From Thermophagus xiamenensis (GTDB lineage Bacteria > Bacteroidota > Bacteroidia > Bacteroidales > Marinilabiliaceae), in assembly GCF_900112795.1 (NCBI RefSeq), contig NZ_FONA01000002.1:62001-126000 (forward strand): 64,000 bases of DNA. Reading direction: 5' to 3'. The notes below the pieces were generated by a model. It searched no databases and was not told where the DNA came from. It was given only the letters and a program-made list of their open reading frames with translations. Below, piece by piece: positions 1-64,000 of this stretch; position 1 is the first letter of the stretch; the number at the start of each line of letters is the position of its first letter. The position numbers and the translations under genes are program-made.

Positions 1-257
1 GACCGATTGTCAACAGGTATCTCCTGGGGTACAAACCCCACAAAAGAAAAAATAAGGATAGCATCTTCGGGTACCTGTAATGAAAAGGTTCCATCAGTCT
101 GCGTAATGGTCCCGTTCATAGTACCTTTTTCTAGCACCGAAACACCGGGGATAGGCTCATTAGAATCGTCAGTAACCAATCCGGTCACTGTTATCTGGGC
201 ACTTAACCCCAGTCCTGCCAGGAAAAGGAACAATAATAAAATACTTTTTTTTAGCAT
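1..257 (-). CDS. SusC-like TonB-dependent receptor, N-terminal fragment (runs off the left edge)
   Basis: Only about 85 residues are present. They start with a signal peptide (MLKKSILLLFLFLAGLG, ending near LSAQ), followed by a carboxypeptidase-regulatory-like beta-sandwich (VTGLVTDDSNEPIPGVSVLEKG, then a GT.TQTDGTFSLQVP stretch and a FVGFVPQE strand). This layout is the hallmark N-terminus of SusC/RagA outer-membrane receptors that import oligosaccharides or peptides with a SusD lipoprotein. The plug and barrel lie outside the window. A hybrid two-component regulator lies upstream on the same strand, as in many polysaccharide utilisation loci. The substrate cannot be inferred. The reading frame was worked out by hand from the reverse complement. 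Confidence 0.85.
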   Translation of the reverse strand, partial: MLKKSILLLFLFLAGLGLSAQITVTGLVTDDSNEPIPGVSVLEKGTMNGTITQTDGTFSLQVPEDAILIFSFVGFVPQEIPVDNR

Positions 258-648
258 AGCTTTGAATTTAAAAACTATAATCAAGGTACATTAAACACTT
301 TTATACACTCAATAATTGAATCCAGTCAAATCCTACAATACAATAGCGTTTTCAAATATAAATTAACAATTTTTAAATAACTGGTTATTTTGTACAGGAC
401 TTAGGTGTAAATCGTACACAAAGAGAGCTAAAATGTCGTCAGCCTGGGGGTAAAATGTCTTCAAACAACTCCCTAACCAACTATTATTCAGAGGCAAAAA
501 AGTTTACAAAAAAGGTGTGATTTTGAAGCAGAAAAGAAATTGAATTAGATATTAAAGTTGCAGCGAATATTCCACCAGCAAATTATTATTCAACGCTCCA
601 TTGACAACTAAAAGCCAATGGCTATAAAGGTCAAATCATAAACCAACA
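258..648. other. Intergenic region upstream of the susC-like gene
   Basis: This 391-bp AT-rich stretch holds the direct repeat at 430-464. On the minus strand there is also a TATATTTG box (353-360) that fits the Bacteroidota -7 element, but no good -33 partner is visible. No other gene is seen. Confidence 0.5.
430..464. promoter_or_regulatory. Direct repeat, candidate operator of the hybrid two-component regulator
   Basis: TAAAATGTCGTCA (430-442) and TAAAATGTCTTCA (452-464) match at 12 of 13 positions and start 22 bp apart, close to two helical turns. They lie between the regulator gene and the susC-like gene. Direct repeats about 21-22 bp apart are what AraC-type DNA-binding domains, including those of hybrid two-component systems, usually bind. 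Binding is inferred, not shown. Confidence 0.5.
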
Positions 649-3600
649 CTATTCATCGTTATGGTCCTGAGAAATCCGCCGAACATACTGAGAGGGAGAA
701 ACACCAAATTCCTCTTTAAAATAACGGGAGAAATATTTGGGATCATTAAAGCCACACTTATAAGCTACTTCTGCAACGGTCAATTGACTTTTTGCAAGAA
801 GCTGAGCCCCTCGTTTTAATCTCATAATACGAATAAATTCGGACGGGGACTTGCCGGTAAGAGCCATCAGTTTATTGTAGAGGTGTCCGCGACTGACTCC
901 CATTTCTTGGCTCAAACGCTCGACAGAAAGTTCTGGATTGGAAATATTTTTTTCCACATAAAGAGAAGCCTTGGAAATAAATTTTTCGTCCAAAGAGGTA
1001 ATACCAATTTCACCTGGAGCAATTTCAAACCTTTGCTTTTGAAGTTTGCTTCTAAGCCTTTTTCTACTCTCAATCAGGTTTTGAATTTTTAATTCCAGCA
1101 CCTCATAATTAAATGGTTTAGCAATAAAATCATCGGCACCCGCACTAAGACCTTCCATTTCCATTTGGGAAGAAACTTTAGCTGTCAGAAGAATTACAGG
1201 AATATGAGAAGTTTTGGGATCATTTTTGATTTTTCGGCAAAGTTCAATGCCATCCATTTTCGGCATGAGAATATCACTGATAATGACATCCGGAAATACA
1301 GACATAGCCTTTTCGTATCCTTCTTTCCCGTTTTGAGCTTCCACTATTCGGTAGCGAGTATTTAAATTTTCTTTTAAATAGAATCGAAGGTCTTCATTGT
1401 CTTCAACAATTAGCAGTAATTGTTGGTTCCCTTGAATATTCTGCCTTTCAATTTTCTTTTTCTGTTGACCTTCCTGTGAAAAGGATCTAATAACAGACTC
1501 TTCCTTGCAACTTTCCTGCATCTGTACAACAGGTAGATAAACTACAAAAACACTTCCTACTCCGGGAGTACTATCCACAGAAATAGTGCCACCATGCAGT
1601 AAAACAAACTCTCGAACAATAGAAAGCCCAATTCCGCTCCCCATATTATTTATTCTGTCATTTTCAACTTGAAAGAAACGATCGAAAATATGTTTTTGCT
1701 TTTCTTTAGAAATACCAATACCGGTATCGCTAACAGAAATTTTAACCCAAGGTCCATTATCATTGATTGATTTACTGTTAAAATATTCAATTTTCAACTT
1801 TACTTCTCCTCTTTCAGAAGAAAATTTAAAGGCATTGGATAAAAGATTAAAAATTATTTTCTCAACTTTTTCATGATCAAACCCCATTGACAGAGAGGCA
1901 ACATTAGATTCGAAACCAAAGCGTATGGATTTGGATTCAAAAAGATCAGAAAACGACTGAGCTACTTCTTCCACAAAGGCAACCAAATCGCCCGTAGTCC
2001 GTTTCAACGTCACTCCCTGAACCTCTATTTTTCTGAAATCCAGGAGCTGATTTACCAACCCCAATAAACGACGGGCATTCCTAAGCACTACCTGTAACTG
2101 TTCCTTTAAGTCAATATCTTGAGTTTCCCGAACTATCTTATCCAGTGGGGTAATAATTAACGTTAAAGGGGTACGAAACTCATGACTGATGTTGGTGAAG
2201 AATCGAATCTTCATGGCATCCAACTCATGAATGCGTTGGTGTTCACGCAACTCTTGCTCCCGTTGAAAACGAATTCTCTCTCTTCGACGGACTATTGTGC
2301 CAAACAATATGACTAAACCGGAAAACAAAATAAAATAAGCTCCATAAGCATATTTAGTTGCATAAAAAGGAGGTTTAATAATAACTACCAATTTTTTCTC
2401 GGGTCCTTGTTCCCCACTTTCACCAAGGCGCGCTTTGACTCGAAATATATAACTTCCGGGATTGAGATTGGTATAAGTGGCCATTCTATTAGATGCATCA
2501 GTGACAACCCATTGATCATTGAACCCCTCCAGTTTATAATAATAGTTTATTTTTTCAGGATGAGGATGACCCACTCCTGCAAACTCCAATGAGAACACAT
2601 TTTGATTATGTTTTAACACCACAGAATCAGAAAAGAACAAAGACCGTTTCAAGATAATGTTATTATCAACTTTTTCACTCACTTTAACGGACCGATTAAA
2701 CAACCTTATTCCAGTAATTAGGACCTTCGGGATCAAAGACCTTTTTTGAATGCTTTGTGGATGAAACAGATTAAAACCATTAGGTCCTCCGAACAGCAGC
2801 TCACCATGTGAAGTTTTAAAGGCCGCATGCTCATTGAATTCTCGTCCTTGCAAACCATCCAATACATCATAGTTACTAAAAGAGAACATTAATGTATCCT
2901 CCGAAGGTATGACCTCCAGTTTAGAAATACCATTTAATGTACTCATCCAAAGATTATTATAGTCATCCTCCAAAATATTCAGAATATTGTTATCCGGCAA
3001 CCCGTCACGTTCAAGAAACAGATGAAACTTTCGGGTTTGGGGATCATACATATTAAGCCCGTTACGCGTTCCAAACCACATATTCCCCCATTTATCCTGA
3101 ATTATGGATAGCACAATATGATGGCTCAAAGCATTTTGTTTTCCGGGATTTGCCGGAATATGAGTAAAGCGACCAGTTGTCTTGTTCAACACATCTATGC
3201 CATTAGAAGTACCAATCCAAAGATTATTGGAACGATCTTCATAAAGTGTCAAAATAAAACTGGAGTGCACTGAGTTAAGGTCTCCATCGCGAAAATGGAG
3301 AAACCGATTGTTATCATCATCCAGTAAGTCTAATCCCCCACCAAGTGTTCCAATCCATATTCGGCCCATCCTATCTTCATAAATTTTCCAAATCCTGTTA
3401 TCAGAAATAGTATTGGGATCGTCGGGATCATGGAGGTATCTTTTAAAACGCTTCCCATCAAAACAGTTTAGTCCACCATAATAGGTGCCAATCCATAACC
3501 TTTTTTGGGAATCAAAGAGAAGACTGACAATTACATCATGGCTAAGAGAATCAGGGTTATCGGGGCAGGCCCTGAAAACCGAAAAACGATGATTTTGACG

Positions 3601-4806
3601 ATCATAATAAATAAGGCCACTGCCATTAGTCCCAATAAACAAATTTCCTTTGTCATCTTCAGCAAAACAATCGATATCATTAGCCGGTAGCCCATCAGGT
3701 TTAAAAATATTATGAGAATAAAGAGGGAACTGAAATAAATCAGGATGATAATAATTAACACCTTCCTTATAGGTTCCTATCCAAATGATATCAGAATCGT
3801 CCCGAATCATAGATGTAATACTATTTTGAGAAAGGCTTTTGGCGTTTCCATTCTCCTTTAAAACTGTTTTAACGCTAAAATCACGCTTATCGATAATTTG
3901 AAGACCGCCATGATCGGTAGCAACCCAAATTAAACCATATTGATCCTGTAGTACCCCGGTAATAATATCACTTGAAAGAGTGTTATTATCTTCAACAGAA
4001 AAATGGATTTCCTGACCTGTTTTAGTATTGGCATAGAAAAGTCCCAGATCATTTTGCTCGGAAAAGATCCAAAGATCCCCATCCTTGTCCTCAAAAAGCG
4101 AGAAATAATCCTGTTCTGTCGTCCTTCTCAACATTCTAAAGGGATATCGTTTTACAACTTTCCCCGTATTGGGATCGACATACTCAACCACCCCAAAGGC
4201 ATTGACCGTTAATATTGTTGAGTCATTACCGACAATTACGTCAGTAATAAAATCACTGACAAGGGAATAGTCATCACCAACAGCTGAAGGAATTTTAAAA
4301 GTCTTGTTTTGGGCGGCATTAACCCGGAATAAACCATACTGATTGGATGCCACCCAAAGATTAGAATCGTGGTCGACTGTTAAGCCGGAAATAAATTGAG
4401 CAGGAATAGATTCTTCCCCGGGCAAGAGATCATAATTGCGATAAAAAAGATCTTTTCCGGGATCAAAAACAGCCAACTGATTATCCTGAGAAATGATCCA
4501 CAAAAATCCCCTGTGGTCTTCATAAATATCCTGGATATTGTTAAAAGGAATAGTCGTTGTATCGCCGGGAATGTTCTTATACACTTTAAAAGAATAACCA
4601 TCATACCGATTCAGCCCGGAAATGGTTCCAAACCAAACAAATCCTAAGTGATCTTTATGAATAGCTGTAATATGGTTGCTGGACAAACCATGAGAGCTGT
4701 TAAGATGTCGAAAATGAAATTCAGTACGCTGGTTTTCCTGACCAATAATAATTTGCAAAGCAAAGACAAATGCAAACAATAGAATACCGGCTTTCTGTCC
4801 CATCAT
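649..4806 (-). CDS. Hybrid two-component system regulator (sensor kinase, receiver and AraC domain in one protein)
   Basis: This 1385-residue protein has the full layout of Bacteroidota one-protein two-component systems. It has a signal peptide, then a periplasmic double-propeller of Reg_prop repeats (many W.GT..GL and I..D..G..W units, about 40-720) and a Y_Y_Y domain (about 740-815, ending PGSYIFRVKA). One membrane segment follows (about 830-850), then HisKA with phospho-acceptor His in NISHEFRTPL (about 876). The ATPase has NLLSNAFKFS, DTGIGIS and GSGIGLS; the receiver has Asp in DILMPKMDG (about 1177). The C-terminal AraC helix-turn-helix contains SRGHLYNKLM and FNDPKYFSRYFKEEFG. Such proteins sense glycan pieces in the periplasm and switch on nearby sus-type genes; the partial susC-like gene downstream is the likely target. 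All key residues are present, so it looks functional. Confidence 0.97.
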   Translation of the reverse strand: MMGQKAGILLFAFVFALQIIIGQENQRTEFHFRHLNSSHGLSSNHITAIHKDHLGFVWFGTISGLNRYDGYSFKVYKNIPGDTTTIPFNNIQDIYEDHRGFLWIISQDNQLAVFDPGKDLFYRNYDLLPGEESIPAQFISGLTVDHDSNLWVASNQYGLFRVNAAQNKTFKIPSAVGDDYSLVSDFITDVIVGNDSTILTVNAFGVVEYVDPNTGKVVKRYPFRMLRRTTEQDYFSLFEDKDGDLWIFSEQNDLGLFYANTKTGQEIHFSVEDNNTLSSDIITGVLQDQYGLIWVATDHGGLQIIDKRDFSVKTVLKENGNAKSLSQNSITSMIRDDSDIIWIGTYKEGVNYYHPDLFQFPLYSHNIFKPDGLPANDIDCFAEDDKGNLFIGTNGSGLIYYDRQNHRFSVFRACPDNPDSLSHDVIVSLLFDSQKRLWIGTYYGGLNCFDGKRFKRYLHDPDDPNTISDNRIWKIYEDRMGRIWIGTLGGGLDLLDDDNNRFLHFRDGDLNSVHSSFILTLYEDRSNNLWIGTSNGIDVLNKTTGRFTHIPANPGKQNALSHHIVLSIIQDKWGNMWFGTRNGLNMYDPQTRKFHLFLERDGLPDNNILNILEDDYNNLWMSTLNGISKLEVIPSEDTLMFSFSNYDVLDGLQGREFNEHAAFKTSHGELLFGGPNGFNLFHPQSIQKRSLIPKVLITGIRLFNRSVKVSEKVDNNIILKRSLFFSDSVVLKHNQNVFSLEFAGVGHPHPEKINYYYKLEGFNDQWVVTDASNRMATYTNLNPGSYIFRVKARLGESGEQGPEKKLVVIIKPPFYATKYAYGAYFILFSGLVILFGTIVRRRERIRFQREQELREHQRIHELDAMKIRFFTNISHEFRTPLTLIITPLDKIVRETQDIDLKEQLQVVLRNARRLLGLVNQLLDFRKIEVQGVTLKRTTGDLVAFVEEVAQSFSDLFESKSIRFGFESNVASLSMGFDHEKVEKIIFNLLSNAFKFSSERGEVKLKIEYFNSKSINDNGPWVKISVSDTGIGISKEKQKHIFDRFFQVENDRINNMGSGIGLSIVREFVLLHGGTISVDSTPGVGSVFVVYLPVVQMQESCKEESVIRSFSQEGQQKKKIERQNIQGNQQLLLIVEDNEDLRFYLKENLNTRYRIVEAQNGKEGYEKAMSVFPDVIISDILMPKMDGIELCRKIKNDPKTSHIPVILLTAKVSSQMEMEGLSAGADDFIAKPFNYEVLELKIQNLIESRKRLRSKLQKQRFEIAPGEIGITSLDEKFISKASLYVEKNISNPELSVERLSQEMGVSRGHLYNKLMALTGKSPSEFIRIMRLKRGAQLLAKSQLTVAEVAYKCGFNDPKYFSRYFKEEFGVSPSQYVRRISQDHNDE

Positions 4807-5199
4807 AATAATATTGAACCCTGGAGAAATATAATTTGATCAGTCATTAATAAATTTACTTTACAAATATTAAAAAATATAATAAAAACAACACACTTCT
4901 AACGGATCAATGTCATCAAAAAGGAGATCTCCTAATGGTGCTTTAGTAATAAGAACCAAAATAAAAGAGGTGTTGAAAAGGCGGTGAAAACCACATGCAA
5001 CTCTCCATTGCCGTTTTCACAACTGAGAGCAATTATTAAGATACCAATGGCTTATTAATTTATAAATAATAGCAAGGCCCCCGAAAGTTATTTTTCTTCG
5101 GGGGATGATTAGATGAATAGATAAAACCCGACCGTTTGAAATGCCAAAATCTTTTGGAGGAACAAACCGGGAACGATCGGAAGGGATTATATCAACGGA
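4807..5199. other. Intergenic region between dapA and the hybrid regulator
   Basis: The region is AT-rich with no gene visible. It contains a hairpin at 5078-5104 (arms CCCCCGAA and TTCGGGGG) that may end dapA transcription, although no T-run follows it. A promoter for the regulator was not recognised. Confidence 0.4.
5078..5104 (-). terminator. Strong GC hairpin downstream of dapA
   Basis: Perfect 8-bp arms CCCCCGAA and TTCGGGGG surround an 11-nt loop about 95 bp after the dapA stop codon. There is no clear U-run on either strand, so it may be a transcript-stabilising hairpin rather than a classic intrinsic terminator. Confidence 0.4.
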
Positions 5200-6090
5200 T
5201 TAAAGAAGTTTCAATTTTTTCAGCTCAATTTTCAATTGTTCTCGGTTTTCATCTTCCATTTCACAAAGGGGTGCCCGGAACACCTCGCTCACTTTTCCCA
5301 TAAGTGCCAGTGCAGTCTTAACAGGCAGAGGATTAGATTCCAGAAACATTAGTTTCATAAGATTTTGATACTTGTAAAATAATTGTCGGGCAGTTGTTAA
5401 ATCTCCCTCAATAGAAGATTTCATTAATTGGTGAAATTCCTTAGGTATAACATTGGCCACAACTGAAATACAACCATCAGCACCCAGACAATTGGCCGAG
5501 AAAGACAGAAAGTCATCGCCACTAAATACTTTGAAATTTTCCGGTCGGTTAGCTAATAATTCAACAAATACCCCTATATCACCTCCGGCTTCTTTAATGC
5601 CTATTATATTTTCGTGATGAGCTGCCAGTTCCAGAGCAATTGACGGTTCGATGGTACTTCCGGTACGACCGGGAACATTATAGAGAATAATTGGGGCTTT
5701 AACATTTTTAGCCAATTGGGAATAATGTTTACAAATACCTCTCCGGGAAGGTTTATTGTAGTAAGGTGAAACAACCAGCAAGGCATCAGCACCCAAATCT
5801 AATGCTTTCTGACTATATTTTATACAATCGGTCGTAGAGTTACTCCCAGTTCCGGCAATTACAGGGACCCGACCATTTACCTTTTTAACACATCGCTCAA
5901 TCAATTGAGCATCTTCATCATGGCTGAGGGTGGGCGTTTCTCCGGTAGTTCCACATACCACAATTCCATCAGTTCCGTTGCTAATTTGAAACTCAACCAG
6001 ATCATCAAAAGCCTGGAAATCTATCTCTCCATTATCTTTAAAAGGTGTAACAATGGCTACAATAGAGCCTTGCAGACGTTCAATTTGCAT
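5200..6090 (-). CDS. dapA: 4-hydroxy-tetrahydrodipicolinate synthase
   Basis: DapA condenses pyruvate with aspartate semialdehyde, the first committed step of lysine and diaminopimelate synthesis, in the cytoplasm. At 296 residues it has the usual length. The GTTGE pyruvate-binding motif is at 47-51, the catalytic Tyr at 137 (LYNVPGRT) and the Schiff-base Lys at 166 (GIKEAGGD). These residues separate it well from a generic aldolase, although other DHDPS-family members (for example N-acetylneuraminate lyase) share the fold. It appears monocistronic, with AT-rich DNA on both sides. Confidence 0.96.
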   Translation of the reverse strand: MQIERLQGSIVAIVTPFKDNGEIDFQAFDDLVEFQISNGTDGIVVCGTTGETPTLSHDEDAQLIERCVKKVNGRVPVIAGTGSNSTTDCIKYSQKALDLGADALLVVSPYYNKPSRRGICKHYSQLAKNVKAPIILYNVPGRTGSTIEPSIALELAAHHENIIGIKEAGGDIGVFVELLANRPENFKVFSGDDFLSFSANCLGADGCISVVANVIPKEFHQLMKSSIEGDLTTARQLFYKYQNLMKLMFLESNPLPVKTALALMGKVSEVFRAPLCEMEDENREQLKIELKKLKLL

Positions 6091-6769
6091 AATGATATTT
6101 TTAAATTCACCTATATAGACTGTGCAATACCTTACATTAATATTTTGTTAGTTACAACACAAGGGAACAATATCCTGAAAAGTTTCTTTCCAGAAGAAAA
6201 AATATTACTTTTCTCCCGACCTAATTTAATTCAACAAAATTCAAAGTTAATACTTATTAATGATTTGGGGAAATTTTCGCATTATCCATGGCAAAGTCAT
6301 GCTCGTTTAATTGCTTTATATATAATTAATATATCGAATTGGATTGAAATATTTTAAATACCCACCCCACACCTCTGACTTAACCCAAAGGGAAAAGCTT
6401 TCATCACGCTGTGGCAAATTAAACAACCCATTTTTCTGACTGTATAATTTTTTTGTTGCAAAAAGGGTACTGGTCAGATGGAATTCGTAAAGTTTAGAAA
6501 AGATATAGATTTACTAAAGGCAAAATTGCTATTTTCGTTTCATATTATTTCAACAGCAAAAAACTGATTAAAAAAACAAAACAGTGAATAATTAAAGTCC
6601 ATATTGATTTTAGACATTTCCTATTAACAAAAATATTAAAACAAACAACAAAAAATACGTATTTTCGTAACCTGAAGAGGTACTTTAACGTTTACAGACA
6701 AAATCTGAAACGAAAAATTTTGTGATTATCGGATAAACCTTTTACTTTTATTCCAAAAATTATTTAATT
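6091..6769. other. Long AT-rich intergenic region between dapA and a small lipoprotein gene
   Basis: Two divergent genes flank it, so it should hold promoters for both. No box matching TTTG-N19-TAnnTTTG is convincing. Near-matches TATTTTCG occur twice (around 6531 and 6660). No RNA gene or coding sequence was recognised. Confidence 0.4.
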
Positions 6770-6901
6770 ATGAAGAAAGTAGCCATTATTTCCTCAGTAT
6801 TGTTATTAATTACTTTGGCTTTGTCCTCTTGTAAATCGGTACAAGATTGTCCTGCATATGGTCAGGAATCACCAGTTGGAACAGAAGAAGTCAGGGCATA
6901 A
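6770..6901 (+). CDS. Small lipoprotein with a DCPAYG motif
   Basis: This 43-residue ORF reads MKKVAIISSVLLLITLALSS followed by CKSVQDCPAYGQ and an acidic tail. The N-terminus is a signal peptide with a lipobox (ALSSC, Cys 21), so the mature product would be only about 23 residues, anchored to a membrane. Short lipoproteins with a DCPAY core occur in other Bacteroidota as far as I recall, and their function is unknown to me. A terminator-like hairpin lies about 150 bp downstream. The start follows an AT-rich leader without a clear Shine-Dalgarno sequence, as is common in this phylum. Confidence 0.65.
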   Translation: MKKVAIISSVLLLITLALSSCKSVQDCPAYGQESPVGTEEVRA

Positions 6902-7047
6902 TCAAGAGACTCTCCGCCTTTTTCCGGGGAAACGGCGACAAAAGCTCCATATCCCTAAATTTTGCCCGGAAAATATCTTGAAGAGCGAAAAATAGCATTT
7001 ATTCTGTTCTGAAAACCAGAAAATACATCTTTAACCATTAAAAAAAC

Positions 7048-7079
7048 CAAGGGCTGCAATAAACAAACAGCCCTTTTTT
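7048..7079 (+). terminator. Intrinsic terminator downstream of the small lipoprotein gene
   Basis: The hairpin AAGGGCTG / CAGCCCTT with an 11-nt loop is followed by TTTTTT. It would end transcripts from the small lipoprotein gene before gapA. Confidence 0.75.
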
Positions 7080-7342
7080 CCTGCTACAATACAGATAGAT
7101 AATATTAAATTTGATTGGTTTTGTTTTAAACTTCAGCCAGTAGCATTAGGCTAACACTTCCACAAACGAATAGCCCCCAAAACCATCAAACTAATTGATA
7201 TCATTAAGTAACTTCAGTCTCTTTCCCCATTGCCATTCAAATAATGCCTATGGTGTTTGAATCTGAAAAAAATCACTTACATATAGAGAATCAGGGAGGG
7301 ACATTAATTAACGTTTATTTAAGAATTTCAGTCGGTTATTTC

Positions 7343-7373
7343 TTGATGTTTTTGGTGTGATTTCTTACTTTTG
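7343..7373 (+). promoter_or_regulatory. gapA promoter, Bacteroidota -33/-7 type
   Basis: TTG at 7343-7345 and TACTTTTG at 7366-7373, separated by 20 bp, match the TTTG-N19-TAnnTTTG pattern of the primary sigma factor in this phylum. Transcription would start near 7379, giving a leader of about 45 nt. Confidence 0.7.
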
Positions 7374-7411
7374 TAGCGCAAAAAAGAGAAGGTAGTAATT
7401 ATAATCACTAA

Positions 7412-8437
<1,026 letters not shown>

Positions 8438-8460
8438 TCAAGGTAGAACCAAATAATATT

Positions 8461-8495
8461 AAAAGCTGTCTCATAATTGGGACAGCTTTTTTTTT
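8461..8495 (+). terminator. Intrinsic terminator of gapA
   Basis: AAAAGCTGTC and GACAGCTTTT form a perfect 10-bp stem around a 10-nt loop, followed by a run of T. It lies 24 bp after the gapA stop codon. Confidence 0.9.
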
Positions 8496-8633
8496 GCATT
8501 AAACCTTCTGAAACGAATCCATCCATACTACTTCGGCAAAGAGACGTCCGGTAATTAAAAGCAGAGACCGCCAATCTTTTTTGGGTAAATATTTAGGGAT
8601 TGCAAACAATAAAGAAGAGAATCAAGATAAGCG

Positions 8634-8840
8634 TAATGAAACGAGCATAGCGACTTTTTGCCACAAAAGAACATGTATAAACGACACAGGCAGAAGTGCA
8701 CAGGCAGAAGGCAGAAGAAGTGATTAGTCATTAGTTAACAAGTGGTTAGTATTAAATAACTAATGACTATCGACTAACGACTAACCACTAACGACTACTT
8801 ATAAGAAGCAATATACCAACGAAGTAAGTAAAATTTATAC
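8634..8840 (-). repeat. Dispersed intergenic repeat, long form, copy a
   Basis: Read on the minus strand, this holds all blocks of the family in order. They are an AAATTTTACTTAC left end, a block of TTAGTCGTTAGT-type units, a CTTCTGCCTGTGCACTTCTG block, then TACATGTTCTTTTGTGGC and the right end CTATGCTCGTTTCATT. It fills most of the gapA-aconitase gap (8438-9021); no gene is seen there. Confidence 0.75.
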
Positions 8841-9021
8841 AGATGAAAATAGTAATTGCAAGGCAATGAAACCATTCAACAAAAACCCTTTTGCATTGTT
8901 AAGAAGAGACAAGGAAAGTAAAGCCTCCCAACCTCAGGTTGAAGGAAAAGCGACAATAAATTTTTAAATTTGTCAAATTATAACCAAAAGCATCTAATTA
9001 CCTTACAAAAACACATATAAT

Positions 9022-11286
9022 ATGGCATTTGACATTGATATGATTAAAAAGGTCTATGCAGGAATGGACGACAAAGTAAAAGCAGCCCGTTCACTCTTGA
9101 ACAGACCACTTACACTTACCGAAAAGATTCTTTACAGCCATTTGGCCGATGACTTTCCATCCAAACCTTATGAACGAGGTAAAGACTACGTTAACTTTTC
9201 GCCCGACCGGGTAGCCATGCAGGATGCAACGGCTCAGATGGCCCTTTTACAATTTATGCAGGCTGGTAAAGATAAAGTTGCCGTTCCTTCTACTGTACAT
9301 GCCGACCACCTGATCCAGGCCAAAATCGGAGCTGAAGATGATTTAAAAACCGCTCAGGTAACCAATAAAGAGGTTTATGATTTTTTAAGCTCCGTCTGTA
9401 ACAAATATGGCCTGGGCTTTTGGAAACCCGGGGCCGGCATCATTCACCAAGTAGTACTGGAGAATTACGCTTTCCCGGGCGGAATGATGATAGGGACCGA
9501 TTCCCATACACCAAATGCCGGAGGACTGGGTATGATTGCCATAGGTGTTGGAGGTGCCGATGCTGTCGATGTAATGGCAGGTATGCCCTGGGAACTCAAA
9601 TTCCCCAAATTAATTGGCGTAAAACTCACCGGGAAATTAAATGGTTGGACCGCGCCCAAAGACATCATTTTAAAAGTTGCCGGCCTTTTAACTGTTAAAG
9701 GTGGTACAGGCTATATCCTGGAATATTTTGGTGAAGGTGCTCGTTCCCTTTCTGCCACCGGAAAAGGAACGATTGGTAACATGGGTGCCGAAATTGGTGC
9801 TACGACCTCCACATTTGGATACGATGAGGCCATGGAACGCTATCTGCGAGCCACCAATCGTGACGATGTAGCCGATGCAGCAAATCAAATTAAAGAACTT
9901 CTCACCGGCGACCCCGAAACATATGAACATCCTGAAAAATATTTCGATCAAGTTATAGAAATCAACTTAAGTGAGTTAGAACCACATATCAATGGACCTT
10001 TCACACCTGACCGAGCCACTCCCATTTCAAAAATGCGCGAAGAAGCTCAAAAGAACGGATGGCCCACTAAAGTCGAGGTTGGCCTTATTGGTTCCTGCAC
10101 CAACTCATCTTATGAAGATATTTCAAGAGCAGCTTCTATAGCCAAACAGGCATTGGAAAAAGGCCTGAAGGTAAAATCAGAATTTACCGTCACACCAGGC
10201 TCGGAACAGGTACGATATACCATTGAGCGGGATGGTTTCATTGATTTATTTGAAAAGATTGGCGGAAAAGTTTTCGCCAATGCTTGCGGCCCCTGTATTG
10301 GTATGTGGGCTCGTGAAAATGCCGATAAGCAAGAAAAAAACACTATAGTACACTCGTTCAACCGTAATTTTGCCAAACGCGCTGATGGTAACCCCAATAC
10401 ACACGCCTTTGTTGCATCCCCTGAAGTGGTAACTGCCATTGCCATATCCGGTGAATTGGGCTTTAACCCACTTACAGACACGCTAATCAATGATAAAGGT
10501 GAGGAAGTAAAACTAGATCCCCCCACAGGGTTTGAATTACCCCCTAAAGGGTTTGATGTTAAAGAGAATGGCTATCAGGAGCCTGCCAAAGACGGCTCAA
10601 AAGTAGAAGTTGTGGTTAAACCCGATAGTGAACGTCTCCAACTTCTCACACCCTTTGAACCATGGGACGGTAAAAATATCATGGGCGCGAAGCTCCTCAT
10701 CAAAGCAGAAGGAAAATGTACTACCGACCATATATCTATGGCAGGACCGTGGCTTCGTTATCGTGGTCATTTGGATAATATCTCCAACAACTTACTTATT
10801 GGTGCCGTTAATGCCTTTAATCATGAAACCAATAATGTAAAAAATCAATTAACCGGAGAGTACGGAAAGGTGCCTGACGTACAAAGGGCTTATAAAGCTA
10901 AAGGGATTCCCACCGTTGTAGTTGGTGATCATAACTATGGCGAAGGTTCGTCTAGAGAACATGCGGCTATGGAACCTCGTCATCTGGGCGTGAAAGTCAT
11001 ATTAGTAAAAAGTTTTGCGCGCATCCATGAAACCAACCTTAAAAAACAAGGAATGCTGGCCCTTACTTTCCAAAATGAAAATGACTATGACAAAATCCTG
11101 GAAGATGATACCTTTAACTTTATCGACCTGGAACAATTTAGTCCAAACAAGCCAGTCACTATAGAGGTTGTCCATGCCGACGGCTCAAAAGATATCATTA
11201 AAGCTTTACATTCCTATAATGAGCAACAAATTGCCTGGTACAAAGCCGGCTCGGCGCTTAACCTGATCGCTCAAAAGAACGCATAA
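9022..11286 (+). CDS. acn: Aconitate hydratase (mitochondrial-like type)
   Basis: Aconitase interconverts citrate and isocitrate through a 4Fe-4S cluster in the TCA cycle. The 754-residue protein has [13 protein letters not shown], the cluster cysteines at 359 (GSCTNSS), 422 and 425 (CGPC), and the swivel-domain motif [16 protein letters not shown]. At about 750 residues it is shorter than the ~890-residue AcnA/IRP type and closer to mitochondrial aconitase, the form usual in Bacteroidota. A terminator hairpin follows the stop codon. Confidence 0.97.
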
Positions 11287-11320
11287 AGGTTCTTTTTGTA
11301 TTGTTTAAGTAATTTTCTAT

Positions 11321-11362
11321 AAAGAGCCCCAACAGGGTTAAACCCTAATGGGGCTTTTTATT
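11321..11362 (+). terminator. Intrinsic terminator of the aconitase gene
   Basis: AAAGAGCCCC and GGGGCTTTTT flank an inner GGGTTAAACCC palindrome. The long stem ends in a T-rich run 40-75 bp after the aconitase stop codon. Confidence 0.85.
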
Positions 11363-11563
11363 TTATATTTATGTGGTGGTATCTTCAATTTAATGCATTT
11401 ATCTGCTGGAGGTGAGATATCAGTTCTTAATTTTATCAGTCACCTCTAACGGCCTAACTTAGAAGCATAATGATACAAACCTGCCTATTTTCTTACTTCC
11501 GACAATACCCGATAATATACATGTCTATCATAGCTACAATCTATATTGAATTGTTTTTTTTAA

Positions 11564-11595
11564 TTTGACCAATATCTTCAATGTCTTTACATTTG
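11564..11595 (+). promoter_or_regulatory. Promoter of the Dps-like gene
   Basis: TTTG (11564-11567) and TACATTTG (11588-11595), separated by 20 bp, match the Bacteroidota -33/-7 pattern. The expected start is about 25 bp upstream of the coding region. The remainder of 11287-11627 holds the terminator above and nothing else recognised. Confidence 0.7.
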
Positions 11596-11627
11596 TATAA
11601 ACAAAAAACCCAAAAAAAGATAAAACC

Positions 11628-12098
11628 ATGAAAAATGTAAATGAATTACTTGGATTAAAAAATCCTGCAGAAGTAAATGAAAAATTAAATGAACTGCTGG
11701 CAAGCTTTCAGGTATATTATCAAAACCTTAGAGGTTTTCACTGGAATGTTAAAGGAAAATTGTTTTTCACCCTTCACAGCAAATTTGAAGAACTTTATGA
11801 TGATGCAGCCGAAAAGGTTGACGAAGTTGCCGAACGCATCCTCACTCTTGGTGGAAAACCACTACATACCTTCGATGATTATCTGAAAACTTCTAAAATT
11901 GCTGTTGTAAAAGATGAACACGATGGTCTCAAATTAGTAGAAGCTGCCATTGATAACATTAGTACCCTTATCAGGCTTGAACGTGAAATAATTCCTGTTG
12001 CTGAAAAAATTGATGATGAAGGAACAGCTTCCCTCATGAGTGATTTCATTTCAGAACAAGAAAAAACCGTTTGGATGCTGAAAGCATTAATTGATTAA
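11628..12098 (+). CDS. dps: Dps-like ferritin (DNA protection during starvation family)
   Basis: Dps proteins form 12-subunit shells that oxidise and store iron and protect DNA from peroxide. The 156-residue sequence has the family signature around FHWNVKG. Likely ferroxidase ligands are His 38, His 50, Glu 54, Asp 65 and Glu 69 (KVDEVAERIL). It lacks a long Lys-rich N-terminal tail, so direct DNA binding is uncertain. It has its own promoter and terminator. Regulation by OxyR or iron is plausible from the family but not visible here. Confidence 0.93.
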   Translation: MKNVNELLGLKNPAEVNEKLNELLASFQVYYQNLRGFHWNVKGKLFFTLHSKFEELYDDAAEKVDEVAERILTLGGKPLHTFDDYLKTSKIAVVKDEHDGLKLVEAAIDNISTLIRLEREIIPVAEKIDDEGTASLMSDFISEQEKTVWMLKALID

Positions 12099-12124
12099 AA
12101 GAAAATTCGGCACTCAAAAAAATT

Positions 12125-12157
12125 AAACCTCATCGGTACGGCTGATGAGGTTTTTTA
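12125..12157 (+). terminator. Intrinsic terminator of the Dps-like gene
   Basis: AACCTCATC and GATGAGGTT form a 9-bp stem followed by TTTTTTATT, 27 bp after the stop codon. Confidence 0.9.
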
Positions 12158-12245
12158 TTATTCTTGAAAATACAAGCGCTTATCCGGGCAAAAATTATTA
12201 ATATTGTCAACACATGAAAAATTCGTTTTGACAGTTTTTTAATTT

Positions 12246-13088
12246 ATGAATCAATTACCATCAGTGCGTAAAGCCTCAGGCGAACTTCAGCCATTTGAGA
12301 TCTCTAAATTGGAAAATTCCCTGTTACGTTCCGGTGCCAATGAAGAGCTAATTAAAGATATCACTACTGATATTGTGGAATGGATGGAAGAGGGAACTTC
12401 CACCAAACAAATTTATACTCGAGCCTTTCGACTTCTGCACAAGAAAAGACGTAGCATGGCAGCACGCTATAGTCTCAAAAAAGCCATCATGGCATTAGGA
12501 CCGTCTGGTTATCCCTTCGAACATTTTGTTGGCCATATCTTTCGATGTAAAGGATTCGAGGTAAAAGTAGGACAAGTAGTTGAAGGGAAATGCGTGACGC
12601 ACGAAGTTGATGTGATAGCTTCCGGGAACTTAAGCCAACACCTTGTAGAATGTAAATATCACAATAGTCAAGGCAAATGTTCAAGTATCCAGGTTCCACT
12701 GTATATTCGTTCACGAGTTGATGACATAATTGCTACGCGCAAATCATTGCCACAATATAAAAATTTCACTTTCCATGGATGGATTGTGACAAATACACGA
12801 TTTACAACTGACGCAATGCAATATGGTCGCTGCTGTGGTCTTAATCTTATGAGCTGGGACTATCCAAAAAATGACAGTCTTAAGGCATTAATTGAAAAAT
12901 ACAAGGCTTTTCCAATAACAACCTTAACACAACTTACTAAAGCACACAAGCAACATCTTTTGAAAGAAGGAATCGTTTTATGCAGCGAACTGTTGGAAAC
13001 CCCGCAAATATTATCCTCCCTGGAATTGAGAAGAACCAATCTTAGAAAGGTGATGGAAGAATTAAATGACCTGTGTGATGGACAATAA
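12246..13088 (+). CDS. ATP-cone domain fused to a Mrr-like restriction endonuclease domain
   Basis: Residues 1 to about 88 look like an ATP-cone (VRKASGELQPFEISKLENSL, then TRAFRLLHKKRRSMAARYSLKKAI), the nucleotide-sensing module of ribonucleotide reductases and NrdR. Residues about 95-200 resemble a PD-(D/E)XK nuclease of the Mrr type. They contain a GFEVKVGQ strand, the acidic residue in HEVDVIA and the E.K pair in LVECKYH. The C-terminal 70 residues are helical (LTQLTKAHKQHLLKEGI), perhaps a DNA-binding tail. No methyltransferase or other restriction gene is adjacent, so a classic restriction system is unlikely. A nucleotide-gated DNA nuclease is my inference. Confidence 0.75.
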   Translation: MNQLPSVRKASGELQPFEISKLENSLLRSGANEELIKDITTDIVEWMEEGTSTKQIYTRAFRLLHKKRRSMAARYSLKKAIMALGPSGYPFEHFVGHIFRCKGFEVKVGQVVEGKCVTHEVDVIASGNLSQHLVECKYHNSQGKCSSIQVPLYIRSRVDDIIATRKSLPQYKNFTFHGWIVTNTRFTTDAMQYGRCCGLNLMSWDYPKNDSLKALIEKYKAFPITTLTQLTKAHKQHLLKEGIVLCSELLETPQILSSLELRRTNLRKVMEELNDLCDGQ

Positions 13089-13170
13089 TTTTTTAAAAAA
13101 GTAATTTGGTCTGTACCAAAACATTAATATTTGAATCAGAAAAATTGAAAAAAAATTTTGCCCCAAGTGT

Positions 13171-13201
13171 TGTATAGTTAAACCGAACCTCCTATATTTG
13201 C
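13171..13201 (+). promoter_or_regulatory. Orphan promoter upstream of a possible structured RNA
   Basis: TTG (13171-13173) and TATATTTG (13194-13201) are 20 bp apart and fit the Bacteroidota promoter. The expected start near 13207 lies 109 bp before the second promoter and 155 bp before tRNA-Asn, with no ORF to serve. Confidence 0.55.
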
Positions 13202-13206
13202 ATCGC

Positions 13207-13280
13207 AATTGAGAAACACGGCAGCCCCGATAAACAAAAGCCTTGAGGGCATTATTTCTCAAAAGAGAGAAATAAAAAAC
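13207..13280 (+). ncRNA. Possible small structured RNA or tRNA leader
   Basis: Starting at the predicted transcription start, TTGAGAAA (13210-13217) can pair with TTTCTCAA (13256-13263), enclosing GCCC/GGGC (13225-13228 with 13248-13251). The downstream TTTCTC can instead pair with GAGAAA (13268-13273), so two structures exclude each other. I do not recognise a known RNA family. The call rests on promoter plus folding by eye only. Confidence 0.3.
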
Positions 13281-13291
13281 CAAAAAAATAA

Positions 13292-13323
13292 TTTGTCTTT
13301 TTCAGGAAAAGAAATTACATTTG
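13292..13323 (+). promoter_or_regulatory. Promoter of tRNA-Asn
   Basis: TTTG (13292-13295) and TACATTTG (13316-13323) with a 20-bp spacer match the -33/-7 pattern, about 38 bp before the mature tRNA. Confidence 0.7.
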
Positions 13324-13361
13324 CAAACCTTTAAAAAGAGGAAACAATAAATACAAAATAA

Positions 13362-13435
13362 TCCTCAGTAGCTCAGTTGGTTAGAGCGGCGGACTGTTAA
13401 TCCGTAGGTCGTAGGTTCAAGTCCTACCTGGGGAG
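13362..13435 (+). tRNA. tRNA-Asn (GTT anticodon)
   Basis: The cloverleaf closes with acceptor arms TCCTCAG and CTGGGGA, discriminator G, anticodon loop CTGTTAA (anticodon GTT) and T-arm GTAGGTTCAAGTCCTAC. The encoded sequence continues with CA only, so CCA is probably added after transcription. Confidence 0.97.
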
Positions 13436-13444
13436 CACAAAATC

Positions 13445-13479
13445 AAAAAGCTGTTCAGTTTATGGGCAGCTTTTTTTAT
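13445..13479 (+). terminator. Intrinsic terminator after tRNA-Asn
   Basis: AAAAGCTG and CAGCTTTTTTT flank a short loop, about 10 bp after the tRNA. It looks like the end of the tRNA-Asn transcript. Confidence 0.8.
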
Positions 13480-13698
13480 GCTCTTGATGATTATACACCC
13501 CCATTTTCAAACTCAATTTCCTAAACCTTCTATTGATTTAAGCCTCCCTACCGTAAGATTACACATACGATAAACTCTGAGAAGAGAATTTAAGTTTACC
13601 ATTTGGATAACTCTTCGAATATCTGACCAAACATCAATATTACAAATAGAAAACGAGTGCATATATGTTTCAAATACAGACTTATCAAAATAAAAAAC

Positions 13699-14269
13699 AT
13701 GCACATCTTTTTTTATACAGCCTTAATTCCAGGACTAGGAAGCATAAAAAAGCCTTCGGAAATTAATATACCACAGAACATTAGCGGACCTGCACATATT
13801 ATTTTTCATGCGGCCGTTGTCCAAAACAATGCGACGCTAGTGAAGCAATACACAGCAATGAGCACCAACCTCAATGAGCAGGAGGCAGCGGGTCAATCAC
13901 CCCCTCTGTGATTACGGCAACCTTGTTTGGCCATACCAATTTTGCCCGCATGATCCTTGCTGCAGGCCCGAGGTAAACTTAACCAATAAAGATGGTTCCA
14001 CAGCATTGCACACAGCAGCTTATTTCTGCCGAAAAGATATTGTTGCCTTGCTGTCCGACAACGGCGCCGACAAAAAGGTCGTTAACAACTCGGGAGCCAC
14101 AGCTCGCCAGATGGTAGAAGCACCCTTTGAAGCGGTTAAGAGCATCTACCAACACTTTGAGAATACACTAGGCCCGGAATACACTAGCCCCGCTGGGATT
14201 ATCCCTGGATTACGAACAGATTGAAAAACCCGCCCGTTTATAGTGAAAATGCTGAAGCAGAACAACTGA
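13699..14269 (+). pseudogene. Decayed ankyrin-repeat protein gene
   Basis: Pieces of one ankyrin protein appear in successive frames: IIFHAAVVQNNATLVKQY, then LFGHTNFARMILAAG, then VNLTNKDGSTALHTAAY with LLSDNGADKKVVNNSGATA, then LGLSLDYEQIEK, then RPFIVKMLKQNN and a stop at 14267-14269. Frame changes occur near 13890-13900 and 13966. Near 14165-14195 there is a partly duplicated ACACTAGGCCCG / ACACTAGCCCCG segment, and another frame change near 14229. Four disruptions in about 570 bp suggest true decay. The N-terminus (MHIFFYTALIPGLGS) may be a signal peptide. The 290 bp after it (14270-14559) hold nothing recognisable. Confidence 0.75.
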
Positions 14270-14559
14270 TCAACAAACCACCTGAAAGATATTGTCACAA
14301 AAGTGGAAAATTAGTAAACAGAGAAAATGGGAAATAAACTAAAAAGTATGAATCGATAAAATTGCGAAATAAATCACCTGAATAATTAAGAGAAGGCGGG
14401 AATTAACCCTGAATTTTCAAATGCATCCGTTGATATCGGTTCAATACATCATCCCCTGATTTGGTAAGAAACGGAATTGAGCATGTTTACCTCATGAAAG
14501 AAATGAAGAAGGGGCTATCCATCAGTTAGATGGGAAAGTCCCTTCTTCTAGATAAAGAA

Positions 14560-15603
14560 TTATCTTGATCTGATTTCCCTTCTCATAAACAAGAGATAAG
14601 AAAAGAGGAAACAAATAAGAGTCAAAGCCACCAAACCGGTTAATTGAGGCCACACAACCATCAGACTTTGTGATAGTGACAACGGCCCGGGAATGGCCCC
14701 ATGGACTTGCTCGGTGGTTAAGGGACCCAAACTTCGAACCGATGGAACCAATAACGTTGAAGACACCTCGCTAAACAATTCATTTGGTATTATTTGTACT
14801 AGTGCAAATTTTATTTTTTCGTACATATAAATGATTCTTGGCGGGGCATATCGAGATGGTTCCAATCCTTTGGTAATAAAATTAACCAATAATGGATAAA
14901 AGACTGTAAAAAAGAGCCACACTGCAATTCCACTCAAAGCAGATGTTGCAGGCTGTTTGAATTTTACAGAAAAAAACACGGATAAATTCAACCAAAAGGA
15001 AACATATACCACACTCATAAGGGTATAAGTAATAATTCGCAGAAATTCTTCTGCTGACGGAGGAGTTCCCAGTATAATCAACCCTGCGCCCATAACCAAA
15101 AAACTCAAAGAAAAAAAGAGGATACTTACAACAATAATCCCGGCTAAAAATTTAGCATTTAATACATAGTCTCTGGGAATAGGTTGCGCAAGTACCCGGC
15201 TCAAAGTCCCCTTATTTTGCTCGGAATTTATAGCATCAAATCCCAAACTTATACCTAAAAGTGGACCAAGAAAGCTAATAAAAACAAAAAACGAAGGAAG
15301 CGAACCATCAGTCATAGTAAACAGATTCAGAAAAAAGAAAGAATTTTCGGCATCACTTCCCTGCATTGATTCTGAAATTTCCGAAATTGAGGTATACAAG
15401 GACCCAACACATGTTAGCACAATAATCGCAAATAATATAATAGAGCGCCAGCTACGCAAATGGTCAGAAATATCCTTAGCGACCATTGCCCAAAAAGGTT
15501 TGAGAGAAACCTGTTCGGAAGGTTTCTGAAAAAGCCAATCCGGCCATTTGTCCGGCAGTTTCAATCTTATTTTAGATATAATATTTCCATCCATAATAAC
15601 CAT
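14560..15603 (-). CDS. ABC-2 type transporter permease
   Basis: This 347-residue membrane protein has about six hydrophobic segments, the first near 52-75, with a large loop after it and the last at the C-terminus (ending FMRREIRSR). The pattern F.FLGPLLGISLGFDAI.SEQ..GTLSRVLAQPI is typical of NosY-like ABC-2 permeases. It is the membrane partner of the ATPase at 15691-16647, which lies directly upstream on the same strand. Substrate is unknown; lipid, polysaccharide or peptide export are all possible. An internal ATG at 15594 is an alternative start. A weak hairpin follows (14510-14550). Confidence 0.88.
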   Translation of the reverse strand: MVIMDGNIISKIRLKLPDKWPDWLFQKPSEQVSLKPFWAMVAKDISDHLRSWRSIILFAIIVLTCVGSLYTSISEISESMQGSDAENSFFFLNLFTMTDGSLPSFFVFISFLGPLLGISLGFDAINSEQNKGTLSRVLAQPIPRDYVLNAKFLAGIIVVSILFFSLSFLVMGAGLIILGTPPSAEEFLRIITYTLMSVVYVSFWLNLSVFFSVKFKQPATSALSGIAVWLFFTVFYPLLVNFITKGLEPSRYAPPRIIYMYEKIKFALVQIIPNELFSEVSSTLLVPSVRSLGPLTTEQVHGAIPGPLSLSQSLMVVWPQLTGLVALTLICFLFSYLLFMRREIRSR

Positions 15604-15690
15604 TCATTAATCAATCCATCAAATATTATTCAATCCCGGCAGATAACTTGGGAAACACAAATTTGAAGTTAAGTTTAAATCATCCAGTCC

Positions 15691-16647
15691 CTATTGAAAA
15701 TAACGGGAATAGATATCATCCAGTCCAAACTCTTTTTTACTGAGGAAAGTTAAGCCATACCCAGCCTGAACAATAGCCTGGGAAACCATATGGGTAACAT
15801 CCTGTTCAGCTTGAATTTCAAATTTCTGGTCATCAAAAGAGACCTGTGCCACACCAGGGATTGCTTTCAGCCTATCAGAAAGTTTTTCAACGGGAACAGT
15901 ATTTTCTGATCCATTCAGTTTTAGAGGCTTTATACCTCCTTGCACTACAAAAGAATTAGTTGAAAAAAGCTGGGCTGACAAGTCTTTTATATTTCCCTGA
16001 GCTAACAATTTGCCTTCAACAAAAATTCCAACTCTATCACAAACTTGTTGAACCTGATGTAATAAATGGGAAGAAAATAGCACTGTAATACCATCTTCCC
16101 GGCTCAACTTAACAATAAGTTGCAGGAAGGCCTTAACCCCAGTAGGGTCTATACCCAGTGTTGGCTCATCCAGAATTATCACTTCCGGATTTTTTATCAA
16201 GACATCCGCAAGGCCTAACCGCTGCCGCATCCCTCGTGAGTATTTTCCTGTTTTCTTAAATTTTTCTTTTCCAAGACCTATTTTTTCAAGAAGTTCATTA
16301 GCCTTTTGTTCTGCCTGGTCTTGCGGGATGTTATTCAATCGTGCAGTATAAACCAAGTTGTCAAAACCTGTCAAATCTTCATAAAACCCTACATCTTCGG
16401 GTAAATATCCCACCTTTTTTTTAACGCTAATGGGGCTTTGAACAGGGTCAATACCACAAACTTTTGCTCTACCGCTATTGGGTTCTGTAAGTCCAAGCAA
16501 CATCAATATGGTAGTTGATTTACCAGCACCATTAGGTCCCAACAAACCAAACACCTCGCCTTTGGCAATGGAAAGATTAAGATTGTCGACAGCGGTATAG
16601 TCACCATATTTTTTTGTTAATCCTTCAACCTCAATAATTTTTTCCAT
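15691..16647 (-). CDS. ABC transporter ATP-binding protein
   Basis: This 318-residue protein has Walker A GPNGAGKST, the ABC signature YSRGMRQRLG, Walker B VIILDEPTLGIDP and the H-loop SSHLLHQVQQ, so it should hydrolyse ATP. The C-terminal 90 residues form an accessory domain often seen in NosF/CcmA-like ATPases. A GGAGG sits 6 bp before the start codon. The gene begins 3 bp after the stop of the NEW3 protein gene and precedes the permease, so the three form one operon. Confidence 0.94.
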   Translation of the reverse strand: MEKIIEVEGLTKKYGDYTAVDNLNLSIAKGEVFGLLGPNGAGKSTTILMLLGLTEPNSGRAKVCGIDPVQSPISVKKKVGYLPEDVGFYEDLTGFDNLVYTARLNNIPQDQAEQKANELLEKIGLGKEKFKKTGKYSRGMRQRLGLADVLIKNPEVIILDEPTLGIDPTGVKAFLQLIVKLSREDGITVLFSSHLLHQVQQVCDRVGIFVEGKLLAQGNIKDLSAQLFSTNSFVVQGGIKPLKLNGSENTVPVEKLSDRLKAIPGVAQVSFDDQKFEIQAEQDVTHMVSQAIVQAGYGLTFLSKKEFGLDDIYSRYFQ

Positions 16648-16650
16648 ATC

Positions 16651-17799
16651 TTACCTCCTACCATATTTTCGAAAGAGATAAAAAATAACCCCAAGCGTAG
16701 CGAGAATAATCAGAATGCCAAGCCACCCCCACAACAAAGGCGTTTTAACAGTAATTCGGAACGAAGCATCAGATTTAGCCTCTGGGGTACGAGCAGTAAT
16801 TTTGGCAACATAATCACCGGGAATCGCTTTGTCGGCACTTTTAACGGTAGCCAGAGCAGTGGCTTCTTCCCCTGGTTCGATAGCAGGGATAGTATCGGGC
16901 TCGAATTCCACTGTCCAGTTTTTTGGTTTACTGGCACTAAATCTCACCTCTTTGAGAACAGAAGATCCGGTATTTTTAACAACCAATTCGATATCTTTTT
17001 CTCTTCCTGCAGTAATTGTACTACTAAGTCGTCCGGTGGGGGTACTCAATTCCATATCATAGGTGCCAGAAATCACTACTTCCAGGTCCAGATCAGCAGA
17101 GGTAGACCGGTTAACAGCCCTTACAGGTATTTTGTAAGTTCCAGCTTCTACATTATAGGGTGGCTCGACCTGAATTGAAATATTTTCCGTTTTATTAGGC
17201 TCCACTTCCACGGCAGTAGCTTGCTTGTAGTTAGGTTTAAAGATAACTTTCCACCCTCTGGGAGCATTGGCATGGAGAGAATATACTTGTTTTTGAGCAG
17301 TACTGTTTTTCAATTTAGTTGTAAAGGTGAAGTTAGCGTCGGCATGTCCTTCAATATTTGCCTGGTCACAAGTAAATTCAGTTTTAAAAGTTCCCTGCTC
17401 CGAAACATTAACTACCAGATTTAACACATGATGCCCTTTGGCAACGACACTGAACCAGTGATTTCCTTTATTTACTTTCACCGGAACATTAACTGTAAGT
17501 GAAAGAGTTTTTTTTTCGCCAGGCAACACAGATATTTGTTTAATTGCATAACCGCCAGCTTTAAGGGTATAAGTCCAATCTTTACTTAATCCAGAAACAT
17601 ATACATCGACAGTTTGAGTAGAACTCCCATTGTTTTTTACATCGATAGAATAATCAATTTTTTCACCGGGAGGAACTGAAATATTGGTATAAGGGGTATA
17701 AAGTTCAATATCGCTTGCGGCGCTTAGCGCCATCAAAGAAGAAAATAACAATCCAAAAGCAAAAAAATACCTTTTTAGTAAGTTAACTTGTTTTTTCAT
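16651..17799 (-). CDS. Membrane-anchored NEW3-domain protein of an ABC exporter operon
   Basis: A signal peptide (MKKQVNLLKRYFFAFGLL...) is followed by three or four immunoglobulin-like NEW3 domains (motifs YSIDVKNNGSS, FTTKLKNSTAQ, ELVVKNTGSSVLKEV). One C-terminal membrane helix (LLWGWLGILIILATLGVIF) ends in a basic tail, so the domains face the periplasm or outside. NEW3 proteins next to NosF/NosY-type ABC pairs are a recurring set; the function is unclear. The start was placed at 17799 because GGAGG lies 8 bp upstream; the longer ATG at 17814 lacks such a site. It is the first gene of the operon. Confidence 0.82.
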   Translation of the reverse strand: MKKQVNLLKRYFFAFGLLFSSLMALSAASDIELYTPYTNISVPPGEKIDYSIDVKNNGSSTQTVDVYVSGLSKDWTYTLKAGGYAIKQISVLPGEKKTLSLTVNVPVKVNKGNHWFSVVAKGHHVLNLVVNVSEQGTFKTEFTCDQANIEGHADANFTFTTKLKNSTAQKQVYSLHANAPRGWKVIFKPNYKQATAVEVEPNKTENISIQVEPPYNVEAGTYKIPVRAVNRSTSADLDLEVVISGTYDMELSTPTGRLSSTITAGREKDIELVVKNTGSSVLKEVRFSASKPKNWTVEFEPDTIPAIEPGEEATALATVKSADKAIPGDYVAKITARTPEAKSDASFRITVKTPLLWGWLGILIILATLGVIFYLFRKYGRR

Positions 17800-17814
17800 A
17801 AAAACAACCTCCAT

Positions 17815-18423
17815 CTTTTATTTTTAATTAATATTTATTAACCAAATAAATCACAGCAGGTCTAAGGTTCACTATTTGAAAACCCCAAGCGTAAGTATTC
17901 CTACAAAATAAGGATTATTAAAAAGTAACGAGATTAAATAGCAGTCAGGGAGGATTCCCATGGCAACATTTATAAATATTTTTATTCATATCTGTTTTAT
18001 CCTTGAATTTTTTTTTCAAAACAAAAGGACAAAATGCGTAATTCCAGTGTTCAATAATAGTTATTCCATTACACTCGTACATTGCCATGCACTTTAAATC
18101 ACTTATTATCTAGAAAAATAAATAAATAAAAAAAATAAAATGGGAGAGAAAATTTTAAAAAATTTTTGGACGATATAATCAATATAAATTTCTGAAAACT
18201 AAATACTAAACAACAAAATAGTCGATAAAAAAATTTCATGATCAATAAATTGATTCTGAATTAAACTAACGCATAGATACCTATAAAAAGAACAACCTAA
18301 AAAACAATGGCTAAATTATCATGTCAATAAGATCAGTCATTTTTTCAGTTTTCATCTATTTGCATTTATTTCCGATATTTTACAAAAAATATGCCATCCT
18401 AAAGGATATATAACCATAAAAAA
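17815..18423. other. Long AT-rich intergenic region
   Basis: No gene or repeat was recognised in this roughly 600-bp stretch. It includes a very A-rich part near 18100-18200. It should hold the promoter of the ABC operon (minus strand), but no clear -33/-7 pair was found. Confidence 0.4.
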
Positions 18424-18457
18424 AGGGCGATCTGCAAATGGTTGATCGCCCCTTTAC
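18424..18457 (-). terminator. Intrinsic terminator of cysK
   Basis: GGGCGATC and GATCGCCC form an 8-bp stem. Read on the minus strand it is followed by a TTTTTT run (AAAAAAGGGCG on the plus strand), about 25 bp after the cysK stop. Confidence 0.85.
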
Positions 18458-18479
18458 TCAAATACAAAATATCAAAAAC

Positions 18480-19400
18480 TTAATCCAGATCAAACATGCT
18501 AAGATAGCGTTCGCCAGTATCAGGCAGGACAACAACAATTCTTTTACCTTTTAATTCTTCTCGTTTGGATAACTCCAAGGCAGCCCATAATGCAGCACCG
18601 GAAGAATAACCACAAAGAATTCCTTCTAATTTGGCGACTTCATTAGAAGTTCGAATGGCATCTTCATTATCAACCTTAACCACCTCATCTATAACCCCTC
18701 TATCAAGAATATCAGGAATAAACCCAGCACCAATACCTTGTATTTTGTGCGGACCAGGCTTACCGCCCGAAAGAACAGGTGAGCCTGTGGGCTCTACCGC
18801 TACTATCTTAACATCAGGATTTTTTTCTTTCAAATGACGCCCAACCCCTGTAACAGTCCCACCAGTACCTACGCCGGCCACAAATACATCAACTTTTCCA
18901 TCAGTATCATTCAAAATTTCTACAGCCGTAGTATTGTAATGAGCTTCAACATTTGCTTTATTCTTAAACTGCTGAGGAATAAACGATTTGGGATAGGTAG
19001 CAGCGATCTCTTCAGCCTTTGCAATGGCTCCTTTCATACCTTCAGCAGCTGGAGTAAGCACAAGTTCAGCGCCAAATTTCTTCAAAAGTTTACGTCTTTC
19101 TAAACTCATGCTTTCTGGCATAGTAAGTACAAGCTTGTATCCTTTTACAGCTGCTACCAGAGCCAAGCCAACACCGGTGTTACCACTTGTAGGCTCGACA
19201 ATAATAGTATCTTTGTCGAGCTTACCTTCTTTTTCGGCTGCTTCAATCATTCCTAATGCAGGACGATCTTTTACCGAACTGGCGGGGTTAAAAGATTCAA
19301 GTTTGGCCACAACTTCAGCAACAGAATCCTTTGTTAACTTATTAATTTTAACTAGTGGTGTATTCCCCACCAAAGCTGTCATGTTTTGTGCAATTTTCAT
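18480..19400 (-). CDS. cysK: Cysteine synthase A (O-acetylserine sulfhydrylase)
   Basis: CysK makes cysteine from O-acetylserine and sulfide using pyridoxal phosphate. The 306-residue protein has the PLP lysine at 44 ([11 protein letters not shown]), the substrate-binding TSGNTG loop near 69-74, and the phosphate-binding GTGGT loop ([12 protein letters not shown]). Length and motifs are standard. It starts 23 bp after an Rrf2-family regulator on the same strand, and the two likely form a cysteine-responsive operon. Confidence 0.97.
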
Positions 19401-19423
19401 CTTTCTGATTTATTAGTTATTGT

Positions 19424-19855
19424 TTATATATAATACATAATTGAATCGTCACCAGAATACCTTTGTGGCAAGGAATCCAAAAATATTTCGGATAAAACCT
19501 TTTTTATGCTTTCCGAAGTATCATTCAAAAATTCAGTAATAATCATTTGTTTATCAGAGGCATTCACCTCTCGAGTTTCTATTTTTTCATTATGACCCCA
19601 ATCCACCTCCAGGCAAAGAATAACATCTAATAGGGATATTTCTTTTAAAGTTTTTGCTAGGCGATAACCTCCCATAGATCCACGTTTTACATCAATAAAT
19701 CCCCCTTTTCGTAAATCAGCGGCAATCCCTTCTAAAAATTTATGTGGTAAACCGTCCGATTCAGCCAATTCCTTTACAGTTTTATAGGACGGCCAGGTAT
19801 AATGTAACTGCATTAAAAAAACCAATCCGTAATAAACCCTTTTAGAGAACTTCAT
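19424..19855 (-). CDS. Rrf2-family transcriptional regulator, likely of cysteine metabolism
   Basis: This 143-residue protein has the Rrf2 winged helix (KRVYYGLVFLMQL, then SDGLPHKFLEGIAADLRKGG and KRGSMGGYRLAK). Only one Cys (ILCLEVDWG) is present, so the three-Cys Fe-S site of IscR is absent. Rrf2 proteins without the Cys triad next to cysK resemble CymR of Firmicutes, which acts as a CysK-dependent repressor of cysteine genes. That role here is inferred from context. The promoter at 19885-19914 and the palindrome at 19938-19958 lie just upstream, suggesting autoregulation. Confidence 0.9.
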   Translation of the reverse strand: MKFSKRVYYGLVFLMQLHYTWPSYKTVKELAESDGLPHKFLEGIAADLRKGGFIDVKRGSMGGYRLAKTLKEISLLDVILCLEVDWGHNEKIETREVNASDKQMIITEFLNDTSESIKKVLSEIFLDSLPQRYSGDDSIMYYI

Positions 19856-19884
19856 TTATTCCTTCTTTTTTTGTATGTTTTAGG

Positions 19885-19914
19885 CAAAATTACAAACTTA
19901 TACCCATTATCAAA
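19885..19914 (-). promoter_or_regulatory. Promoter of the Rrf2-cysK operon
   Basis: On the minus strand TTTG (19914-19911) and TAATTTTG (19892-19885) are 18 bp apart, a near-perfect -33/-7 pair. Transcription should begin about 24 bp before the Rrf2 start codon. Confidence 0.75.
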
Positions 19915-19937
19915 GGGTTTTTAAAAAAGTATTTTTA

Positions 19938-19958
19938 AACATACTTTTTTTGTATGTT
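19938..19958. promoter_or_regulatory. Perfect palindrome, candidate Rrf2 operator
   Basis: AACATAC-N7-GTATGTT is a perfect 7+7 bp inverted repeat about 25 bp upstream of the -33 box. A second GTATGTT half-site lies at 19873-19879, between the promoter and the start codon. Location and symmetry suggest an operator; which protein binds is inferred. Confidence 0.5.
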
Positions 19959-20079
19959 ATAACAACCAGAAAAAGGATTTGTTCAGAAAAACAATTACAA
20001 ATAAATTATCATGCAAAAAAATGAATAAAAAAATGCCATACAAGCCACACATCAACCTCAAATCTTACAATATGGAACG

Positions 20080-20234
20080 GAAATGACCAAAAATGCTCAT
20101 TATGACGAAAGGACCATGTATAAAATGTCAGAAACAGAAGACAAAAGAAGTTTTTATAGTTAGTGAACAGAGTGTTGATTAACTAATCAATAACTTAGAT
20201 TTTTCTCGGCCATTAACTTAGATAAAATTTTTAC
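20080..20234 (-). repeat. Dispersed intergenic repeat, copy b1 (degenerate long form)
   Basis: Minus-strand copy with a degraded CTTTTGTCTTCTGT-type block and TTAGT-like units, ending in the AAATTTTATCTAAGTTA left end. It is the first of three copies in a row in the gap 19959-20569, which holds no gene. Confidence 0.55.
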
Positions 20235-20237
20235 AAA

Positions 20238-20340
20238 TAAAACGAGCATGACTAAGAACCTTTATCACAACAAGAACATATAAAAACTTTAAGTCATGCG
20301 AGTTACATTAAACCAATAAATTAGATAAATTTTATACAAA
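20238..20340 (-). repeat. Dispersed intergenic repeat, copy b2 (compact form)
   Basis: Compact copy. AAAACGAGCATGACT near the left and AAGTCATGCGAGTTACATT near the right are imperfect inverted repeats. The outer end AAATTAGATAAATTTTATAC matches the family left end read on the minus strand. Confidence 0.7.
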
Positions 20341-20438
20341 AGAAACGAACATGGCAACTTTTGCTCCTAATGGACATGTATAAATTTGGTTAAGTCAGGA
20401 GAGTTCCATTCAGCCATTGAGTTAAATAAAATTTATAT
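20341..20438 (-). repeat. Dispersed intergenic repeat, copy b3 (compact form)
   Basis: Compact copy directly after b2. It runs GAAACGAACATGGCAACTTT, then GGACATGTATAAATTTGG, then CAGGAGAGTTCCATTCAGCC and TAAATAAAATTTATA. Confidence 0.7.
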
Positions 20439-20569
20439 GAAAATAATAAGCTTTTGAATCGATATTGCTTTCAGCCAAAAATATTATTTCGCTAAAATGT
20501 GTTATGAGAGAAAGAATTAAAAAAGACAAAATAAAGAAGTAGGGCAAAATCAGAGGTGTATTAAAAAAA

Positions 20570-20980
20570 TTAAAAACCACACCAAACCATGGCAGCCTCA
20601 ATTGAAGTAAATGGTCGGAAAATATAACGATCATCGGCTTGTTCGATAAGCATCGCAATAACAATATTGTGAGGCGTATTGGCAACAAAACCTAATTTAA
20701 ACTTCTTAAAAAAGTCAATATTTTCCCCAAAATAATTTACAATCTGACGGTATTCCGTGGCTGAAAAATCCAAATGCGCATTACTGCAATCCAGTAATAA
20801 ACCTTTTACTTTCTCTATGAAAATACCATTTCTAATAACTTCATTTAATGAATCCACCACTTCCTCCAACGATACATTTCCGGAAAAGCGCCGAATCATG
20901 ACTCTTCGTTTCTCATTATAATGAAATCGCATTCTATCTGATGCCATTACACGAAAATCATTTAAACGAAATTCAGGCAT
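20570..20980 (-). CDS. STAS/SpoIIAA-like domain protein
   Basis: This 136-residue cytoplasmic protein has the pattern of SpoIIAA-like (STAS/SEC14-related) proteins. The pattern comprises a FHYNEKRRVMIRRFSGNVS strand pair, a helix with ..EVVDSLNEVIRNG, the strand KGLLLDCSNAHLDF and a C-terminal TSIEAAMVW helix. The phosphorylatable Ser/Thr of true anti-sigma antagonists is not evident. No partner kinase is adjacent, and function is unknown. The flanking repeats make a single-gene transcript likely. Confidence 0.6.
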   Translation of the reverse strand: MPEFRLNDFRVMASDRMRFHYNEKRRVMIRRFSGNVSLEEVVDSLNEVIRNGIFIEKVKGLLLDCSNAHLDFSATEYRQIVNYFGENIDFFKKFKLGFVANTPHNIVIAMLIEQADDRYIFRPFTSIEAAMVWCGF

Positions 20981-21278
20981 ATCATTCTAAATTAATTAAG
21001 CATAAAACAACAAAATTCATATAAATTTTCCCCAATAAAGCAAGCCGCCAACATATCATCCACCCCTTAGATATCTAAATTTCTAACAAATACTAACATC
21101 CCCAAAGGGTCAATTACATAAAAAAAGAAAAATACCCCCTTGGGAAGAGAGGGCATTTCCAAAAATTGAACAGCGCTCAATTTGGATGGGTTGGGAAAAT
21201 TAAAGGATTAAATCAGCATTATGGGTAAAGGGCCAGGATATAATTGGGTTAGGATAAAATTCCTTATATCTAAAAACT

Positions 21279-21704
21279 CTATTCAACCTTCAAAACACCA
21301 ATATACCTATTACTACCTGCCTTAATTTCAACAGAATAAGTACCAGACTGAATATCTCCCAAACCAATATCAAAAACACCACCACCAGACGATACAAATA
21401 CCTCGTTGCATATACCTTCTATAGTAACGAAAACTTTCCCATAGAAATCGTATACTTCTATTGATATCGTTTCGCCGCTATACCATGCACTAACTATCGA
21501 TTGGCTATCACTTTCTTTACTAATATCTGATAAAGCAGTGGATATAGAATTAGACCTAACACCCAATTCTCTTACCCGTAACAAATCAATCTTTTCTTTT
21601 TCGCTTTCGGGTATGTCGTCTTCATCGTTTTCTCCTACAAGAATACCTGAAAATAAAAACGAAAAAATGAAAAACAAAACGCCAGTATATTTTAATCTAT
21701 CCAT
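21279..21704 (-). CDS. Small secreted protein with a DUF3244-like C-terminal domain
   Basis: A signal peptide (MDRLKYTGVLFFIFSFLFSG) is followed by an acidic, hydrophilic stretch (ENDEDDIPESEKEK). Then comes a beta-rich domain of about 75 residues ending IQSGTYSVEIKAGSNRYIG. The pattern SGTYSVEI...G.Y.G is like the short Ig-type DUF3244 domains found in Bacteroidota secreted proteins. No enzyme motif is present. It has flanking gaps of about 300 and 390 bp that show nothing recognisable. Confidence 0.6.
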   Translation of the reverse strand: MDRLKYTGVLFFIFSFLFSGILVGENDEDDIPESEKEKIDLLRVRELGVRSNSISTALSDISKESDSQSIVSAWYSGETISIEVYDFYGKVFVTIEGICNEVFVSSGGGVFDIGLGDIQSGTYSVEIKAGSNRYIGVLKVE

Positions 21705-22095
21705 AACGACAAAATTTTAATTGTTTTCTACTAATAGAATCAAAGGTCAAAATAAACGCAGATCAAGAATATAAACAAGCAATTTAAGCCAGCCCATTTT
21801 TTTTAATGCATATTCTCACCTTTATACATTGTTATTTAATACTTTAAATAACTAAAATTTAATGATAGTGGGATAAATGAAACAACAAAAATGAATGGAG
21901 GGGTGAATGGCAAATGCCTTATACAACTATATTTCAAAACATTGGACAGGATCCACCAAATAGAAAAAAATCCATTTAAATCGATCAGAAATCAAGAATA
22001 CGGCTCAAATAAATGAATTCACAAACATGAATATCCATTTAATCTCCAATATTTAACTCAAAAATCAGCAAATATTAGTATTTGCAATCCCATCT
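21705..22095. other. Intergenic region, nothing recognised
   Basis: AT-rich sequence between the DUF3244-like gene and the TPR/HTH gene. No promoter, repeat or RNA was recognised. Confidence 0.4.
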
Positions 22096-23775
22096 TTAAA
22101 ATAAACCTTTCAAAGATTGAATCACCGCATTGTCTTCCGATATACCAGCAAGTTTCTTCTTTATTACAGATTTTCTAACCCTAAAATTATTAGAAGTAAT
22201 CCCTAAAATTTTGGTAATCTCACTTCCTGGCATTTTAAAATAAAGGAGGAAGAGAATCATTTTTTCACTGTTGGTTAAAGGAATAGATTTAGGAATAGAA
22301 AGGTGGGAATAAAATAACTCATCATCAACTAATCCTTTCAACAACTCAAAAAATTCTCGTTTTAAATGTTTAAGTTCATTATTTAAATCATTATAAATAT
22401 CTGGATTGTTTTTAACTAAACGCTGAGACAACTCACTAAATCTCTTTTGGGTGTTATTTTCTCTTTTAGTAATCAGCCGATAAAGATCTAGCAAATGTTT
22501 TTTCTGTTGATTTTCACGCATATTACTTTCCATTTTCTGCTCCGCTGAAACCCTTAATAATCTTTCATTTTCCAGTTCCAATCGACTTTTTCTCAGATCC
22601 AGAAGGAAAATAAGAAACACGAAAATAGCAACAAGAAAAACCCCTACACTAACAAAGATAAGCCTCTGATAACGTTGACGTTGCCTTAACGAATCAATTT
22701 GCGCCAAAGAAATATCATATTTTTTCTCTAATTGCAATATTTGTTTTTCTGTTTTTCTTTCCACTGAATTCATTAATAATTGAAAGGCCTCTTTATAGGT
22801 TTGAGCAGCCAAAGGATATAGTTTTTGTTTCAAAGCTTTGGAACCCAAATAAGCATACAAATGGTGGTAATCATATTTATTTAGTAAAGAATCATTTATG
22901 CTATTAATAGACTTTTGAGCATAGTAAATTACTGAATCCGGCAAATTCATTCTGTCATAAGCCAAAGCAATTGCATAATAAATATTGGGCATTCGGGGTT
23001 TGCGGGAGACACTGGATGCTAAACGTTCTATTTCACGGTAAAAACCAATCGCTTTGGAATTATTTCCTTTCACAATATAATAAGCTCCTTGCGCATTTAA
23101 AATATCTAATTGTCGTTCGGGAGGAATATCTTTTAAGGAATCTAAACGGTTTAACACTGCTCCGGCTTCTTCAAAATTCCTATTTCTTAAATAACTCCAA
23201 AAAATTCCAAGTGAAGCACTAACAATACTTTCCACATTATTAATCTGCCGGGCATTATTTAAAGCACGAGAAAAATACTCTTCAGCCAGCTTATGATTAC
23301 TATTACTTTGATGTAATAATCCAATATAAAACCAAAGATAAGTAAGGGTATGCCTCGACATTAAATCAGGTTTCATGGCTAAAATTTGTTCCACATCCTT
23401 GAAGGCATCAAAAATTATGGAATCAGGATATTGACCGGTCTGAAATCGCACAACGCTTTGATATATGACTGCTCGAAGATAATTGTTATTGGGTATAGGA
23501 GCTTTAAATCGCTGAACAGCAATTGTAATAGTGGAATCATTCGATATTGCTTGATTTGTGTTCACCCCAACTATAGTCTTCAATAAATAATAATAGGCTT
23601 TATTTTTCTCATCCAAACTGCCTGCATCCATTTGCTCCAAACTATCTTTAGCCGCCGAAATGTTTTTGTATATAAGAGAATCAATGGCTATCAACTGGTG
23701 ACGAACCGATTTATTATAGGTTTGGCACGAAAAAAAAATTAACAATGGAAGAAAAAAAAGAATTAACCCTCGCAT
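22096..23775 (-). CDS. TPR lipoprotein with a membrane segment and a C-terminal LuxR-like helix-turn-helix
   Basis: The 559-residue protein begins with a lipoprotein signal (LLIFFSCQ, Cys 17). TPR repeats follow (about 30-345, for example LAEEYFSRALNNARQINN), then one membrane helix (about 368-390, FVSVGVFLVAIFVFLIFLL), a coiled coil, and a C-terminal helix-turn-helix (LTNSEKMILFLLYF, then SEITKILGITSNNFRVRKSVI). This is a common Bacteroidota layout for membrane-bound one-component regulators that sense in the periplasm and bind DNA in the cytoplasm. The signal and targets are unknown. It lies between gaps holding no other gene. Confidence 0.85.
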   Translation of the reverse strand: MRGLILFFLPLLIFFSCQTYNKSVRHQLIAIDSLIYKNISAAKDSLEQMDAGSLDEKNKAYYYLLKTIVGVNTNQAISNDSTITIAVQRFKAPIPNNNYLRAVIYQSVVRFQTGQYPDSIIFDAFKDVEQILAMKPDLMSRHTLTYLWFYIGLLHQSNSNHKLAEEYFSRALNNARQINNVESIVSASLGIFWSYLRNRNFEEAGAVLNRLDSLKDIPPERQLDILNAQGAYYIVKGNNSKAIGFYREIERLASSVSRKPRMPNIYYAIALAYDRMNLPDSVIYYAQKSINSINDSLLNKYDYHHLYAYLGSKALKQKLYPLAAQTYKEAFQLLMNSVERKTEKQILQLEKKYDISLAQIDSLRQRQRYQRLIFVSVGVFLVAIFVFLIFLLDLRKSRLELENERLLRVSAEQKMESNMRENQQKKHLLDLYRLITKRENNTQKRFSELSQRLVKNNPDIYNDLNNELKHLKREFFELLKGLVDDELFYSHLSIPKSIPLTNSEKMILFLLYFKMPGSEITKILGITSNNFRVRKSVIKKKLAGISEDNAVIQSLKGLF

Positions 23776-23832
23776 TTCTATAAATTAATAAATCAGGCTA
23801 TCCCACGCCCCGTCCCAATAGGTTATTCATCC

Positions 23833-23933
23833 GTATAAAATTTATCTAAGTTATTGGTTGGATGGAACTCGCATGGCTTAACAAAATTTATACATGTCCT
23901 TTTGTGGCAAAAGTCACCATGCTCGTTTCATTC
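23833..23933 (+). repeat. Dispersed intergenic repeat, copy c1 (best compact copy)
   Basis: Reference copy of the compact form. It has left end TATAAAATTTATCTAAG, stem GGATGGAACTCGCATGG, an inner ATTTATACATGTCCTTTTGT segment, and stem CCATGCTCGTTTCATTC. The two stems are imperfect inverted repeats (13 of 17 matching plus two G-U pairs as RNA). It sits in the 23776-24440 gap, which holds no gene. Confidence 0.8.
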
Positions 23934-24096
23934 GAATAAACTTAGTCATAGGTTATTGGTTGAATGGAACATAAAATTTAAAACCAACACTAAAGACTGT
24001 CCACTAATCACCCAAAACTTCTTCTGCCTTTTGCTTTTGTACTTTTTACACATGTTCTTGATGAAACAAGCTTCATTGGTCACGTTCGTTTCATCC
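23934..24096 (+). repeat. Dispersed intergenic repeat, copy c2 (long form)
   Basis: Follows c1 directly. It has a GGTTATTGGTTGAATGGAAC left part, CCACTAATCACC, a CTTCTTCTGCCTTTTGC block, ACACATGTTCTTG and the right end CACGTTCGTTTCATCC. Confidence 0.7.
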
Positions 24097-24440
24097 TTAA
24101 ATTTATTCCGTTTTTTACTAAAAAGGATTCTATTATTAGAAACAAAAATCCATATCTCTCATCTGCAATGAAACTATTTTTTAATGTCGCTAAAATAAGA
24201 AGTTTAATAACACCTCACAACATTGTTCTTTGTAAAAATATTCAACTAAAAGTTTTTGTGCACTTACTCAACATTTCATACCCTTCACTCATTTCAGTTT
24301 CACAGTAAAAAAAAAATAATCACTTTTAATAAAAAATTTATAGATATCATAATTTAGCCCATGGGAATTGGGGTTATTAAACAGATAAAAATAAGTAGGT
24401 TCCTTCAACCATGGAATTAAATAAAGATTACTAATTAATT

Positions 24441-25124
24441 ATGAAGATGAAAAATATTATAGGAACTCTCATATTAGTTGATGCCATAGGCATCATAAGG
24501 GATTATAGCATCCCAACACCACTAAAAAAACATGAAAATATTCCAGAAATAGATCTAGGCCATTTCCCATTTAATCGGAAGCATGTTTTAATGATCACCC
24601 AAAAAAAATTCGTCGAATCAGGAATGGGTTCACCAAACCTTACCATTAATGCCTATCCAGGCGACGAAATAAGGTGGTGGGTTGAAAACACAAACTCGCA
24701 AACCAATATGGATATAAAAATCAAAGCAATTTATCCTGAAAAAAGTCATGAGCAGCTATGGAAAACTATTTTTTATACTTATCCTCAAGAAATTCAAGAA
24801 ATACAAAATTATCACTTAATGATTCCGCCTTATTTCAGTGACCTAAAACAATTTTGGTCTGCAAATCATGTAATTTCCAAATATCGGGCAGTTTCCAAAC
24901 CTTCAACGATCTTAAACAAAACACATCCAATAGCTTATACCATTGAATTACAAATAATCATCAATCAAAACCACTGGCAAAAGAAAACTCAACTGTGCAA
25001 TTTAAAAATGCACTCTTTCATCAATTTTAGACCCTCATTGGAAATAATTTCAGATAATCCTGAAACGTTTAAAGACCAAGCTCTTATAAGATCTGTTAAC
25101 AGGGATTTCCTTGTCTCCAATTAA
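24441..25124 (+). CDS. AidA/PixA-like inclusion-body family protein
   Basis: The 227-residue sequence opens with GTLILVDAIGIIRDY and later has ESGMGSPNLTINAYPGDEIRW. Both match, from memory, the AidA/PixA family (N-terminal ..VDTE.I...Y and the SG.G..L.I.A..GD.IRW core). PixA makes crystalline inclusions in Xenorhabdus; AidA is quorum-controlled in Ralstonia. The C-terminal half is more divergent. The last 75 bp overlap, in convergent orientation, the end of the LytTR regulator gene. Whether that regulator controls it is unknown. The start has two ATG codons close together (24441 and 24447). Confidence 0.7.
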   Translation: MKMKNIIGTLILVDAIGIIRDYSIPTPLKKHENIPEIDLGHFPFNRKHVLMITQKKFVESGMGSPNLTINAYPGDEIRWWVENTNSQTNMDIKIKAIYPEKSHEQLWKTIFYTYPQEIQEIQNYHLMIPPYFSDLKQFWSANHVISKYRAVSKPSTILNKTHPIAYTIELQIIINQNHWQKKTQLCNLKMHSFINFRPSLEIISDNPETFKDQALIRSVNRDFLVSN

Positions 25125-25820
25125 AAGCAGATTACCTTCGAAACCTGTAACATTTTTCAAATTAACAATAAAAGAGCGGTGCACTCTGACAAAATCGTTT
25201 GATGGAAGTTTCTCTTCAAATTTCTTAAGAACACAAGAATAAGTAAATTTTCCATTTCTGGTATGAATAATTGTATAATTACTATCGGCTTCTAACCAAA
25301 GAATGTCATCAAACAGCACTTTTAAAAAAGAATTACCATTTCTCAGAAACAAGCAGCCGGGAATAGGTAAAAAGCCATCAGCGGGTAACAATTGGGTATC
25401 AGGCTCTATTTTCTCATCCTCATTATCTGTTTTCCCTGCTTCACCGTAAAAATTAAATAAAGCAAGTTCAATGGCCACCTTAACCTGCCTGTCATTAAAA
25501 GGTTTTAGCAAATAAGCGGCAGGTTTTACCTGTCGGGCCTTCTCTAATATAGATTGGTTAGCCAGCGAGGTAAGAAACACAAATGGCAGATGAAATCGCT
25601 CATTAATAACCTCTGCTAAATCTATTCCTGATTTTGTGCCTCTTAAAGAAATATCGATTAATAAAATATCAATAGAATTTTTTTCAAGCAACCGAATTGC
25701 TTCATCCACATTATCAACGGTATCTGTTACACCAAATCCCATCTCCTCCAAACGCATGGCTATATCCTCTGCAATCAAATATTCATCTTCAACAATAAGT
25801 ACCTTAACTGAATTATCCAT
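25050..25820 (-). CDS. LytTR-family response regulator
   Basis: This 256-residue protein has a receiver domain (VLIVEDE, phospho-acceptor Asp 56 in LLIDISLRG, the conserved Lys in LLKPFND). A C-terminal LytTR DNA-binding domain follows (about 155-256, with ILWLEADSNYTIIHTRNGKF and FVRVHRSFIVNLKNVTGFEG). It starts 12 bp after the histidine kinase fragment on the same strand, and is its likely partner. Its 3' end overlaps the AidA/PixA-like gene by 75 bp. Confidence 0.96.
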   Translation of the reverse strand: MDNSVKVLIVEDEYLIAEDIAMRLEEMGFGVTDTVDNVDEAIRLLEKNSIDILLIDISLRGTKSGIDLAEVINERFHLPFVFLTSLANQSILEKARQVKPAAYLLKPFNDRQVKVAIELALFNFYGEAGKTDNEDEKIEPDTQLLPADGFLPIPGCLFLRNGNSFLKVLFDDILWLEADSNYTIIHTRNGKFTYSCVLKKFEEKLPSNDFVRVHRSFIVNLKNVTGFEGNLLLIGDKEIPVNRSYKSLVFKRFRII

Positions 25821-25832
25821 TTTATTAATTCT

Positions 25833-26714
25833 TCAGTTATTTATATTTAAAACTATTTCCCATCTGCAACCATTATCGTTGAATTGATTAATTTGACCAT
25901 TTAATTGTTGTACCAATGTATAAACTAATCTTAATCCCAACGACCTACTCTTTTTCATATCAAAACCGGGAGGAACACCAGCACCATTATCGGCAATGAT
26001 TAAAAACAATTGGTTGTTTTCCTCTTTTAAGCTCACATTTAACGTTAACACGTTGTCTTTAAATCCATATTTTAAAGCATTAGTTAATAACTCGTTAAAA
26101 ATTATTCCTAATGGGATGGCTGAATCAATATAGAGGTAAGCAGGTGATAAGTCAAGAATTAAATTAACTTTCCGGGTTAAGCCAAAGACAAGATTGTTGG
26201 TTAATTCGCGAATATAATCGACCAGATCGATGGTAGTATCCACATCATCACGATAAAGTTTTTGATGAATCAACATAAGAGCTTCTATGCGATGACGGGC
26301 AGCCAAAAGGGCTTCAGCCCCGGGTTCACCCTTTAACTGTCCAGCCTGGAGAGAAAACATGCTGGATACCATTTGCAAATTGTTTTTCACCCGATGATTT
26401 AATTCCTTTAGCAGCAAAGCCTTTTCTTTTTCTCTTTTCTCAATAATATCCTTTTGTTCAGAAACTTTTCGCAGTGCTTTTTTGCGAGATAGCTGAAGAC
26501 TATAAACAAAAACCAATAAGCTGAGTAATATAAATGCGCCTACAGAAAGCAAGATGAGTATATTTCTCTTGTTTCTGTTTTGCTCCTCTAAAAATCGAAT
26601 GTCGGCCTCTTTAAGATTAAGAAAATATTGATTTTCGGTTTGTTCTATTTTTCGAACATTTTCGATATTGACCAAACTATCTTTATAAATTTCGTACTGC
26701 TTTCGAAAGGCCAA
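25833..26714 (-). CDS. Histidine kinase (HisKA_2 type), 3' part of a gene split by a stop codon
   Basis: The part contains a membrane helix (NILILLSVGAFILLSLLVFV) and a HisKA_2 dimerisation domain with LLKELNHRVKNNLQMV (His near 106). A HATPase follows with GIIFNELLTNALKYGF and DNGAGVPPG. This is the LytTR partner. The ORF opens with a TTG codon (26714), which is unusual. It lies in frame with the upstream TPR part, separated only by TAA and GCG codons, so it is the C-terminal half of one TPR sensor kinase. Confidence 0.85.
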   Translation of the reverse strand: MAFRKQYEIYKDSLVNIENVRKIEQTENQYFLNLKEADIRFLEEQNRNKRNILILLSVGAFILLSLLVFVYSLQLSRKKALRKVSEQKDIIEKREKEKALLLKELNHRVKNNLQMVSSMFSLQAGQLKGEPGAEALLAARHRIEALMLIHQKLYRDDVDTTIDLVDYIRELTNNLVFGLTRKVNLILDLSPAYLYIDSAIPLGIIFNELLTNALKYGFKDNVLTLNVSLKEENNQLFLIIADNGAGVPPGFDMKKSRSLGLRLVYTLVQQLNGQINQFNDNGCRWEIVLNINN

Positions 26715-26717
26715 CGC

Positions 26718-27704
26718 TTAATCCAATACGCCGTTTTTTTCATAAAATTCGGACAAATATTTACTCATATCTCTGATCTGCTCTTTTAATCTCTCATTTT
26801 TAGCTAACTCTAAGGCAGATTTAAAAATATTTTCACCTTCATTTTTTTTCCCCTTTAAAATATAAGCTTTCCCCATTTCTGAAAGATAAACAGATACCGA
26901 ATAAGCATCCCCCATTCCTTCAAGAATATCCAACGCCCGTTTCAGCAAAACTATGGCACTATCGGGCTTTTCCTTATCCAAAAAAACCATTCCCAAATTT
27001 CCCGTAGCATACCCTTCAATCTGTCGATTATCCAAAAAAGTATTCCATTGAAGGCATTCTGTAAAACAATATTCAGCACTATCAGTGTTGCCATTCAATC
27101 GATATGTTTCTCCTAAATTAATGAGTGCCAATGCCATTCTAAAAGTATCGGCCCTTTCCCGAAAAGAATTGAGCGCCATGGTTATGTAAGGAATAGCCTT
27201 TTGAAAATTTTTATCATTGGACAAATGAGTCCCTATTTGTAGCTGCAAATCAGCCTTTCTTTCCCATAACCCCAATTCATCATAAACCTGAAGGGCTTTA
27301 AACGATGCTTCTACAGCATCAGAATAGTTGCCCAATTTTCGATGAAACAGGCTAATATTCTCTAACGCTCTGGCTTTTAGTACATGATAACCATTCTTTT
27401 CAGCCAATTGAAGTGCATCACGGGCATACAAAAAACCATCAAAAGGCCTGCCATCCGAAAGTTTCGCAAGTTCTAACAGCAAAAGTACCTTTACACTATC
27501 ATTGTTTTCAAGCCGAAGAACTTGTTGCAGGCTATCTCTTGGGTCAAAATTTTGGGCATCGGTTTTAAAAAAGTAAAATACCAAACAAACTATGAAAACA
27601 AGGGACCTACAATATTTCAAACATGAACCATTGGGAATGAAGTTAAATACTTGACCACAAATTGGTAAACCTTTAAGGATGGAGCACAGCGAACAATAAA
27701 TCAT
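26718..27704 (-). pseudogene. TPR sensor domain, 5' part of a TPR histidine kinase split by an in-frame stop
   Basis: A hydrophobic signal (CRSLVFIVCLVFYFF) is followed by TPR repeats (DALQLAEKNGYHVLKARALEN, IALINLGETYRLNGNTDSAE). The ORF ends ..EKNGVLD at a TAA (26720-26718), then GCG TTG GCC TTT CGA AAG continues in the same frame as ALAFRKQYEIYKDSL, the usual junction in TPR kinases. A single base change of a Lys codon (AAA to TAA) would explain it. The whole gene would be 25833-27704, about 623 residues. A sequencing error or translation restart at the TTG are alternatives. Confidence 0.7.
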
Positions 27705-27762
27705 AAATTTCTCAATAATTTAAAATCATTTTCCTGAGGGTCCCAGAAGAAAGATCTCGGAT

Positions 27763-28311
27763 TTAATCTTTCCCATCATCTTCTGAACGATTCGAAATGA
27801 ATGGGTCAATAAATCCTATTTTATCTGTTCCTGCAATTTTAAACAGAAATGAATATTTAAGATTTTTGAAACAAGTTATTTTCTGAACGGTATTTACAGA
27901 AAAAAATCCGTCTGCCCCTTGTTTTACTAACAATAAACCATCAACAGTATACTCATATTTTGTGTTTTTTAAATCAATTATTTGTCCCCATTCTTCTAAA
28001 GTAGGTGTTTTATCACTAATCATTGAAAAAATCATATCCCCTTCCGGGGCTTTTGAAAAGCTTTTATCATATTTAATAGGTGTCAATTGCAATTTACCTG
28101 AAGATGCCTTTAATTCAATTTTGTATTGACAATTAGCTTCAAGTTGCAAAATATGCTGACCTCTGAATAATACCTCGGGAGCATCCATCGAATAAAAGCT
28201 ATCGGCATTATAAGGCTTATTTCCGGTACCATATGCCGGATCATCTTTAAAAAACCTGATCATACTATCAGTATCTACATAAATAGCAATTGTCTTTTTC
28301 ATGGTGTACAT
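27763..28311 (-). CDS. Hypothetical protein
   Basis: A 182-residue soluble protein without signal peptide or membrane segment. It begins KKTIAIYVDTDSMIRFFKDD and ends near KIGFIDPFISNRSEDDG. The N-terminal VDTDSMIR pattern and an internal YKIELKASSGKLQL strand faintly resemble AidA/PixA-type proteins, like the one at 24441-25124, but this is weak. It lies 58 bp upstream of the split TPR kinase on the same strand. An internal ATG (28302) is a plausible start. Confidence 0.6.
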   Translation of the reverse strand: MYTMKKTIAIYVDTDSMIRFFKDDPAYGTGNKPYNADSFYSMDAPEVLFRGQHILQLEANCQYKIELKASSGKLQLTPIKYDKSFSKAPEGDMIFSMISDKTPTLEEWGQIIDLKNTKYEYTVDGLLLVKQGADGFFSVNTVQKITCFKNLKYSFLFKIAGTDKIGFIDPFISNRSEDDGKD

Positions 28312-28436
28312 TATTTAATTTGGTTAGCAAAAACTGAATTTTTTTCAATCCTATTCAAAGCTAATAAAAATATTGATTATTACGTAACAACAAAAAAGTG
28401 GGAGTTCTGTTCGACAATAACAATTTACCTAAAAAA

Positions 28437-29615
28437 CTAAAAAGCTTCTTTCAGAGACACATAAAATCCGGCAGTTCCTTTGGATGATACACCTATGTCG
28501 AAGCGAACATTTAACGGATCATGGGGTAGCATCCTAAATCGCAATCCTCCCCCTATCGATTTAATTATGTTATTAAATGGATCTTTAAAGTTCTCTCCCA
28601 CCTCACCAAATTCGGTAAAAAAAACGCCACCGATTCTCCACCAAATATGTTGTCGCCATTCACCTCTAAGCATCCACATTGCATTTCCGGTTTTCCATAA
28701 AGGATGTGCGATTCCTCTTAATCGTTCTTTACCACCTATTTGTGGTCTTTCATAAAATGGTGCCTTAGAACCAGCAAAATCAAGGATGGTTTGAAATGCA
28801 AGGGTAGATTTGTCTTTTTTTAACTTGTGGTAATGTCGAACATCCAGTGTCGTTCTAAAATATCGATAATTAGCCCATCCCCAGGGCCCAACAAAAGAAG
28901 GAGAAAATTGAATCCATGTTCCTTTTTGCGGAGCAATGGTTCTACTTCGGGAATCAAATTCAAATTTTGGACCGATGCCTATTAACCACCCGCCCGTGGC
29001 CCCCTCAGTACCGTTCAGCAGAAATTGCCCTTCGGCTTCATCTGAAAAAACATTATAACTAAATAGCCACTCTGCCCCTACCCATACCTTAGAAAAAATA
29101 TTATTAAGCAGGTCCCATTTCAAACGAAACTCCTCTCTTTCAAAATAAAACGATTCCATATTTTCATCCTCAAACCAATACTGATCAGTTCGATCAATAA
29201 AGAACACTTCCCCACTGGTCATCCATTGTGGATGAAAAAACCACTCATGCTCAAGCTGAAACTGCCAGACTCCTTTGGTTGATGTCTCTATATTTACAGT
29301 CAAGGTATTTGATTTCCCCGGCCTAAAACTGTTCCATTTGATGGTGGGAGCAAGGCCACAAACAAATCCATTCCTGGCACTGGCACTTAAAGAAGGATAA
29401 ATGGTAAATACATACTGCTCTTCTTCCCATGTAACCCAATCCAACACTTGCTCTCCAAGGTTAACAATAATGTTGTATTCCAATGTATCACCCTTATTGG
29501 AAATTCCTTTACCATAAACCTCTATATTTTGTGTAAGAAAAAATAAAACTGTTACTATCCAGAAAACACAAAAAGCAACAAGTCTATTTTGTCGATAAGC
29601 CATAATTTTCCCCAA
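28437..29615 (-). CDS. Outer-membrane beta-barrel, BamA/TamA-like surface antigen (no POTRA domains)
   Basis: A 392-residue protein with a signal peptide (ending near VYGKG) and then a 16-strand-like pattern of alternating aromatic and glycine-rich strands. The motif GGKERLRGIAHP corresponds to the conserved RGF/RGY loop of the D15/Omp85 barrel. SRSRTIAPQKGTWIQFSPS is a typical barrel strand pair. The C-terminus ends in phenylalanine (VSLKEAF), as in barrel proteins. No POTRA repeats precede the barrel, so assembly of other proteins by BamA-like action is doubtful. Bacteroidota carry many such short Omp85 proteins. Confidence 0.82.
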   Translation of the reverse strand: MGKIMAYRQNRLVAFCVFWIVTVLFFLTQNIEVYGKGISNKGDTLEYNIIVNLGEQVLDWVTWEEEQYVFTIYPSLSASARNGFVCGLAPTIKWNSFRPGKSNTLTVNIETSTKGVWQFQLEHEWFFHPQWMTSGEVFFIDRTDQYWFEDENMESFYFEREEFRLKWDLLNNIFSKVWVGAEWLFSYNVFSDEAEGQFLLNGTEGATGGWLIGIGPKFEFDSRSRTIAPQKGTWIQFSPSFVGPWGWANYRYFRTTLDVRHYHKLKKDKSTLAFQTILDFAGSKAPFYERPQIGGKERLRGIAHPLWKTGNAMWMLRGEWRQHIWWRIGGVFFTEFGEVGENFKDPFNNIIKSIGGGLRFRMLPHDPLNVRFDIGVSSKGTAGFYVSLKEAF

Positions 29616-29697
29616 TTAAATTCTTTATTCTCCATTTTTTGTAACAAAACCGCCAGATTTCCGTTTCATTTTTACAAATTATTTTAATCATTAGCCC

Positions 29698-29726
29698 AAT
29701 GGAACTCGCATGGCTATAAATGCTTA
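29698..29726 (+). repeat. Remnant of the dispersed repeat, copy d
   Basis: AATGGAACTCGCATGGCT is identical to the stem of copy c1; the rest is lost. It lies in the 29616-30034 gap, which also contains the promoter at 29781-29812. Confidence 0.4.
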
Positions 29727-29780
29727 CTTTGGTAAGCCTTATTGCTAGGCCCTAATCCTCGGTTTATTTTAATTCTGTTT

Positions 29781-29812
29781 TTTGACCGAATGATACAAAC
29801 CTACTACATTTG
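29781..29812 (+). promoter_or_regulatory. Promoter with a long leader, upstream of the pRiA4b-like gene
   Basis: TTTG (29781-29784) and TACATTTG (29805-29812) with a 20-bp spacer. The expected leader before the gene at 30035 would be about 217 nt; no RNA motif was recognised in it. Confidence 0.6.
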
Positions 29813-30034
29813 CCATCAATAATACAAATCACTTAACATTCATATTTTCAATTATTTTATATTCATAGCTTAAATATATGATGCATCGAAATACCTTTTA
29901 AATTAATATTGAGTTACCAATATTGTCGCCATTAAATACACCACCAATAATAATTCATTCTAATTTATTTAAACATTTTTGCCTATTTATTGTCAAATTT
30001 GATTATAATCACCAACTAAAACGTCATTGCAAAT

Positions 30035-30559
30035 ATGATATATAAATTTCGAATAATATCCAGCGAGAATGAGGAATTCATCAGAGAAGTGGCCATTGAT
30101 AGTCAGGCCACCTTCTTTGACTTGCACAATTTCATCGTTCAAGAGCTAGGATACGACAAGAGTCAAATAACCTCATTCTATATTACGGATCGGAATTGGC
30201 ATAAAGAAACGGAAATTACCCTTATTGACATGACTGGTGAGGAGAATTCTCAAATTAAAGTAATGGATCAAACCAAATTGGGCGAGTTAATTACTGAAAA
30301 GAAACAAAGGTTGTTATACGTATTCGATCCTTTCACGGAACGCTCCCTTTTTATGGAAATGTATGAGATGGAAGATAAAACCATTACCCAACCCACATGT
30401 ATTAGAAGACGAGGAACTCCCCCACCTCAATTTGATCAGGATGCCATAAAAAATCTTGATATCGATGACTTCGAGGATAATGAATTGAAAGAGGATGATA
30501 TATTCCCTGACGAAGAAGATAATGGTTTGACTTCATTTGATGAGGAGGAGTGGATTTGA
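30035..30559 (+). CDS. pRiA4b ORF-3-like protein
   Basis: The 174-residue protein matches the pRiA4b ORF-3-like family by its opening pattern IYKFRIISSENEEFIREVAIDSQATFFDLHNFI and its ITSFYITD..W strand. The C-terminus is very acidic (DDFEDNELKEDDIFPDEED). The family has no settled function and occurs widely in Bacteroidota. Its stop codon overlaps the start of miaA, so the two genes are probably translated together. Confidence 0.8.
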   Translation: MIYKFRIISSENEEFIREVAIDSQATFFDLHNFIVQELGYDKSQITSFYITDRNWHKETEITLIDMTGEENSQIKVMDQTKLGELITEKKQRLLYVFDPFTERSLFMEMYEMEDKTITQPTCIRRRGTPPPQFDQDAIKNLDIDDFEDNELKEDDIFPDEEDNGLTSFDEEEWI

Positions 30560-31482
30560 AAAATAATAAGTTTGTCGTTGTTATTGCCGGGCCAACGGGA
30601 ATCGGCAAAACTGATTTGAGTATATACCTGGCCCAACACTTCAAAACTGCAATTATTTCGGCCGATTCTCGTCAAATTTACAAAGAACTCAAAATTGGGA
30701 CTGCCAGGCCTACTGATGAGCAATTACAAAAAGTCCCTCATTTTCTGGTTGGAACAAAATCAATATTTGACTATTACAATGCTTATCAATATGAACAAGA
30801 AGCTCTTTTGATAACCGAGCAATTATTTTCTGAAAACAACATCATTATTTTATGTGGAGGGTCCATGTTATACATCGATGCCTTTTGCAACGGTATCGAT
30901 GAACTGCCCACCGTTGACCCAGAATTACGAAACCAATTACAACTACAATACCAACAAGAGGGTTTGGAAAGTATCCGTCGACAATTAAAATTACTCGATC
31001 CCCTATATTATAAACAGGTAGATTTAAAAAATCCGCAACGAATTATTCATGCGGTTGAAATTTGTTTGATGACAGGCCAGCCTTATTCTCAGTTACGTAC
31101 TAATACAAAAAAAATCCGACCATTTAACATTATAAAAATCGGACTGGATATGGATCGTCTCCTTCTACACGAAAGAATCAATAGCCGGGTTGATAAGATG
31201 ATAAAAAAAGGATTAGAAGAAGAAGCCAGGGAGCTGTTCCCGCACCGACACTTAAACTCCTTAAACACTGTAGGCTACAGAGAGCTATTTGATTTTTTCA
31301 TGAATAACATATCCAGAGAGAAAGCTATAGAATTGATAAAAAGAAATTCAAGAAGATACGCACGGAAACAATTATCATGGTTTAGACGAGACCCGGAAAT
31401 TAACTGGTTTTCTCCTGAAAAATCCGATGAAGTTATTAACTTTGTTGAAAACACTATTAAACAGGCCGGGGTCCAAAACTAA
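30556..31482 (+). CDS. miaA: tRNA dimethylallyltransferase
   Basis: MiaA adds the isopentenyl group to A37 of tRNAs reading UNN codons. It has Walker A (VIAGPTGIGKTDLS), SADSRQIYKELKIGTARP and the tRNA-binding NTVGYRELFDFF. The start was set at TTG 30556 because GGAGG (30544-30548) lies 7 bp before it; GTG at 30550 would overlap that site. The TTGA overlap with the stop of the preceding gene (30557-30559) suggests coupled translation. Confidence 0.95.
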   Translation: MKNNKFVVVIAGPTGIGKTDLSIYLAQHFKTAIISADSRQIYKELKIGTARPTDEQLQKVPHFLVGTKSIFDYYNAYQYEQEALLITEQLFSENNIIILCGGSMLYIDAFCNGIDELPTVDPELRNQLQLQYQQEGLESIRRQLKLLDPLYYKQVDLKNPQRIIHAVEICLMTGQPYSQLRTNTKKIRPFNIIKIGLDMDRLLLHERINSRVDKMIKKGLEEEARELFPHRHLNSLNTVGYRELFDFFMNNISREKAIELIKRNSRRYARKQLSWFRRDPEINWFSPEKSDEVINFVENTIKQAGVQN

Positions 31483-31541
31483 AACATATCTTTCTCGCGG
31501 TTTACAATCTTCTGAGAAGGACCCTGGCTTTTTAATTCGCC

Positions 31542-32000
31542 ATGCTATCTGGAAATTATTTTAACATAAGGGTTTACGGCATTTGTATTGAAAATGACCA
31601 CCTGTTGGTGACCGATGAATACGCCATGGACATGTTTATGACAAAATTTCCCGGCGGAGGATTGGAATTTGGTGAAGGCACAATAGATTGCCTGAAACGT
31701 GAATGCCGAGAAGAAATGGGATTAGAAATAAAAGTTACCGGACATTTTTATACCACCGATTTTTTTCAACCAGCCCTATTTTTCGAAAAAACCCAGCTAA
31801 TTAGCATATATTATACCTTCGAACTTCCGGCCGAACATAATATCAAATTTACCTCTAGGAAATTTGATTTTGAGGTGCTACAAAACGGTGCTCAAATTTT
31901 CAGATGGGTTCCCTTATCCTTATTAAATCCTGATGAAATGACTTTTCCCATCGACAAAATAGTTGTCGAAAAACTCCTAAAAGAAAAAAGGCAAAAATAA
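31542..32000 (+). CDS. NUDIX hydrolase
   Basis: A 152-residue protein with a complete Nudix box: GGGLEFGEGTIDCLKRE followed by CREEMGLEI (pattern GX5EX7REUXEEXGU). It should hydrolyse a nucleoside diphosphate linked to another group; the substrate is not predictable. It lies 59 bp downstream of miaA on the same strand and may be transcribed with it. Confidence 0.9.
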   Translation: MLSGNYFNIRVYGICIENDHLLVTDEYAMDMFMTKFPGGGLEFGEGTIDCLKRECREEMGLEIKVTGHFYTTDFFQPALFFEKTQLISIYYTFELPAEHNIKFTSRKFDFEVLQNGAQIFRWVPLSLLNPDEMTFPIDKIVVEKLLKEKRQK

Positions 32001-32047
32001 ATTACATTCTTGAACCTTTTTTAAAAACAATCTTTACATTCAATTCA

Positions 32048-32995
32048 TCAAATTTCCTCAGCAATGGAATATACATTACGTTCGGGTTGATTTCGTGTAA
32101 CCAGCTCAGCCAAAAAGCCTGTCACAAAAAGTTGAGTACCAAGAATCATACAAACCAATGCGATATAAAAGAAAGGATTATCAGTAACCAACTGAGCCTG
32201 AATCCCATGAGCAACACAATAAAGTTTGCGGGCACCCAGACCGAAGGCCAATCCAAAACCAAGAAGAAACATCAGCGTCCCCAAAGCACCAAACAAATGC
32301 ATGGGGCGATTGCCAAATTTGGAAATAAACATCACTGATAAAAGGTCCAGAAAACCTTTTAGGAAACGATCCATTCCAAACTTGGTTACCCCATATTTAC
32401 GTTCCCTATGGTATACCACTTTCTCAGTTATTCGTGAAAACCCTGCGCGCTTGACCAATATAGGTATATAGCGGTGCATCTCCCCGTAGACTTCAATATT
32501 CTTTACCACTTCCGAATTATAGGCTTTTAATCCACAGTTAAAGTCGTGCAGTTTAATCCCTGAAACATAACGGGCCGTACGGTTAAAGAGCTTACTGGGA
32601 AGTGTTTTATTCAAAGGATCTCTGCGTTTCTTTTTCCAACCACTCACCAAATCATACTTCTCATCTTTAATCATTCGGTAAAGTTCAGGAATCTCATCCG
32701 GACTATCTTGAAGGTCTGCATCCATAGTAATGACCACCTCGCCTTTGGCAGCTTCAAAACCGGTATTTAATGCAGCTGATTTCCCATAGTTTCGACGAAA
32801 TCGAATTCCCCGAATATAGGCATATTGATTCTTTAATTGACAAATAATCGACCACGATTGGTCGGTACTACCGTCGTCAACCATTATTACTTCGACCGAC
32901 ACATTCATTTTTAACAAAACCCGGTCGATCAATCCAATCAATTCGGATAATGATTCCTCTTCGTTATATAAGGGTATAATTATAGATAAATCCAT
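32048..32995 (-). CDS. Family 2 glycosyltransferase, dolichol-phosphate-mannose-synthase-like (GtrB/ArnC type)
   Basis: The 315-residue protein has a GT2 catalytic domain with VDDGSTDQS and the DAD motif in ITMDADLQDSPDEI. Two C-terminal membrane helices follow (about 230-255 and 270-295). This layout fits enzymes that load a sugar onto undecaprenyl phosphate. Its start overlaps the stop of the DUF4199 gene by one base (TAATG), so they are co-translated. Confidence 0.93.
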   Translation of the reverse strand: MDLSIIIPLYNEEESLSELIGLIDRVLLKMNVSVEVIMVDDGSTDQSWSIICQLKNQYAYIRGIRFRRNYGKSAALNTGFEAAKGEVVITMDADLQDSPDEIPELYRMIKDEKYDLVSGWKKKRRDPLNKTLPSKLFNRTARYVSGIKLHDFNCGLKAYNSEVVKNIEVYGEMHRYIPILVKRAGFSRITEKVVYHRERKYGVTKFGMDRFLKGFLDLLSVMFISKFGNRPMHLFGALGTLMFLLGFGLAFGLGARKLYCVAHGIQAQLVTDNPFFYIALVCMILGTQLFVTGFLAELVTRNQPERNVYSIAEEI

Positions 32996-33528
32996 TATTC
33001 AATTTCTTTCATAGCCTCGGCAAATGCATCACCTTTCCTTTTCTGAAAAATAGCTATTATCAATGAAAAAATAAGAGCTGAAAAGCCGGCGCCCAAACTT
33101 CCAGAAAAGATGTAAATCACAGGATTAGTCGTTAGCGAAAACATTTCTGACATTTGGGCTACTTCGTCCTCTTTAAATCCCATCTCTAAATAAGCTTCCT
33201 CCATCTGAACAATCATTTCATTCAAATATTCAGGATTAATTACTTTCAGATATAAAAACAAATATGCACCCACTATAATTCCGGCAAAAATACCCATCCT
33301 GGTTCCCATCCATACTCCTTGTCCATAGGATAGAAACCCTTTTTGATACTCATCACGGTAACGAGCCATAGATTTGTAAATAAACCCGGCATAAACAACC
33401 CATGTCAGAATATTATGAATGAAAGAATCCATCTGTCCTATCAGGTGGACAAGAAAATAAACAGCCACCAAAGCCAGACCCATAAATGTTCCTTGATTAA
33501 GTACAAATCTCGATTTATGTTTATTCAT
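32995..33528 (-). CDS. DUF4199 membrane protein
   Basis: The 177-residue protein has about four membrane helices (GLALVAVYFLVHLIG, FIHNILTWVVYAGFIY, IFAGIIVGAYLFLYL, GFSALIFSLIIAIFQ). The pattern, including YQKGFLSYGQGVWMG and VINPEYL, fits DUF4199, which almost always precedes a GT2 of the type found here in Bacteroidota. The function is unknown; a role with the glycosyltransferase in lipid-linked sugar metabolism is inferred. Confidence 0.88.
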   Translation of the reverse strand: MNKHKSRFVLNQGTFMGLALVAVYFLVHLIGQMDSFIHNILTWVVYAGFIYKSMARYRDEYQKGFLSYGQGVWMGTRMGIFAGIIVGAYLFLYLKVINPEYLNEMIVQMEEAYLEMGFKEDEVAQMSEMFSLTTNPVIYIFSGSLGAGFSALIFSLIIAIFQKRKGDAFAEAMKEIE

Positions 33529-33990
33529 ACTCTTTTTGATTTTCTGAAAATTGTTATTTATTATCTGCTTAATCCAAATTCAAAAGCTGGCACCTAAATA
33601 AAATTAAGGAAACAACTGAAAAAGTGGAATAAATTAAAAAAATACAACCCACCTATTCAATAAATATCATACCACACATTCGCCCCGCTAAAAAGCAAAA
33701 ACATAATGGCGGCATAAAATCTTCAATTGTTATCCGTTTTAAACACCCGCATATAGCCGTAAACAATGGGCTAAAATACATAAAAAGTATTGAAAAAACA
33801 CAAGCGCCATTATTGGATTAACGACAAATCTTCATTGAACCTCATCTTTATTTGATTGAATAAATTGAATCTTCTGCCAGCATGAAGTTTCATTTTATGA
33901 GAAATAAAAAATTATCCATCTAAAAGCTATTGACTGCAAATATTTTAGAAAATGCCACCACTAAAAAAGAAAAAAATTTTTCATTGGATG
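33529..33990. other. Intergenic region, nothing recognised
   Basis: AT-rich region between the DUF4199 gene and the SRP RNA promoter. No gene or repeat is visible. Confidence 0.4.
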
Positions 33991-34021
33991 TTTGTGGACA
34001 ATATTAAATTTCCTACTTTTG
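33991..34021 (+). promoter_or_regulatory. SRP RNA promoter, perfect Bacteroidota consensus
   Basis: TTTG (33991-33994), exactly 19 bp, then TACTTTTG (34014-34021). The RNA begins 6 bp later at 34027. This is the clearest promoter in the window. Confidence 0.85.
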
Positions 34022-34026
34022 CGCCC

Positions 34027-34123
34027 GGGTAAGTCCTATACGACCAGCTCCTGCTGAACTCCCCCAGGGCCTGACGGCAGCAAGGGTAGGCGGTTGTAGC
34101 GGTGCGATATAGGTAGCTTACCC
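34027..34123 (+). ncRNA. ffs: Bacterial signal recognition particle RNA (4.5S type)
   Basis: The ends pair as GGGTAAG and CTTACCC. In the middle, CCCAGGGCCTGACGGCAGCA holds the conserved SRP core (GGCC-TGAC-GGCAGC, equivalent of GGUCCGGAAGGAAGC), which binds Ffh. About 97 nt is usual for the short bacterial form. Only 4 bp separate it from a tRNA-Thr gene, so both are probably cut from one transcript. Confidence 0.93.
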
Positions 34124-34127
34124 ACCT

Positions 34128-34201
34128 GCCAATATAGCTCAGTTGGCCAGAGCAGCTGATTTGTAATCAGCGGGTCGGGGGTTCGAATCCCTCTATTGGC
34201 T
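34128..34201 (+). tRNA. tRNA-Thr (TGT anticodon), copy 1
   Basis: Acceptor arms GCCAATA and TATTGGC, discriminator T, anticodon loop TTTGTAA (TGT), T-arm GGGGGTTCGAATCCCTC. Encoded 3' CA follows. Identical to copy 2. Confidence 0.97.
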
Positions 34202-34320
34202 CAATAATATATGGTTAGTTCTTTGAATATTGTGGGAAGACAAGTCCCTGCCAGGCTCTTTGCAAAATGGCAAGCTATTTTAGACAATACTTTTTTAAGC
34301 ATTGTTGATATTTATAAAAA

Positions 34321-34394
34321 GCCAATATAGCTCAGTTGGCCAGAGCAGCTGATTTGTAATCAGCGGGTCGGGGGTTCGAATCCCTCTATTGGCT
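34321..34394 (+). tRNA. tRNA-Thr (TGT anticodon), copy 2
   Basis: Identical in sequence to the copy at 34128-34201; the two are 119 bp apart, with no obvious homology in the spacer. Confidence 0.97.
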
Positions 34395-34427
34395 CAGAAA
34401 AAAAAATATTTTTTTTTGTGAAGAGCA

Positions 34428-34457
34428 TTTGGATAAAAGAAATTTTTTCTATCTTTG
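34428..34457 (+). promoter_or_regulatory. Promoter of the tRNA-Tyr/tRNA-Gly pair
   Basis: TTTG (34428-34431) and TATCTTTG (34450-34457) with an 18-bp spacer match the -33/-7 pattern, about 55 bp before tRNA-Tyr. Confidence 0.7.
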
Positions 34458-34512
34458 TCGTCCCAAACGCAAGAGTTCATAAGGCTTGCAAAGATCTTAA
34501 TAGTAATTTAAC

Positions 34513-34597
34513 GGGGAGATACCGAAGCGGTCAAACGGGGCAGACTGTAAATCTGTTGGCTTAGCCTTCGTAGGTTCGAATCCTGCTCTCCCCACCA
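34513..34597 (+). tRNA. tRNA-Tyr (GTA anticodon)
   Basis: A class II tRNA of 85 nt with a long variable arm, acceptor GGGGAGA/TCTCCCC, anticodon GTA in ACTGTAAAT, and an encoded CCA (34595-34597). Confidence 0.97.
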
Positions 34598-34601
34598 TCT
34601 T

Positions 34602-34674
34602 GCGGGAATAGCTCAGTTGATAGAGCATCAGCCTTCCAAGCTGAGGGTCGCGGGTTTGAGTCCCGTTTCCCGCT
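34602..34674 (+). tRNA. tRNA-Gly (TCC anticodon)
   Basis: Acceptor arms GCGGGAA and TTCCCGC, anticodon loop CTTCCAA (TCC), T-arm CGCGGGTTTGAGTCCCG. It follows tRNA-Tyr by 4 bp and shares its transcript. Confidence 0.97.
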
Positions 34675-34678
34675 CATG

Positions 34679-34713
34679 AAAAGGTTGTCTGATTCATTTC
34701 AGGCAACCTTTTT
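34679..34713 (+). terminator. Intrinsic terminator of the tRNA-Tyr/Gly transcript
   Basis: AAAGGTTGTCTGA and TCAGGCAACCTTT pair with one G-U, followed by TTT, immediately after tRNA-Gly. Confidence 0.9.
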
Positions 34714-34809
34714 CGTTTTCTATTCTCTCTTGGCTACATTTCCGGATTTCAGTTATTACATTATTCAGCTTCATTTCCTATATTTGTTTTTAAACTAAAA
34801 CGTGTAGCC

Positions 34810-35427
34810 ATGTTAATCAGAATACATCCCGACAATCCTAATGCTCGTGAAATAGAAAAAGTTGTTGGAATTCTTCGAGACGGAGGTATTGTTATTTATC
34901 CCACTGACACAGTTTATGGTTTAGGATGCGATATCAACAACACCAAAGCATTGGAAAGAATTAGCAGAATTAAAGGCATTAATCCCCGAAAAGACCATTT
35001 ATCTATCATATGTCACGATTTAAGCCATCTTTCCGACTTCACCAAACCGCTCAACAACAGCACATTCAAAATCCTAAAAAAGAACCTACCCGGACCTTTC
35101 ACTTTTATATTGCCGGCCAACAACAATGTGCCTAAATTTTTTAAAAGCAATAAGAAAACCATTGGGCTGAGAATTCCCGACAACGCCATTATTAGAGAAA
35201 TAGTTCGTAAACTTGGAAATCCCATTCTCAGCACTTCCATCAAAGATGAGGACGATATAATAGAATACACCACCGACCCGGAGCTAATCCACGAAAAATA
35301 TCAAGATCTGGTTGATGCGGTAATAGATGGCGGTTACGGTGGTAATATCGCCTCTACCGTAGTGGATTGCACTAACGACTTAGAATATAAAGTTGTTCGG
35401 GAAGGAAAAGGAATTCTTCAACTATAA
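34810..35427 (+). CDS. Sua5/YciO/YrdC family protein (threonylcarbamoyl-AMP synthase-like)
   Basis: The 205-residue protein has the YrdC core: GGIVIYPTDTVYGLGCD, then NLPGPFTFILPA and LRIPDN, with STSIKDEDD near the end. The family makes threonylcarbamoyl-AMP for t6A37 modification of tRNAs reading ANN codons, including the tRNA-Thr genes just upstream. The K..R.S motif of true TsaC is only partly matched (INPRKDHLSII), so the YciO-like branch is possible. It ends 3 bp before the convergent trkA gene. Confidence 0.88.
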   Translation: MLIRIHPDNPNAREIEKVVGILRDGGIVIYPTDTVYGLGCDINNTKALERISRIKGINPRKDHLSIICHDLSHLSDFTKPLNNSTFKILKKNLPGPFTFILPANNNVPKFFKSNKKTIGLRIPDNAIIREIVRKLGNPILSTSIKDEDDIIEYTTDPELIHEKYQDLVDAVIDGGYGGNIASTVVDCTNDLEYKVVREGKGILQL

Positions 35428-35430
35428 CGT

Positions 35431-36771
35431 TCAAGAAAACAATTTTTCTACCTTTTTTATTCCCGAAGGAAGCGCAAAGACAACCACCTTATCACCCGGT
35501 TGAACACGAGTATCACCGTTGGCGATAAAAACTTTATCACCTCGGGTAACACCACCCACATTCATATCTTTGGGCAAATCAATTTTCTTTAATGGCCCTT
35601 TTGTTATTTTAGAATTGGGCTGGGCAGTAAGTTCCAGCACTTCTGCATCGGTAGCCGTCAGACATTTAACGTGAGAAACACGGGCTTTCATGGTATAACG
35701 ATAAATATAACTGGCGGCTATCAGCTTTTTATTGATGAGTGTACCAATGCCAATATTTTCGGCAAGGTCTATGTAGTCCATATTTTCAACTTCTGCAACG
35801 GTTTTGCGGACTCCCATCTTTTTGGCCATTTGGCACGCCAAAATATTCACTTCCGAATTTCCGGTTACCGCTACAAAGGCATCGGTTTTATGTATACCCT
35901 CTTCTTTAAGAAGTTCAAGACTTCGTCCATCGCCACTAACAACCTGAGTATGTTCCAGAAAATCAGCCAGCTTTAAGGTTTTCTCTCTGTTTATTTCAAT
36001 TAGTTTTATTTTATAATGATGCTCTAACTCCTTGGCTACCTTTTTCCCAATACGGCTACCCCCAAGAATCATCACATTGTGAATCTCGAACTGCTGCTTA
36101 CCTGCATCAGCCAATACTTGAGGTATTCCTTCCCGGGTGGTAATCACATAAGCCAAATCTCCATGCATAAAGCGGCTATCCCCTCTGGGTATAATGGTTT
36201 TACCATCCCTGTAAATGGCCACTGTGTAATAATCATTAACCTCATGTAGGGCTGAAGCTTCCGACAAGGTAAGGTTGGCAATAGGGGCATTATTACGGAT
36301 TTTTAAGGCAAGCAACAACAGTCTACCCTCGGAAAATTCAAACAATTGGCGCGTTCCCACCTGTTTCAAAGAAGCTATTATTTCCTGAGAACCCAGATGC
36401 TCGGGATACACCATTTCATCTACGCCCAGTTGCCGGAAATATTCTTTATTTTCGGGTTGCAGATATTCATAATTATTGATACGGGCTATGGTCATTTTGG
36501 CGCCAAGCTTTTTGGCCAGCATAGCAGAAAGGATACTTACTTCTTCGTAAGGGGGGACGGCAATAAATAAATCAGCCGATTTGACCCTGGCCTCCAACAG
36601 GTCACGAATAGAAGTCACTGACCCTCTCACAGGCATTACATCAAGCAATCGACTGAGCCGATGTAATTTAACCTCATCCTCATCCAGCAGCGTTACATCA
36701 TGATCGGCATTGGAAAATAGCCGGGCCAGGTGCGTTCCAACTTCACCTGCGCCTGCAATAAGTATCTTCAT
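35431..36771 (-). CDS. trkA: Trk potassium transport regulator TrkA
   Basis: TrkA is the NAD-binding cytoplasmic gate of the TrkH potassium channel. The 446-residue protein has two RCK repeats, each with a Rossmann start (MKILIAGAGEVGTHLA, then near 228 MILGGSRIGKKVA) followed by a TrkA_C domain. No trkH gene is adjacent. The downstream neighbour is only 3 bp away on the opposite strand. Confidence 0.95.
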   Translation of the reverse strand: MKILIAGAGEVGTHLARLFSNADHDVTLLDEDEVKLHRLSRLLDVMPVRGSVTSIRDLLEARVKSADLFIAVPPYEEVSILSAMLAKKLGAKMTIARINNYEYLQPENKEYFRQLGVDEMVYPEHLGSQEIIASLKQVGTRQLFEFSEGRLLLLALKIRNNAPIANLTLSEASALHEVNDYYTVAIYRDGKTIIPRGDSRFMHGDLAYVITTREGIPQVLADAGKQQFEIHNVMILGGSRIGKKVAKELEHHYKIKLIEINREKTLKLADFLEHTQVVSGDGRSLELLKEEGIHKTDAFVAVTGNSEVNILACQMAKKMGVRKTVAEVENMDYIDLAENIGIGTLINKKLIAASYIYRYTMKARVSHVKCLTATDAEVLELTAQPNSKITKGPLKKIDLPKDMNVGGVTRGDKVFIANGDTRVQPGDKVVVFALPSGIKKVEKLFS

Positions 36772-36777
36772 CAGTAT

Positions 36778-36876
36778 TAAATTTATCTAATTCATTGGTC
36801 TGATGAAACTCCCATGACCTTAGGTTTATACATTTTTTTTGGTGCAATATACCATTCCGGGCATGCTCGTCTCATC
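36778..36876 (+). repeat. Dispersed intergenic repeat, copy e (compact form)
   Basis: AAATTTATCTAATTCATTGG, then TGATGAAACTCCCATGACC, then TTTATACATTTTTTTTGGTG, ending GCATGCTCGTCTCATCT. The right end overlaps the last bases of the ComEC gene and contains its TGA stop codon (36872-36874). Confidence 0.75.
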
Positions 36877-39046
36877 TTGATATCATATTCCTGCTTGAAA
36901 AATCGCGACAAATTAAATTATAAAAATTGAACTTTGGAAGGATATCCAATATTGAGTGTTTAAAAAATTCCACATATGCTCCTTTATCAGGAACATAATG
37001 TATAGTACCGTCAAGCGTATCGAGCAATTTTTCCCATTTTTCAACTTGCCACCGGGGGACATTACCCGTTACAATTAAGTTAAAACATCCTATTTGCTTC
37101 AAGAAATTCAAAAGATTTCCACGAATTTTTCCATAAATTACGACTCCTTTTATTTCATCTTGCTGTTCCCGGACTACCTTTATTTCTGATAGATTAACAT
37201 TAGACAACCCTAAAAAGACTCCTTCGGGGGTTGGGAACATTAATATTTCTGCATCTTCTGTTTGATTGACGGTCTTTTCTTCCATTTCTATGGCATATTT
37301 CGTAAAGAATCCGCCATAAATAAAGTCAGCATTATCATATGTAGAGGCATTATGATACAACTCTCCCGCTCCATTATTTATTAATCCAATATACGCATCT
37401 TTCATAGAATAAAAAACAACAAATGCACCGGTAGTCCTTTTGCGAATGTAAGTCGCATTTAACATTCCTACAATTATCACCAGGAAAAGTAAGGATAACA
37501 AAAAGAGTATTCTTTTTTTCAAATAAATCCATCCTGCCCAATTGGCTATAAACAAATATATCAATACCATCATCGAAAAACTCACATGAATGCCGCTAAC
37601 ATATGCATAGGGTAACCTGTCCAGCCATTGCGTCATTTCTATCATATAGGTTAACAAATCATTTAATGCCCCGGAAAATACCTTTGAAAGAAAAGAACTT
37701 TTTGATACCAATACCAAGACCATTGACAGAAACAAAACAGGCCCGACAACCGGCAGAATAAGAAATCCGGATAACAAAAACCAGCAGGGGAATGCCTTAA
37801 AAATGTGCAGGGAAAGGGCCAACGTTCCTAATTGGGCAGACAATGATACAGACATTAAATCACATACCGGCCTTATTAATATGTTATATGGGCTATAGAG
37901 TTTCCGGAATAATGGATAAAAGGTGGCTATGCCGGCAACTGCCAAATGACTTAACCAGAAACCAACATGGAAAATTGAATTCGGTTGGATAATAAGTATG
38001 ATAAAGGCGGATAAGCTCAGAAGATTATAAATATTGGTTCTTCGTCCAAGAAAATTGCCGACCTGAACTAACGACAACATTATAACAGCACGAAATACAG
38101 ATGGGGCGCCGCCGGTAAGGAACGCATAAAACCATAATCCGGCAATAACTAAAATTAAGCGAGCCCAATTGTTCTTTGGCAAAAACCAATCCGCTATAAA
38201 TTTAAACATCAAAAAGACAATCCCCACATGCAAACCTGAGACAGCCAGAACATGTATCACACCGGCTCGGATAAACCATTCTTTCACTTCATCGTCAAGC
38301 AAATACCGCATACCAAGCGTTAAGGCCGACAATAACTGTAATTGACGACCCTGAATGCCTGCAGCTTTATATATCTCAATAATCCGGTTGCGTATCCTAT
38401 ACGTTAAAGAACGAATATTGTACAATGAAGGTTTGCGTTCAAGAACCTTCAAATTGTTTTTATCCACGAAACCGGAAAAAGATATACCCTGCCTAAAAAG
38501 ATATTTCCCATAATCAAATGCTTCGGGATTTACCTTACTTTGCATCGTTCCTTTTAGCCCGGCATCAAATAATATCACATCACCCGGTGAAAGAGAAAGC
38601 GCTAAAGAATCTTCTGTAGATTTAACAAAAAGTAACCATGAATCGGTATGACTAATAGGAATAGAATCGCCATACTCTATTTCCATGGGACGAACAAACA
38701 CCCGCCAATAACCTGATTGGGTAACAAATGCATCTTGTACCCTCCCCAACGCCTTTACCCTATAAGTTTTATCTGTTTCTGTCGCACGCGACAAGTGCCC
38801 CGACACAAATCCCAAATAAAAAAGAAAGAGTAAAAACAAAGCTCCAATCACCCACCGTAAGGAATATTTCTGACTGAGCCGGAAAGAGAAATGAAAAACT
38901 AAGAGAACAATAAATAATATTGCCAAAAGCAGAAAGTGAGAAGTCACACCATAACTTCCCTTAATATTGCCGCCATAAATCCCCAAGGCTAATGCCAGGA
39001 CAAATCGCAAAAACGGAACTCTCTTAAAATAATCCAAGAGCACCAT
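36872..39046 (-). CDS. comEC: ComEC/Rec2-type DNA uptake channel protein
   Basis: ComEC forms the inner-membrane DNA channel of natural transformation. The 724-residue protein has an N-terminal DUF4131-like part with helices and an OB-like stretch. The ComEC core follows (about 230-500), with HVLAVSGLHVGIVFLMFKF and a long series of helices. The C-terminal 200 residues are soluble but show no HXHXDH metallo-beta-lactamase motif, so this is the short version common in Bacteroidota. Its last four codons run into a dispersed repeat that supplies the stop. Confidence 0.9.
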   Translation of the reverse strand: MVLLDYFKRVPFLRFVLALALGIYGGNIKGSYGVTSHFLLLAILFIVLLVFHFSFRLSQKYSLRWVIGALFLLFLFYLGFVSGHLSRATETDKTYRVKALGRVQDAFVTQSGYWRVFVRPMEIEYGDSIPISHTDSWLLFVKSTEDSLALSLSPGDVILFDAGLKGTMQSKVNPEAFDYGKYLFRQGISFSGFVDKNNLKVLERKPSLYNIRSLTYRIRNRIIEIYKAAGIQGRQLQLLSALTLGMRYLLDDEVKEWFIRAGVIHVLAVSGLHVGIVFLMFKFIADWFLPKNNWARLILVIAGLWFYAFLTGGAPSVFRAVIMLSLVQVGNFLGRRTNIYNLLSLSAFIILIIQPNSIFHVGFWLSHLAVAGIATFYPLFRKLYSPYNILIRPVCDLMSVSLSAQLGTLALSLHIFKAFPCWFLLSGFLILPVVGPVLFLSMVLVLVSKSSFLSKVFSGALNDLLTYMIEMTQWLDRLPYAYVSGIHVSFSMMVLIYLFIANWAGWIYLKKRILFLLSLLFLVIIVGMLNATYIRKRTTGAFVVFYSMKDAYIGLINNGAGELYHNASTYDNADFIYGGFFTKYAIEMEEKTVNQTEDAEILMFPTPEGVFLGLSNVNLSEIKVVREQQDEIKGVVIYGKIRGNLLNFLKQIGCFNLIVTGNVPRWQVEKWEKLLDTLDGTIHYVPDKGAYVEFFKHSILDILPKFNFYNLICRDFSSRNMISR

Positions 39047-39118
39047 AAAATTTATCTAACACATTGTCAAGGGAATTAGCACAACAATTATACTTATTTC
39101 TGTAACAAAAGTCAAATC
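39047..39118 (+). repeat. Dispersed intergenic repeat, copy f (degenerate)
   Basis: The left end ATAAAATTTATCTAAC and ATTGTCAAGGGAATT are recognisable, then TTCTGTAACAAAAGTCAAATC. It lies just upstream of the ComEC start. Confidence 0.5.
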
Positions 39119-39223
39119 TTGTTAACCTCGTCCAAACCGTCTGTTAATATTAGAAAAGGCAGAAGTAAAAAACAGATGAGACCACAGGAAACTGACACAA
39201 TAAAAAAACTGATGAGTTTATTT

Positions 39224-40360
39224 TCAGGAACTTTTTATTTTTCCTGTGATAATATTGTAAACCGCCTTAAAGAAATACTTAATATCGGTTCTTATAGGAT
39301 GTTTCATTTTTTCTGAAAGATAGATTCTTTCGGCTTCCACATTCCCTTCAGCATCGGGCATCAACAAAGCCACATAAGGTGGAATACATCCGGGTTTGAA
39401 CCGGATTCTCAATTTTTGAACTTCCTCCGGCAATTCATTAAACCTGGCCCGACTTAAAGGGCGAACCCCCACGATATTCAAATCGCCTTTCAGAACATTA
39501 ATTAGCTGAGGCAACTCGTCAATCCAGTATTTACGATAAAACTTGCCCCATGAGGCAACTCTGAAGTCATTGGCCGGTTTTCCTTCTTTGTTGTAACCAT
39601 TTAATTTAGTTACAAATTCCTGTAAGAATTCAGCAAACGGATGCATGGTACGTAACTTATAAACTTTAATGATTTGCCCATTTTTGCCAATCCTTGTCAT
39701 TGGAAAGAAGGGTCCAAAGCTGGGCTGTACCCCCATGGTTGGCTCGCCCGTTTTTATAACGGCAAAATAAAGTAATCCTTCTATCTCTTTATATTCTATT
39801 ATTTCAAACCCACAGCTCACAACCCTTCCAAGAGTTTCGCCCATGGTTAAATAGCGGTATTTCCCCTTGGTCAGGAAAAAATAAATTTTTTGAAGATAAG
39901 CTACTTTGGGCATTACTCTGTGAAAAAGAAACACGAACACCCAAAAGAGGGAAAAAAGGAAGGGAATTTTTATTTTTTTTCGATACCGTTCTTTAACATT
40001 TTTAGAGGGTTCCACACAACCAATAAATATGCCTGCATCGGGCATACACGAATTTAATTCAATTAAAAACTTATTGATATACTGAACTTTATTCAGCATA
40101 CCAAGGTTAATTATGGAACGCGTATTCTTTTGAATCAATTGCCTGATTTCCTCTCGTTTCACAGTATCAATAATACTGACATTGTAACGTTCGGGGACTA
40201 AATGATTGACAAAAAATTCATAAAGCTCAATGCTGATGTTTTTCAGTATCGCTTCTTTTTTTGGGTCAACATTTGGTCTTACCAGAGGGGCCTCCAACAC
40301 ATATTGTCCACTTACGGATAATTCATCTACAACTTGGGAAAGCTCAACATTGTTCTTCAT
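39224..40360 (-). CDS. Initiating sugar transferase of polysaccharide synthesis
   Basis: The C-terminal half (about 220-378) is a bacterial sugar transferase domain: KVYKLRTMHPFAE, WIDELPQLINVLKGDLNIVGVRPLS and a final basic helix. Such enzymes transfer a sugar phosphate onto undecaprenyl phosphate, the first step of repeat-unit synthesis. A hydrophobic segment (FLFSLFWVFVFLFHRVM, near 135-150) would place it in the membrane. The N-terminal 130 residues have no obvious family. It is the last gene of the run that includes the AMP-ligase, NadE-like, AsnB-like and ACP genes. Confidence 0.85.
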   Translation of the reverse strand: MKNNVELSQVVDELSVSGQYVLEAPLVRPNVDPKKEAILKNISIELYEFFVNHLVPERYNVSIIDTVKREEIRQLIQKNTRSIINLGMLNKVQYINKFLIELNSCMPDAGIFIGCVEPSKNVKERYRKKIKIPFLFSLFWVFVFLFHRVMPKVAYLQKIYFFLTKGKYRYLTMGETLGRVVSCGFEIIEYKEIEGLLYFAVIKTGEPTMGVQPSFGPFFPMTRIGKNGQIIKVYKLRTMHPFAEFLQEFVTKLNGYNKEGKPANDFRVASWGKFYRKYWIDELPQLINVLKGDLNIVGVRPLSRARFNELPEEVQKLRIRFKPGCIPPYVALLMPDAEGNVEAERIYLSEKMKHPIRTDIKYFFKAVYNIITGKIKSS

Positions 40361-40631
40361 GACCTATGATAGTTTAATATATCTCTTTAAAATCTTAATA
40401 ATCAATTATTCCTTAGCAGGGAACAATTTACAGCAAGGCGCTAACAATGTAAACAAGCATTACATTAAAAAACTACCCTAGAATCATAAAAAAAAAGACA
40501 AATCAGTCCGTTAATTCTTGAAATAGGTGCATTCAGACATTAAAACCAGCTATTAATCAAAACTAATTCTAAATAGCATATTTTGAGGAAAGAATGGTTA
40601 CTGTTGACCGATGAAGGAAAAAAGAGAAAAT

Positions 40632-42122
40632 TCAAAGTGACCCTTTAACTCTTTTACCGGTTAAACTTGTTTCCATACGCTCTTTAAAAACCACATCGGC
40701 AGGCACTTTATAGGAAGCTAACTTCCGGGCACACACCTCCCGGATATCATTCTTAGTGAGGTTTGCGCCACTTTGCTTCACCACCACGGCCCGGATAGCT
40801 TCTCCCAATTCGGGATGTTCATACCCTTCTACGGCACAATCAACCACACCCTTAAGGCTTACGATAACTTCTTCAATTTCTTTGGGTCCCACACGCTTCC
40901 CGCCTACTTTAATAATTTCCTTTTTTCTTGCACTTAGATAAATGTATCCCTCCCGGTCAATGGTTCCCAAATCACCGGTATGCAACCATCCATTTTGAAT
41001 GGTTTGCCGCGTAGCCTCATCATCACCCAAATAACCTAACATAATGTTTTGACCTTTGGCAACAATTTCTCCGGTTTGTCCCGATGCCACCATCTCCCCT
41101 TTTTCATCCACAACTTTAAGGGTAACGCCGGGGATTCCTTTTCCTACCGAACCAATTTTTTCGGGTAATTTATCCGGTGGTAAATAAGAGAGTCTGGCAG
41201 TGGCTTCGGTTTGTCCATACATCACAAAAAACTTAATTTCAGGGAATAGTGAAATAAATTCCTGAATAAAGGCATTATGCAATTTACCTCCGGCTTGTGT
41301 AACATATCTTAAATGAGGAAAATGTCCTTTTCGAAAAGAGTCGGACTTACGCAGTAAAATCTGAAAATGGCTGGGTACACCGGCAAAACCGGTACACCGG
41401 TATTGATTCAAATCTCGTAATACACTGCCTAAAAACATAAAACTATTATTCAGTACTAATGTACCGCCAACCTTCATATGGGTATGTAACAATGACAACC
41501 CATAGCAATAGAAAAAAGGCAAAACAACAAGCATAATATCGTCGCCATCCAGGGCCAGATATTCCAAAATGGAACCGGTATTAGCGACTAAATTGCCATG
41601 AGAAAGCATAACACCGCGAGGCACTGCCGTAGAACCTGATGTAAAAATAATCTGAGCACAATCATGGTCATCCATTTCCGGGCCTGATTTATAGCCATGC
41701 CACTTTTCATCACCAAAATCAAAAAGGGGTGAATCTTCAGATAAAACATCAACCCCTTCAATTTCTGTAATTTTCAAGGATGAATGCACAAAAGCATGAG
41801 AGGCACCGGTTTTTCCAATTACCAAATCCAGGTTTGATTTTTCTATTGCCGTACTTAAAGGAACCACCACACAACCCGCCTTCATAACAGCCAAATAAAC
41901 CGTAACAAAAAAAAGATTATTGGGTGATATTAATAGAATTTTTTCTCCTTTTTTAAAGTTTTGGCCAATCCATTCAGAAAGCTGCATAACCCTGGCAGAA
42001 ACCTCACGATAACTGTATTGTTTTTTACCGGATATCAATAGTATTTTGTCCAAATTGGCCGTATCCTGAAATAAATAGTCGACAGCGTTCATTTTTATCA
42101 TTTGCATTATTACATAAATCAA
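40632..42122 (-). CDS. AMP-forming acyl/aryl (or amino acid) ligase
   Basis: The 496-residue protein is a class I adenylate-forming enzyme. It has the P-loop FTSGSTAVPRGVMLSHGN, the YGQTEATARLSYLPPD motif, the HTGDLG hinge and the catalytic Lys in LTGKRVKG near the end. It would activate a carboxylic acid as AMP ester and load CoA or the nearby acyl carrier protein (45515-45766). The acid cannot be predicted. Several ATG codons lie near the start; 42092 (MNAVDYLF) is likely, since the first ten codons have no family resemblance. Confidence 0.9.
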   Translation of the reverse strand: MIYVIMQMIKMNAVDYLFQDTANLDKILLISGKKQYSYREVSARVMQLSEWIGQNFKKGEKILLISPNNLFFVTVYLAVMKAGCVVVPLSTAIEKSNLDLVIGKTGASHAFVHSSLKITEIEGVDVLSEDSPLFDFGDEKWHGYKSGPEMDDHDCAQIIFTSGSTAVPRGVMLSHGNLVANTGSILEYLALDGDDIMLVVLPFFYCYGLSLLHTHMKVGGTLVLNNSFMFLGSVLRDLNQYRCTGFAGVPSHFQILLRKSDSFRKGHFPHLRYVTQAGGKLHNAFIQEFISLFPEIKFFVMYGQTEATARLSYLPPDKLPEKIGSVGKGIPGVTLKVVDEKGEMVASGQTGEIVAKGQNIMLGYLGDDEATRQTIQNGWLHTGDLGTIDREGYIYLSARKKEIIKVGGKRVGPKEIEEVIVSLKGVVDCAVEGYEHPELGEAIRAVVVKQSGANLTKNDIREVCARKLASYKVPADVVFKERMETSLTGKRVKGSL

Positions 42123-42189
42123 CTAAATCGTCAGCCCCCAAGGACTATAAGATTAGTTTATGGTGTGCAGCACCGAATGCTTTAACCCG

Positions 42190-43179
42190 TTACGGCTTCC
42201 AAAAATCATAGTCGTGCAACGGTTTTGCTCTCAGGTATTCGGTGGTCTTCAGTTTACGTTCAAAATTGGCGAAGCTTTTCTTAACATTTTCTTCACTCAT
42301 TTCCACCACTTTGGCAACCTCATCGGCAGGATAACCGTTTTCCCATGCGAACCACAACAAGTCCATTTTTTCGAAAGGCAACTGGTAAAAGAATTCTTCC
42401 TGCGTTTGCTCTGCAGTATAAGTATCGGTAGTAGGGGTACGTTCAATAATTTCCCGAGGTACTTCCAAAAATTCTGCCAGCTGATAAACCTGCGTCTTAT
42501 ACAAATTGCCAATAGGCATCATATCAGCTCCTCCGTCGCCAAATTTCACAAAAAAGCCTTGTTTCACTTCATGTTTGTTAGGCGTACCAATAACGGCATA
42601 ATAACGTGCCTCGGCATGATAATAAAGCATGGCCATCCTGCTTCGTTGCTTGAAGTTGGAGGCTGCTACAATTTGCAAATAGGCATCAGGCGACAAGCGT
42701 CGGGAAATCTCACTCCCATCCTGAAAAATTACGGTAACGTAAAATACAGGGGGCAGATTTTGTTCCAATAGCTCTTTAGGAATAACAATCTTCATTTTAT
42801 CGGTAGCAGGATTATATTCGGGAACAATCCTCTTTACTGCTTCATCGCGCCGGGTGTAACAGCCAAATCCGCTGAGCGCATCGCTGATATTCTCTTCAAC
42901 GGTTTGTACACCATATTTATCGGCCAGTTTTAAGGCCAGAGCTTTACTATCGGGACTTGAATCCTTTTCGGGCAATAAAACGCCTACAACTCTTTCCGAA
43001 CCTAAGGCCCGGGCTGCCAAAGCCAAGGTTACCGAGGAATCAATGCCGCCACTTATTCCTACCACACCCCCTTTCCTTCGAAAACGCCGGAACACATCTT
43101 CTTTTAATTTCTGACAGATTTTATCGGTCAACGCTTCGGGATTTTTTATTCTTAGAATATCAGGTGTAAAACTTTTCAT
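42190..43179 (-). CDS. nadE: NadE-like ATP-pyrophosphatase (NAD synthase family)
   Basis: The 329-residue protein has the PP-loop SGGIDSSVTLALA and the NAD-synthase pattern (IGTPNKHE, FVKFGDGGADMMPIGNLYKTQV, RTPTTDTYTAEQTQEEF). It lacks the nitrilase domain, so it would use ammonia or depend on another amidotransferase. It sits between the AsnB-like and AMP-ligase genes, a place where housekeeping NAD synthesis is not expected. It may therefore be a paralogue recruited to amide formation in polysaccharide modification. That role is inferred. Confidence 0.85.
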   Translation of the reverse strand: MKSFTPDILRIKNPEALTDKICQKLKEDVFRRFRRKGGVVGISGGIDSSVTLALAARALGSERVVGVLLPEKDSSPDSKALALKLADKYGVQTVEENISDALSGFGCYTRRDEAVKRIVPEYNPATDKMKIVIPKELLEQNLPPVFYVTVIFQDGSEISRRLSPDAYLQIVAASNFKQRSRMAMLYYHAEARYYAVIGTPNKHEVKQGFFVKFGDGGADMMPIGNLYKTQVYQLAEFLEVPREIIERTPTTDTYTAEQTQEEFFYQLPFEKMDLLWFAWENGYPADEVAKVVEMSEENVKKSFANFERKLKTTEYLRAKPLHDYDFWKP

Positions 43180-43265
43180 AATTATTTTTAATATTTGATT
43201 TAGGATTTACGAACTTGAAATAATTTTCTTACAATGCTCTATCAGATTCGTAGTACTGCATTCGC

Positions 43266-43522
43266 ATAAATTTAATCTAACTTATTGTTTAAATGTTACT
43301 TAATGTTAGTGGTTAGTTTTTAGTCGTTAGTGGTTAGTCATTTCACAACCTCACAGGCTATTAACCTAATAACCTATTAGCCTATTAGCCTATTAGCCTA
43401 ACATCCTATTAGCCTAACAACCTATTGGCCTAACAACCTATTGGCCTAATTACCTAATGGTCTATCCGGCCTGTGCACTTTTGCTTCAGTTTTTTATTGT
43501 TACATGTATTCATGTTGTGGTG
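43266..43522 (+). repeat. Dispersed intergenic repeat, copy g (long form with tandem block)
   Basis: The order is AAATTTAATCTAACTTATTG, then TTAGTGGTTAGT-type units, then a tandem CCTATTAGCCTA block (43362-43465). A GCCTGTGCACTTTTGCTTC block and TTACATGTATTCATGTTGTG follow. It fills the 43180-43532 gap. Confidence 0.75.
43362..43465. repeat. Tandem CCTATTAGCCTAACA-type repeat
   Basis: About eight imperfect units of 10-17 bp with the core CCTATTAGCCTA, later CCTATTGGCCTAACAA. Similar units recur at 48530-48575. The unit resembles a decayed simple repeat inside the dispersed element. Confidence 0.7.
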
Positions 43523-43532
43523 GTTTTATTTT

Positions 43533-45512
43533 TTACAAGGATGATGTTACACCGTTCCGCAGTTCAGTTTTTAAAACATCATGATCCGATATTGGTGTGA
43601 AATCACGGATGAATTGTTGCCATAACAAATGGGTTGATAGTACTGCCACTAAGGCCATTTGATCTACTTCGGAAGAGGTTTGTTCTCTTGTCAACTTTCT
43701 TAAAAGCAAATCAATAGCTTTAGGTTGAAACACACCTGCCGCCTGAGTCAATTCGGGTGAAAGCATATTTCTGACATAAGCATCACTTTGTTCGTTAAGA
43801 AAAGGCGTATGTAGCGGAGCCCGGTAAGCTTGTTTAGAGCGGGTTACCACTTCGTGGGGCAATTGATTTTTGTAACGGTATTTTAGTAAAAATTTTTCCT
43901 TCAACCCGTTTAACTTAAACTCATCCGGAAGGGTAGCACAAAACTCCATAACACGGTGATCCAAAAAAGGATATCGTCCTTCAACACTATTGGCCATGGC
44001 CATTCGGTCACCCTGAGATGAAAGCAGATAGCCCGACATAAATATTCTGGTCTCAATATATTGAGCTTTAGCCAGAGAACTGCTACCGGCCAGCAACGGA
44101 GTCCATTCCGATTCAAGTTGTTCGACAAAGTCGGGCACTTCACCGGCTACAGGAACCATCATCTTGGTTATCCGTGAAGTGTTATGCCAACGTAAAAGGT
44201 GAGAATAAATCACAGAGTCGACATCGTTTAATCGATAGCCAAAAAACATTTTCAGTGCGGAAGGCGACATTTTTCTCAATCGTGGCAAATAAGGATAAAG
44301 TTTGCTAAGCAATAACGGACGGTATTTAGAATCAGGGTCTTTAGCCCAAAACCGACGAATCATCATTTCTTTAAACAAGTTATAACCTCCAAGCATTTCA
44401 TCGGCTCCTTCACCAGTCATCACTACTTTAATGTTGTTTTGCCGTACCAATCGCGAAAGCAAAAACATAGGGACCGGTGCCGTCCGCAAAACAGGCGTTT
44501 CGGAATGCCAAACCGCTGACGGGAAAAATTTAGAAATGTCGGTCGAATCACAATAAGCTTTGTGGTGCTGTGTTTTAAGTTGTTCAACCATCTTGTTTTG
44601 AAAAGTCCCCTCATCGTATTCTTCTTCAGAAAAACCGATGGAAAAAGTCTGTAACAATCCTTCGGGACTATTTTGCCTGATAATTGAAGCAATAACAGCC
44701 GAATCGAGCCCTCCGCTCAAATAAGACCCTACAGGAACATCTGCCCTTAAACGAAGTTTCACGGCATCATTGAGCAAATATCCCAGTTCTTCACCGGCAT
44801 CATCCAATGAACCTTTGAACCGGTTATCAAAACCATTTATGGCGGGTTCCCAATACTTTTCTACATTTATTTGTTGCTGCTTATATTCAAGGAAATGGCC
44901 GGGCGGCAGTTCAGTTATCCCATCGAAAACGGTATGCGGCGACAAGGCCGTCCAAAAAGTAAAAGTCTGTCTTAGCGCATTGTAATTGAGTTTTCGCACC
45001 ACATCAGGAAATTCGAAAATCGATTTTATCTCCGATGCAAAAACCAATCGTGAATTTTGATGTGTATAGAACAAAGGTCTGATTCCCACCCTGTCACGAG
45101 CCAAAAAAAGGCTTTTTTCTTTGGTATCCCAAACAGCAAAAGCAAACTGCCCGTTAAGCATAGATAAACATTTGGACCCAAACTCCCTGTAAGCCAACAA
45201 CAAAACCTCAGTATCACTGTTTGTGGAAAATCGACAACCTTTTTTTTCTAAAACTTTTCTTAATTCCAGATAATTAAAAATTTCACCATTAAAGGTGATC
45301 CAGAAGCGTCCGGAATCATCGCACAGTGGTTGATGTCCTGACGCAATGTCGATAATACTTAACCTAACGCTACCTAATGAAACATCGTTGGAAATAAAGG
45401 CTCCGGCTTCATCCGGCCCTCTGTAACGGATTCTGGTAAGCATCTTATCCAGAATCCGTTTAGTCGTCTTAACACTTCCGGTATTACCGGTAAAACCTGC
45501 AATTCCACACAT
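43533..45512 (-). CDS. asnB: Glutamine-dependent amidotransferase, asparagine-synthase type
   Basis: The 659-residue protein starts MCGIAGF with the catalytic Cys 2 of class II glutamine amidotransferases. The C-terminal synthetase domain has the PP-loop SYLSGGLDSAV (about 262-268) and LSRLVRQNNIKVVMTGEGADEM. It would transfer ammonia from glutamine to a carboxyl group activated as AMP ester. Placement between ACP and NadE-like genes points to a specialised amidotransferase, as found in exopolysaccharide clusters, rather than asparagine supply. It starts 2 bp after the ACP stop. Confidence 0.92.
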   Translation of the reverse strand: MCGIAGFTGNTGSVKTTKRILDKMLTRIRYRGPDEAGAFISNDVSLGSVRLSIIDIASGHQPLCDDSGRFWITFNGEIFNYLELRKVLEKKGCRFSTNSDTEVLLLAYREFGSKCLSMLNGQFAFAVWDTKEKSLFLARDRVGIRPLFYTHQNSRLVFASEIKSIFEFPDVVRKLNYNALRQTFTFWTALSPHTVFDGITELPPGHFLEYKQQQINVEKYWEPAINGFDNRFKGSLDDAGEELGYLLNDAVKLRLRADVPVGSYLSGGLDSAVIASIIRQNSPEGLLQTFSIGFSEEEYDEGTFQNKMVEQLKTQHHKAYCDSTDISKFFPSAVWHSETPVLRTAPVPMFLLSRLVRQNNIKVVMTGEGADEMLGGYNLFKEMMIRRFWAKDPDSKYRPLLLSKLYPYLPRLRKMSPSALKMFFGYRLNDVDSVIYSHLLRWHNTSRITKMMVPVAGEVPDFVEQLESEWTPLLAGSSSLAKAQYIETRIFMSGYLLSSQGDRMAMANSVEGRYPFLDHRVMEFCATLPDEFKLNGLKEKFLLKYRYKNQLPHEVVTRSKQAYRAPLHTPFLNEQSDAYVRNMLSPELTQAAGVFQPKAIDLLLRKLTREQTSSEVDQMALVAVLSTHLLWQQFIRDFTPISDHDVLKTELRNGVTSSL

Positions 45513-45514
45513 AC

Positions 45515-45766
45515 TTACTGCATTTTAGAGGCCACAAACTTTTCTATGGCATTCAAGTTTTGAAAGTTTTCCTCCACCAAATCCGTATCTGCTGTCTTAA
45601 TACCATAATTCTCCTCCAGAAAAGCAATAAGATTCAGTAATCCCATTGAGTCAAAAATACCTTCTTCAAACAGCATGGTATCATCTTTTATTTCATCCAT
45701 TTCGGTGAAGGACGTTTCGGCAATAAATGCTTTGATCTCTTCTTTTTTAATTGTCATAATCTCCAT
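45515..45766 (-). CDS. Acyl carrier protein
   Basis: An 83-residue protein with the phosphopantetheine site DSMG (Ser 40 in GIFDSMGLLNLIAFLEENYG), followed by the typical helix III. Dedicated ACPs next to AMP-ligases carry an activated acyl or aminoacyl group. Here it is the first gene of the ACP-AsnB-NadE-ligase-sugar transferase run, with starts and stops 2 bp to a few hundred bp apart. Transcription could continue from upstream genes. Confidence 0.9.
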   Translation of the reverse strand: MEIMTIKKEEIKAFIAETSFTEMDEIKDDTMLFEEGIFDSMGLLNLIAFLEENYGIKTADTDLVEENFQNLNAIEKFVASKMQ

Positions 45767-46015
45767 AAGTATTAATCTTAAAAATTGGGTTAATAATTGC
45801 GCATCAATAAATCATTGATAAGTCCACAAGGTATAATAAGCGGCAGTGATTATCCACCTCAATTTGTCAGGATGCTGTAATATTTACATGAAATGAATCT
45901 AAACAATGGCTAAAGGAAAAAGGAATTTCCCGGTACTGCCGGGAAAAGAGTAATACAAACCTTTGAGAACAAAGGCATAAACATCATATAAACACCTAAG
46001 GATAAGCTTATAAAG

Positions 46016-47797
46016 TCACTTCAGCAGCAGATTATTGAGAAAAAGTTCAAGACGGGTAAATCCGTTGGATTTTAGTTCATGAGGATTGTCCGGAATAATA
46101 AACTTGCGTTCCTCAACCGGAAGAGTTAATGTAACCTTTAACTCATCTTCCTCTGCAATAATATTGCCCTTTCCGGTTCTAATATTTTCGATAATAAGGC
46201 TATCTATCGCATCACGGTTAAAAGCAAAGGCTCCAGCTTCATTTAACAACCGCTCAGGCAATTCCCCGGCTTTCCATAAACCTTCCGCAGAAATGGGGAA
46301 AGGTCGGTCGGGCAACGGATAGAAACGCTCCGATTTATCATACAATTGTAATTCATAATCCACATAAGTTTGGTCGCCATCAATAGTCATATTATCAGAC
46401 CAATAAACCAATAATGAATCGGGCACAGACTTATGGACAGAAAGTAAGAACCGGTTAACGTTATTTACACCTGTTATGTACAAATTACCTTCAATTAAAA
46501 CACTTAACGGCAAATTCTGAATGCCTCTGCTTCCAAGATATACCGCATGATTCGAAGAATTGTAAATAAGGTTATTAAGGATTTCAATTGTTTGAACGTT
46601 ACCGCGAACACTGGGGTTACGGTCGGCATTAAATGCTATCACATTCCTTATCAGGCTAACACCGGATGAATTAAGAACCAATAAGCCACAAGAATGGTTA
46701 AGCTTGTTGAGCGAATAGCCGATAATGGAATTGCTAATGGTGATTCCCGGCCCGGCATTTATAACCGTTAACGTTTCATCCAAGCCAAAGGCAAAAGAAC
46801 ATCTGTCAAAAACCACGTTGTACACCCTGCGGTTGGTTCCGCGAACCGTAACACAATCGGACTGATCTTCATGTTTGCTTCCCAGACGAAACCGCATATT
46901 CTGTATCAACACGTCGTGAGATGAAACAACAAACGGCTGTCCCCATAGGGCTACCCCTTTACCCGGTGAGGTTTGACCTGCAACATACAGATAAGGCGGC
47001 GTAACAATGAGTGGTCTCTTGAGATGAATATCTCCTGCCACCTCGAACACCACAATACGTGGGTAAGGACGTGTAACGGCGTATCGAAAAGAGCCGGGAC
47101 CGTAATCGTCTAAATTATCAACCACCACAATCTTTGGCAAAGAATCGCCGGCATAGGCACCCCGCGAGGCGGTCCCCATCCCCTGTGAACCGGGAAAGAT
47201 ATTCTGGCTAAAACCCTGATTGGATGAAAATAATCCACTGATTAAAAGTCCTGCTAAAATTACCCTGGTCTTTGCTTTATCGAAAAAAGATTTCAGAATT
47301 TTTTTCTTTGAACGATAGGACATTCCTTTAGTCTCAAACTTAAATTTACTCATTAAAATAAGCCTCTCCTGGATAGACAAAGGCATAATAACCTTGGCGG
47401 GATTACCGTAAACAATAGAATTTTCCGGTATTTTTCCCTTGACAACCGAACCTGCTGCCACAATACAATTATCCCCTATCTGTGTATTGGGAAGTATAAT
47501 AACATTTAGGCCTATACAAACATTATTGCCTATTTTTATTTTTCCAAAAAGGTCAATCCTGGGATATTTCTCCCGAAAAACCCACACACCCCCATCATGA
47601 GTAATAAATCGCGTGCCGTTGGATATCACCACATGGTCACCTAACTCTATTAAATAGGGTTCAGAACCCCAGCCTGCCTTAAATATTCTGCAATTTTTCC
47701 CAATCTTTACCCCTGCAATACGAAGCAAGGCTATCCGGATACGACTGATAGGTATTAAATGCGATAAATAAATTATTAATTTGATGTATATCTTCAT
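46016..47797 (-). CDS. Hexapeptide acyltransferase fused to a secreted right-handed beta-helix (pectate-lyase-like) domain
   Basis: Residues 1 to about 145 form a hexapeptide-repeat acyltransferase (GVKIGKNCRIF, IGNNVCIGLNVIILPNTQIG, AAGSVVKGKIP, YGNPAKVI). A basic stretch (SYRSKKKILKSF) and a hydrophobic segment (about 174-197, RVILAGLLISGLFSSNQGFS) follow and look like a signal-anchor. Residues 200-540 are a beta-helix domain (NIFPGSQGMGTASRG, VVDNLDDYGPGSFRYAV, PYLYVAGQTSPGKGVALWG). The second half is like the pectate-lyase-type protein at 51605-53140. The acyltransferase would act in the cytoplasm and the helix outside. Either a real fusion or the loss of a stop between two genes could explain it. 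Confidence 0.8.
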   Translation of the reverse strand: MKIYIKLIIYLSHLIPISRIRIALLRIAGVKIGKNCRIFKAGWGSEPYLIELGDHVVISNGTRFITHDGGVWVFREKYPRIDLFGKIKIGNNVCIGLNVIILPNTQIGDNCIVAAGSVVKGKIPENSIVYGNPAKVIMPLSIQERLILMSKFKFETKGMSYRSKKKILKSFFDKAKTRVILAGLLISGLFSSNQGFSQNIFPGSQGMGTASRGAYAGDSLPKIVVVDNLDDYGPGSFRYAVTRPYPRIVVFEVAGDIHLKRPLIVTPPYLYVAGQTSPGKGVALWGQPFVVSSHDVLIQNMRFRLGSKHEDQSDCVTVRGTNRRVYNVVFDRCSFAFGLDETLTVINAGPGITISNSIIGYSLNKLNHSCGLLVLNSSGVSLIRNVIAFNADRNPSVRGNVQTIEILNNLIYNSSNHAVYLGSRGIQNLPLSVLIEGNLYITGVNNVNRFLLSVHKSVPDSLLVYWSDNMTIDGDQTYVDYELQLYDKSERFYPLPDRPFPISAEGLWKAGELPERLLNEAGAFAFNRDAIDSLIIENIRTGKGNIIAEEDELKVTLTLPVEERKFIIPDNPHELKSNGFTRLELFLNNLLLK

Positions 47798-47800
47798 TAG

Positions 47801-47972
47801 TATAAAGTTTACTTAAATCATTGGTCGGATGGAACTTAAAGTTGGTGGCTAGCCATTAGTGGTTAGTCATTAGTCTTTAGTATCTTATGTAATCAATACT
47901 AATCACTAATTACTAATGACTAATCACTAAAAACTTCTTCCGTCTTCTTCCTGAGCACTTCTGTCTCTATAT
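47801..47972 (+). repeat. Dispersed intergenic repeat, copy h (long form)
   Basis: TATAAAGTTTACTTAAATCA, then TTGGTCGGATGGAACTTAAA, then TTAGTGGTTAGTCATTAGT units, then CTTCTTCCGTCTTCTTCC and GAGCACTTCTGTCTC. Part of the 47798-48645 gap. Confidence 0.7.
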
Positions 47973-48160
47973 TTCCCCCCGGGCGGGTATCAAAAAAGTC
48001 TAATTTTCACTTTGTGCGACCCTGTGGTTGCTTTGTGCAACACTTTGTATATTTTGTGAAACACTGTGTAACAATAAAATTTATAGAAAACCTTTCGGTA
48101 TTGATAAAACCTCTAAATTACATATCCACTCCAACAGGAGATATTTCCGGAAATCTTTGT

Positions 48161-48392
48161 TTTCGCCGTTCAATTTTGTTTTCACCGAAAAATTTTCATT
48201 TTCACCGTCAAATTTTGACTTTCACCGAAAAATTTTCGTTTTCACCGAGAAATTTTCATTTTCACCATGAATTTTTGACATTCCCCTTCAAATTTTCATG
48301 TTCACCGAAAAATTTTCATTTTCACCGTCAAATTTTGACTTTCACCGAAAAAAAATCATTGTCACCGCCAGATTCTTATTATCACCAGGAAA
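48161..48392 (+). repeat. Tandem repeat of 20-21 bp, about 11 units
   Basis: The unit is close to TTTTCACCGAAAAATTTTCA with variants (TTTCACCGTCAAATTTTGAC). Later units carry point changes (48352-48392). In frame it reads FHFHRQILTFTEK-like, because the period is a multiple of three, but no start, signal or family supports a protein. The repeat lies between two copies of the dispersed element in a gap without genes. Confidence 0.85.
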
Positions 48393-48440
48393 AAAACACA
48401 TTCGACTTTATTTTTTTAACTTATAACCGGCAGGGCATTA

Positions 48441-48612
48441 AACTTTAGTCATTAGTGATTAGTCATTAGCGATTAGTTAATTGTAATTAGTCTATCTATA
48501 TTTTCAATTTCAATTCCCTCAATATACTATTACCTATTAACCTATTTGCCTATTGACCTAATGGCCTATTGGCCTTCACTGCCTTAGCACATCTGCCTCA
48601 GAGTTTCATTTT
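48441..48612 (+). repeat. Dispersed intergenic repeat, copy i (long form)
   Basis: TTTAGTCATTAGTGATTAGT units, then CCTATTAACCTATTTGCC and CTATTGGCCTTCACTGCC, then TTAGCACATCTGCCTCAG. The outer ends are missing or degraded. Confidence 0.6.
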
Positions 48613-48645
48613 TGCCAGCCGGTATCATACAAATTCTTTTTGGAT

Positions 48646-49503
48646 TTACTTGCCGGTAAGACTCTTTTGGTCACCTCTTCCTTCCAGGACATCGACGATG
48701 CGTTGGCAAAAAAGCGGATAATTGGCTTTGGCAAAAGCATGAGAAGGATGAGAATCACGATCGCTCACGGCATTTTCAGGTAAAACATAATTTCCGCCTC
48801 CGGTTTGCAGTGCTCTGAAATCCCAAAGAAAGATGTTATCACCGGGTTCATCCCATTCATTAATAACCCATTTTGCAAAATCAGAGGCAGCCATTGCCGA
48901 TTCGGGGTTGGTAGCCCGCTCTGTTAACGCCGTGGGAGTCCAAATGAGGAATTTGGTGTCAGGATATTTATACATTTCATTTTTCAAAGCCAGGTATTGA
49001 AGTTTGTAGTTTTCAACCATTTTTTGTTCCGAATAGACATCAACTTCACCATCAAAGACAATATGACTTACCGGAAAACAATGTTTGAAAATAATCATAT
49101 CATATTGTTGGGTAAGCAGTTTTAAGGTAGGCTCCTCTTGATAATATTCTTCATCGCCATGTTTAACCCAAATGTTATAATAATCAAAAGGGTAATTCTT
49201 CCAACCATAAGGTTCTTTCTTCGGAAAGACCTTTTCAGATATCACATAATTCTTCTTATTGGTTTTGTTATACTTTGCAAACCATTTTTCAACGGCCATC
49301 CTCATGCCCATTTTGGCTTTTACTTTAGTAACAATATCGTTACCACCACGCCAAATGGTGTTACCGGTACTGTGATGCAAAAACAGAATCTTTTTTTCAT
49401 CCATAGAGTCGCTATTTTGATTACACGCCATTAACAACAGAATTATCCCAATGCTTATTATTCCACCCCAATACTTCATAACAACATTATTTACGTTATA
49501 CAT
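48646..49503 (-). CDS. SGNH/GDSL-like lipoprotein
   Basis: The 285-residue product has a lipobox (LLLMACNQ, Cys 27). The block LFLHHSTGNTIW has a Ser-Gly-Asn like the SGNH block I, and DRDSHPSHAFAK near the end has an Asp and His in the usual block V spacing. It could be an esterase or deacetylase acting on polysaccharide at the cell surface. The family match is by motif only. The start is placed at 49503 (ATG at 49479 is an alternative). Confidence 0.65.
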   Translation of the reverse strand: MYNVNNVVMKYWGGIISIGIILLLMACNQNSDSMDEKKILFLHHSTGNTIWRGGNDIVTKVKAKMGMRMAVEKWFAKYNKTNKKNYVISEKVFPKKEPYGWKNYPFDYYNIWVKHGDEEYYQEEPTLKLLTQQYDMIIFKHCFPVSHIVFDGEVDVYSEQKMVENYKLQYLALKNEMYKYPDTKFLIWTPTALTERATNPESAMAASDFAKWVINEWDEPGDNIFLWDFRALQTGGGNYVLPENAVSDRDSHPSHAFAKANYPLFCQRIVDVLEGRGDQKSLTGK

Positions 49504-49567
49504 ACCCCAAACATAAGCCAGAGCGCGTAGATTGTCTATTCAATTTTGACAAACACAAACCATCTTT

Positions 49568-49680
49568 AGATGAATCGAGCATGACAACTTAGGGTTGTCA
49601 CACAAGAGAATATTTAAAAAGGCAGAAGTGCTCAGGAAGAAGGCAAAAAAAGTGATTAGTCAACAGTCATTAGTGATCTA
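49568..49680 (-). repeat. Dispersed intergenic repeat, copy j (minus strand)
   Basis: Reads GATGAATCGAGCATGACAAC on the plus strand, then GGCAGAAGTGCTCAGGAAG and GTGATTAGTCAACAGTCAT. It lies in the 49504-50028 gap, which otherwise shows nothing. Confidence 0.7.
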
Positions 49681-50028
49681 CAGACTTTCCTGATAAAGGT
49701 CAATACGGTTTATCGAATTATCCGGCACCTTTATAAAAAAATAATCCCCACTGGTCATCAAATTTCCTAAATTGGACTTAATTATTATGACAAGGGCCGG
49801 CCATTCCTTACAAACATCAACTCATTTAATTTCAAGGTTATCCAATTGTCAGTTTTTTTTCCCGAAGGAAATGAGTGTCTATTACTATTTGTGAAATGTT
49901 TTTTACGATACATAAACTATAACCCAAACCATTTAAAAGGGTTATTAATGGCTCATCATGTGATTCATCGACACGCCAAAATGAATTAAATAGAAACCTC
50001 GATTAATAACCATTAAAATTGACCTAAC

Positions 50029-50114
50029 ATGGAACGTACCATTGAGCAATTGAGAGAGCAATATGAGATAGAAAAAGAACTGGCCGGCAGATTGAAAAAT
50101 GCCGGGAAGAACGA
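50029..50114 (+). pseudogene. 5' part of the methyltransferase gene, frameshifted
   Basis: ATG at 50029 opens MERTIEQLREQYEIEKELAG and continues RLKNAGK. Near 50103-50112 the frame must shift by one base to reach EERMHLYSSVYDELYQRV, the downstream ORF. Together they read as one protein. No slippery heptamer is visible at the join. Confidence 0.65.
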
Positions 50115-50834
50115 ATGCATCTGTATTCATCGGTTTACGATGAGTTATACCAACGAGTGCCTCATCATCCGCAGTTAACCCGAAAACAAGACCCTGCCAA
50201 AAATCTGGAAAGACTATCTAAAGAGCTTAAATTCATAAAATTATTCCTGACCAAGGGTGCAACGGTAGCTGAAGTCGGGCCGGGCGATTGCCTCTTTTCG
50301 TTCGAAATGTGCAAAAAGGCCAAAAAAGTTTATGGGGTTGATGTTTCGAAAGAAATAACGAAAAATAAAACTACACCTGAAAATTTTCAGCTTGTCATCT
50401 CGGATGGCATTAGCATTCCTGTACCAGAGGGCAGTATTAATTTAATTTACAGCAATCAACTGATGGAACATCTTCATGTCGAAGATGCCAAAGAACAACT
50501 TCAAAATATTGTAAAAGCCCTGGCGCCGAATGGTCAATATGTGTGTGTAACCCCAAACAGGATTAATGGACCACATGATATTTCCAAATTTTTCGATAAA
50601 AAAGCTACCGGTTTTCATTTGAAAGAGTACACCTTTACAGAATTGAAAAAATTATTTTTATCGGTAGGCTTTTCGTCGGTAAGCGGTTATTGGGGTTTAA
50701 AAAGCCTATATTTTAAAGTACCTAACGGAATAATTTATCTGGCCGAAACCATTATCAGCATTTTTCCTTTCAAAATAAGAAGGTTAAAAATATTCAAACC
50801 CTTTCTTACCATCAGAATTGTCGGAAAAAAATAA
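50115..50834 (+). CDS. Class I SAM-dependent methyltransferase (frameshifted upstream)
   Basis: The 239-residue ORF has the SAM-binding motif VAEVGPGDCLFSFEM, followed by VYGVDVSKEI, SDGISIPVPEGSINLIYSNQ and LMEHLHVEDA, typical of class I methyltransferases. The final part is hydrophobic and basic (IIYLAETIISIFPFKIRRL). The true N-terminus probably lies at 50029, joined by a one-base frameshift near 50105. Substrates in such loci are sugars or lipid-linked glycans. It is transcribed toward the pectate-lyase-like gene but separated from it by 770 bp. Confidence 0.8.
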   Translation: MHLYSSVYDELYQRVPHHPQLTRKQDPAKNLERLSKELKFIKLFLTKGATVAEVGPGDCLFSFEMCKKAKKVYGVDVSKEITKNKTTPENFQLVISDGISIPVPEGSINLIYSNQLMEHLHVEDAKEQLQNIVKALAPNGQYVCVTPNRINGPHDISKFFDKKATGFHLKEYTFTELKKLFLSVGFSSVSGYWGLKSLYFKVPNGIIYLAETIISIFPFKIRRLKIFKPFLTIRIVGKK

Positions 50835-51130
50835 AATTGGCTGATGGCTGTTTGGCAGCACTATTACATAGATAGTGTTTTCTCTTCCGCAAATATTTTG
50901 AGAAAGGGACATTAAATTGACATGGGAAATTTGAAAAGATACGCTTATTGGTAACACTTGTTTTTCAAGGGCAATTCTTTTCGGAATAACCAACAAAATG
51001 TTTCAATATAGCCTTTCCAAAAACAGCCATCCGGGGTTAAAAATCTCTATCCTCTCATCACAATAAATTGCCACCGAAAAACTTTGAAATTCTTAATTCA
51101 AACAAAAAAAGGTATATTTGACAATGCTTA

Positions 51131-51232
51131 AAATGAAATGAGCATGACCATGAAAGTTTGTTACAACGGGAGTGCACAGGCAGAAAGAGTTTTTAGTGAT
51201 TAGTAAAAAGTCAGCAGTCATTAGCATGGGTT
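51131..51232 (-). repeat. Dispersed intergenic repeat, copy k (minus strand)
   Basis: AAATGAAATGAGCATGACCA on the plus strand, then GTGCACAGGCAGAAAGAG and GTGATTAGTAAAAAGTCAGC. It lies in the 50835-51604 gap, which otherwise shows nothing recognisable. Confidence 0.65.
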
Positions 51233-51604
51233 ACACTAACGTCAAATAACCATAAACTAAAACCTGTACACTATTTAATTCAGTTCCTCGCAGCCAATAA
51301 CCCGAATAAACTCTATACGAATCAATTTTTGTTTAGTCTTCAGAATAATTTATTCTCCTTCAGTTATTTATTGTTCATCCTCCTCAATGATTCCCAATCT
51401 TTTTTTGACGAACAACCTTATTTTAATGATAAAAAAATTTTAACATTAATTAATTAACCTCTTTATTTCCTGATTTTCAATATACTAATACTTTTATCAA
51501 AAATTTTCTTCATGGAAATTAATTGACGAAACAACAAATTAAAAAGTTTTTCGTATTGATTTCAAACCTAGTTTTAAATTAATCAAACATTTATTTAAAA
51601 GGCC

Positions 51605-53140
51605 ATGAAGAAAACATTGATGAAAGAGGTTATCATCGCTCTGATGATAATGATGGGATTTGTCTATGCAAGTTGTTCATTAGAGGACTTGGAGACAGTA
51701 ACAGAAACGACCGTTGATGAAGATCAACAAGAAGAGGAGGAAACATCAGACGGATCCGACAGTAAAGAAGATGAAGAGGATTCTACTCCGGATCAGCAAT
51801 CATCTGCACCGGAATTTAACGAGACCAAAGCATTCCCCACAGCCGAAGGATACGGAAAATTTGCACAGGGAGGACGTGGAGGTAAAATTGTTTACGTCAC
51901 TTCATTGGAAAACAGCGGACCGGGTACACTGAGAGAGGCTTGTGAAGCAGTATCGGGACCAAGGATAGTTCTTTTTAAAGTATCCGGAATCATAAACCTT
52001 TACAGGCATATAAAAATCAAAGAACCTTATATTACCATAGCCGGACAAACGGCACCGGGATCCGGGATTACTCTGAAAAACGCAGGTTTCCAAATCGAAA
52101 CTTATGAAGTAATTATCAGACACCTACGCATCCGACCCGGTGATGACACCAATCCCGAATACTTAGAAGGAACACTGCGTGATGCGTTCTACATTTACCC
52201 AAACAGAAACTGTCACAATATTGTACTGGACCATATGACATTTACCTGGGGTATTGATGAAAACCTGACATTCTCAACCGGAACCAATAATATAACCATG
52301 CAAAATTGTATTATTGCGGAAGGCCTTTCTAACAGTCTTCACAATGAAGGCGAACACTCAAAAGGATTGTTAATGCTTAATCAATTGGATAATATTTCCA
52401 TGATCAACAATCTTTTTGCCCATAACAGAGGACGCAACCCGTTAATTTCGAGCAATAGCCGAAATGTTCATCTGATAAACAACCTTATTTATGGCTGGGG
52501 AGGCGACAGAACCGGCTGGGGTACACATACCCAGATGTTTGTTGATGATGACCCAATTCAAAATGCGGTTATTTATGGAAATGTTTATCGTAAAGACAGC
52601 GAAAGTAATGATTGGCCGCTCTATTCCGAAAGAAACTTCCGTCGCCTGGCAGATGGAACTACCTTCTACATAGACAATAATTATCTGGACGAAAATGGGA
52701 CGCTCGAAAACATGAAAAACAGAGACAATGATCTGAATTCAAATCCCGATTATTTCACATGGTGGTTGCTGGATACTCCACCATCAGGATGGAGAGATAC
52801 CTATTCAACTATTAAGGATGATATTGATGACGTTGCCGACTATGTATTGGCTAATGCCGGAGCCAGAAAGCCCATATTGGACGAGGTGGACGAAAGAATA
52901 ATTAACGAAGCCAGAACATACACAGGACGTATCATTGATTCACCGTCGGATGTAGGTGGATATCCCGCTCAATATACCAGTGATGTACCGGAAGATTCGG
53001 ACAATGACGGAATGCCGGACAAATGGGAAATTGCCAATAATCTTGATCCCAATTCTGCCGACGATGCTTATGAATATACACTTTCAAGTTATTACCAAAA
53101 CATTGAAATGTACTTAAGTGAATTAGCAGGAGATTTCTAA
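51605..53140 (+). CDS. Secreted pectate-lyase-like beta-helix lipoprotein with a calcium-binding C-terminus
   Basis: The 511-residue protein has a lipobox (VYASC, Cys 24) and an acidic linker (about 30-65). The right-handed beta-helix follows (AEGYGKFAQGGRGGKIVYVT, ITIAGQTAPGSGITLKNAG, HIVLDHMTFTWGIDE-like), as in polysaccharide lyase family 1. Near 464 a thrombospondin type 3-like calcium motif (DSDNDGMPDKWE) and a helical end follow. It would cut or bind an acidic polysaccharide at the cell surface. It shares fold and motifs with the second half of 46016-47797. Confidence 0.9.
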   Translation: MKKTLMKEVIIALMIMMGFVYASCSLEDLETVTETTVDEDQQEEEETSDGSDSKEDEEDSTPDQQSSAPEFNETKAFPTAEGYGKFAQGGRGGKIVYVTSLENSGPGTLREACEAVSGPRIVLFKVSGIINLYRHIKIKEPYITIAGQTAPGSGITLKNAGFQIETYEVIIRHLRIRPGDDTNPEYLEGTLRDAFYIYPNRNCHNIVLDHMTFTWGIDENLTFSTGTNNITMQNCIIAEGLSNSLHNEGEHSKGLLMLNQLDNISMINNLFAHNRGRNPLISSNSRNVHLINNLIYGWGGDRTGWGTHTQMFVDDDPIQNAVIYGNVYRKDSESNDWPLYSERNFRRLADGTTFYIDNNYLDENGTLENMKNRDNDLNSNPDYFTWWLLDTPPSGWRDTYSTIKDDIDDVADYVLANAGARKPILDEVDERIINEARTYTGRIIDSPSDVGGYPAQYTSDVPEDSDNDGMPDKWEIANNLDPNSADDAYEYTLSSYYQNIEMYLSELAGDF

Positions 53141-53152
53141 TAAAAAACTTCA

Positions 53153-54313
53153 TTATTTAAGAAAGGCCTCTGATAATGTATCATCATTATTCAGGGGTCT
53201 TTTTTTGTTTATTAACCACTGATACAACTCATGATAAACCAATGATAAATTTTCCCAATTATAGTCTCGCATTAACCGGTCAAAAGCCCTGTCGGCATAA
53301 CGGGCCGCTTCTTCAGGGTTATTAAATACCCATTCCAATTTATTAGCCAGGTCCAAACTGTTCCCTTTTTCAAAAAAGATAACTTCATCAGAATCAAATA
53401 CCTGTTGGTTTTCAGGAATATCGCTGCATATTATTGGGACCTTCATCGAACCGGCCTCCAACAACATATTAGACATGCCTTCATGAAAACTGGGAAAAAC
53501 AAAAACTTTGGCATTTTTTAAATAGGCCATTAAAAGATTTTTGTCGGTAATAAGGTCCATAAACTTAACGTTAAGTCCTTCGGCCAGTTTTTCAATTTCG
53601 CCGGTATAGGCTAAATTATGAGTTCTGTTACCGATAATGATAACCCGTCCCCGGTATTTCATTTTTTTCAATGCTTCCAACAAAACGTGACATCCTTTGA
53701 GTTTAATAATCCGACCGGAAGCAAAAAGCACATAAGAACTTTCATCAATATGAGGCAATGCATCCATATCGGGCATAATGATGCCATTAGGGACATAACA
53801 AATTTTGCGTTTGGTATGCGGCTGAAATTCTTCAACCACAGGACGACTAACCGAAGTTAAAACATCTGCCGGCCAATGGAAAAACAGCCATTCCATAAAA
53901 GTAAAATATTTCTTTACCAACGGATTCCATTTATCCGCCAATTGGGGGCGCGCGCGATGGCCTGCTATCACTCTGTTTCTTATCCGTAAAATGGGAATGA
54001 TAAAAGCCGCATCGACATGGAAGACGTGAACCACATCATATTTTTTTACCAGGCAATAGAACAGGGAACACAGATAATACCAGAAAGTGTTCATCGATTT
54101 AATAAAGAATTGCTTAAAAACAACCTGCTTTATACCATCATAAACGCCGGTTTTCCGTTTCGTATGGGTAGATGTGTTGAATACAGTAAAATCGTAATGG
54201 TCCTTCAGAAAACGCATCATATTTTCTCCGGCTCTGGCCGAACCGCCAAAAGCAGGTAAGCCTTTTAATCCTATAATAGCCACTTTAGGCTTTTGGTTTT
54301 GTTGGTTCATCAT
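53153..54313 (-). CDS. Family 4 glycosyltransferase
   Basis: The 386-residue protein has a GT-B fold: N-terminal GLKGLPAFGGSARAGENMM and the C-terminal donor site FVFPSFHEGMSNMLLEAGSMKVPII with the EX7E motif. It would add a sugar from a nucleotide-sugar donor to the lipid-linked repeat unit. It is the last gene of the glycosyltransferase series, 80 bp from the next one upstream. Confidence 0.93.
   Translation of the reverse strand: MMNQQNQKPKVAIIGLKGLPAFGGSARAGENMMRFLKDHYDFTVFNTSTHTKRKTGVYDGIKQVVFKQFFIKSMNTFWYYLCSLFYCLVKKYDVVHVFHVDAAFIIPILRIRNRVIAGHRARPQLADKWNPLVKKYFTFMEWLFFHWPADVLTSVSRPVVEEFQPHTKRKICYVPNGIIMPDMDALPHIDESSYVLFASGRIIKLKGCHVLLEALKKMKYRGRVIIIGNRTHNLAYTGEIEKLAEGLNVKFMDLITDKNLLMAYLKNAKVFVFPSFHEGMSNMLLEAGSMKVPIICSDIPENQQVFDSDEVIFFEKGNSLDLANKLEWVFNNPEEAARYADRAFDRLMRDYNWENLSLVYHELYQWLINKKRPLNNDDTLSEAFLK
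53163..53206 (+). terminator. Terminator of the beta-helix gene, inside the coding end of the opposite gene
   Basis: AGGCCTCTGATAAT and ATTATTCAGGGGTCT pair over 13-14 bp with G-U pairs, followed by TTTTTTTG. It lies within the last codons of the glycosyltransferase at 53153-54313. Confidence 0.75.
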
Positions 54314-54393
54314 TGTAGATTTTTGGCGAGTTTAAGTATTAAGTATACGGCGATAAAACTTAAAGCAACACGCCATCATGAGATAAATTATAT

Positions 54394-55461
54394 TTACCGG
54401 TGTTTTTCAATCAATTCAAGGTATTTTTTTACAAATGCTTTATTCGAAAAATTTTCATTCACCATATCCTTGCTTCGTTTACCCATCACAGCCATAGTTT
54501 CGGGTGCCTTTATTAATGCTTCAATCTCATTGGCAACAGACTCAAAATCACCGACTGTGACCAAACGGCCGTTGTATCCTGATTTCACAAGATATCGGTT
54601 GTCGCCCACATCGGTAGCCACAACAGGTAGCGAAGCATTCATCGCCTCCAGGATGGAATTAGATAATCCCTCTTTCAAAGAACAGCTTAAATAAATATCT
54701 GCCTGCCGGTACAATTCCATTAAATTGGGCGGGGCAATTAATATTTCAACGCTATCTTCAAGGTTTAAATCTTTAACCCATTGTAACAAGAGGGTCTCTT
54801 GTACACCATAACCGGCCAGCTTATATTTGAAACGAACTCCCCTGGCTTTTAATATTACCATGGCTTTTAATGCGGTGTAATGGTCTTTTTGCGGCAAAAA
54901 ACGAGCAGCGGTAAAAATGACAAAATCTTCACCCTTTCTTTTCGGGGCGGTAGAAGCATTGTAGTGATCGTCTTCAATCCCGTTATGAATGACCACTATT
55001 TTTTTCTCTGAAAAACCTTTATTTTTAAAATTGTTGGCACCGGAACGATTATTAAAAATTGTTTTATGCGAAACAAAATTATGCAACACTCTCTGCAAAA
55101 AGAGTTTAGAAGAGGAAATTTCACAATTCCGAATACCTCCGTAAATATTGGGAACTCCGCATAATCGGGCAACCATGCCCCCGATGAAATTGTTTAACAA
55201 TAAAAAGTTAAATAAATGAGAAACCTTATTTTTCCTGAAAAAGCGATACATGAAACGAATTTTACTAAAGGCATTTCCTTCCAGGAAAATTACAGGCAAT
55301 TGGTTTCTTTCAATATAATCGGCGAACCGGGGGGCAATGGTTTTGTTGCTCCAAACCATTAAGTTAACAGGATAATGCTGCTTCAGGCCTTGTGTTAAAA
55401 GCAAGCTTTGTTTCTCGGCACCTCCCAGACTCAATTCGCGAATAAAAACTATTATATGCAT
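54394..55461 (-). CDS. Family 4 glycosyltransferase
   Basis: A 355-residue GT-B enzyme with LSLGGAEKQSLLLTQGL at the start and SCSLKEGLSNSILEAMNASLPVVATDVG near the end (EX7E motif). Part of the minus-strand glycosyltransferase series; starts 10 bp from the stop of the next gene upstream. Confidence 0.93.
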   Translation of the reverse strand: MHIIVFIRELSLGGAEKQSLLLTQGLKQHYPVNLMVWSNKTIAPRFADYIERNQLPVIFLEGNAFSKIRFMYRFFRKNKVSHLFNFLLLNNFIGGMVARLCGVPNIYGGIRNCEISSSKLFLQRVLHNFVSHKTIFNNRSGANNFKNKGFSEKKIVVIHNGIEDDHYNASTAPKRKGEDFVIFTAARFLPQKDHYTALKAMVILKARGVRFKYKLAGYGVQETLLLQWVKDLNLEDSVEILIAPPNLMELYRQADIYLSCSLKEGLSNSILEAMNASLPVVATDVGDNRYLVKSGYNGRLVTVGDFESVANEIEALIKAPETMAVMGKRSKDMVNENFSNKAFVKKYLELIEKHR

Positions 55462-55471
55462 ACAATTACTT

Positions 55472-56614
55472 TTAACCGTTGTTCGGCATTCGTTTTTTTA
55501 TAACCTCGCCGAATAATTTTTCGTGAAGCGACACCATCTTTTCAATAGAGCATTCGTTGATAACAAATTGATAACCGTTCTCTCCCATCTTTTGAGATAA
55601 AACCGAATTGTTTAACAGTTCGTTTATTTTATCTTTCATTGCCATATGGTCATCCTGAGGCACCAAATAACCATTAGTGCCATGTTTAACAACCTCATTA
55701 ATGCCATAAACATCGGTTGCAACCACCGGCTTTTTTAACATCATGTACTCCAGGATGCTATTGGATGTTCCTTCGCCATACGATGCCAATACCGCTACAT
55801 TAAAAATGTTAATGACCTCCTCTACATTGTTAATTCTTCCGGTAAAAACAAAATTGGATTTCTTAAAATTTTCCGGCACCATATCTTCAATTTCTTTCCG
55901 GTCTTCCCCGTCACCAACAATAAAAAACACCACGTCCCGGCGGACTTCAAGTAAAGCCAGTGCCGCACGAATAAACATCCGGAAATTTTTTCTCCAGTCG
56001 ATAGTGGCCACCATGCCCACCACTTTGAAATCATAAGGTAAATCGTAATGTTCCCTCACTTCCTTCTCATCTCTTAAATCATGAATTCTGTCGGTATTCA
56101 TCCCATTACGTATCAAAACCGCTTTTTTTGAAGGAACTTTATAAACCTTAAGCCCAATTCTTGAATTTCCTATAATCACGGTTGAAAACATAAAAGATAA
56201 TTTAGCTCTGATCCATGACTTGGATAAGAAGGGAAGTCTGGAGTTTTGTACCATTTCATTAACCAAAGGAGTTCCCGTCAAAATAACATAAGGCAATGAT
56301 ACTAAAGAAGGTAAGCCACCCCAACTATGGATTAAATCGGGCTTAAATTTACGCGCTTGCAAATAAAAACTTCTAAAAACCGAAGGATCTTGTTTAAAAC
56401 TTCGTTTTAAATGGATAATCTCCACATTGGGCAAATGCAGCATTCGGTCAAAGTGAATTTCATCCTTTAATATTACGACAGCTATTACATACCCCTCTTT
56501 TAAAGCAAGTACTCGCACCAACTCCTCCACCTGGCGTTGTTTCCCTCCGTCGCGTAAACTCTCGATGACCATCATTATTCGTATCATAACTTTATCTCTT
56601 TTATTTCTTAACAT
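55472..56614 (-). CDS. Family 4 glycosyltransferase
   Basis: A 380-residue GT-B enzyme: ESLRDGGKQRQVEELVRVL at the N-terminus and GEGTSNSILEYMMLKKPVVATDV near the C-terminus. The likely start is the ATG at 56587 (MIRIMMVIES), after the non-conserved first nine codons. Member of the series. Confidence 0.93.
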   Translation of the reverse strand: MLRNKRDKVMIRIMMVIESLRDGGKQRQVEELVRVLALKEGYVIAVVILKDEIHFDRMLHLPNVEIIHLKRSFKQDPSVFRSFYLQARKFKPDLIHSWGGLPSLVSLPYVILTGTPLVNEMVQNSRLPFLSKSWIRAKLSFMFSTVIIGNSRIGLKVYKVPSKKAVLIRNGMNTDRIHDLRDEKEVREHYDLPYDFKVVGMVATIDWRKNFRMFIRAALALLEVRRDVVFFIVGDGEDRKEIEDMVPENFKKSNFVFTGRINNVEEVINIFNVAVLASYGEGTSNSILEYMMLKKPVVATDVYGINEVVKHGTNGYLVPQDDHMAMKDKINELLNNSVLSQKMGENGYQFVINECSIEKMVSLHEKLFGEVIKKRMPNNG

Positions 56615-56637
56615 TTAAGAGTTTTCAATTGCTTCGG

Positions 56638-57759
56638 CTATTTATTAGACCGATTTTCAATCCACGATAATATTCTTTTGGCCCGAATGTCCCAGGTATA
56701 ATGTTCCAGAAACTTTTTCAAAGCATTGCGCCCTATAGATTCACGAAAAGCCTCATCATCGACAAGTTTATCAAGGCCGGCAATCCAGGCCTTCTCATCT
56801 TCAGGGGGTACCAAAACGGCATTCTGGTCATCGAAAATTTCGCGAAGTACCGGCATATCGCTTACCATAATGGCTTTGCCTGAAGACATATATTCAAAAA
56901 TTTTCAGGGGCGACATGTAGAGGCTTGTAGAATAGGTTTGCTTGGTGGAAACAAACACTTCTTTTTGGTACGGTGCCAAAAGTATATCACATGAATTCCT
57001 ATATTTATAAACTTGTGAAGGAGTAATGAATCCATAAAAATGGAAATTATGAGGAATCTTATCAAAATGTCCCATATCAGATTCATGAGCACCAAAAAGA
57101 TGAAACCCCACCTTTGGGCGGGCTAAAGCCATGGCAATAATTTTTTCTATTCCTCGACCATTGTAAATGCTGCCAAAATATCCAACATTTACTGGATAAT
57201 CGCCCTGCAATTGTGCCGTTTCTTTGAGCGAGCACTCATCGGCCCCGTCATGGGCAACAAAGAACACATCGGGTTGTATGCCGGAATCAACATATAGCTG
57301 TTTCAAAGCATCGGATATAACGACGACCCCATTCAATGATTTTTTTGCAAGAATCGACCGAAAAAAAGTTTTTTGCCATTTGTAAACCAACCGAAGAAGG
57401 AAGGAATGCGACTCAAATACCAAATTTCCACGTTTGGCCGGCGCCAGATAGGCGGCTATTAGCGATCTGGAATAAACCAAATCGGGCCGTGTACGAAGCA
57501 CTTCGAACCACGACATTAACCCCAGCCAAAAAGAAGAAAGACGGCCCGTTCCGGGCGATTTTATCAGCTTAATATCAAAAATCGGGTCAACACCATAATA
57601 TTTATAAACATCAGCTTTATTTCGGAAGGTCGAATGCTTAAAGGCCAGCAATCTCACCTGATGGCCCAGTAACGCCATGGAACGACACATCCGCATCACA
57701 TGAATACTATTGGCCCTTTGATTAGGCAATCGGGCTTCGGCTATATATAATATTCTCAT
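56638..57759 (-). CDS. Family 4 glycosyltransferase
   Basis: A 373-residue GT-B enzyme: YIAEARLPNQRANSIHVMRM at the N-terminus and LKIFEYMSSGKAIMVSDMPVLRE near the C-terminus. The gene is preceded by a long copy of the dispersed repeat (57783-57983), so transcription of this and the downstream glycosyltransferases may restart here. Confidence 0.92.
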   Translation of the reverse strand: MRILYIAEARLPNQRANSIHVMRMCRSMALLGHQVRLLAFKHSTFRNKADVYKYYGVDPIFDIKLIKSPGTGRLSSFWLGLMSWFEVLRTRPDLVYSRSLIAAYLAPAKRGNLVFESHSFLLRLVYKWQKTFFRSILAKKSLNGVVVISDALKQLYVDSGIQPDVFFVAHDGADECSLKETAQLQGDYPVNVGYFGSIYNGRGIEKIIAMALARPKVGFHLFGAHESDMGHFDKIPHNFHFYGFITPSQVYKYRNSCDILLAPYQKEVFVSTKQTYSTSLYMSPLKIFEYMSSGKAIMVSDMPVLREIFDDQNAVLVPPEDEKAWIAGLDKLVDDEAFRESIGRNALKKFLEHYTWDIRAKRILSWIENRSNK

Positions 57760-57782
57760 TTTTTATTTCTATTTTTTATTCG

Positions 57783-57983
57783 CATAATATTAACTTAACT
57801 CATTGGTATAGCAGAACTTAAAATCTGTTTTAATAATTAATCATTACTCCTTAGAGGTAATAAAACCAGACACTTTTGACTAACCTACAGACACTTCTTC
57901 TGCCTCCTGTCTGTGCGCCATATGTCTATGTTTTTTATATATTCTTGTTGTGCCAAACCCTCCCGGTCATGTTTGTCTCAATC
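57783..57983 (+). repeat. Dispersed intergenic repeat, copy l (long form)
   Basis: TAATATTAACTTAACTCATT, degraded TTAATCATTACTCC units, CTTCTTCTGCCTCCTGTCTG, then TTCTTGTTGTGCCAAACC and GTCATGTTTGTCTCAATC. The right end covers the last bases of the glycosyltransferase at 57967-58866 and contains its TGA stop codon. Confidence 0.7.
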
Positions 57984-58866
57984 TTTTAAAGGACGAACAA
58001 CATTGTTGATTGATTTTTTGTGGAAACCCACGATAAAAAGCGTTTAATGCTTCTTCTTTCAACAAACGTCGCTCTCGCTTATTTTTTTGATAAACAAGTC
58101 TCAGCTGACTAACCAATCGCATTATCTTTTTAGTTCTATTACTGCGTGTTAAAAAATTACCATAATGGTCTTGTAAGAATTTAAATTCTTCCAAAGCTCT
58201 TTTATTTAAATTTTGGCTGCTCCCCATCCCAAAAACCGATTTCGAGTCATCATGTTTTCGGTACTTTCCCATGAAAACCGGAATATGGAAGAAGAAGGTA
58301 TGTTTTAAAAAGCGATACCATAAATCGGTATCCATAACATAATGTAGTGAAACATCCAAGCCATTGACTTTTTTCCAAAGCTCAGCAGTAAAAAAGGCGG
58401 ACTCCTGAGGAAGTTTGGTAAGCATAGGAGGAAATTTCATCGAAAAGGACGGGGCTTCATATATATCAATAATATTTGAATTTTGATCAATGATAAGTCG
58501 GTCTCCAAACACCATTTGGCAGCTATCCTTTAATTTTTCCAGAAAATGGACAGCCATCTCCACCGCACCGGGACATAATAGATCATCGGAATTAATCCAA
58601 TTATAAATATCACCTGTTGCGTGCATAAACCCCTTGTTAATGGCATCGCTTTGTCCATTGTCGGGCTCACTAACCCACCATGCCAAACGGTCTTCATATT
58701 TTTTAATAATCTCCACACTCCCATCCGTCGAACCGCCATCTACTATGATGTATTCAATATTTGGATAAGTTTGATTCAGGACAGATAGAATGGTTTCTTC
58801 CAGAAATTCTGCCTGATTATAAGAAGGGGTAACGATCGATACTTTTGGAAGATAGTTATTACTCAT
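57967..58866 (-). CDS. Family 2 glycosyltransferase
   Basis: A GT2 enzyme with VSIVTPSYNQAEFLEETILS, VDGGSTDGSVEII and the DXD-like NSDDLLCPGAVE. The start was set at 58866 (MSNNYLPKV), because that ATG overlaps the stop of the upstream gene as ATGAGTAA; the longer start at 58917 adds no conserved residues. The C-terminus ends ..KRLRQT, where a dispersed repeat supplies the stop codon. Confidence 0.92.
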   Translation of the reverse strand: MSNNYLPKVSIVTPSYNQAEFLEETILSVLNQTYPNIEYIIVDGGSTDGSVEIIKKYEDRLAWWVSEPDNGQSDAINKGFMHATGDIYNWINSDDLLCPGAVEMAVHFLEKLKDSCQMVFGDRLIIDQNSNIIDIYEAPSFSMKFPPMLTKLPQESAFFTAELWKKVNGLDVSLHYVMDTDLWYRFLKHTFFFHIPVFMGKYRKHDDSKSVFGMGSSQNLNKRALEEFKFLQDHYGNFLTRSNRTKKIMRLVSQLRLVYQKNKRERRLLKEEALNAFYRGFPQKINQQCCSSFKRLRQT

Positions 58867-60121
58867 AATGACTTTGACTAATAGATTGAAAAATTTGGTT
58901 GAGTTTTGCCCCAACAATCTGAGGAGAAAATTCTGTGTTTATTTTTTCAATGGCAGCATTCTGCATTTTCTGATATTGTTCTTCAGGCATTTTTACCATC
59001 CGTTCCAGCGCATTGGCCAAAAGGTTAACATTGGTCTCCTCAACCAGCAACCCGTTTTTTTCATGTTCTATCATATCAGATATTCCACCAATGTTAAAAG
59101 CCACCACAGGCGTTCCGCAGGCCAAGGACTCTAACACAGTATTGGGCAGATTATCTTCTAATGAAGGCAAAACAAAAGCAGTACTGGCAGCATAATATTG
59201 AGCCAACTCTTTTTTCTCCCGAATAAAACCAAGATTTATTACACGAAAAGGAATTTTTTCGAGCAAGGGAGATTCTTTGGCGCCAAAAACGAGAAAAACC
59301 AAATCATCGGCAGGAATTCTTCCTTGAAGTTGAGCCAGTGCATCTACCAATAAATGAGCTCCTTTCCTTGTATCCCGCAAAGATTTGACCGCTCCAAAAA
59401 GTAATACCTTTTGATGAGGATTTATTCCTAGTGATGCCCGAAGTTTTTCTGAGGGCATCGGTTTAAATATCTCCGGTTCAACACCATATGGCAACACCTC
59501 AATTCTTTTATTTCCAAACATCCGGCTTTTTTTAACCATTTGTGCCATCCAGTTGCTCGGACATAAAATGGTTATATCCAGATTTTTCCAGTTTTCATAT
59601 TTTCTCCGCCACAAATAACGACTCCAATCATGATTTTGGGGAAACTTTAATTTGGGACAATTGCCACACCCTGTTTGAAAGCCGGTACAATTACCCGGAT
59701 AATGACACCCACCGGTGACGGCCCATAAATCATGAAAGATCCATACCACGGGAACATTAAATTTACCAATATCCTTTACCGACAAAAAATCGTCGTTAAC
59801 CCAATTGAGGCACACCAGGTCAGGCTTTAAACGTTTAATTTTTTGATATTGAAAACGAGGGGAAAGCGATACAGACCAATATCCTTCGCCGGGTATCACT
59901 CTTTGGGCTATTTTCTTCCTTTCCTTTTTAAAAAGATACTTCACCAACTTACGAACAGGATAGGGATGTTTTAAACTCACCACCCCTTCACCTGGTTGTT
60001 CAACATTTAGCGAAGCAAAAGTTGAATTTCCCCCGGCCATTCGGAAAGCATTAAAATATCGGCGAGCTGCAATGGCAGCACCGCCTTTGGTTTGATTGGT
60101 GTTTAAAAATACTACATGCAT
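58859..60121 (-). CDS. Family 4 glycosyltransferase
   Basis: A 420-residue GT-B enzyme with LNTNQTKGGAAIAARRYFNA, WIFHDLWAVTGGCHYPGNCTG and the donor site VLPSLEDNLPNTVLESLACGTPVVAFNIGG (split here by the 20-residue limit: LEDNLPNTVLESLACGT). The WIFHDLW and CHYPGNC motifs are typical of one GT4 subgroup with Cys-rich acceptor loops. Its stop overlaps the GT2 start by 8 bp. Confidence 0.93.
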   Translation of the reverse strand: MHVVFLNTNQTKGGAAIAARRYFNAFRMAGGNSTFASLNVEQPGEGVVSLKHPYPVRKLVKYLFKKERKKIAQRVIPGEGYWSVSLSPRFQYQKIKRLKPDLVCLNWVNDDFLSVKDIGKFNVPVVWIFHDLWAVTGGCHYPGNCTGFQTGCGNCPKLKFPQNHDWSRYLWRRKYENWKNLDITILCPSNWMAQMVKKSRMFGNKRIEVLPYGVEPEIFKPMPSEKLRASLGINPHQKVLLFGAVKSLRDTRKGAHLLVDALAQLQGRIPADDLVFLVFGAKESPLLEKIPFRVINLGFIREKKELAQYYAASTAFVLPSLEDNLPNTVLESLACGTPVVAFNIGGISDMIEHEKNGLLVEETNVNLLANALERMVKMPEEQYQKMQNAAIEKINTEFSPQIVGAKLNQIFQSISQSHYE

Positions 60122-60207
60122 TACATGGTTGTTTTAGTTTTTAATTTAATTCTTCAATACCCATTTCGCTTTTTTATCAAAGCTTACAGGATATCCCGGC
60201 ATGCATT

Positions 60208-61590
60208 TTATTTATTCCAGATACCACGGGCCGTACCGTTAATAATCTTCTTATATTGAATTGGGTGCAATACCGCACCAAAGGCGAGGCAAGCAATGGT
60301 ACCTAAAATAACTCCGCCGGAACCCATTCCAAGATTTTTAGCAAAAAACACTGAAAGAGGAATGTTTATTAATGCAATTACAATAGACATGTAAAGTTGC
60401 AATCGGATTTTTCCAACTCCGTTTATCAGATATACAAAAACATTATTCCAGGTTTTTATGGTAAAAAAGAGCATCATTAAAACCGAAAGACGAACAGGCA
60501 CCACCACTAATTCTCCTATCCAAATTCGGTATACCCACCCCGACAAAGCCAGCATTATCAAACTCACACCCACAGAAATTCCCCATAATACCACCAATTT
60601 GTTGATGGATTTTCGAATCCATCGAAATTCTTTTTTTACAAAAGCCTGGGTAAATGCCGACCAAAAAGGTTCTAAAACAATCATAAACAGCATTTCCGTT
60701 ATCCCGAAATACTTTCGTGCAACGTTATAGGGTACCACATCCGACGGGCCAGATATCTGTGATATTATGATGTTGTCGGTTGAAAACATAATAATCACCG
60801 AAATCTGAACAACAAAAAACTGAATACCGACAGATGCAAGACTTTTAAACTCATGTAAATCAATATATTTTATTGATGGCCGGATATTTTTATAACGTCC
60901 GGAAAACAATATAACCGACGCCACTACCAACACCAAAAGGACAGAACCACTGGATAAGACCCCCACTACAACCAAATTGCCATACATTATCCTGTACTTA
61001 AGCGCAAGCCATATCCCTATAAAAAAGATGACACTCGATATGGTTTGTAACATCTGACTTAGAGCCGGGCGCTGGTCTGCCACCAGTACTATTCCGATTA
61101 ATTTCAACACAAACCGAAAGGCAAAAAAGGTAAATACTATCAACAATGTAGCCACCAACATGCCTTCGTAACTTTCGGAAACAGCAACAATTTTGGGCCA
61201 ATCAAGCGTAAAGGCACTTATTATCAGCATTACAAGCATAATAAAACTGATAATACTAATTATGGCATAAGTGGAACTCACATAAATTCGTGCCAGCTTT
61301 GTATCTTTACGGGCAAGAGCTTCGGCCAGTTTGTTGCGTAACCCGGTTCCCAGCCCAACATTGAAAAAGCCAAACCAATTAATTATGCCACCAACGGTAA
61401 GCCAAACACCGTGTAGCTCGGCACCGAGGAATCTCAGCGTTACCGGAAATCGCAAATAACTGATACCTACGGCAACACCCCTGAGAGCCAACAAGCCCAT
61501 TATATTTTTTCTCAGGCCTTCACCTCTCTTGGTGTTCGACTTAAAAAATCGTTTTTGAAGTGTATTAAGCAGATTCTTCTTTTGAGTCAT
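60208..61590 (-). CDS. Wzx-type polysaccharide flippase
   Basis: The protein (about 460 residues from this start) has some 12-14 membrane helices and the family pattern NIMGLLALRGVAVGISYLRF, GFFNVGLGTGLRNKLAEAL and FSTDNIIISQISGPSDVVPY. It moves lipid-linked repeat units across the inner membrane. The start was set at 61590 (MTQKKNLL), inside the end of the Wzy-like gene, with 26 bp overlap; the longer ATG at 61686 has no family resemblance before that. Confidence 0.92.
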   Translation of the reverse strand: MTQKKNLLNTLQKRFFKSNTKRGEGLRKNIMGLLALRGVAVGISYLRFPVTLRFLGAELHGVWLTVGGIINWFGFFNVGLGTGLRNKLAEALARKDTKLARIYVSSTYAIISIISFIMLVMLIISAFTLDWPKIVAVSESYEGMLVATLLIVFTFFAFRFVLKLIGIVLVADQRPALSQMLQTISSVIFFIGIWLALKYRIMYGNLVVVGVLSSGSVLLVLVVASVILFSGRYKNIRPSIKYIDLHEFKSLASVGIQFFVVQISVIIMFSTDNIIISQISGPSDVVPYNVARKYFGITEMLFMIVLEPFWSAFTQAFVKKEFRWIRKSINKLVVLWGISVGVSLIMLALSGWVYRIWIGELVVVPVRLSVLMMLFFTIKTWNNVFVYLINGVGKIRLQLYMSIVIALINIPLSVFFAKNLGMGSGGVILGTIACLAFGAVLHPIQYKKIINGTARGIWNK

Positions 61591-62818
61591 AATAGGATGC
61601 AAACAAGTAACACAATATGAGGCCAAACGTAAATATCCAGTAGTAAACCATGGTAACGTTAGCCCACAAAAACACCATGAAACCAAAAAAACTTCCGTAA
61701 AATCCTGTTTTTTTTGCCACCCTCCACAACCTTGCCGTTACCAGACCCCAGAACAGAAAGGCCAGAAAAGTGCCAACGATGCCATAGGAAAACAAATGAG
61801 ACAAGTAACCCACATGAATTTGAGACGACCGGTTGGCAATGGCTATAATCACATCTTCAGTTAAATGCTGACCGGTACCAAAAAACGGATTCTCCGGGAA
61901 AAATTGTTTAAAAACTTCAAAAGCCAGAATCCGTGTATTACCACCCGCTTCATCCAGTAATCTTTCTTCAATATACCTCGAAACATCATATCCGACCAGT
62001 TGAAGGACTACTCCCATCAAAACAATTAGTACGGCAAAGCCCAGGATTGCCACAATGGCATTGCGGATAATCTTTTTCTGATAAAACAGTGCGGGAGCTG
62101 CCGCGATAAAAAATCCCAATTGAATATACCGCGAATTATTTACAACTACTATAAAAAAACTTAATACCAGATATAAAACCGGTATCCGATTCTTTTCTTT
62201 TACCTCATAACCCGTTACCAAAGCAACTATGGGCAAAAATGACAAACCCACATCATTAACATCGGTAAATCCAAAAACAGATAATCGCCTTACTTGAAGC
62301 ACGTTTGAACCCCAATCGTAATGTAACATGGATTCCCGAAAATGATCAGGGGTAAAAAAAAACGGGTCATAAACCACTTGAATAAACGACACCACTACTC
62401 CTAACACAATTAACCCTTTCATCAGCCGCACTAAAGTATCTATCAGCCGATGAGAAAAAATAAGGTTATCTACCACAAAGAGTACTGCTACCGTTTGCAG
62501 TGTCCGATTCAGGAAGAATTCATAAAATATTCCTTTTCTTGCAATAACATCCTGCCACAGAACCAAATCCCATATCATAAAATAAATGGCCAGAATAATG
62601 CCTGCCGGTAAATAATACCGAAAAACCACATTCTGAGTTCCTCTGGCCAACAACAGTAACACAGCAAACAACACTATAGTGCTTCCATAAATCCTTTCAA
62701 AACCCTGATTTATGGTCATATAATCCAGATAACAAATCAGAGGCGAAAGCACAAGTGCTATAAAATACCAGTGAGCCCAGAAGCCAAATGAATAAACCCG
62801 TTTATTTTCTGTAACCAT
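61565..62818 (-). CDS. O-antigen polymerase/ligase family protein (Wzy-like)
   Basis: The 417-residue protein has about 10-12 membrane helices, with a large loop (GTGQHLTEDVIIAIANRSSQ) and the region FFPENPFFGTGQ typical of the O-antigen ligase family. It would polymerise repeat units in the periplasm. It overlaps the upstream kinase gene by 17 bp and the downstream flippase by 26 bp, so all three are translationally linked. Confidence 0.88.
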   Translation of the reverse strand: MVTENKRVYSFGFWAHWYFIALVLSPLICYLDYMTINQGFERIYGSTIVLFAVLLLLARGTQNVVFRYYLPAGIILAIYFMIWDLVLWQDVIARKGIFYEFFLNRTLQTVAVLFVVDNLIFSHRLIDTLVRLMKGLIVLGVVVSFIQVVYDPFFFTPDHFRESMLHYDWGSNVLQVRRLSVFGFTDVNDVGLSFLPIVALVTGYEVKEKNRIPVLYLVLSFFIVVVNNSRYIQLGFFIAAAPALFYQKKIIRNAIVAILGFAVLIVLMGVVLQLVGYDVSRYIEERLLDEAGGNTRILAFEVFKQFFPENPFFGTGQHLTEDVIIAIANRSSQIHVGYLSHLFSYGIVGTFLAFLFWGLVTARLWRVAKKTGFYGSFFGFMVFLWANVTMVYYWIFTFGLILCYLFASYYDSKEESA

Positions 62819-64000
62819 ATTTATAATTGTAATACCTACGATTCAATCCCATGGATACATCATTCAAAACAAGACCAACTTTTCTGGCTTTAAACTCCTT
62901 CATATTTTGAAGCGTTTTTTTCATAACATTAAGTGGGGTATAGCCTGCACGGGTTACCATCAATACCACATCAGCCAAGGGGATGGTCGATCTTGTATCT
63001 GCCACAATTAAGGGGGCCGAATCGAGTATTACAAAATCAAAATGAGATTTAACCTCTTCCAACATTTCCCTGAATTTTTCCGATTCAAGTATTTCACTGG
63101 GATTGGGTGGAATTTTGTCAGATGGAATAAGATAAAAATTTTCTTCCGCGGAAGGATAGATTATGCTCTTCAAATCTGCTTCTCCATGGACATAATCTAC
63201 CAAACCGGGTTTATGATTCAATTCAGGGGCATAAGCAGAAATTAATCGTGGCCGTCTAAGATCCAATTCAATTAATAAAGTAGGGCGATTTAACCTGGCT
63301 AAAAAACGCGCCAGGAAATAAGAGGTAAAGGTTTTTCCTTCGCCCTGTACCGATGATGTTATCAAAATAAGTTCCGATGATTTAGTCTGAGGGATTCCAT
63401 CTTTACAAAAAGCCAAAAGGTTACTTCTAAGCGTTCGAATGGATTCGGCTTGCGATGAAAACTGATTTTCACCCATTAATTTCTTTATCGATCTTGTATG
63501 AAGTATTTCGCCCAGGAAACGGACATCATCATCCAAGTCTAAAAAATCTTTCTCATCTTTAACTTTTCCAAAAATATTGTCATATGCCAATGCAAGAACA
63601 GTAGCAGACAACAAGGCCAGGAATACGGCAAAGCCGGTAATTTTATTGGACTTAGGACTCACCAGTTGCGCGTATGACGGGGGATCAAATACTTCATAGT
63701 CGGGTAAGTTGGAAGCCCTCGCAATCTGAGCCTCTGCTTTTTTCTGCATCAAATAGGTATAGGTTTCATCATTTAATCGGAAGTCACGGCTAAAAGTTTG
63801 AAGGTTTCGCTGTGTCTCGGGCAATTGGCGTATTTGTTCATCAATTTGTGCCAGGCGTGTTTCGGTTTTACGCAAATCTTGCTCAGCAATATTCAAAGAA
63901 TATCTGACATTTTCACGAATGGTTTTTCTTAAATTACTAATTCTGGCTTCTACCTGACTCAAGAGGGGGCTCTTCGTTTGATTATTCTCAATTAAACGGG
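62802..64000 (-). CDS. BY-kinase/chain-length regulator (Wzc-like), C-terminal part
   Basis: The reading frame stays open to the right edge, so the N-terminus is missing. Visible parts are coiled coil with RLAQIDEQIRQLP, a membrane helix (ITGFAVFLALLSATVLALAY), the Walker A' motif SSVQGEGKTFTSYFLA and Walker B HFDFVILDSAPLI. A tyrosine-rich tail (RRYYNYKYGYRK) is autophosphorylated in this family. Wzc proteins control chain length and export through Wza. The ORF track-like start at 63962 is a TTG inside the frame and is not the real start. Confidence 0.92.
   Translation of the reverse strand, partial: RLIENNQTKSPLLSQVEARISNLRKTIRENVRYSLNIAEQDLRKTETRLAQIDEQIRQLPETQRNLQTFSRDFRLNDETYTYLMQKKAEAQIARASNLPDYEVFDPPSYAQLVSPKSNKITGFAVFLALLSATVLALAYDNIFGKVKDEKDFLDLDDDVRFLGEILHTRSIKKLMGENQFSSQAESIRTLRSNLLAFCKDGIPQTKSSELILITSSVQGEGKTFTSYFLARFLARLNRPTLLIELDLRRPRLISAYAPELNHKPGLVDYVHGEADLKSIIYPSAEENFYLIPSDKIPPNPSEILESEKFREMLEEVKSHFDFVILDSAPLIVADTRSTIPLADVVLMVTRAGYTPLNVMKKTLQNMKEFKARKVGLVLNDVSMGLNRRYYNYKYGYRK

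Follow-up and report, generated by a model that had tools for sequence, protein, structure and literature searches.

A widespread module of acyl carrier protein, acid ligase and two amide synthetases with a possible role in carboxamide formation

In Thermophagus xiamenensis, the genes for an acyl carrier protein (ACP), an AsnB-like amidotransferase, a NadE-like enzyme and an AMP-forming ligase form a real, dedicated module that is widespread and found across phyla. Genes annotated as NAD synthase, asparagine synthase and acyl-CoA or AMP-binding ligase look like parts of a single pathway, present at least in Bacteroidota and rhizobia. Judged from the open-access literature, the gene set apparently has no name so far, and apart from papers on Sinorhizobium meliloti no study of the four genes was found there. 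On balance, we favor the interpretation that this dedicated, mobile module makes a carrier-bound carboxamide. If this is correct, relatives of NadE and PrmC act on carrier-bound small acids, and the presence of the module genes should not be taken as a sign that a genome makes NAD or asparagine.

Gene order in the window and linkage in other genomes

The analysis was based on a stretch of 64,000 nt from contig NZ_FONA01000002.1 of T. xiamenensis (from here: the window), and all coordinates are window positions (Table 1). The first-pass annotation had placed the ACP, AsnB, NadE-like and ligase genes in this order next to an initiating sugar transferase. The order was borne out, with all five genes on the minus strand and a spacing of 2 bp between ACP and AsnB. 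For the ligase, a start at ATG 42092 is more likely than at TTG 42122; a similar N-terminus, MNxxDYL, occurs in some of the relatives' ligases. The module sits in a Wzx/Wzy-type locus, and a Wza-like gene together with the remainder of the Wzc-like match lies just past the window end (L032). The hexapeptide and pectate-lyase-like halves of the fusion protein match separate genes in the relatives L041 and L046. Judged by eye, the N-terminus of the SGNH-fold protein is lipobox-like.

Table 1. Features of the module and its surroundings (window positions)
Feature	Position	Strand	Evidence
ACP, 83 aa, phosphopantetheine site Ser40	45515..45766	-	PF00550 (PP-binding) 8.9e-7
AsnB-like glutamine-dependent amidotransferase, 659 aa	43533..45512	-	PF00733 (Asn_synthase) 1.1e-86; TIGR01536 505 bits
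16-bp tandem repeat array in the gap between AsnB and NadE-like genes	43358..43449	.	TRF, 5.8 copies, 89% matches
NadE-like PP-loop amide synthetase, 329 aa, without glutaminase domain	42190..43179	-	NAD_synthase 4.3e-51; NF002048 432 bits vs cut-off 313
AMP-forming acid:ACP ligase (putative), Cys class	40632..42092 (ORF from TTG 42122)	-	PF00501 (AMP-binding) 2.7e-72
Initiating sugar-phosphate transferase	39224..40360	-	PF02397 (Bac_transf) 5.6e-25, residues 216-367
Hexapeptide acyltransferase fused to pectate-lyase-like half	46016..47797	-	PF00132 6.2e-10; PelZ model 132 bits, below cut-off 840
SGNH-fold protein	48646..49503	-	AF2 pLDDT 89.2; best fold 4h08, Z 14.5, rmsd 3.0, 175 residues
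Surrounding polysaccharide locus including glycosyltransferases	53153..63962	-	Pfam
Wzx-like	60208-61686	-	Pfam
Wzy-like	61565-62818	-	Pfam
Wzc-like	62802-63962	-	Pfam

Among loci flanked by 7.5 kb or more on both sides, all four genes occurred together in 36 of 38 from the genome collection and in 12 of 14 from relatives, two sets that overlap in their genomes. Sets A (L034, L039-L058) and B (L059-L138) have genomes in common, e.g. L043 = L093 and L044 = L060. Around ordinary NadE genes, the partner genes were found in 0 of 20 control loci, 14 of which have 7.5 kb on both sides. This survey of other genomes, a check proposed with the first-pass annotation, found the genes to co-occur far beyond chance (36/38 against 0/20).

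The module was also detected on rhizobial plasmids, including pSymB of S. meliloti. All four genes were found in 15 of 16 plasmid loci by HMM scans, by annotation or as the search match itself; in L147 the genes lie in pieces, in L202 the ACP was not called, and L147, L151, L207 and L208 represent one species. In a survey of Bacteroidota, our own HMMs showed the four genes in 6 of 9 fully flanked loci, or in 7 of 9 when a Pfam ACP was counted; the ACP of L195 was missed by these HMMs, and a PF00550 match lies beside its module. Incomplete loci exist: L188 lacks AsnB, L190 the ligase and L058 an intact AsnB, and the pairs NadE-ligase and ACP-AsnB can lie apart. L194, in which NadE overlaps a long AsnB frame, was not scored in the linkage count, and contig ends cut L197, L054, L039 and many other loci.

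Conserved residues and the VinN-like ligase pocket

Residue counts were taken from alignment columns, and the Bacteroidota sets were not deduplicated; earlier regex counts (AsnB start 85/93, ligase Lys 76/107) were replaced on account of start-site errors and loose patterns. The assignment of Ser40 as the ACP attachment site was correct, as Asp39 and Ser40 are found in 89/89 aligned Bacteroidota module ACPs. In the AsnB-like enzymes, the glutaminase Cys2 and the synthetase PP-loop Asp are both kept in 93/93 Bacteroidota module proteins, and the Glu of the TGEGADE motif is replaced by Gln in two of the 93. The host genome holds two further long AsnB-type genes.

For the NadE-like protein, an AF2 model (pLDDT 90.9) had 2e18 as its closest fold (Z 29.0 over 253 residues), and the PP-loop Asp is present in 113/113 Bacteroidota module proteins. 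The protein shares the fold, the PP-loop and much of the second motif block with NAD synthetase NadE, but differs by an insertion of 50-60 residues with a beta-meander, by Val where the four solved NadE compared have Thr, and by Gln where three solved NadE have the Asp of Q(T/S)DE, the alignment of the fourth ending before this motif. The Val and Gln were found in 113/113 Bacteroidota module proteins and in 16/16 plasmid loci, where the motif reads Q(T/S)QEE. A separate, glutaminase-fused NadE of 554 aa is encoded on contig C19 of the host genome. An additional NadE-type match exists in 21 of 22 carrier genomes, the exception being 72% complete, and of 395 Bacteroidota genomes, 13 have an NF002048 match above the cut-off.

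The 3-methylaspartate:ACP ligase VinN acts in the vicenistatin system as a stand-alone enzyme together with the stand-alone carrier protein VinL; to our knowledge, AsnB, NadE-like and PrmC-like partners are absent from that system. The module would likewise use a stand-alone ligase to load a stand-alone carrier, but is set in a sugar-polymer context. New here is that, as judged from the alignments, a VinN-like pocket is common to the module ligases. The column of VinN Arg331 holds Arg in 105/105 module ligases, the window ligase included; of the 106 rows aligned, only one, from L082, lacks the Arg, and it represents an unrelated A domain. The 105 comprise only ligases within the length limits and thus exclude, e.g., the split ligase of L118, whose two pieces carry FDYG and TECKR. 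The catalytic Lys is kept in 106/107 ligases of the Bacteroidota set.

The amine-binding Asp (VinN D230) is present in 19 of the 105 ligases, S. meliloti being counted twice among these Asp-class rows. In this class, Lys occupies the K330 column in 18/19 and the loop is one residue shorter in 19/19, so that D230, an aromatic residue at F231, K330, R331 and the shorter loop are all shared with VinN. VinN was the top solved match of Asp-class ligases (229 and 270 bits, by profile 342 bits), barring multi-domain linear gramicidin synthase chains, and with the pocket region alone it was by far the best match (90 vs 37 bits). In contrast, the window ligase has Cys206 at the amine-anchor column (496-aa ORF numbering), Thr at the Lys330 column and a loop that is not shortened, with Arg at the R331 column. 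Because Cys replaces the amine-binding Asp, the acid of the window ligase is most likely one without an amino group. The aminoacyl group considered in the first-pass annotation is unlikely for this ligase class. For a ligase with the amine-binding Asp, the acid would be aspartate-like. The loaded acid is probably dicarboxylic; the Thr and the unshortened loop make this reading weaker for the window than for the Asp class. A MatB-like malonate ligase was considered and rejected: the window ligase aligns to MatB at 174 bits, but the Arg of the module motif is absent from the four solved acyl ligases compared.

A PrmC-like methyltransferase and the rhizobial relatives

PrmC is elsewhere a release-factor methyltransferase. 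In module loci, a dedicated PrmC-like paralogue, a putative amide N-methyltransferase, was found near 14 of 19 Asp-class ligases vs 1 of 86 others (Fisher 1.8e-12; the counts ignore shared ancestry, many loci end early at contig ends, and the unrelated A domain L082|14036 and the fragment L147|6169 are left out). The lone non-Asp case, L128, is a locus that also holds an Asp-class ligase, and for clusters at 70% identity the link was 9/12 vs 0/54. The Asp-class rows without a nearby PrmC-like gene are L147 and L151 (S. meliloti), L187, L205 and the cut locus L130; in S. meliloti ABS7, PrmC-like and GNAT-like genes lie 12.5 kb from the module. No PrmC-like gene was found near the window ligase. 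The module PrmC-like proteins of two phyla form one group separate from ordinary PrmC, with the NPPY motif in 12/12 copies. Against the PrmC/HemK family cut-off of 199 bits, the L077 copy scores 201 bits and the L146 copy falls below it (174 bits). Because the PrmC-like enzyme follows the ligase class, the amide chemistry appears tied to the acid. Together with the ligase class, this tie gives a concrete prediction of the chemistry, which the S. meliloti operon makes testable.

The SMb20650-SMb20651 operon on pSymB has the same four genes as the window, but its ligase belongs to the Asp class and that of the window to the Cys class. Its ACP and ligase have been cloned. According to PMC7232532, which cites Ramos-Vega 2009, the ligase SMb20650 is reported to acylate the ACP SMb20651 in E. 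coli, is unable to make oleoyl-CoA and cannot replace FadD for oleate. In the literature found, the product of this operon is not stated.

Proposed chemistry and competing explanations

The first-pass annotation had suggested that the genes activate a carboxylic acid, carry it on the ACP and form an amide. This is supported by the linkage, by the ACP acylation reported for S. meliloti, by the active-site residues and by the PrmC-like tie. In the scheme that we favor, the AMP-ligase would first load a small acid onto the ACP, as reported for the S. meliloti relatives. The conserved Arg of the VinN-like pocket would hold the second carboxylate of the acid, which the AsnB-like enzyme may amidate with glutamine-derived ammonia. 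The NadE-like enzyme would likewise adenylate and amidate a carboxylate, either in addition to this step or in its place. In the Asp-class loci of relatives only, the PrmC-like enzyme would then N-methylate the amide. Finally, an acyltransferase would move the group to an acceptor, in the window most likely the exported polysaccharide; depending on the locus, candidates are an MBOAT with an SGNH protein, a hexapeptide enzyme or a GNAT-like protein. The amide would most likely decorate a surface sugar polymer. Several observations fit this scheme poorly, namely two amide-forming enzymes for one amide, the lack of an acyltransferase common to all module loci, modules outside polysaccharide loci and loci with a gene missing.

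More tentatively, the module can be proposed to build carrier-bound C4-dicarboxylic half-amides for cell-surface glycans across phyla. The ligase would load aspartate or a non-amino analogue by one carboxyl, the repurposed NAD synthetase and AsnB would amidate the other, and the PrmC paralogue would N-methylate the amide, so that rhizobia and Bacteroidota would form N-methyl-isoasparaginyl groups. This would make SMb20650 an aspartyl-ACP ligase and not a fatty-acid ligase. The part of the open-access literature on polysaccharides that was covered held nothing useful on malonamate or succinamate substituents.

The Dlt system for D-alanylation consists of DltA, DltC, DltB and DltD. The module resembles it in combining an AMP-ligase with a small carrier protein bearing a phosphopantetheine Ser, and some relatives have MBOAT and AlgJ-like/SGNH proteins; it differs by two additional amide synthetases and, in the window, by a ligase without the amine-binding Asp. 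Membership in the Dlt system was rejected, as an MBOAT DltB-like gene is missing from the window locus, the sole MBOAT match of the host genome lying on another contig (C31). A 370-aa protein of the rhizobial modules has weak GNAT matches in 4 of 8 members (best E 0.042). VOC, pectate-lyase and SnoaL-like genes also occur among the module neighbors.

Rather unlikely in our judgment is that the product of the module is a diffusible small amide, such as a signal, metallophore or solute, instead of a polymer substituent. Several modules do lie outside polysaccharide loci (e.g. L110 and L146), the NadE-ligase and ACP-AsnB pairs are separable, and glycosyltransferase, sugar-transferase, Wzx or Wzc proteins of the window are matched in only 12 of 21 relatives' loci. 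However, glycosyltransferase or export genes adjoin the module in those 12 loci and in the Shinella and Roseateles plasmid loci, and of the 91 loci that bear an ACP, among them L199, which was chosen for its MBOAT matches, 36 have an SGNH homologue and 15 an MBOAT at most 9.5 kb from the ACP. By eye, the neighbors of L110 look like DNA polymerases, and L146 is located on a rhizobial plasmid.

AsnB-like uronate amidases (WbpS-like) are known from O-antigen loci. This precedent would suit AsnB and the NadE-like enzyme amidating uronic acids of the polymer, with ACP and ligase performing a separate acylation, but we consider such a division improbable, given that the four genes stay linked in different phyla and also outside sugar loci, that AsnB adjoins the ACP, and that the PrmC-like enzyme goes with one class of ligase, tying the amide to the acid.

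Very improbable is a role of ligase and ACP in handling long-chain fatty acids for a lipid or lipidated glycan. The annotation says so, and the best solved match of the window ligase is a feruloyl/fatty-acyl-CoA synthetase (212 bits), but this role would leave AsnB and NadE without a function, the VinN Arg is universal among the module ligases, and SMb20650 is no substitute for FadD on oleate according to PMC7232532.

The link to exosortase-associated exopolysaccharide loci mentioned in the first-pass annotation was rejected for the host genome, which has no PF09721 match; three of 22 carriers match, on contigs other than that of the module. Distant homology to the exosortase-A ligase and amidotransferase and the EPS context are shared, and TIGR03098 is the best NCBIfam model of the ligases of L133 (441 bits) and L145 (404 bits), one Asp-class and one Gly-class relative. 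Both are below the cut-off of 592 bits, the window ligase reaches 290 bits, and the window AsnB scores 411 vs a cut-off of 817 bits for the amidotransferase model TIGR03108, so that an exosortase-A type gene set is hardly credible. That NadE and AsnB serve the cell as its ordinary NAD and asparagine synthetases and lie here by chance, as which automatic annotation names them on the annotated plasmids, can practically be dismissed in view of the further NadE and AsnB genes that the genome has, the rarity of NF002048 matches above cut-off, the Gln in place of the NadE Asp and the linkage in 36 of 38 loci.

Module organisation and distribution

The first-pass annotation had placed genes for an ACP, an AsnB-like enzyme, a NadE-like protein and an AMP-ligase in this order beside the initiating sugar transferase, and the sequence confirms this order, with all genes on the minus strand. 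Further upstream on the same strand lie glycosyltransferase genes, then Wzx-, Wzy- and Wzc-like genes, and a Wza-like gene is located immediately beyond the window edge.

Features of the polysaccharide locus around the module
Feature	Coordinates	Strand	Remark
ACP	45766-45515	minus	first of five in order of transcription
AsnB-like protein	45512-43533	minus	second
Tandem repeat array, 16-bp unit	43358-43449		gap between AsnB and NadE-like genes
NadE-like protein	43179-42190	minus	third
AMP-ligase	42122-40632	minus	fourth; start more likely ATG at 42092
Sugar-phosphate transferase	40360-39224	minus	fifth
Hexapeptide/pectate-lyase-like fusion	46016-47797	minus	upstream of ACP
SGNH-fold protein	48646-49503	minus	upstream of ACP
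Second pectate-lyase-like protein	51605-53140		within polysaccharide locus; PelZ 213 bits, below the cut-off of 840

The fusion joins hexapeptide acyltransferase and pectate-lyase-like halves in a single ORF, with an apparent signal peptide (judged by eye) inside it at the junction; the two parts match two separate places in the compared loci L041 and L046.

Counting the host itself, strong matches to the NadE-like protein (E < 1e-100) were present in 22 of 61 genomes. All four genes occurred together within 9.5 kb in 12/14 relatives' loci fully flanked by at least 7.5 kb on both sides, in 36/38 such loci of a genome-collection set overlapping the former in genomes and drawn from the best 80 of 325 relatives' loci, and in 6/9 fully flanked loci of a Bacteroidota survey (7/9 counting an ACP seen with Pfam). 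No partner gene was present in any of 20 control loci, 14 of them fully flanked, taken around ordinary NadE genes in the same set of genomes. The four genes are a module, and the recurrence elsewhere on which the first-pass annotation depended was found. Among the best 80 of 325 relatives' loci, the nearest named ones belong to Anaerophaga and Marinilabilia. The NadE-like family NF002048 exceeded its cut-off in 13/395 Bacteroidota genomes; the module is therefore sporadic. Two Marinilabilia salmonicolor genomes lack the ACP at the module and have Pfam ACP matches elsewhere. In one of them (locus L199), apart from the AsnB-NadE-ligase genes, a module-type ACP adjoins an SGNH homologue, two MBOAT genes and Wza- and Wzc-like ORFs (the latter two judged by eye).

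Because the host encodes a separate glutaminase-fused NadE of 554 aa and two more long AsnB-type genes, and 21/22 carriers have another NadE-type match (the sole exception being a 72% complete genome), the module copies are paralogues rather than housekeeping genes. The predicted NadE-like model (pLDDT 90.9) has the NadE fold (match 2e18, Z 29.0, rmsd 2.8, 253 residues) with a strand-rich insertion at residues ~105-172. Val replaces a Thr seen in the four solved NadE proteins displayed, and Gln an Asp seen in three, the alignment of the fourth ending before it. Both substitutions are kept in 113/113 Bacteroidota module proteins (duplicates not removed) and 16/16 plasmid loci.

Ligase pocket and candidate acids

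According to excerpts of PMC11253843, amino-acid adenylation domains bind the amine by an Asp (GrsA D235, VinN D230), hydroxy-acid domains have Ala or Gly there, and R331 of VinN, a stand-alone 3-methylaspartate:carrier ligase, is a key residue. In 105 deduplicated module ligases, this anchor column holds Cys in 75 (the window and 74 others), Asp in 19 (S. meliloti counted twice), Gly in seven, Ser in three and Thr in one. Multi-domain linear gramicidin synthase chains aside, VinN was the top-scoring solved protein for Asp-class ligases (229 and 270 bits, and 342 bits by profile); for the pocket region only, it reached 90 bits versus 37 for the next protein. In the Asp-class ligase, the residues aligned with VinN D230, F231, K330 and R331 are D, Y, K and R, respectively. 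Arg at the position of R331, which we take to bind the free carboxylate of the substrate, occurs in 105/105 module ligases of every class. From this residue and its assumed role we infer a dicarboxylic acid as the substrate of the Asp-class ligases and, less firmly, of the Cys-class window ligase, which differs from VinN by Thr for Lys and a longer loop. By analogy with hydroxy-acid domains, Gly-class ligases may use a hydroxy acid.

A VOC (glyoxalase-like) protein, possibly an epimerase for the acid, immediately adjoins the ligase in L109 (6244-6672), L127, L129 and L132. Two differing module ligases, one of Asp class, are adjacent in L128 and L130.

A PrmC-like neighbour and a possible exported acceptor

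Of the Asp-class ligases, 14/19 have a PrmC-like gene no more than 9.5 kb away, versus 1/86 of the others, the latter in L128, where an Asp-class ligase also sits (Fisher p 1.8e-12, kinship ignored and many loci cut). Counted by 70% identity clusters, the association is 9/12 versus 0/54, with shared ancestry still included and many loci cut. The five Asp-class rows lacking such a neighbour are two from S. meliloti, L130 (locus cut), L187 and L205 (S. medicae); in a longer stretch of S. meliloti ABS7 a PrmC-like and GNAT-like pair lies 12.5 kb away. In a midpoint-rooted FastTree tree without support values, module PrmC-like proteins of Bacteroidota and rhizobia cluster together, separate from 12 ordinary PrmC (two identical). 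The NPPY motif is intact in every module copy, and each of the nine distinct genomes searched among those with the gene has another PrmC match above cut-off. PrmC is a methyltransferase acting on the glutamine side-chain amide; by analogy, a paralogue dedicated to the module suggests that the module makes a carboxamide.

Within 9.5 kb of the ACP, SGNH homologues were found in 36/91 loci and MBOAT genes in 15/91 (duplicates and L199 counted), and neither in the 20 control loci, which suggests that the acyl group would pass to an exported acceptor. The exosortase link mentioned in the first-pass annotation received no support in this analysis. Matches to the window glycosyltransferase, sugar-transferase, Wzx or Wzc proteins occurred in only 12/21 relatives' loci.

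Gene layouts and the Sinorhizobium meliloti locus

Bacteroidota have two layouts: ACP-AsnB-NadE-ligase, as in the window, and NadE-ligase followed by opposite-strand AlgJ-like and MBOAT genes, then an SGNH gene, ACP and AsnB (L103, L110, L112, L125, L135, L138). Among 16 loci from rhizobial and related plasmids, 14 (all but L143 and L200) are arranged asnB-ACP-ligase-nadE, with no ACP called in L202. Upstream of the plasmid module, L144, L145, L148, L149 and L202 carry a 370-aa gene with weak GNAT similarity; in L146, L150, L201, L203 and L204 it is downstream, adjoining a PrmC-like gene.

Excerpts of PMC7232532 describe S. meliloti SMb20650 as co-transcribed with SMb20651, an ACP; they state that its expression with holo-SMb20651 in E. 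coli yielded acylated SMb20651 (crediting a 2009 paper), and that it cannot substitute for FadD. NadE-like and AsnB genes are also present in the pSymB locus where ligase and ACP lie side by side. Since the ligase adjoins the ACP, and the module ACP has only one matching site on pSymB in strains 1021 and 2011, we equate this locus, which lacks locus tags in the records, with SMb20650-51.

AsnB is in pieces in the S. meliloti pSymB records L147 and L208 and in the Bacteroidota locus L189. In L058, a 72-aa ORF upstream of NadE (10910-11128) resembles, by eye, the AsnB C-terminal end; AsnB may be deleted there, or the assembly may be in error. In S. meliloti 1021 and 2011, AsnB is in a single frame.
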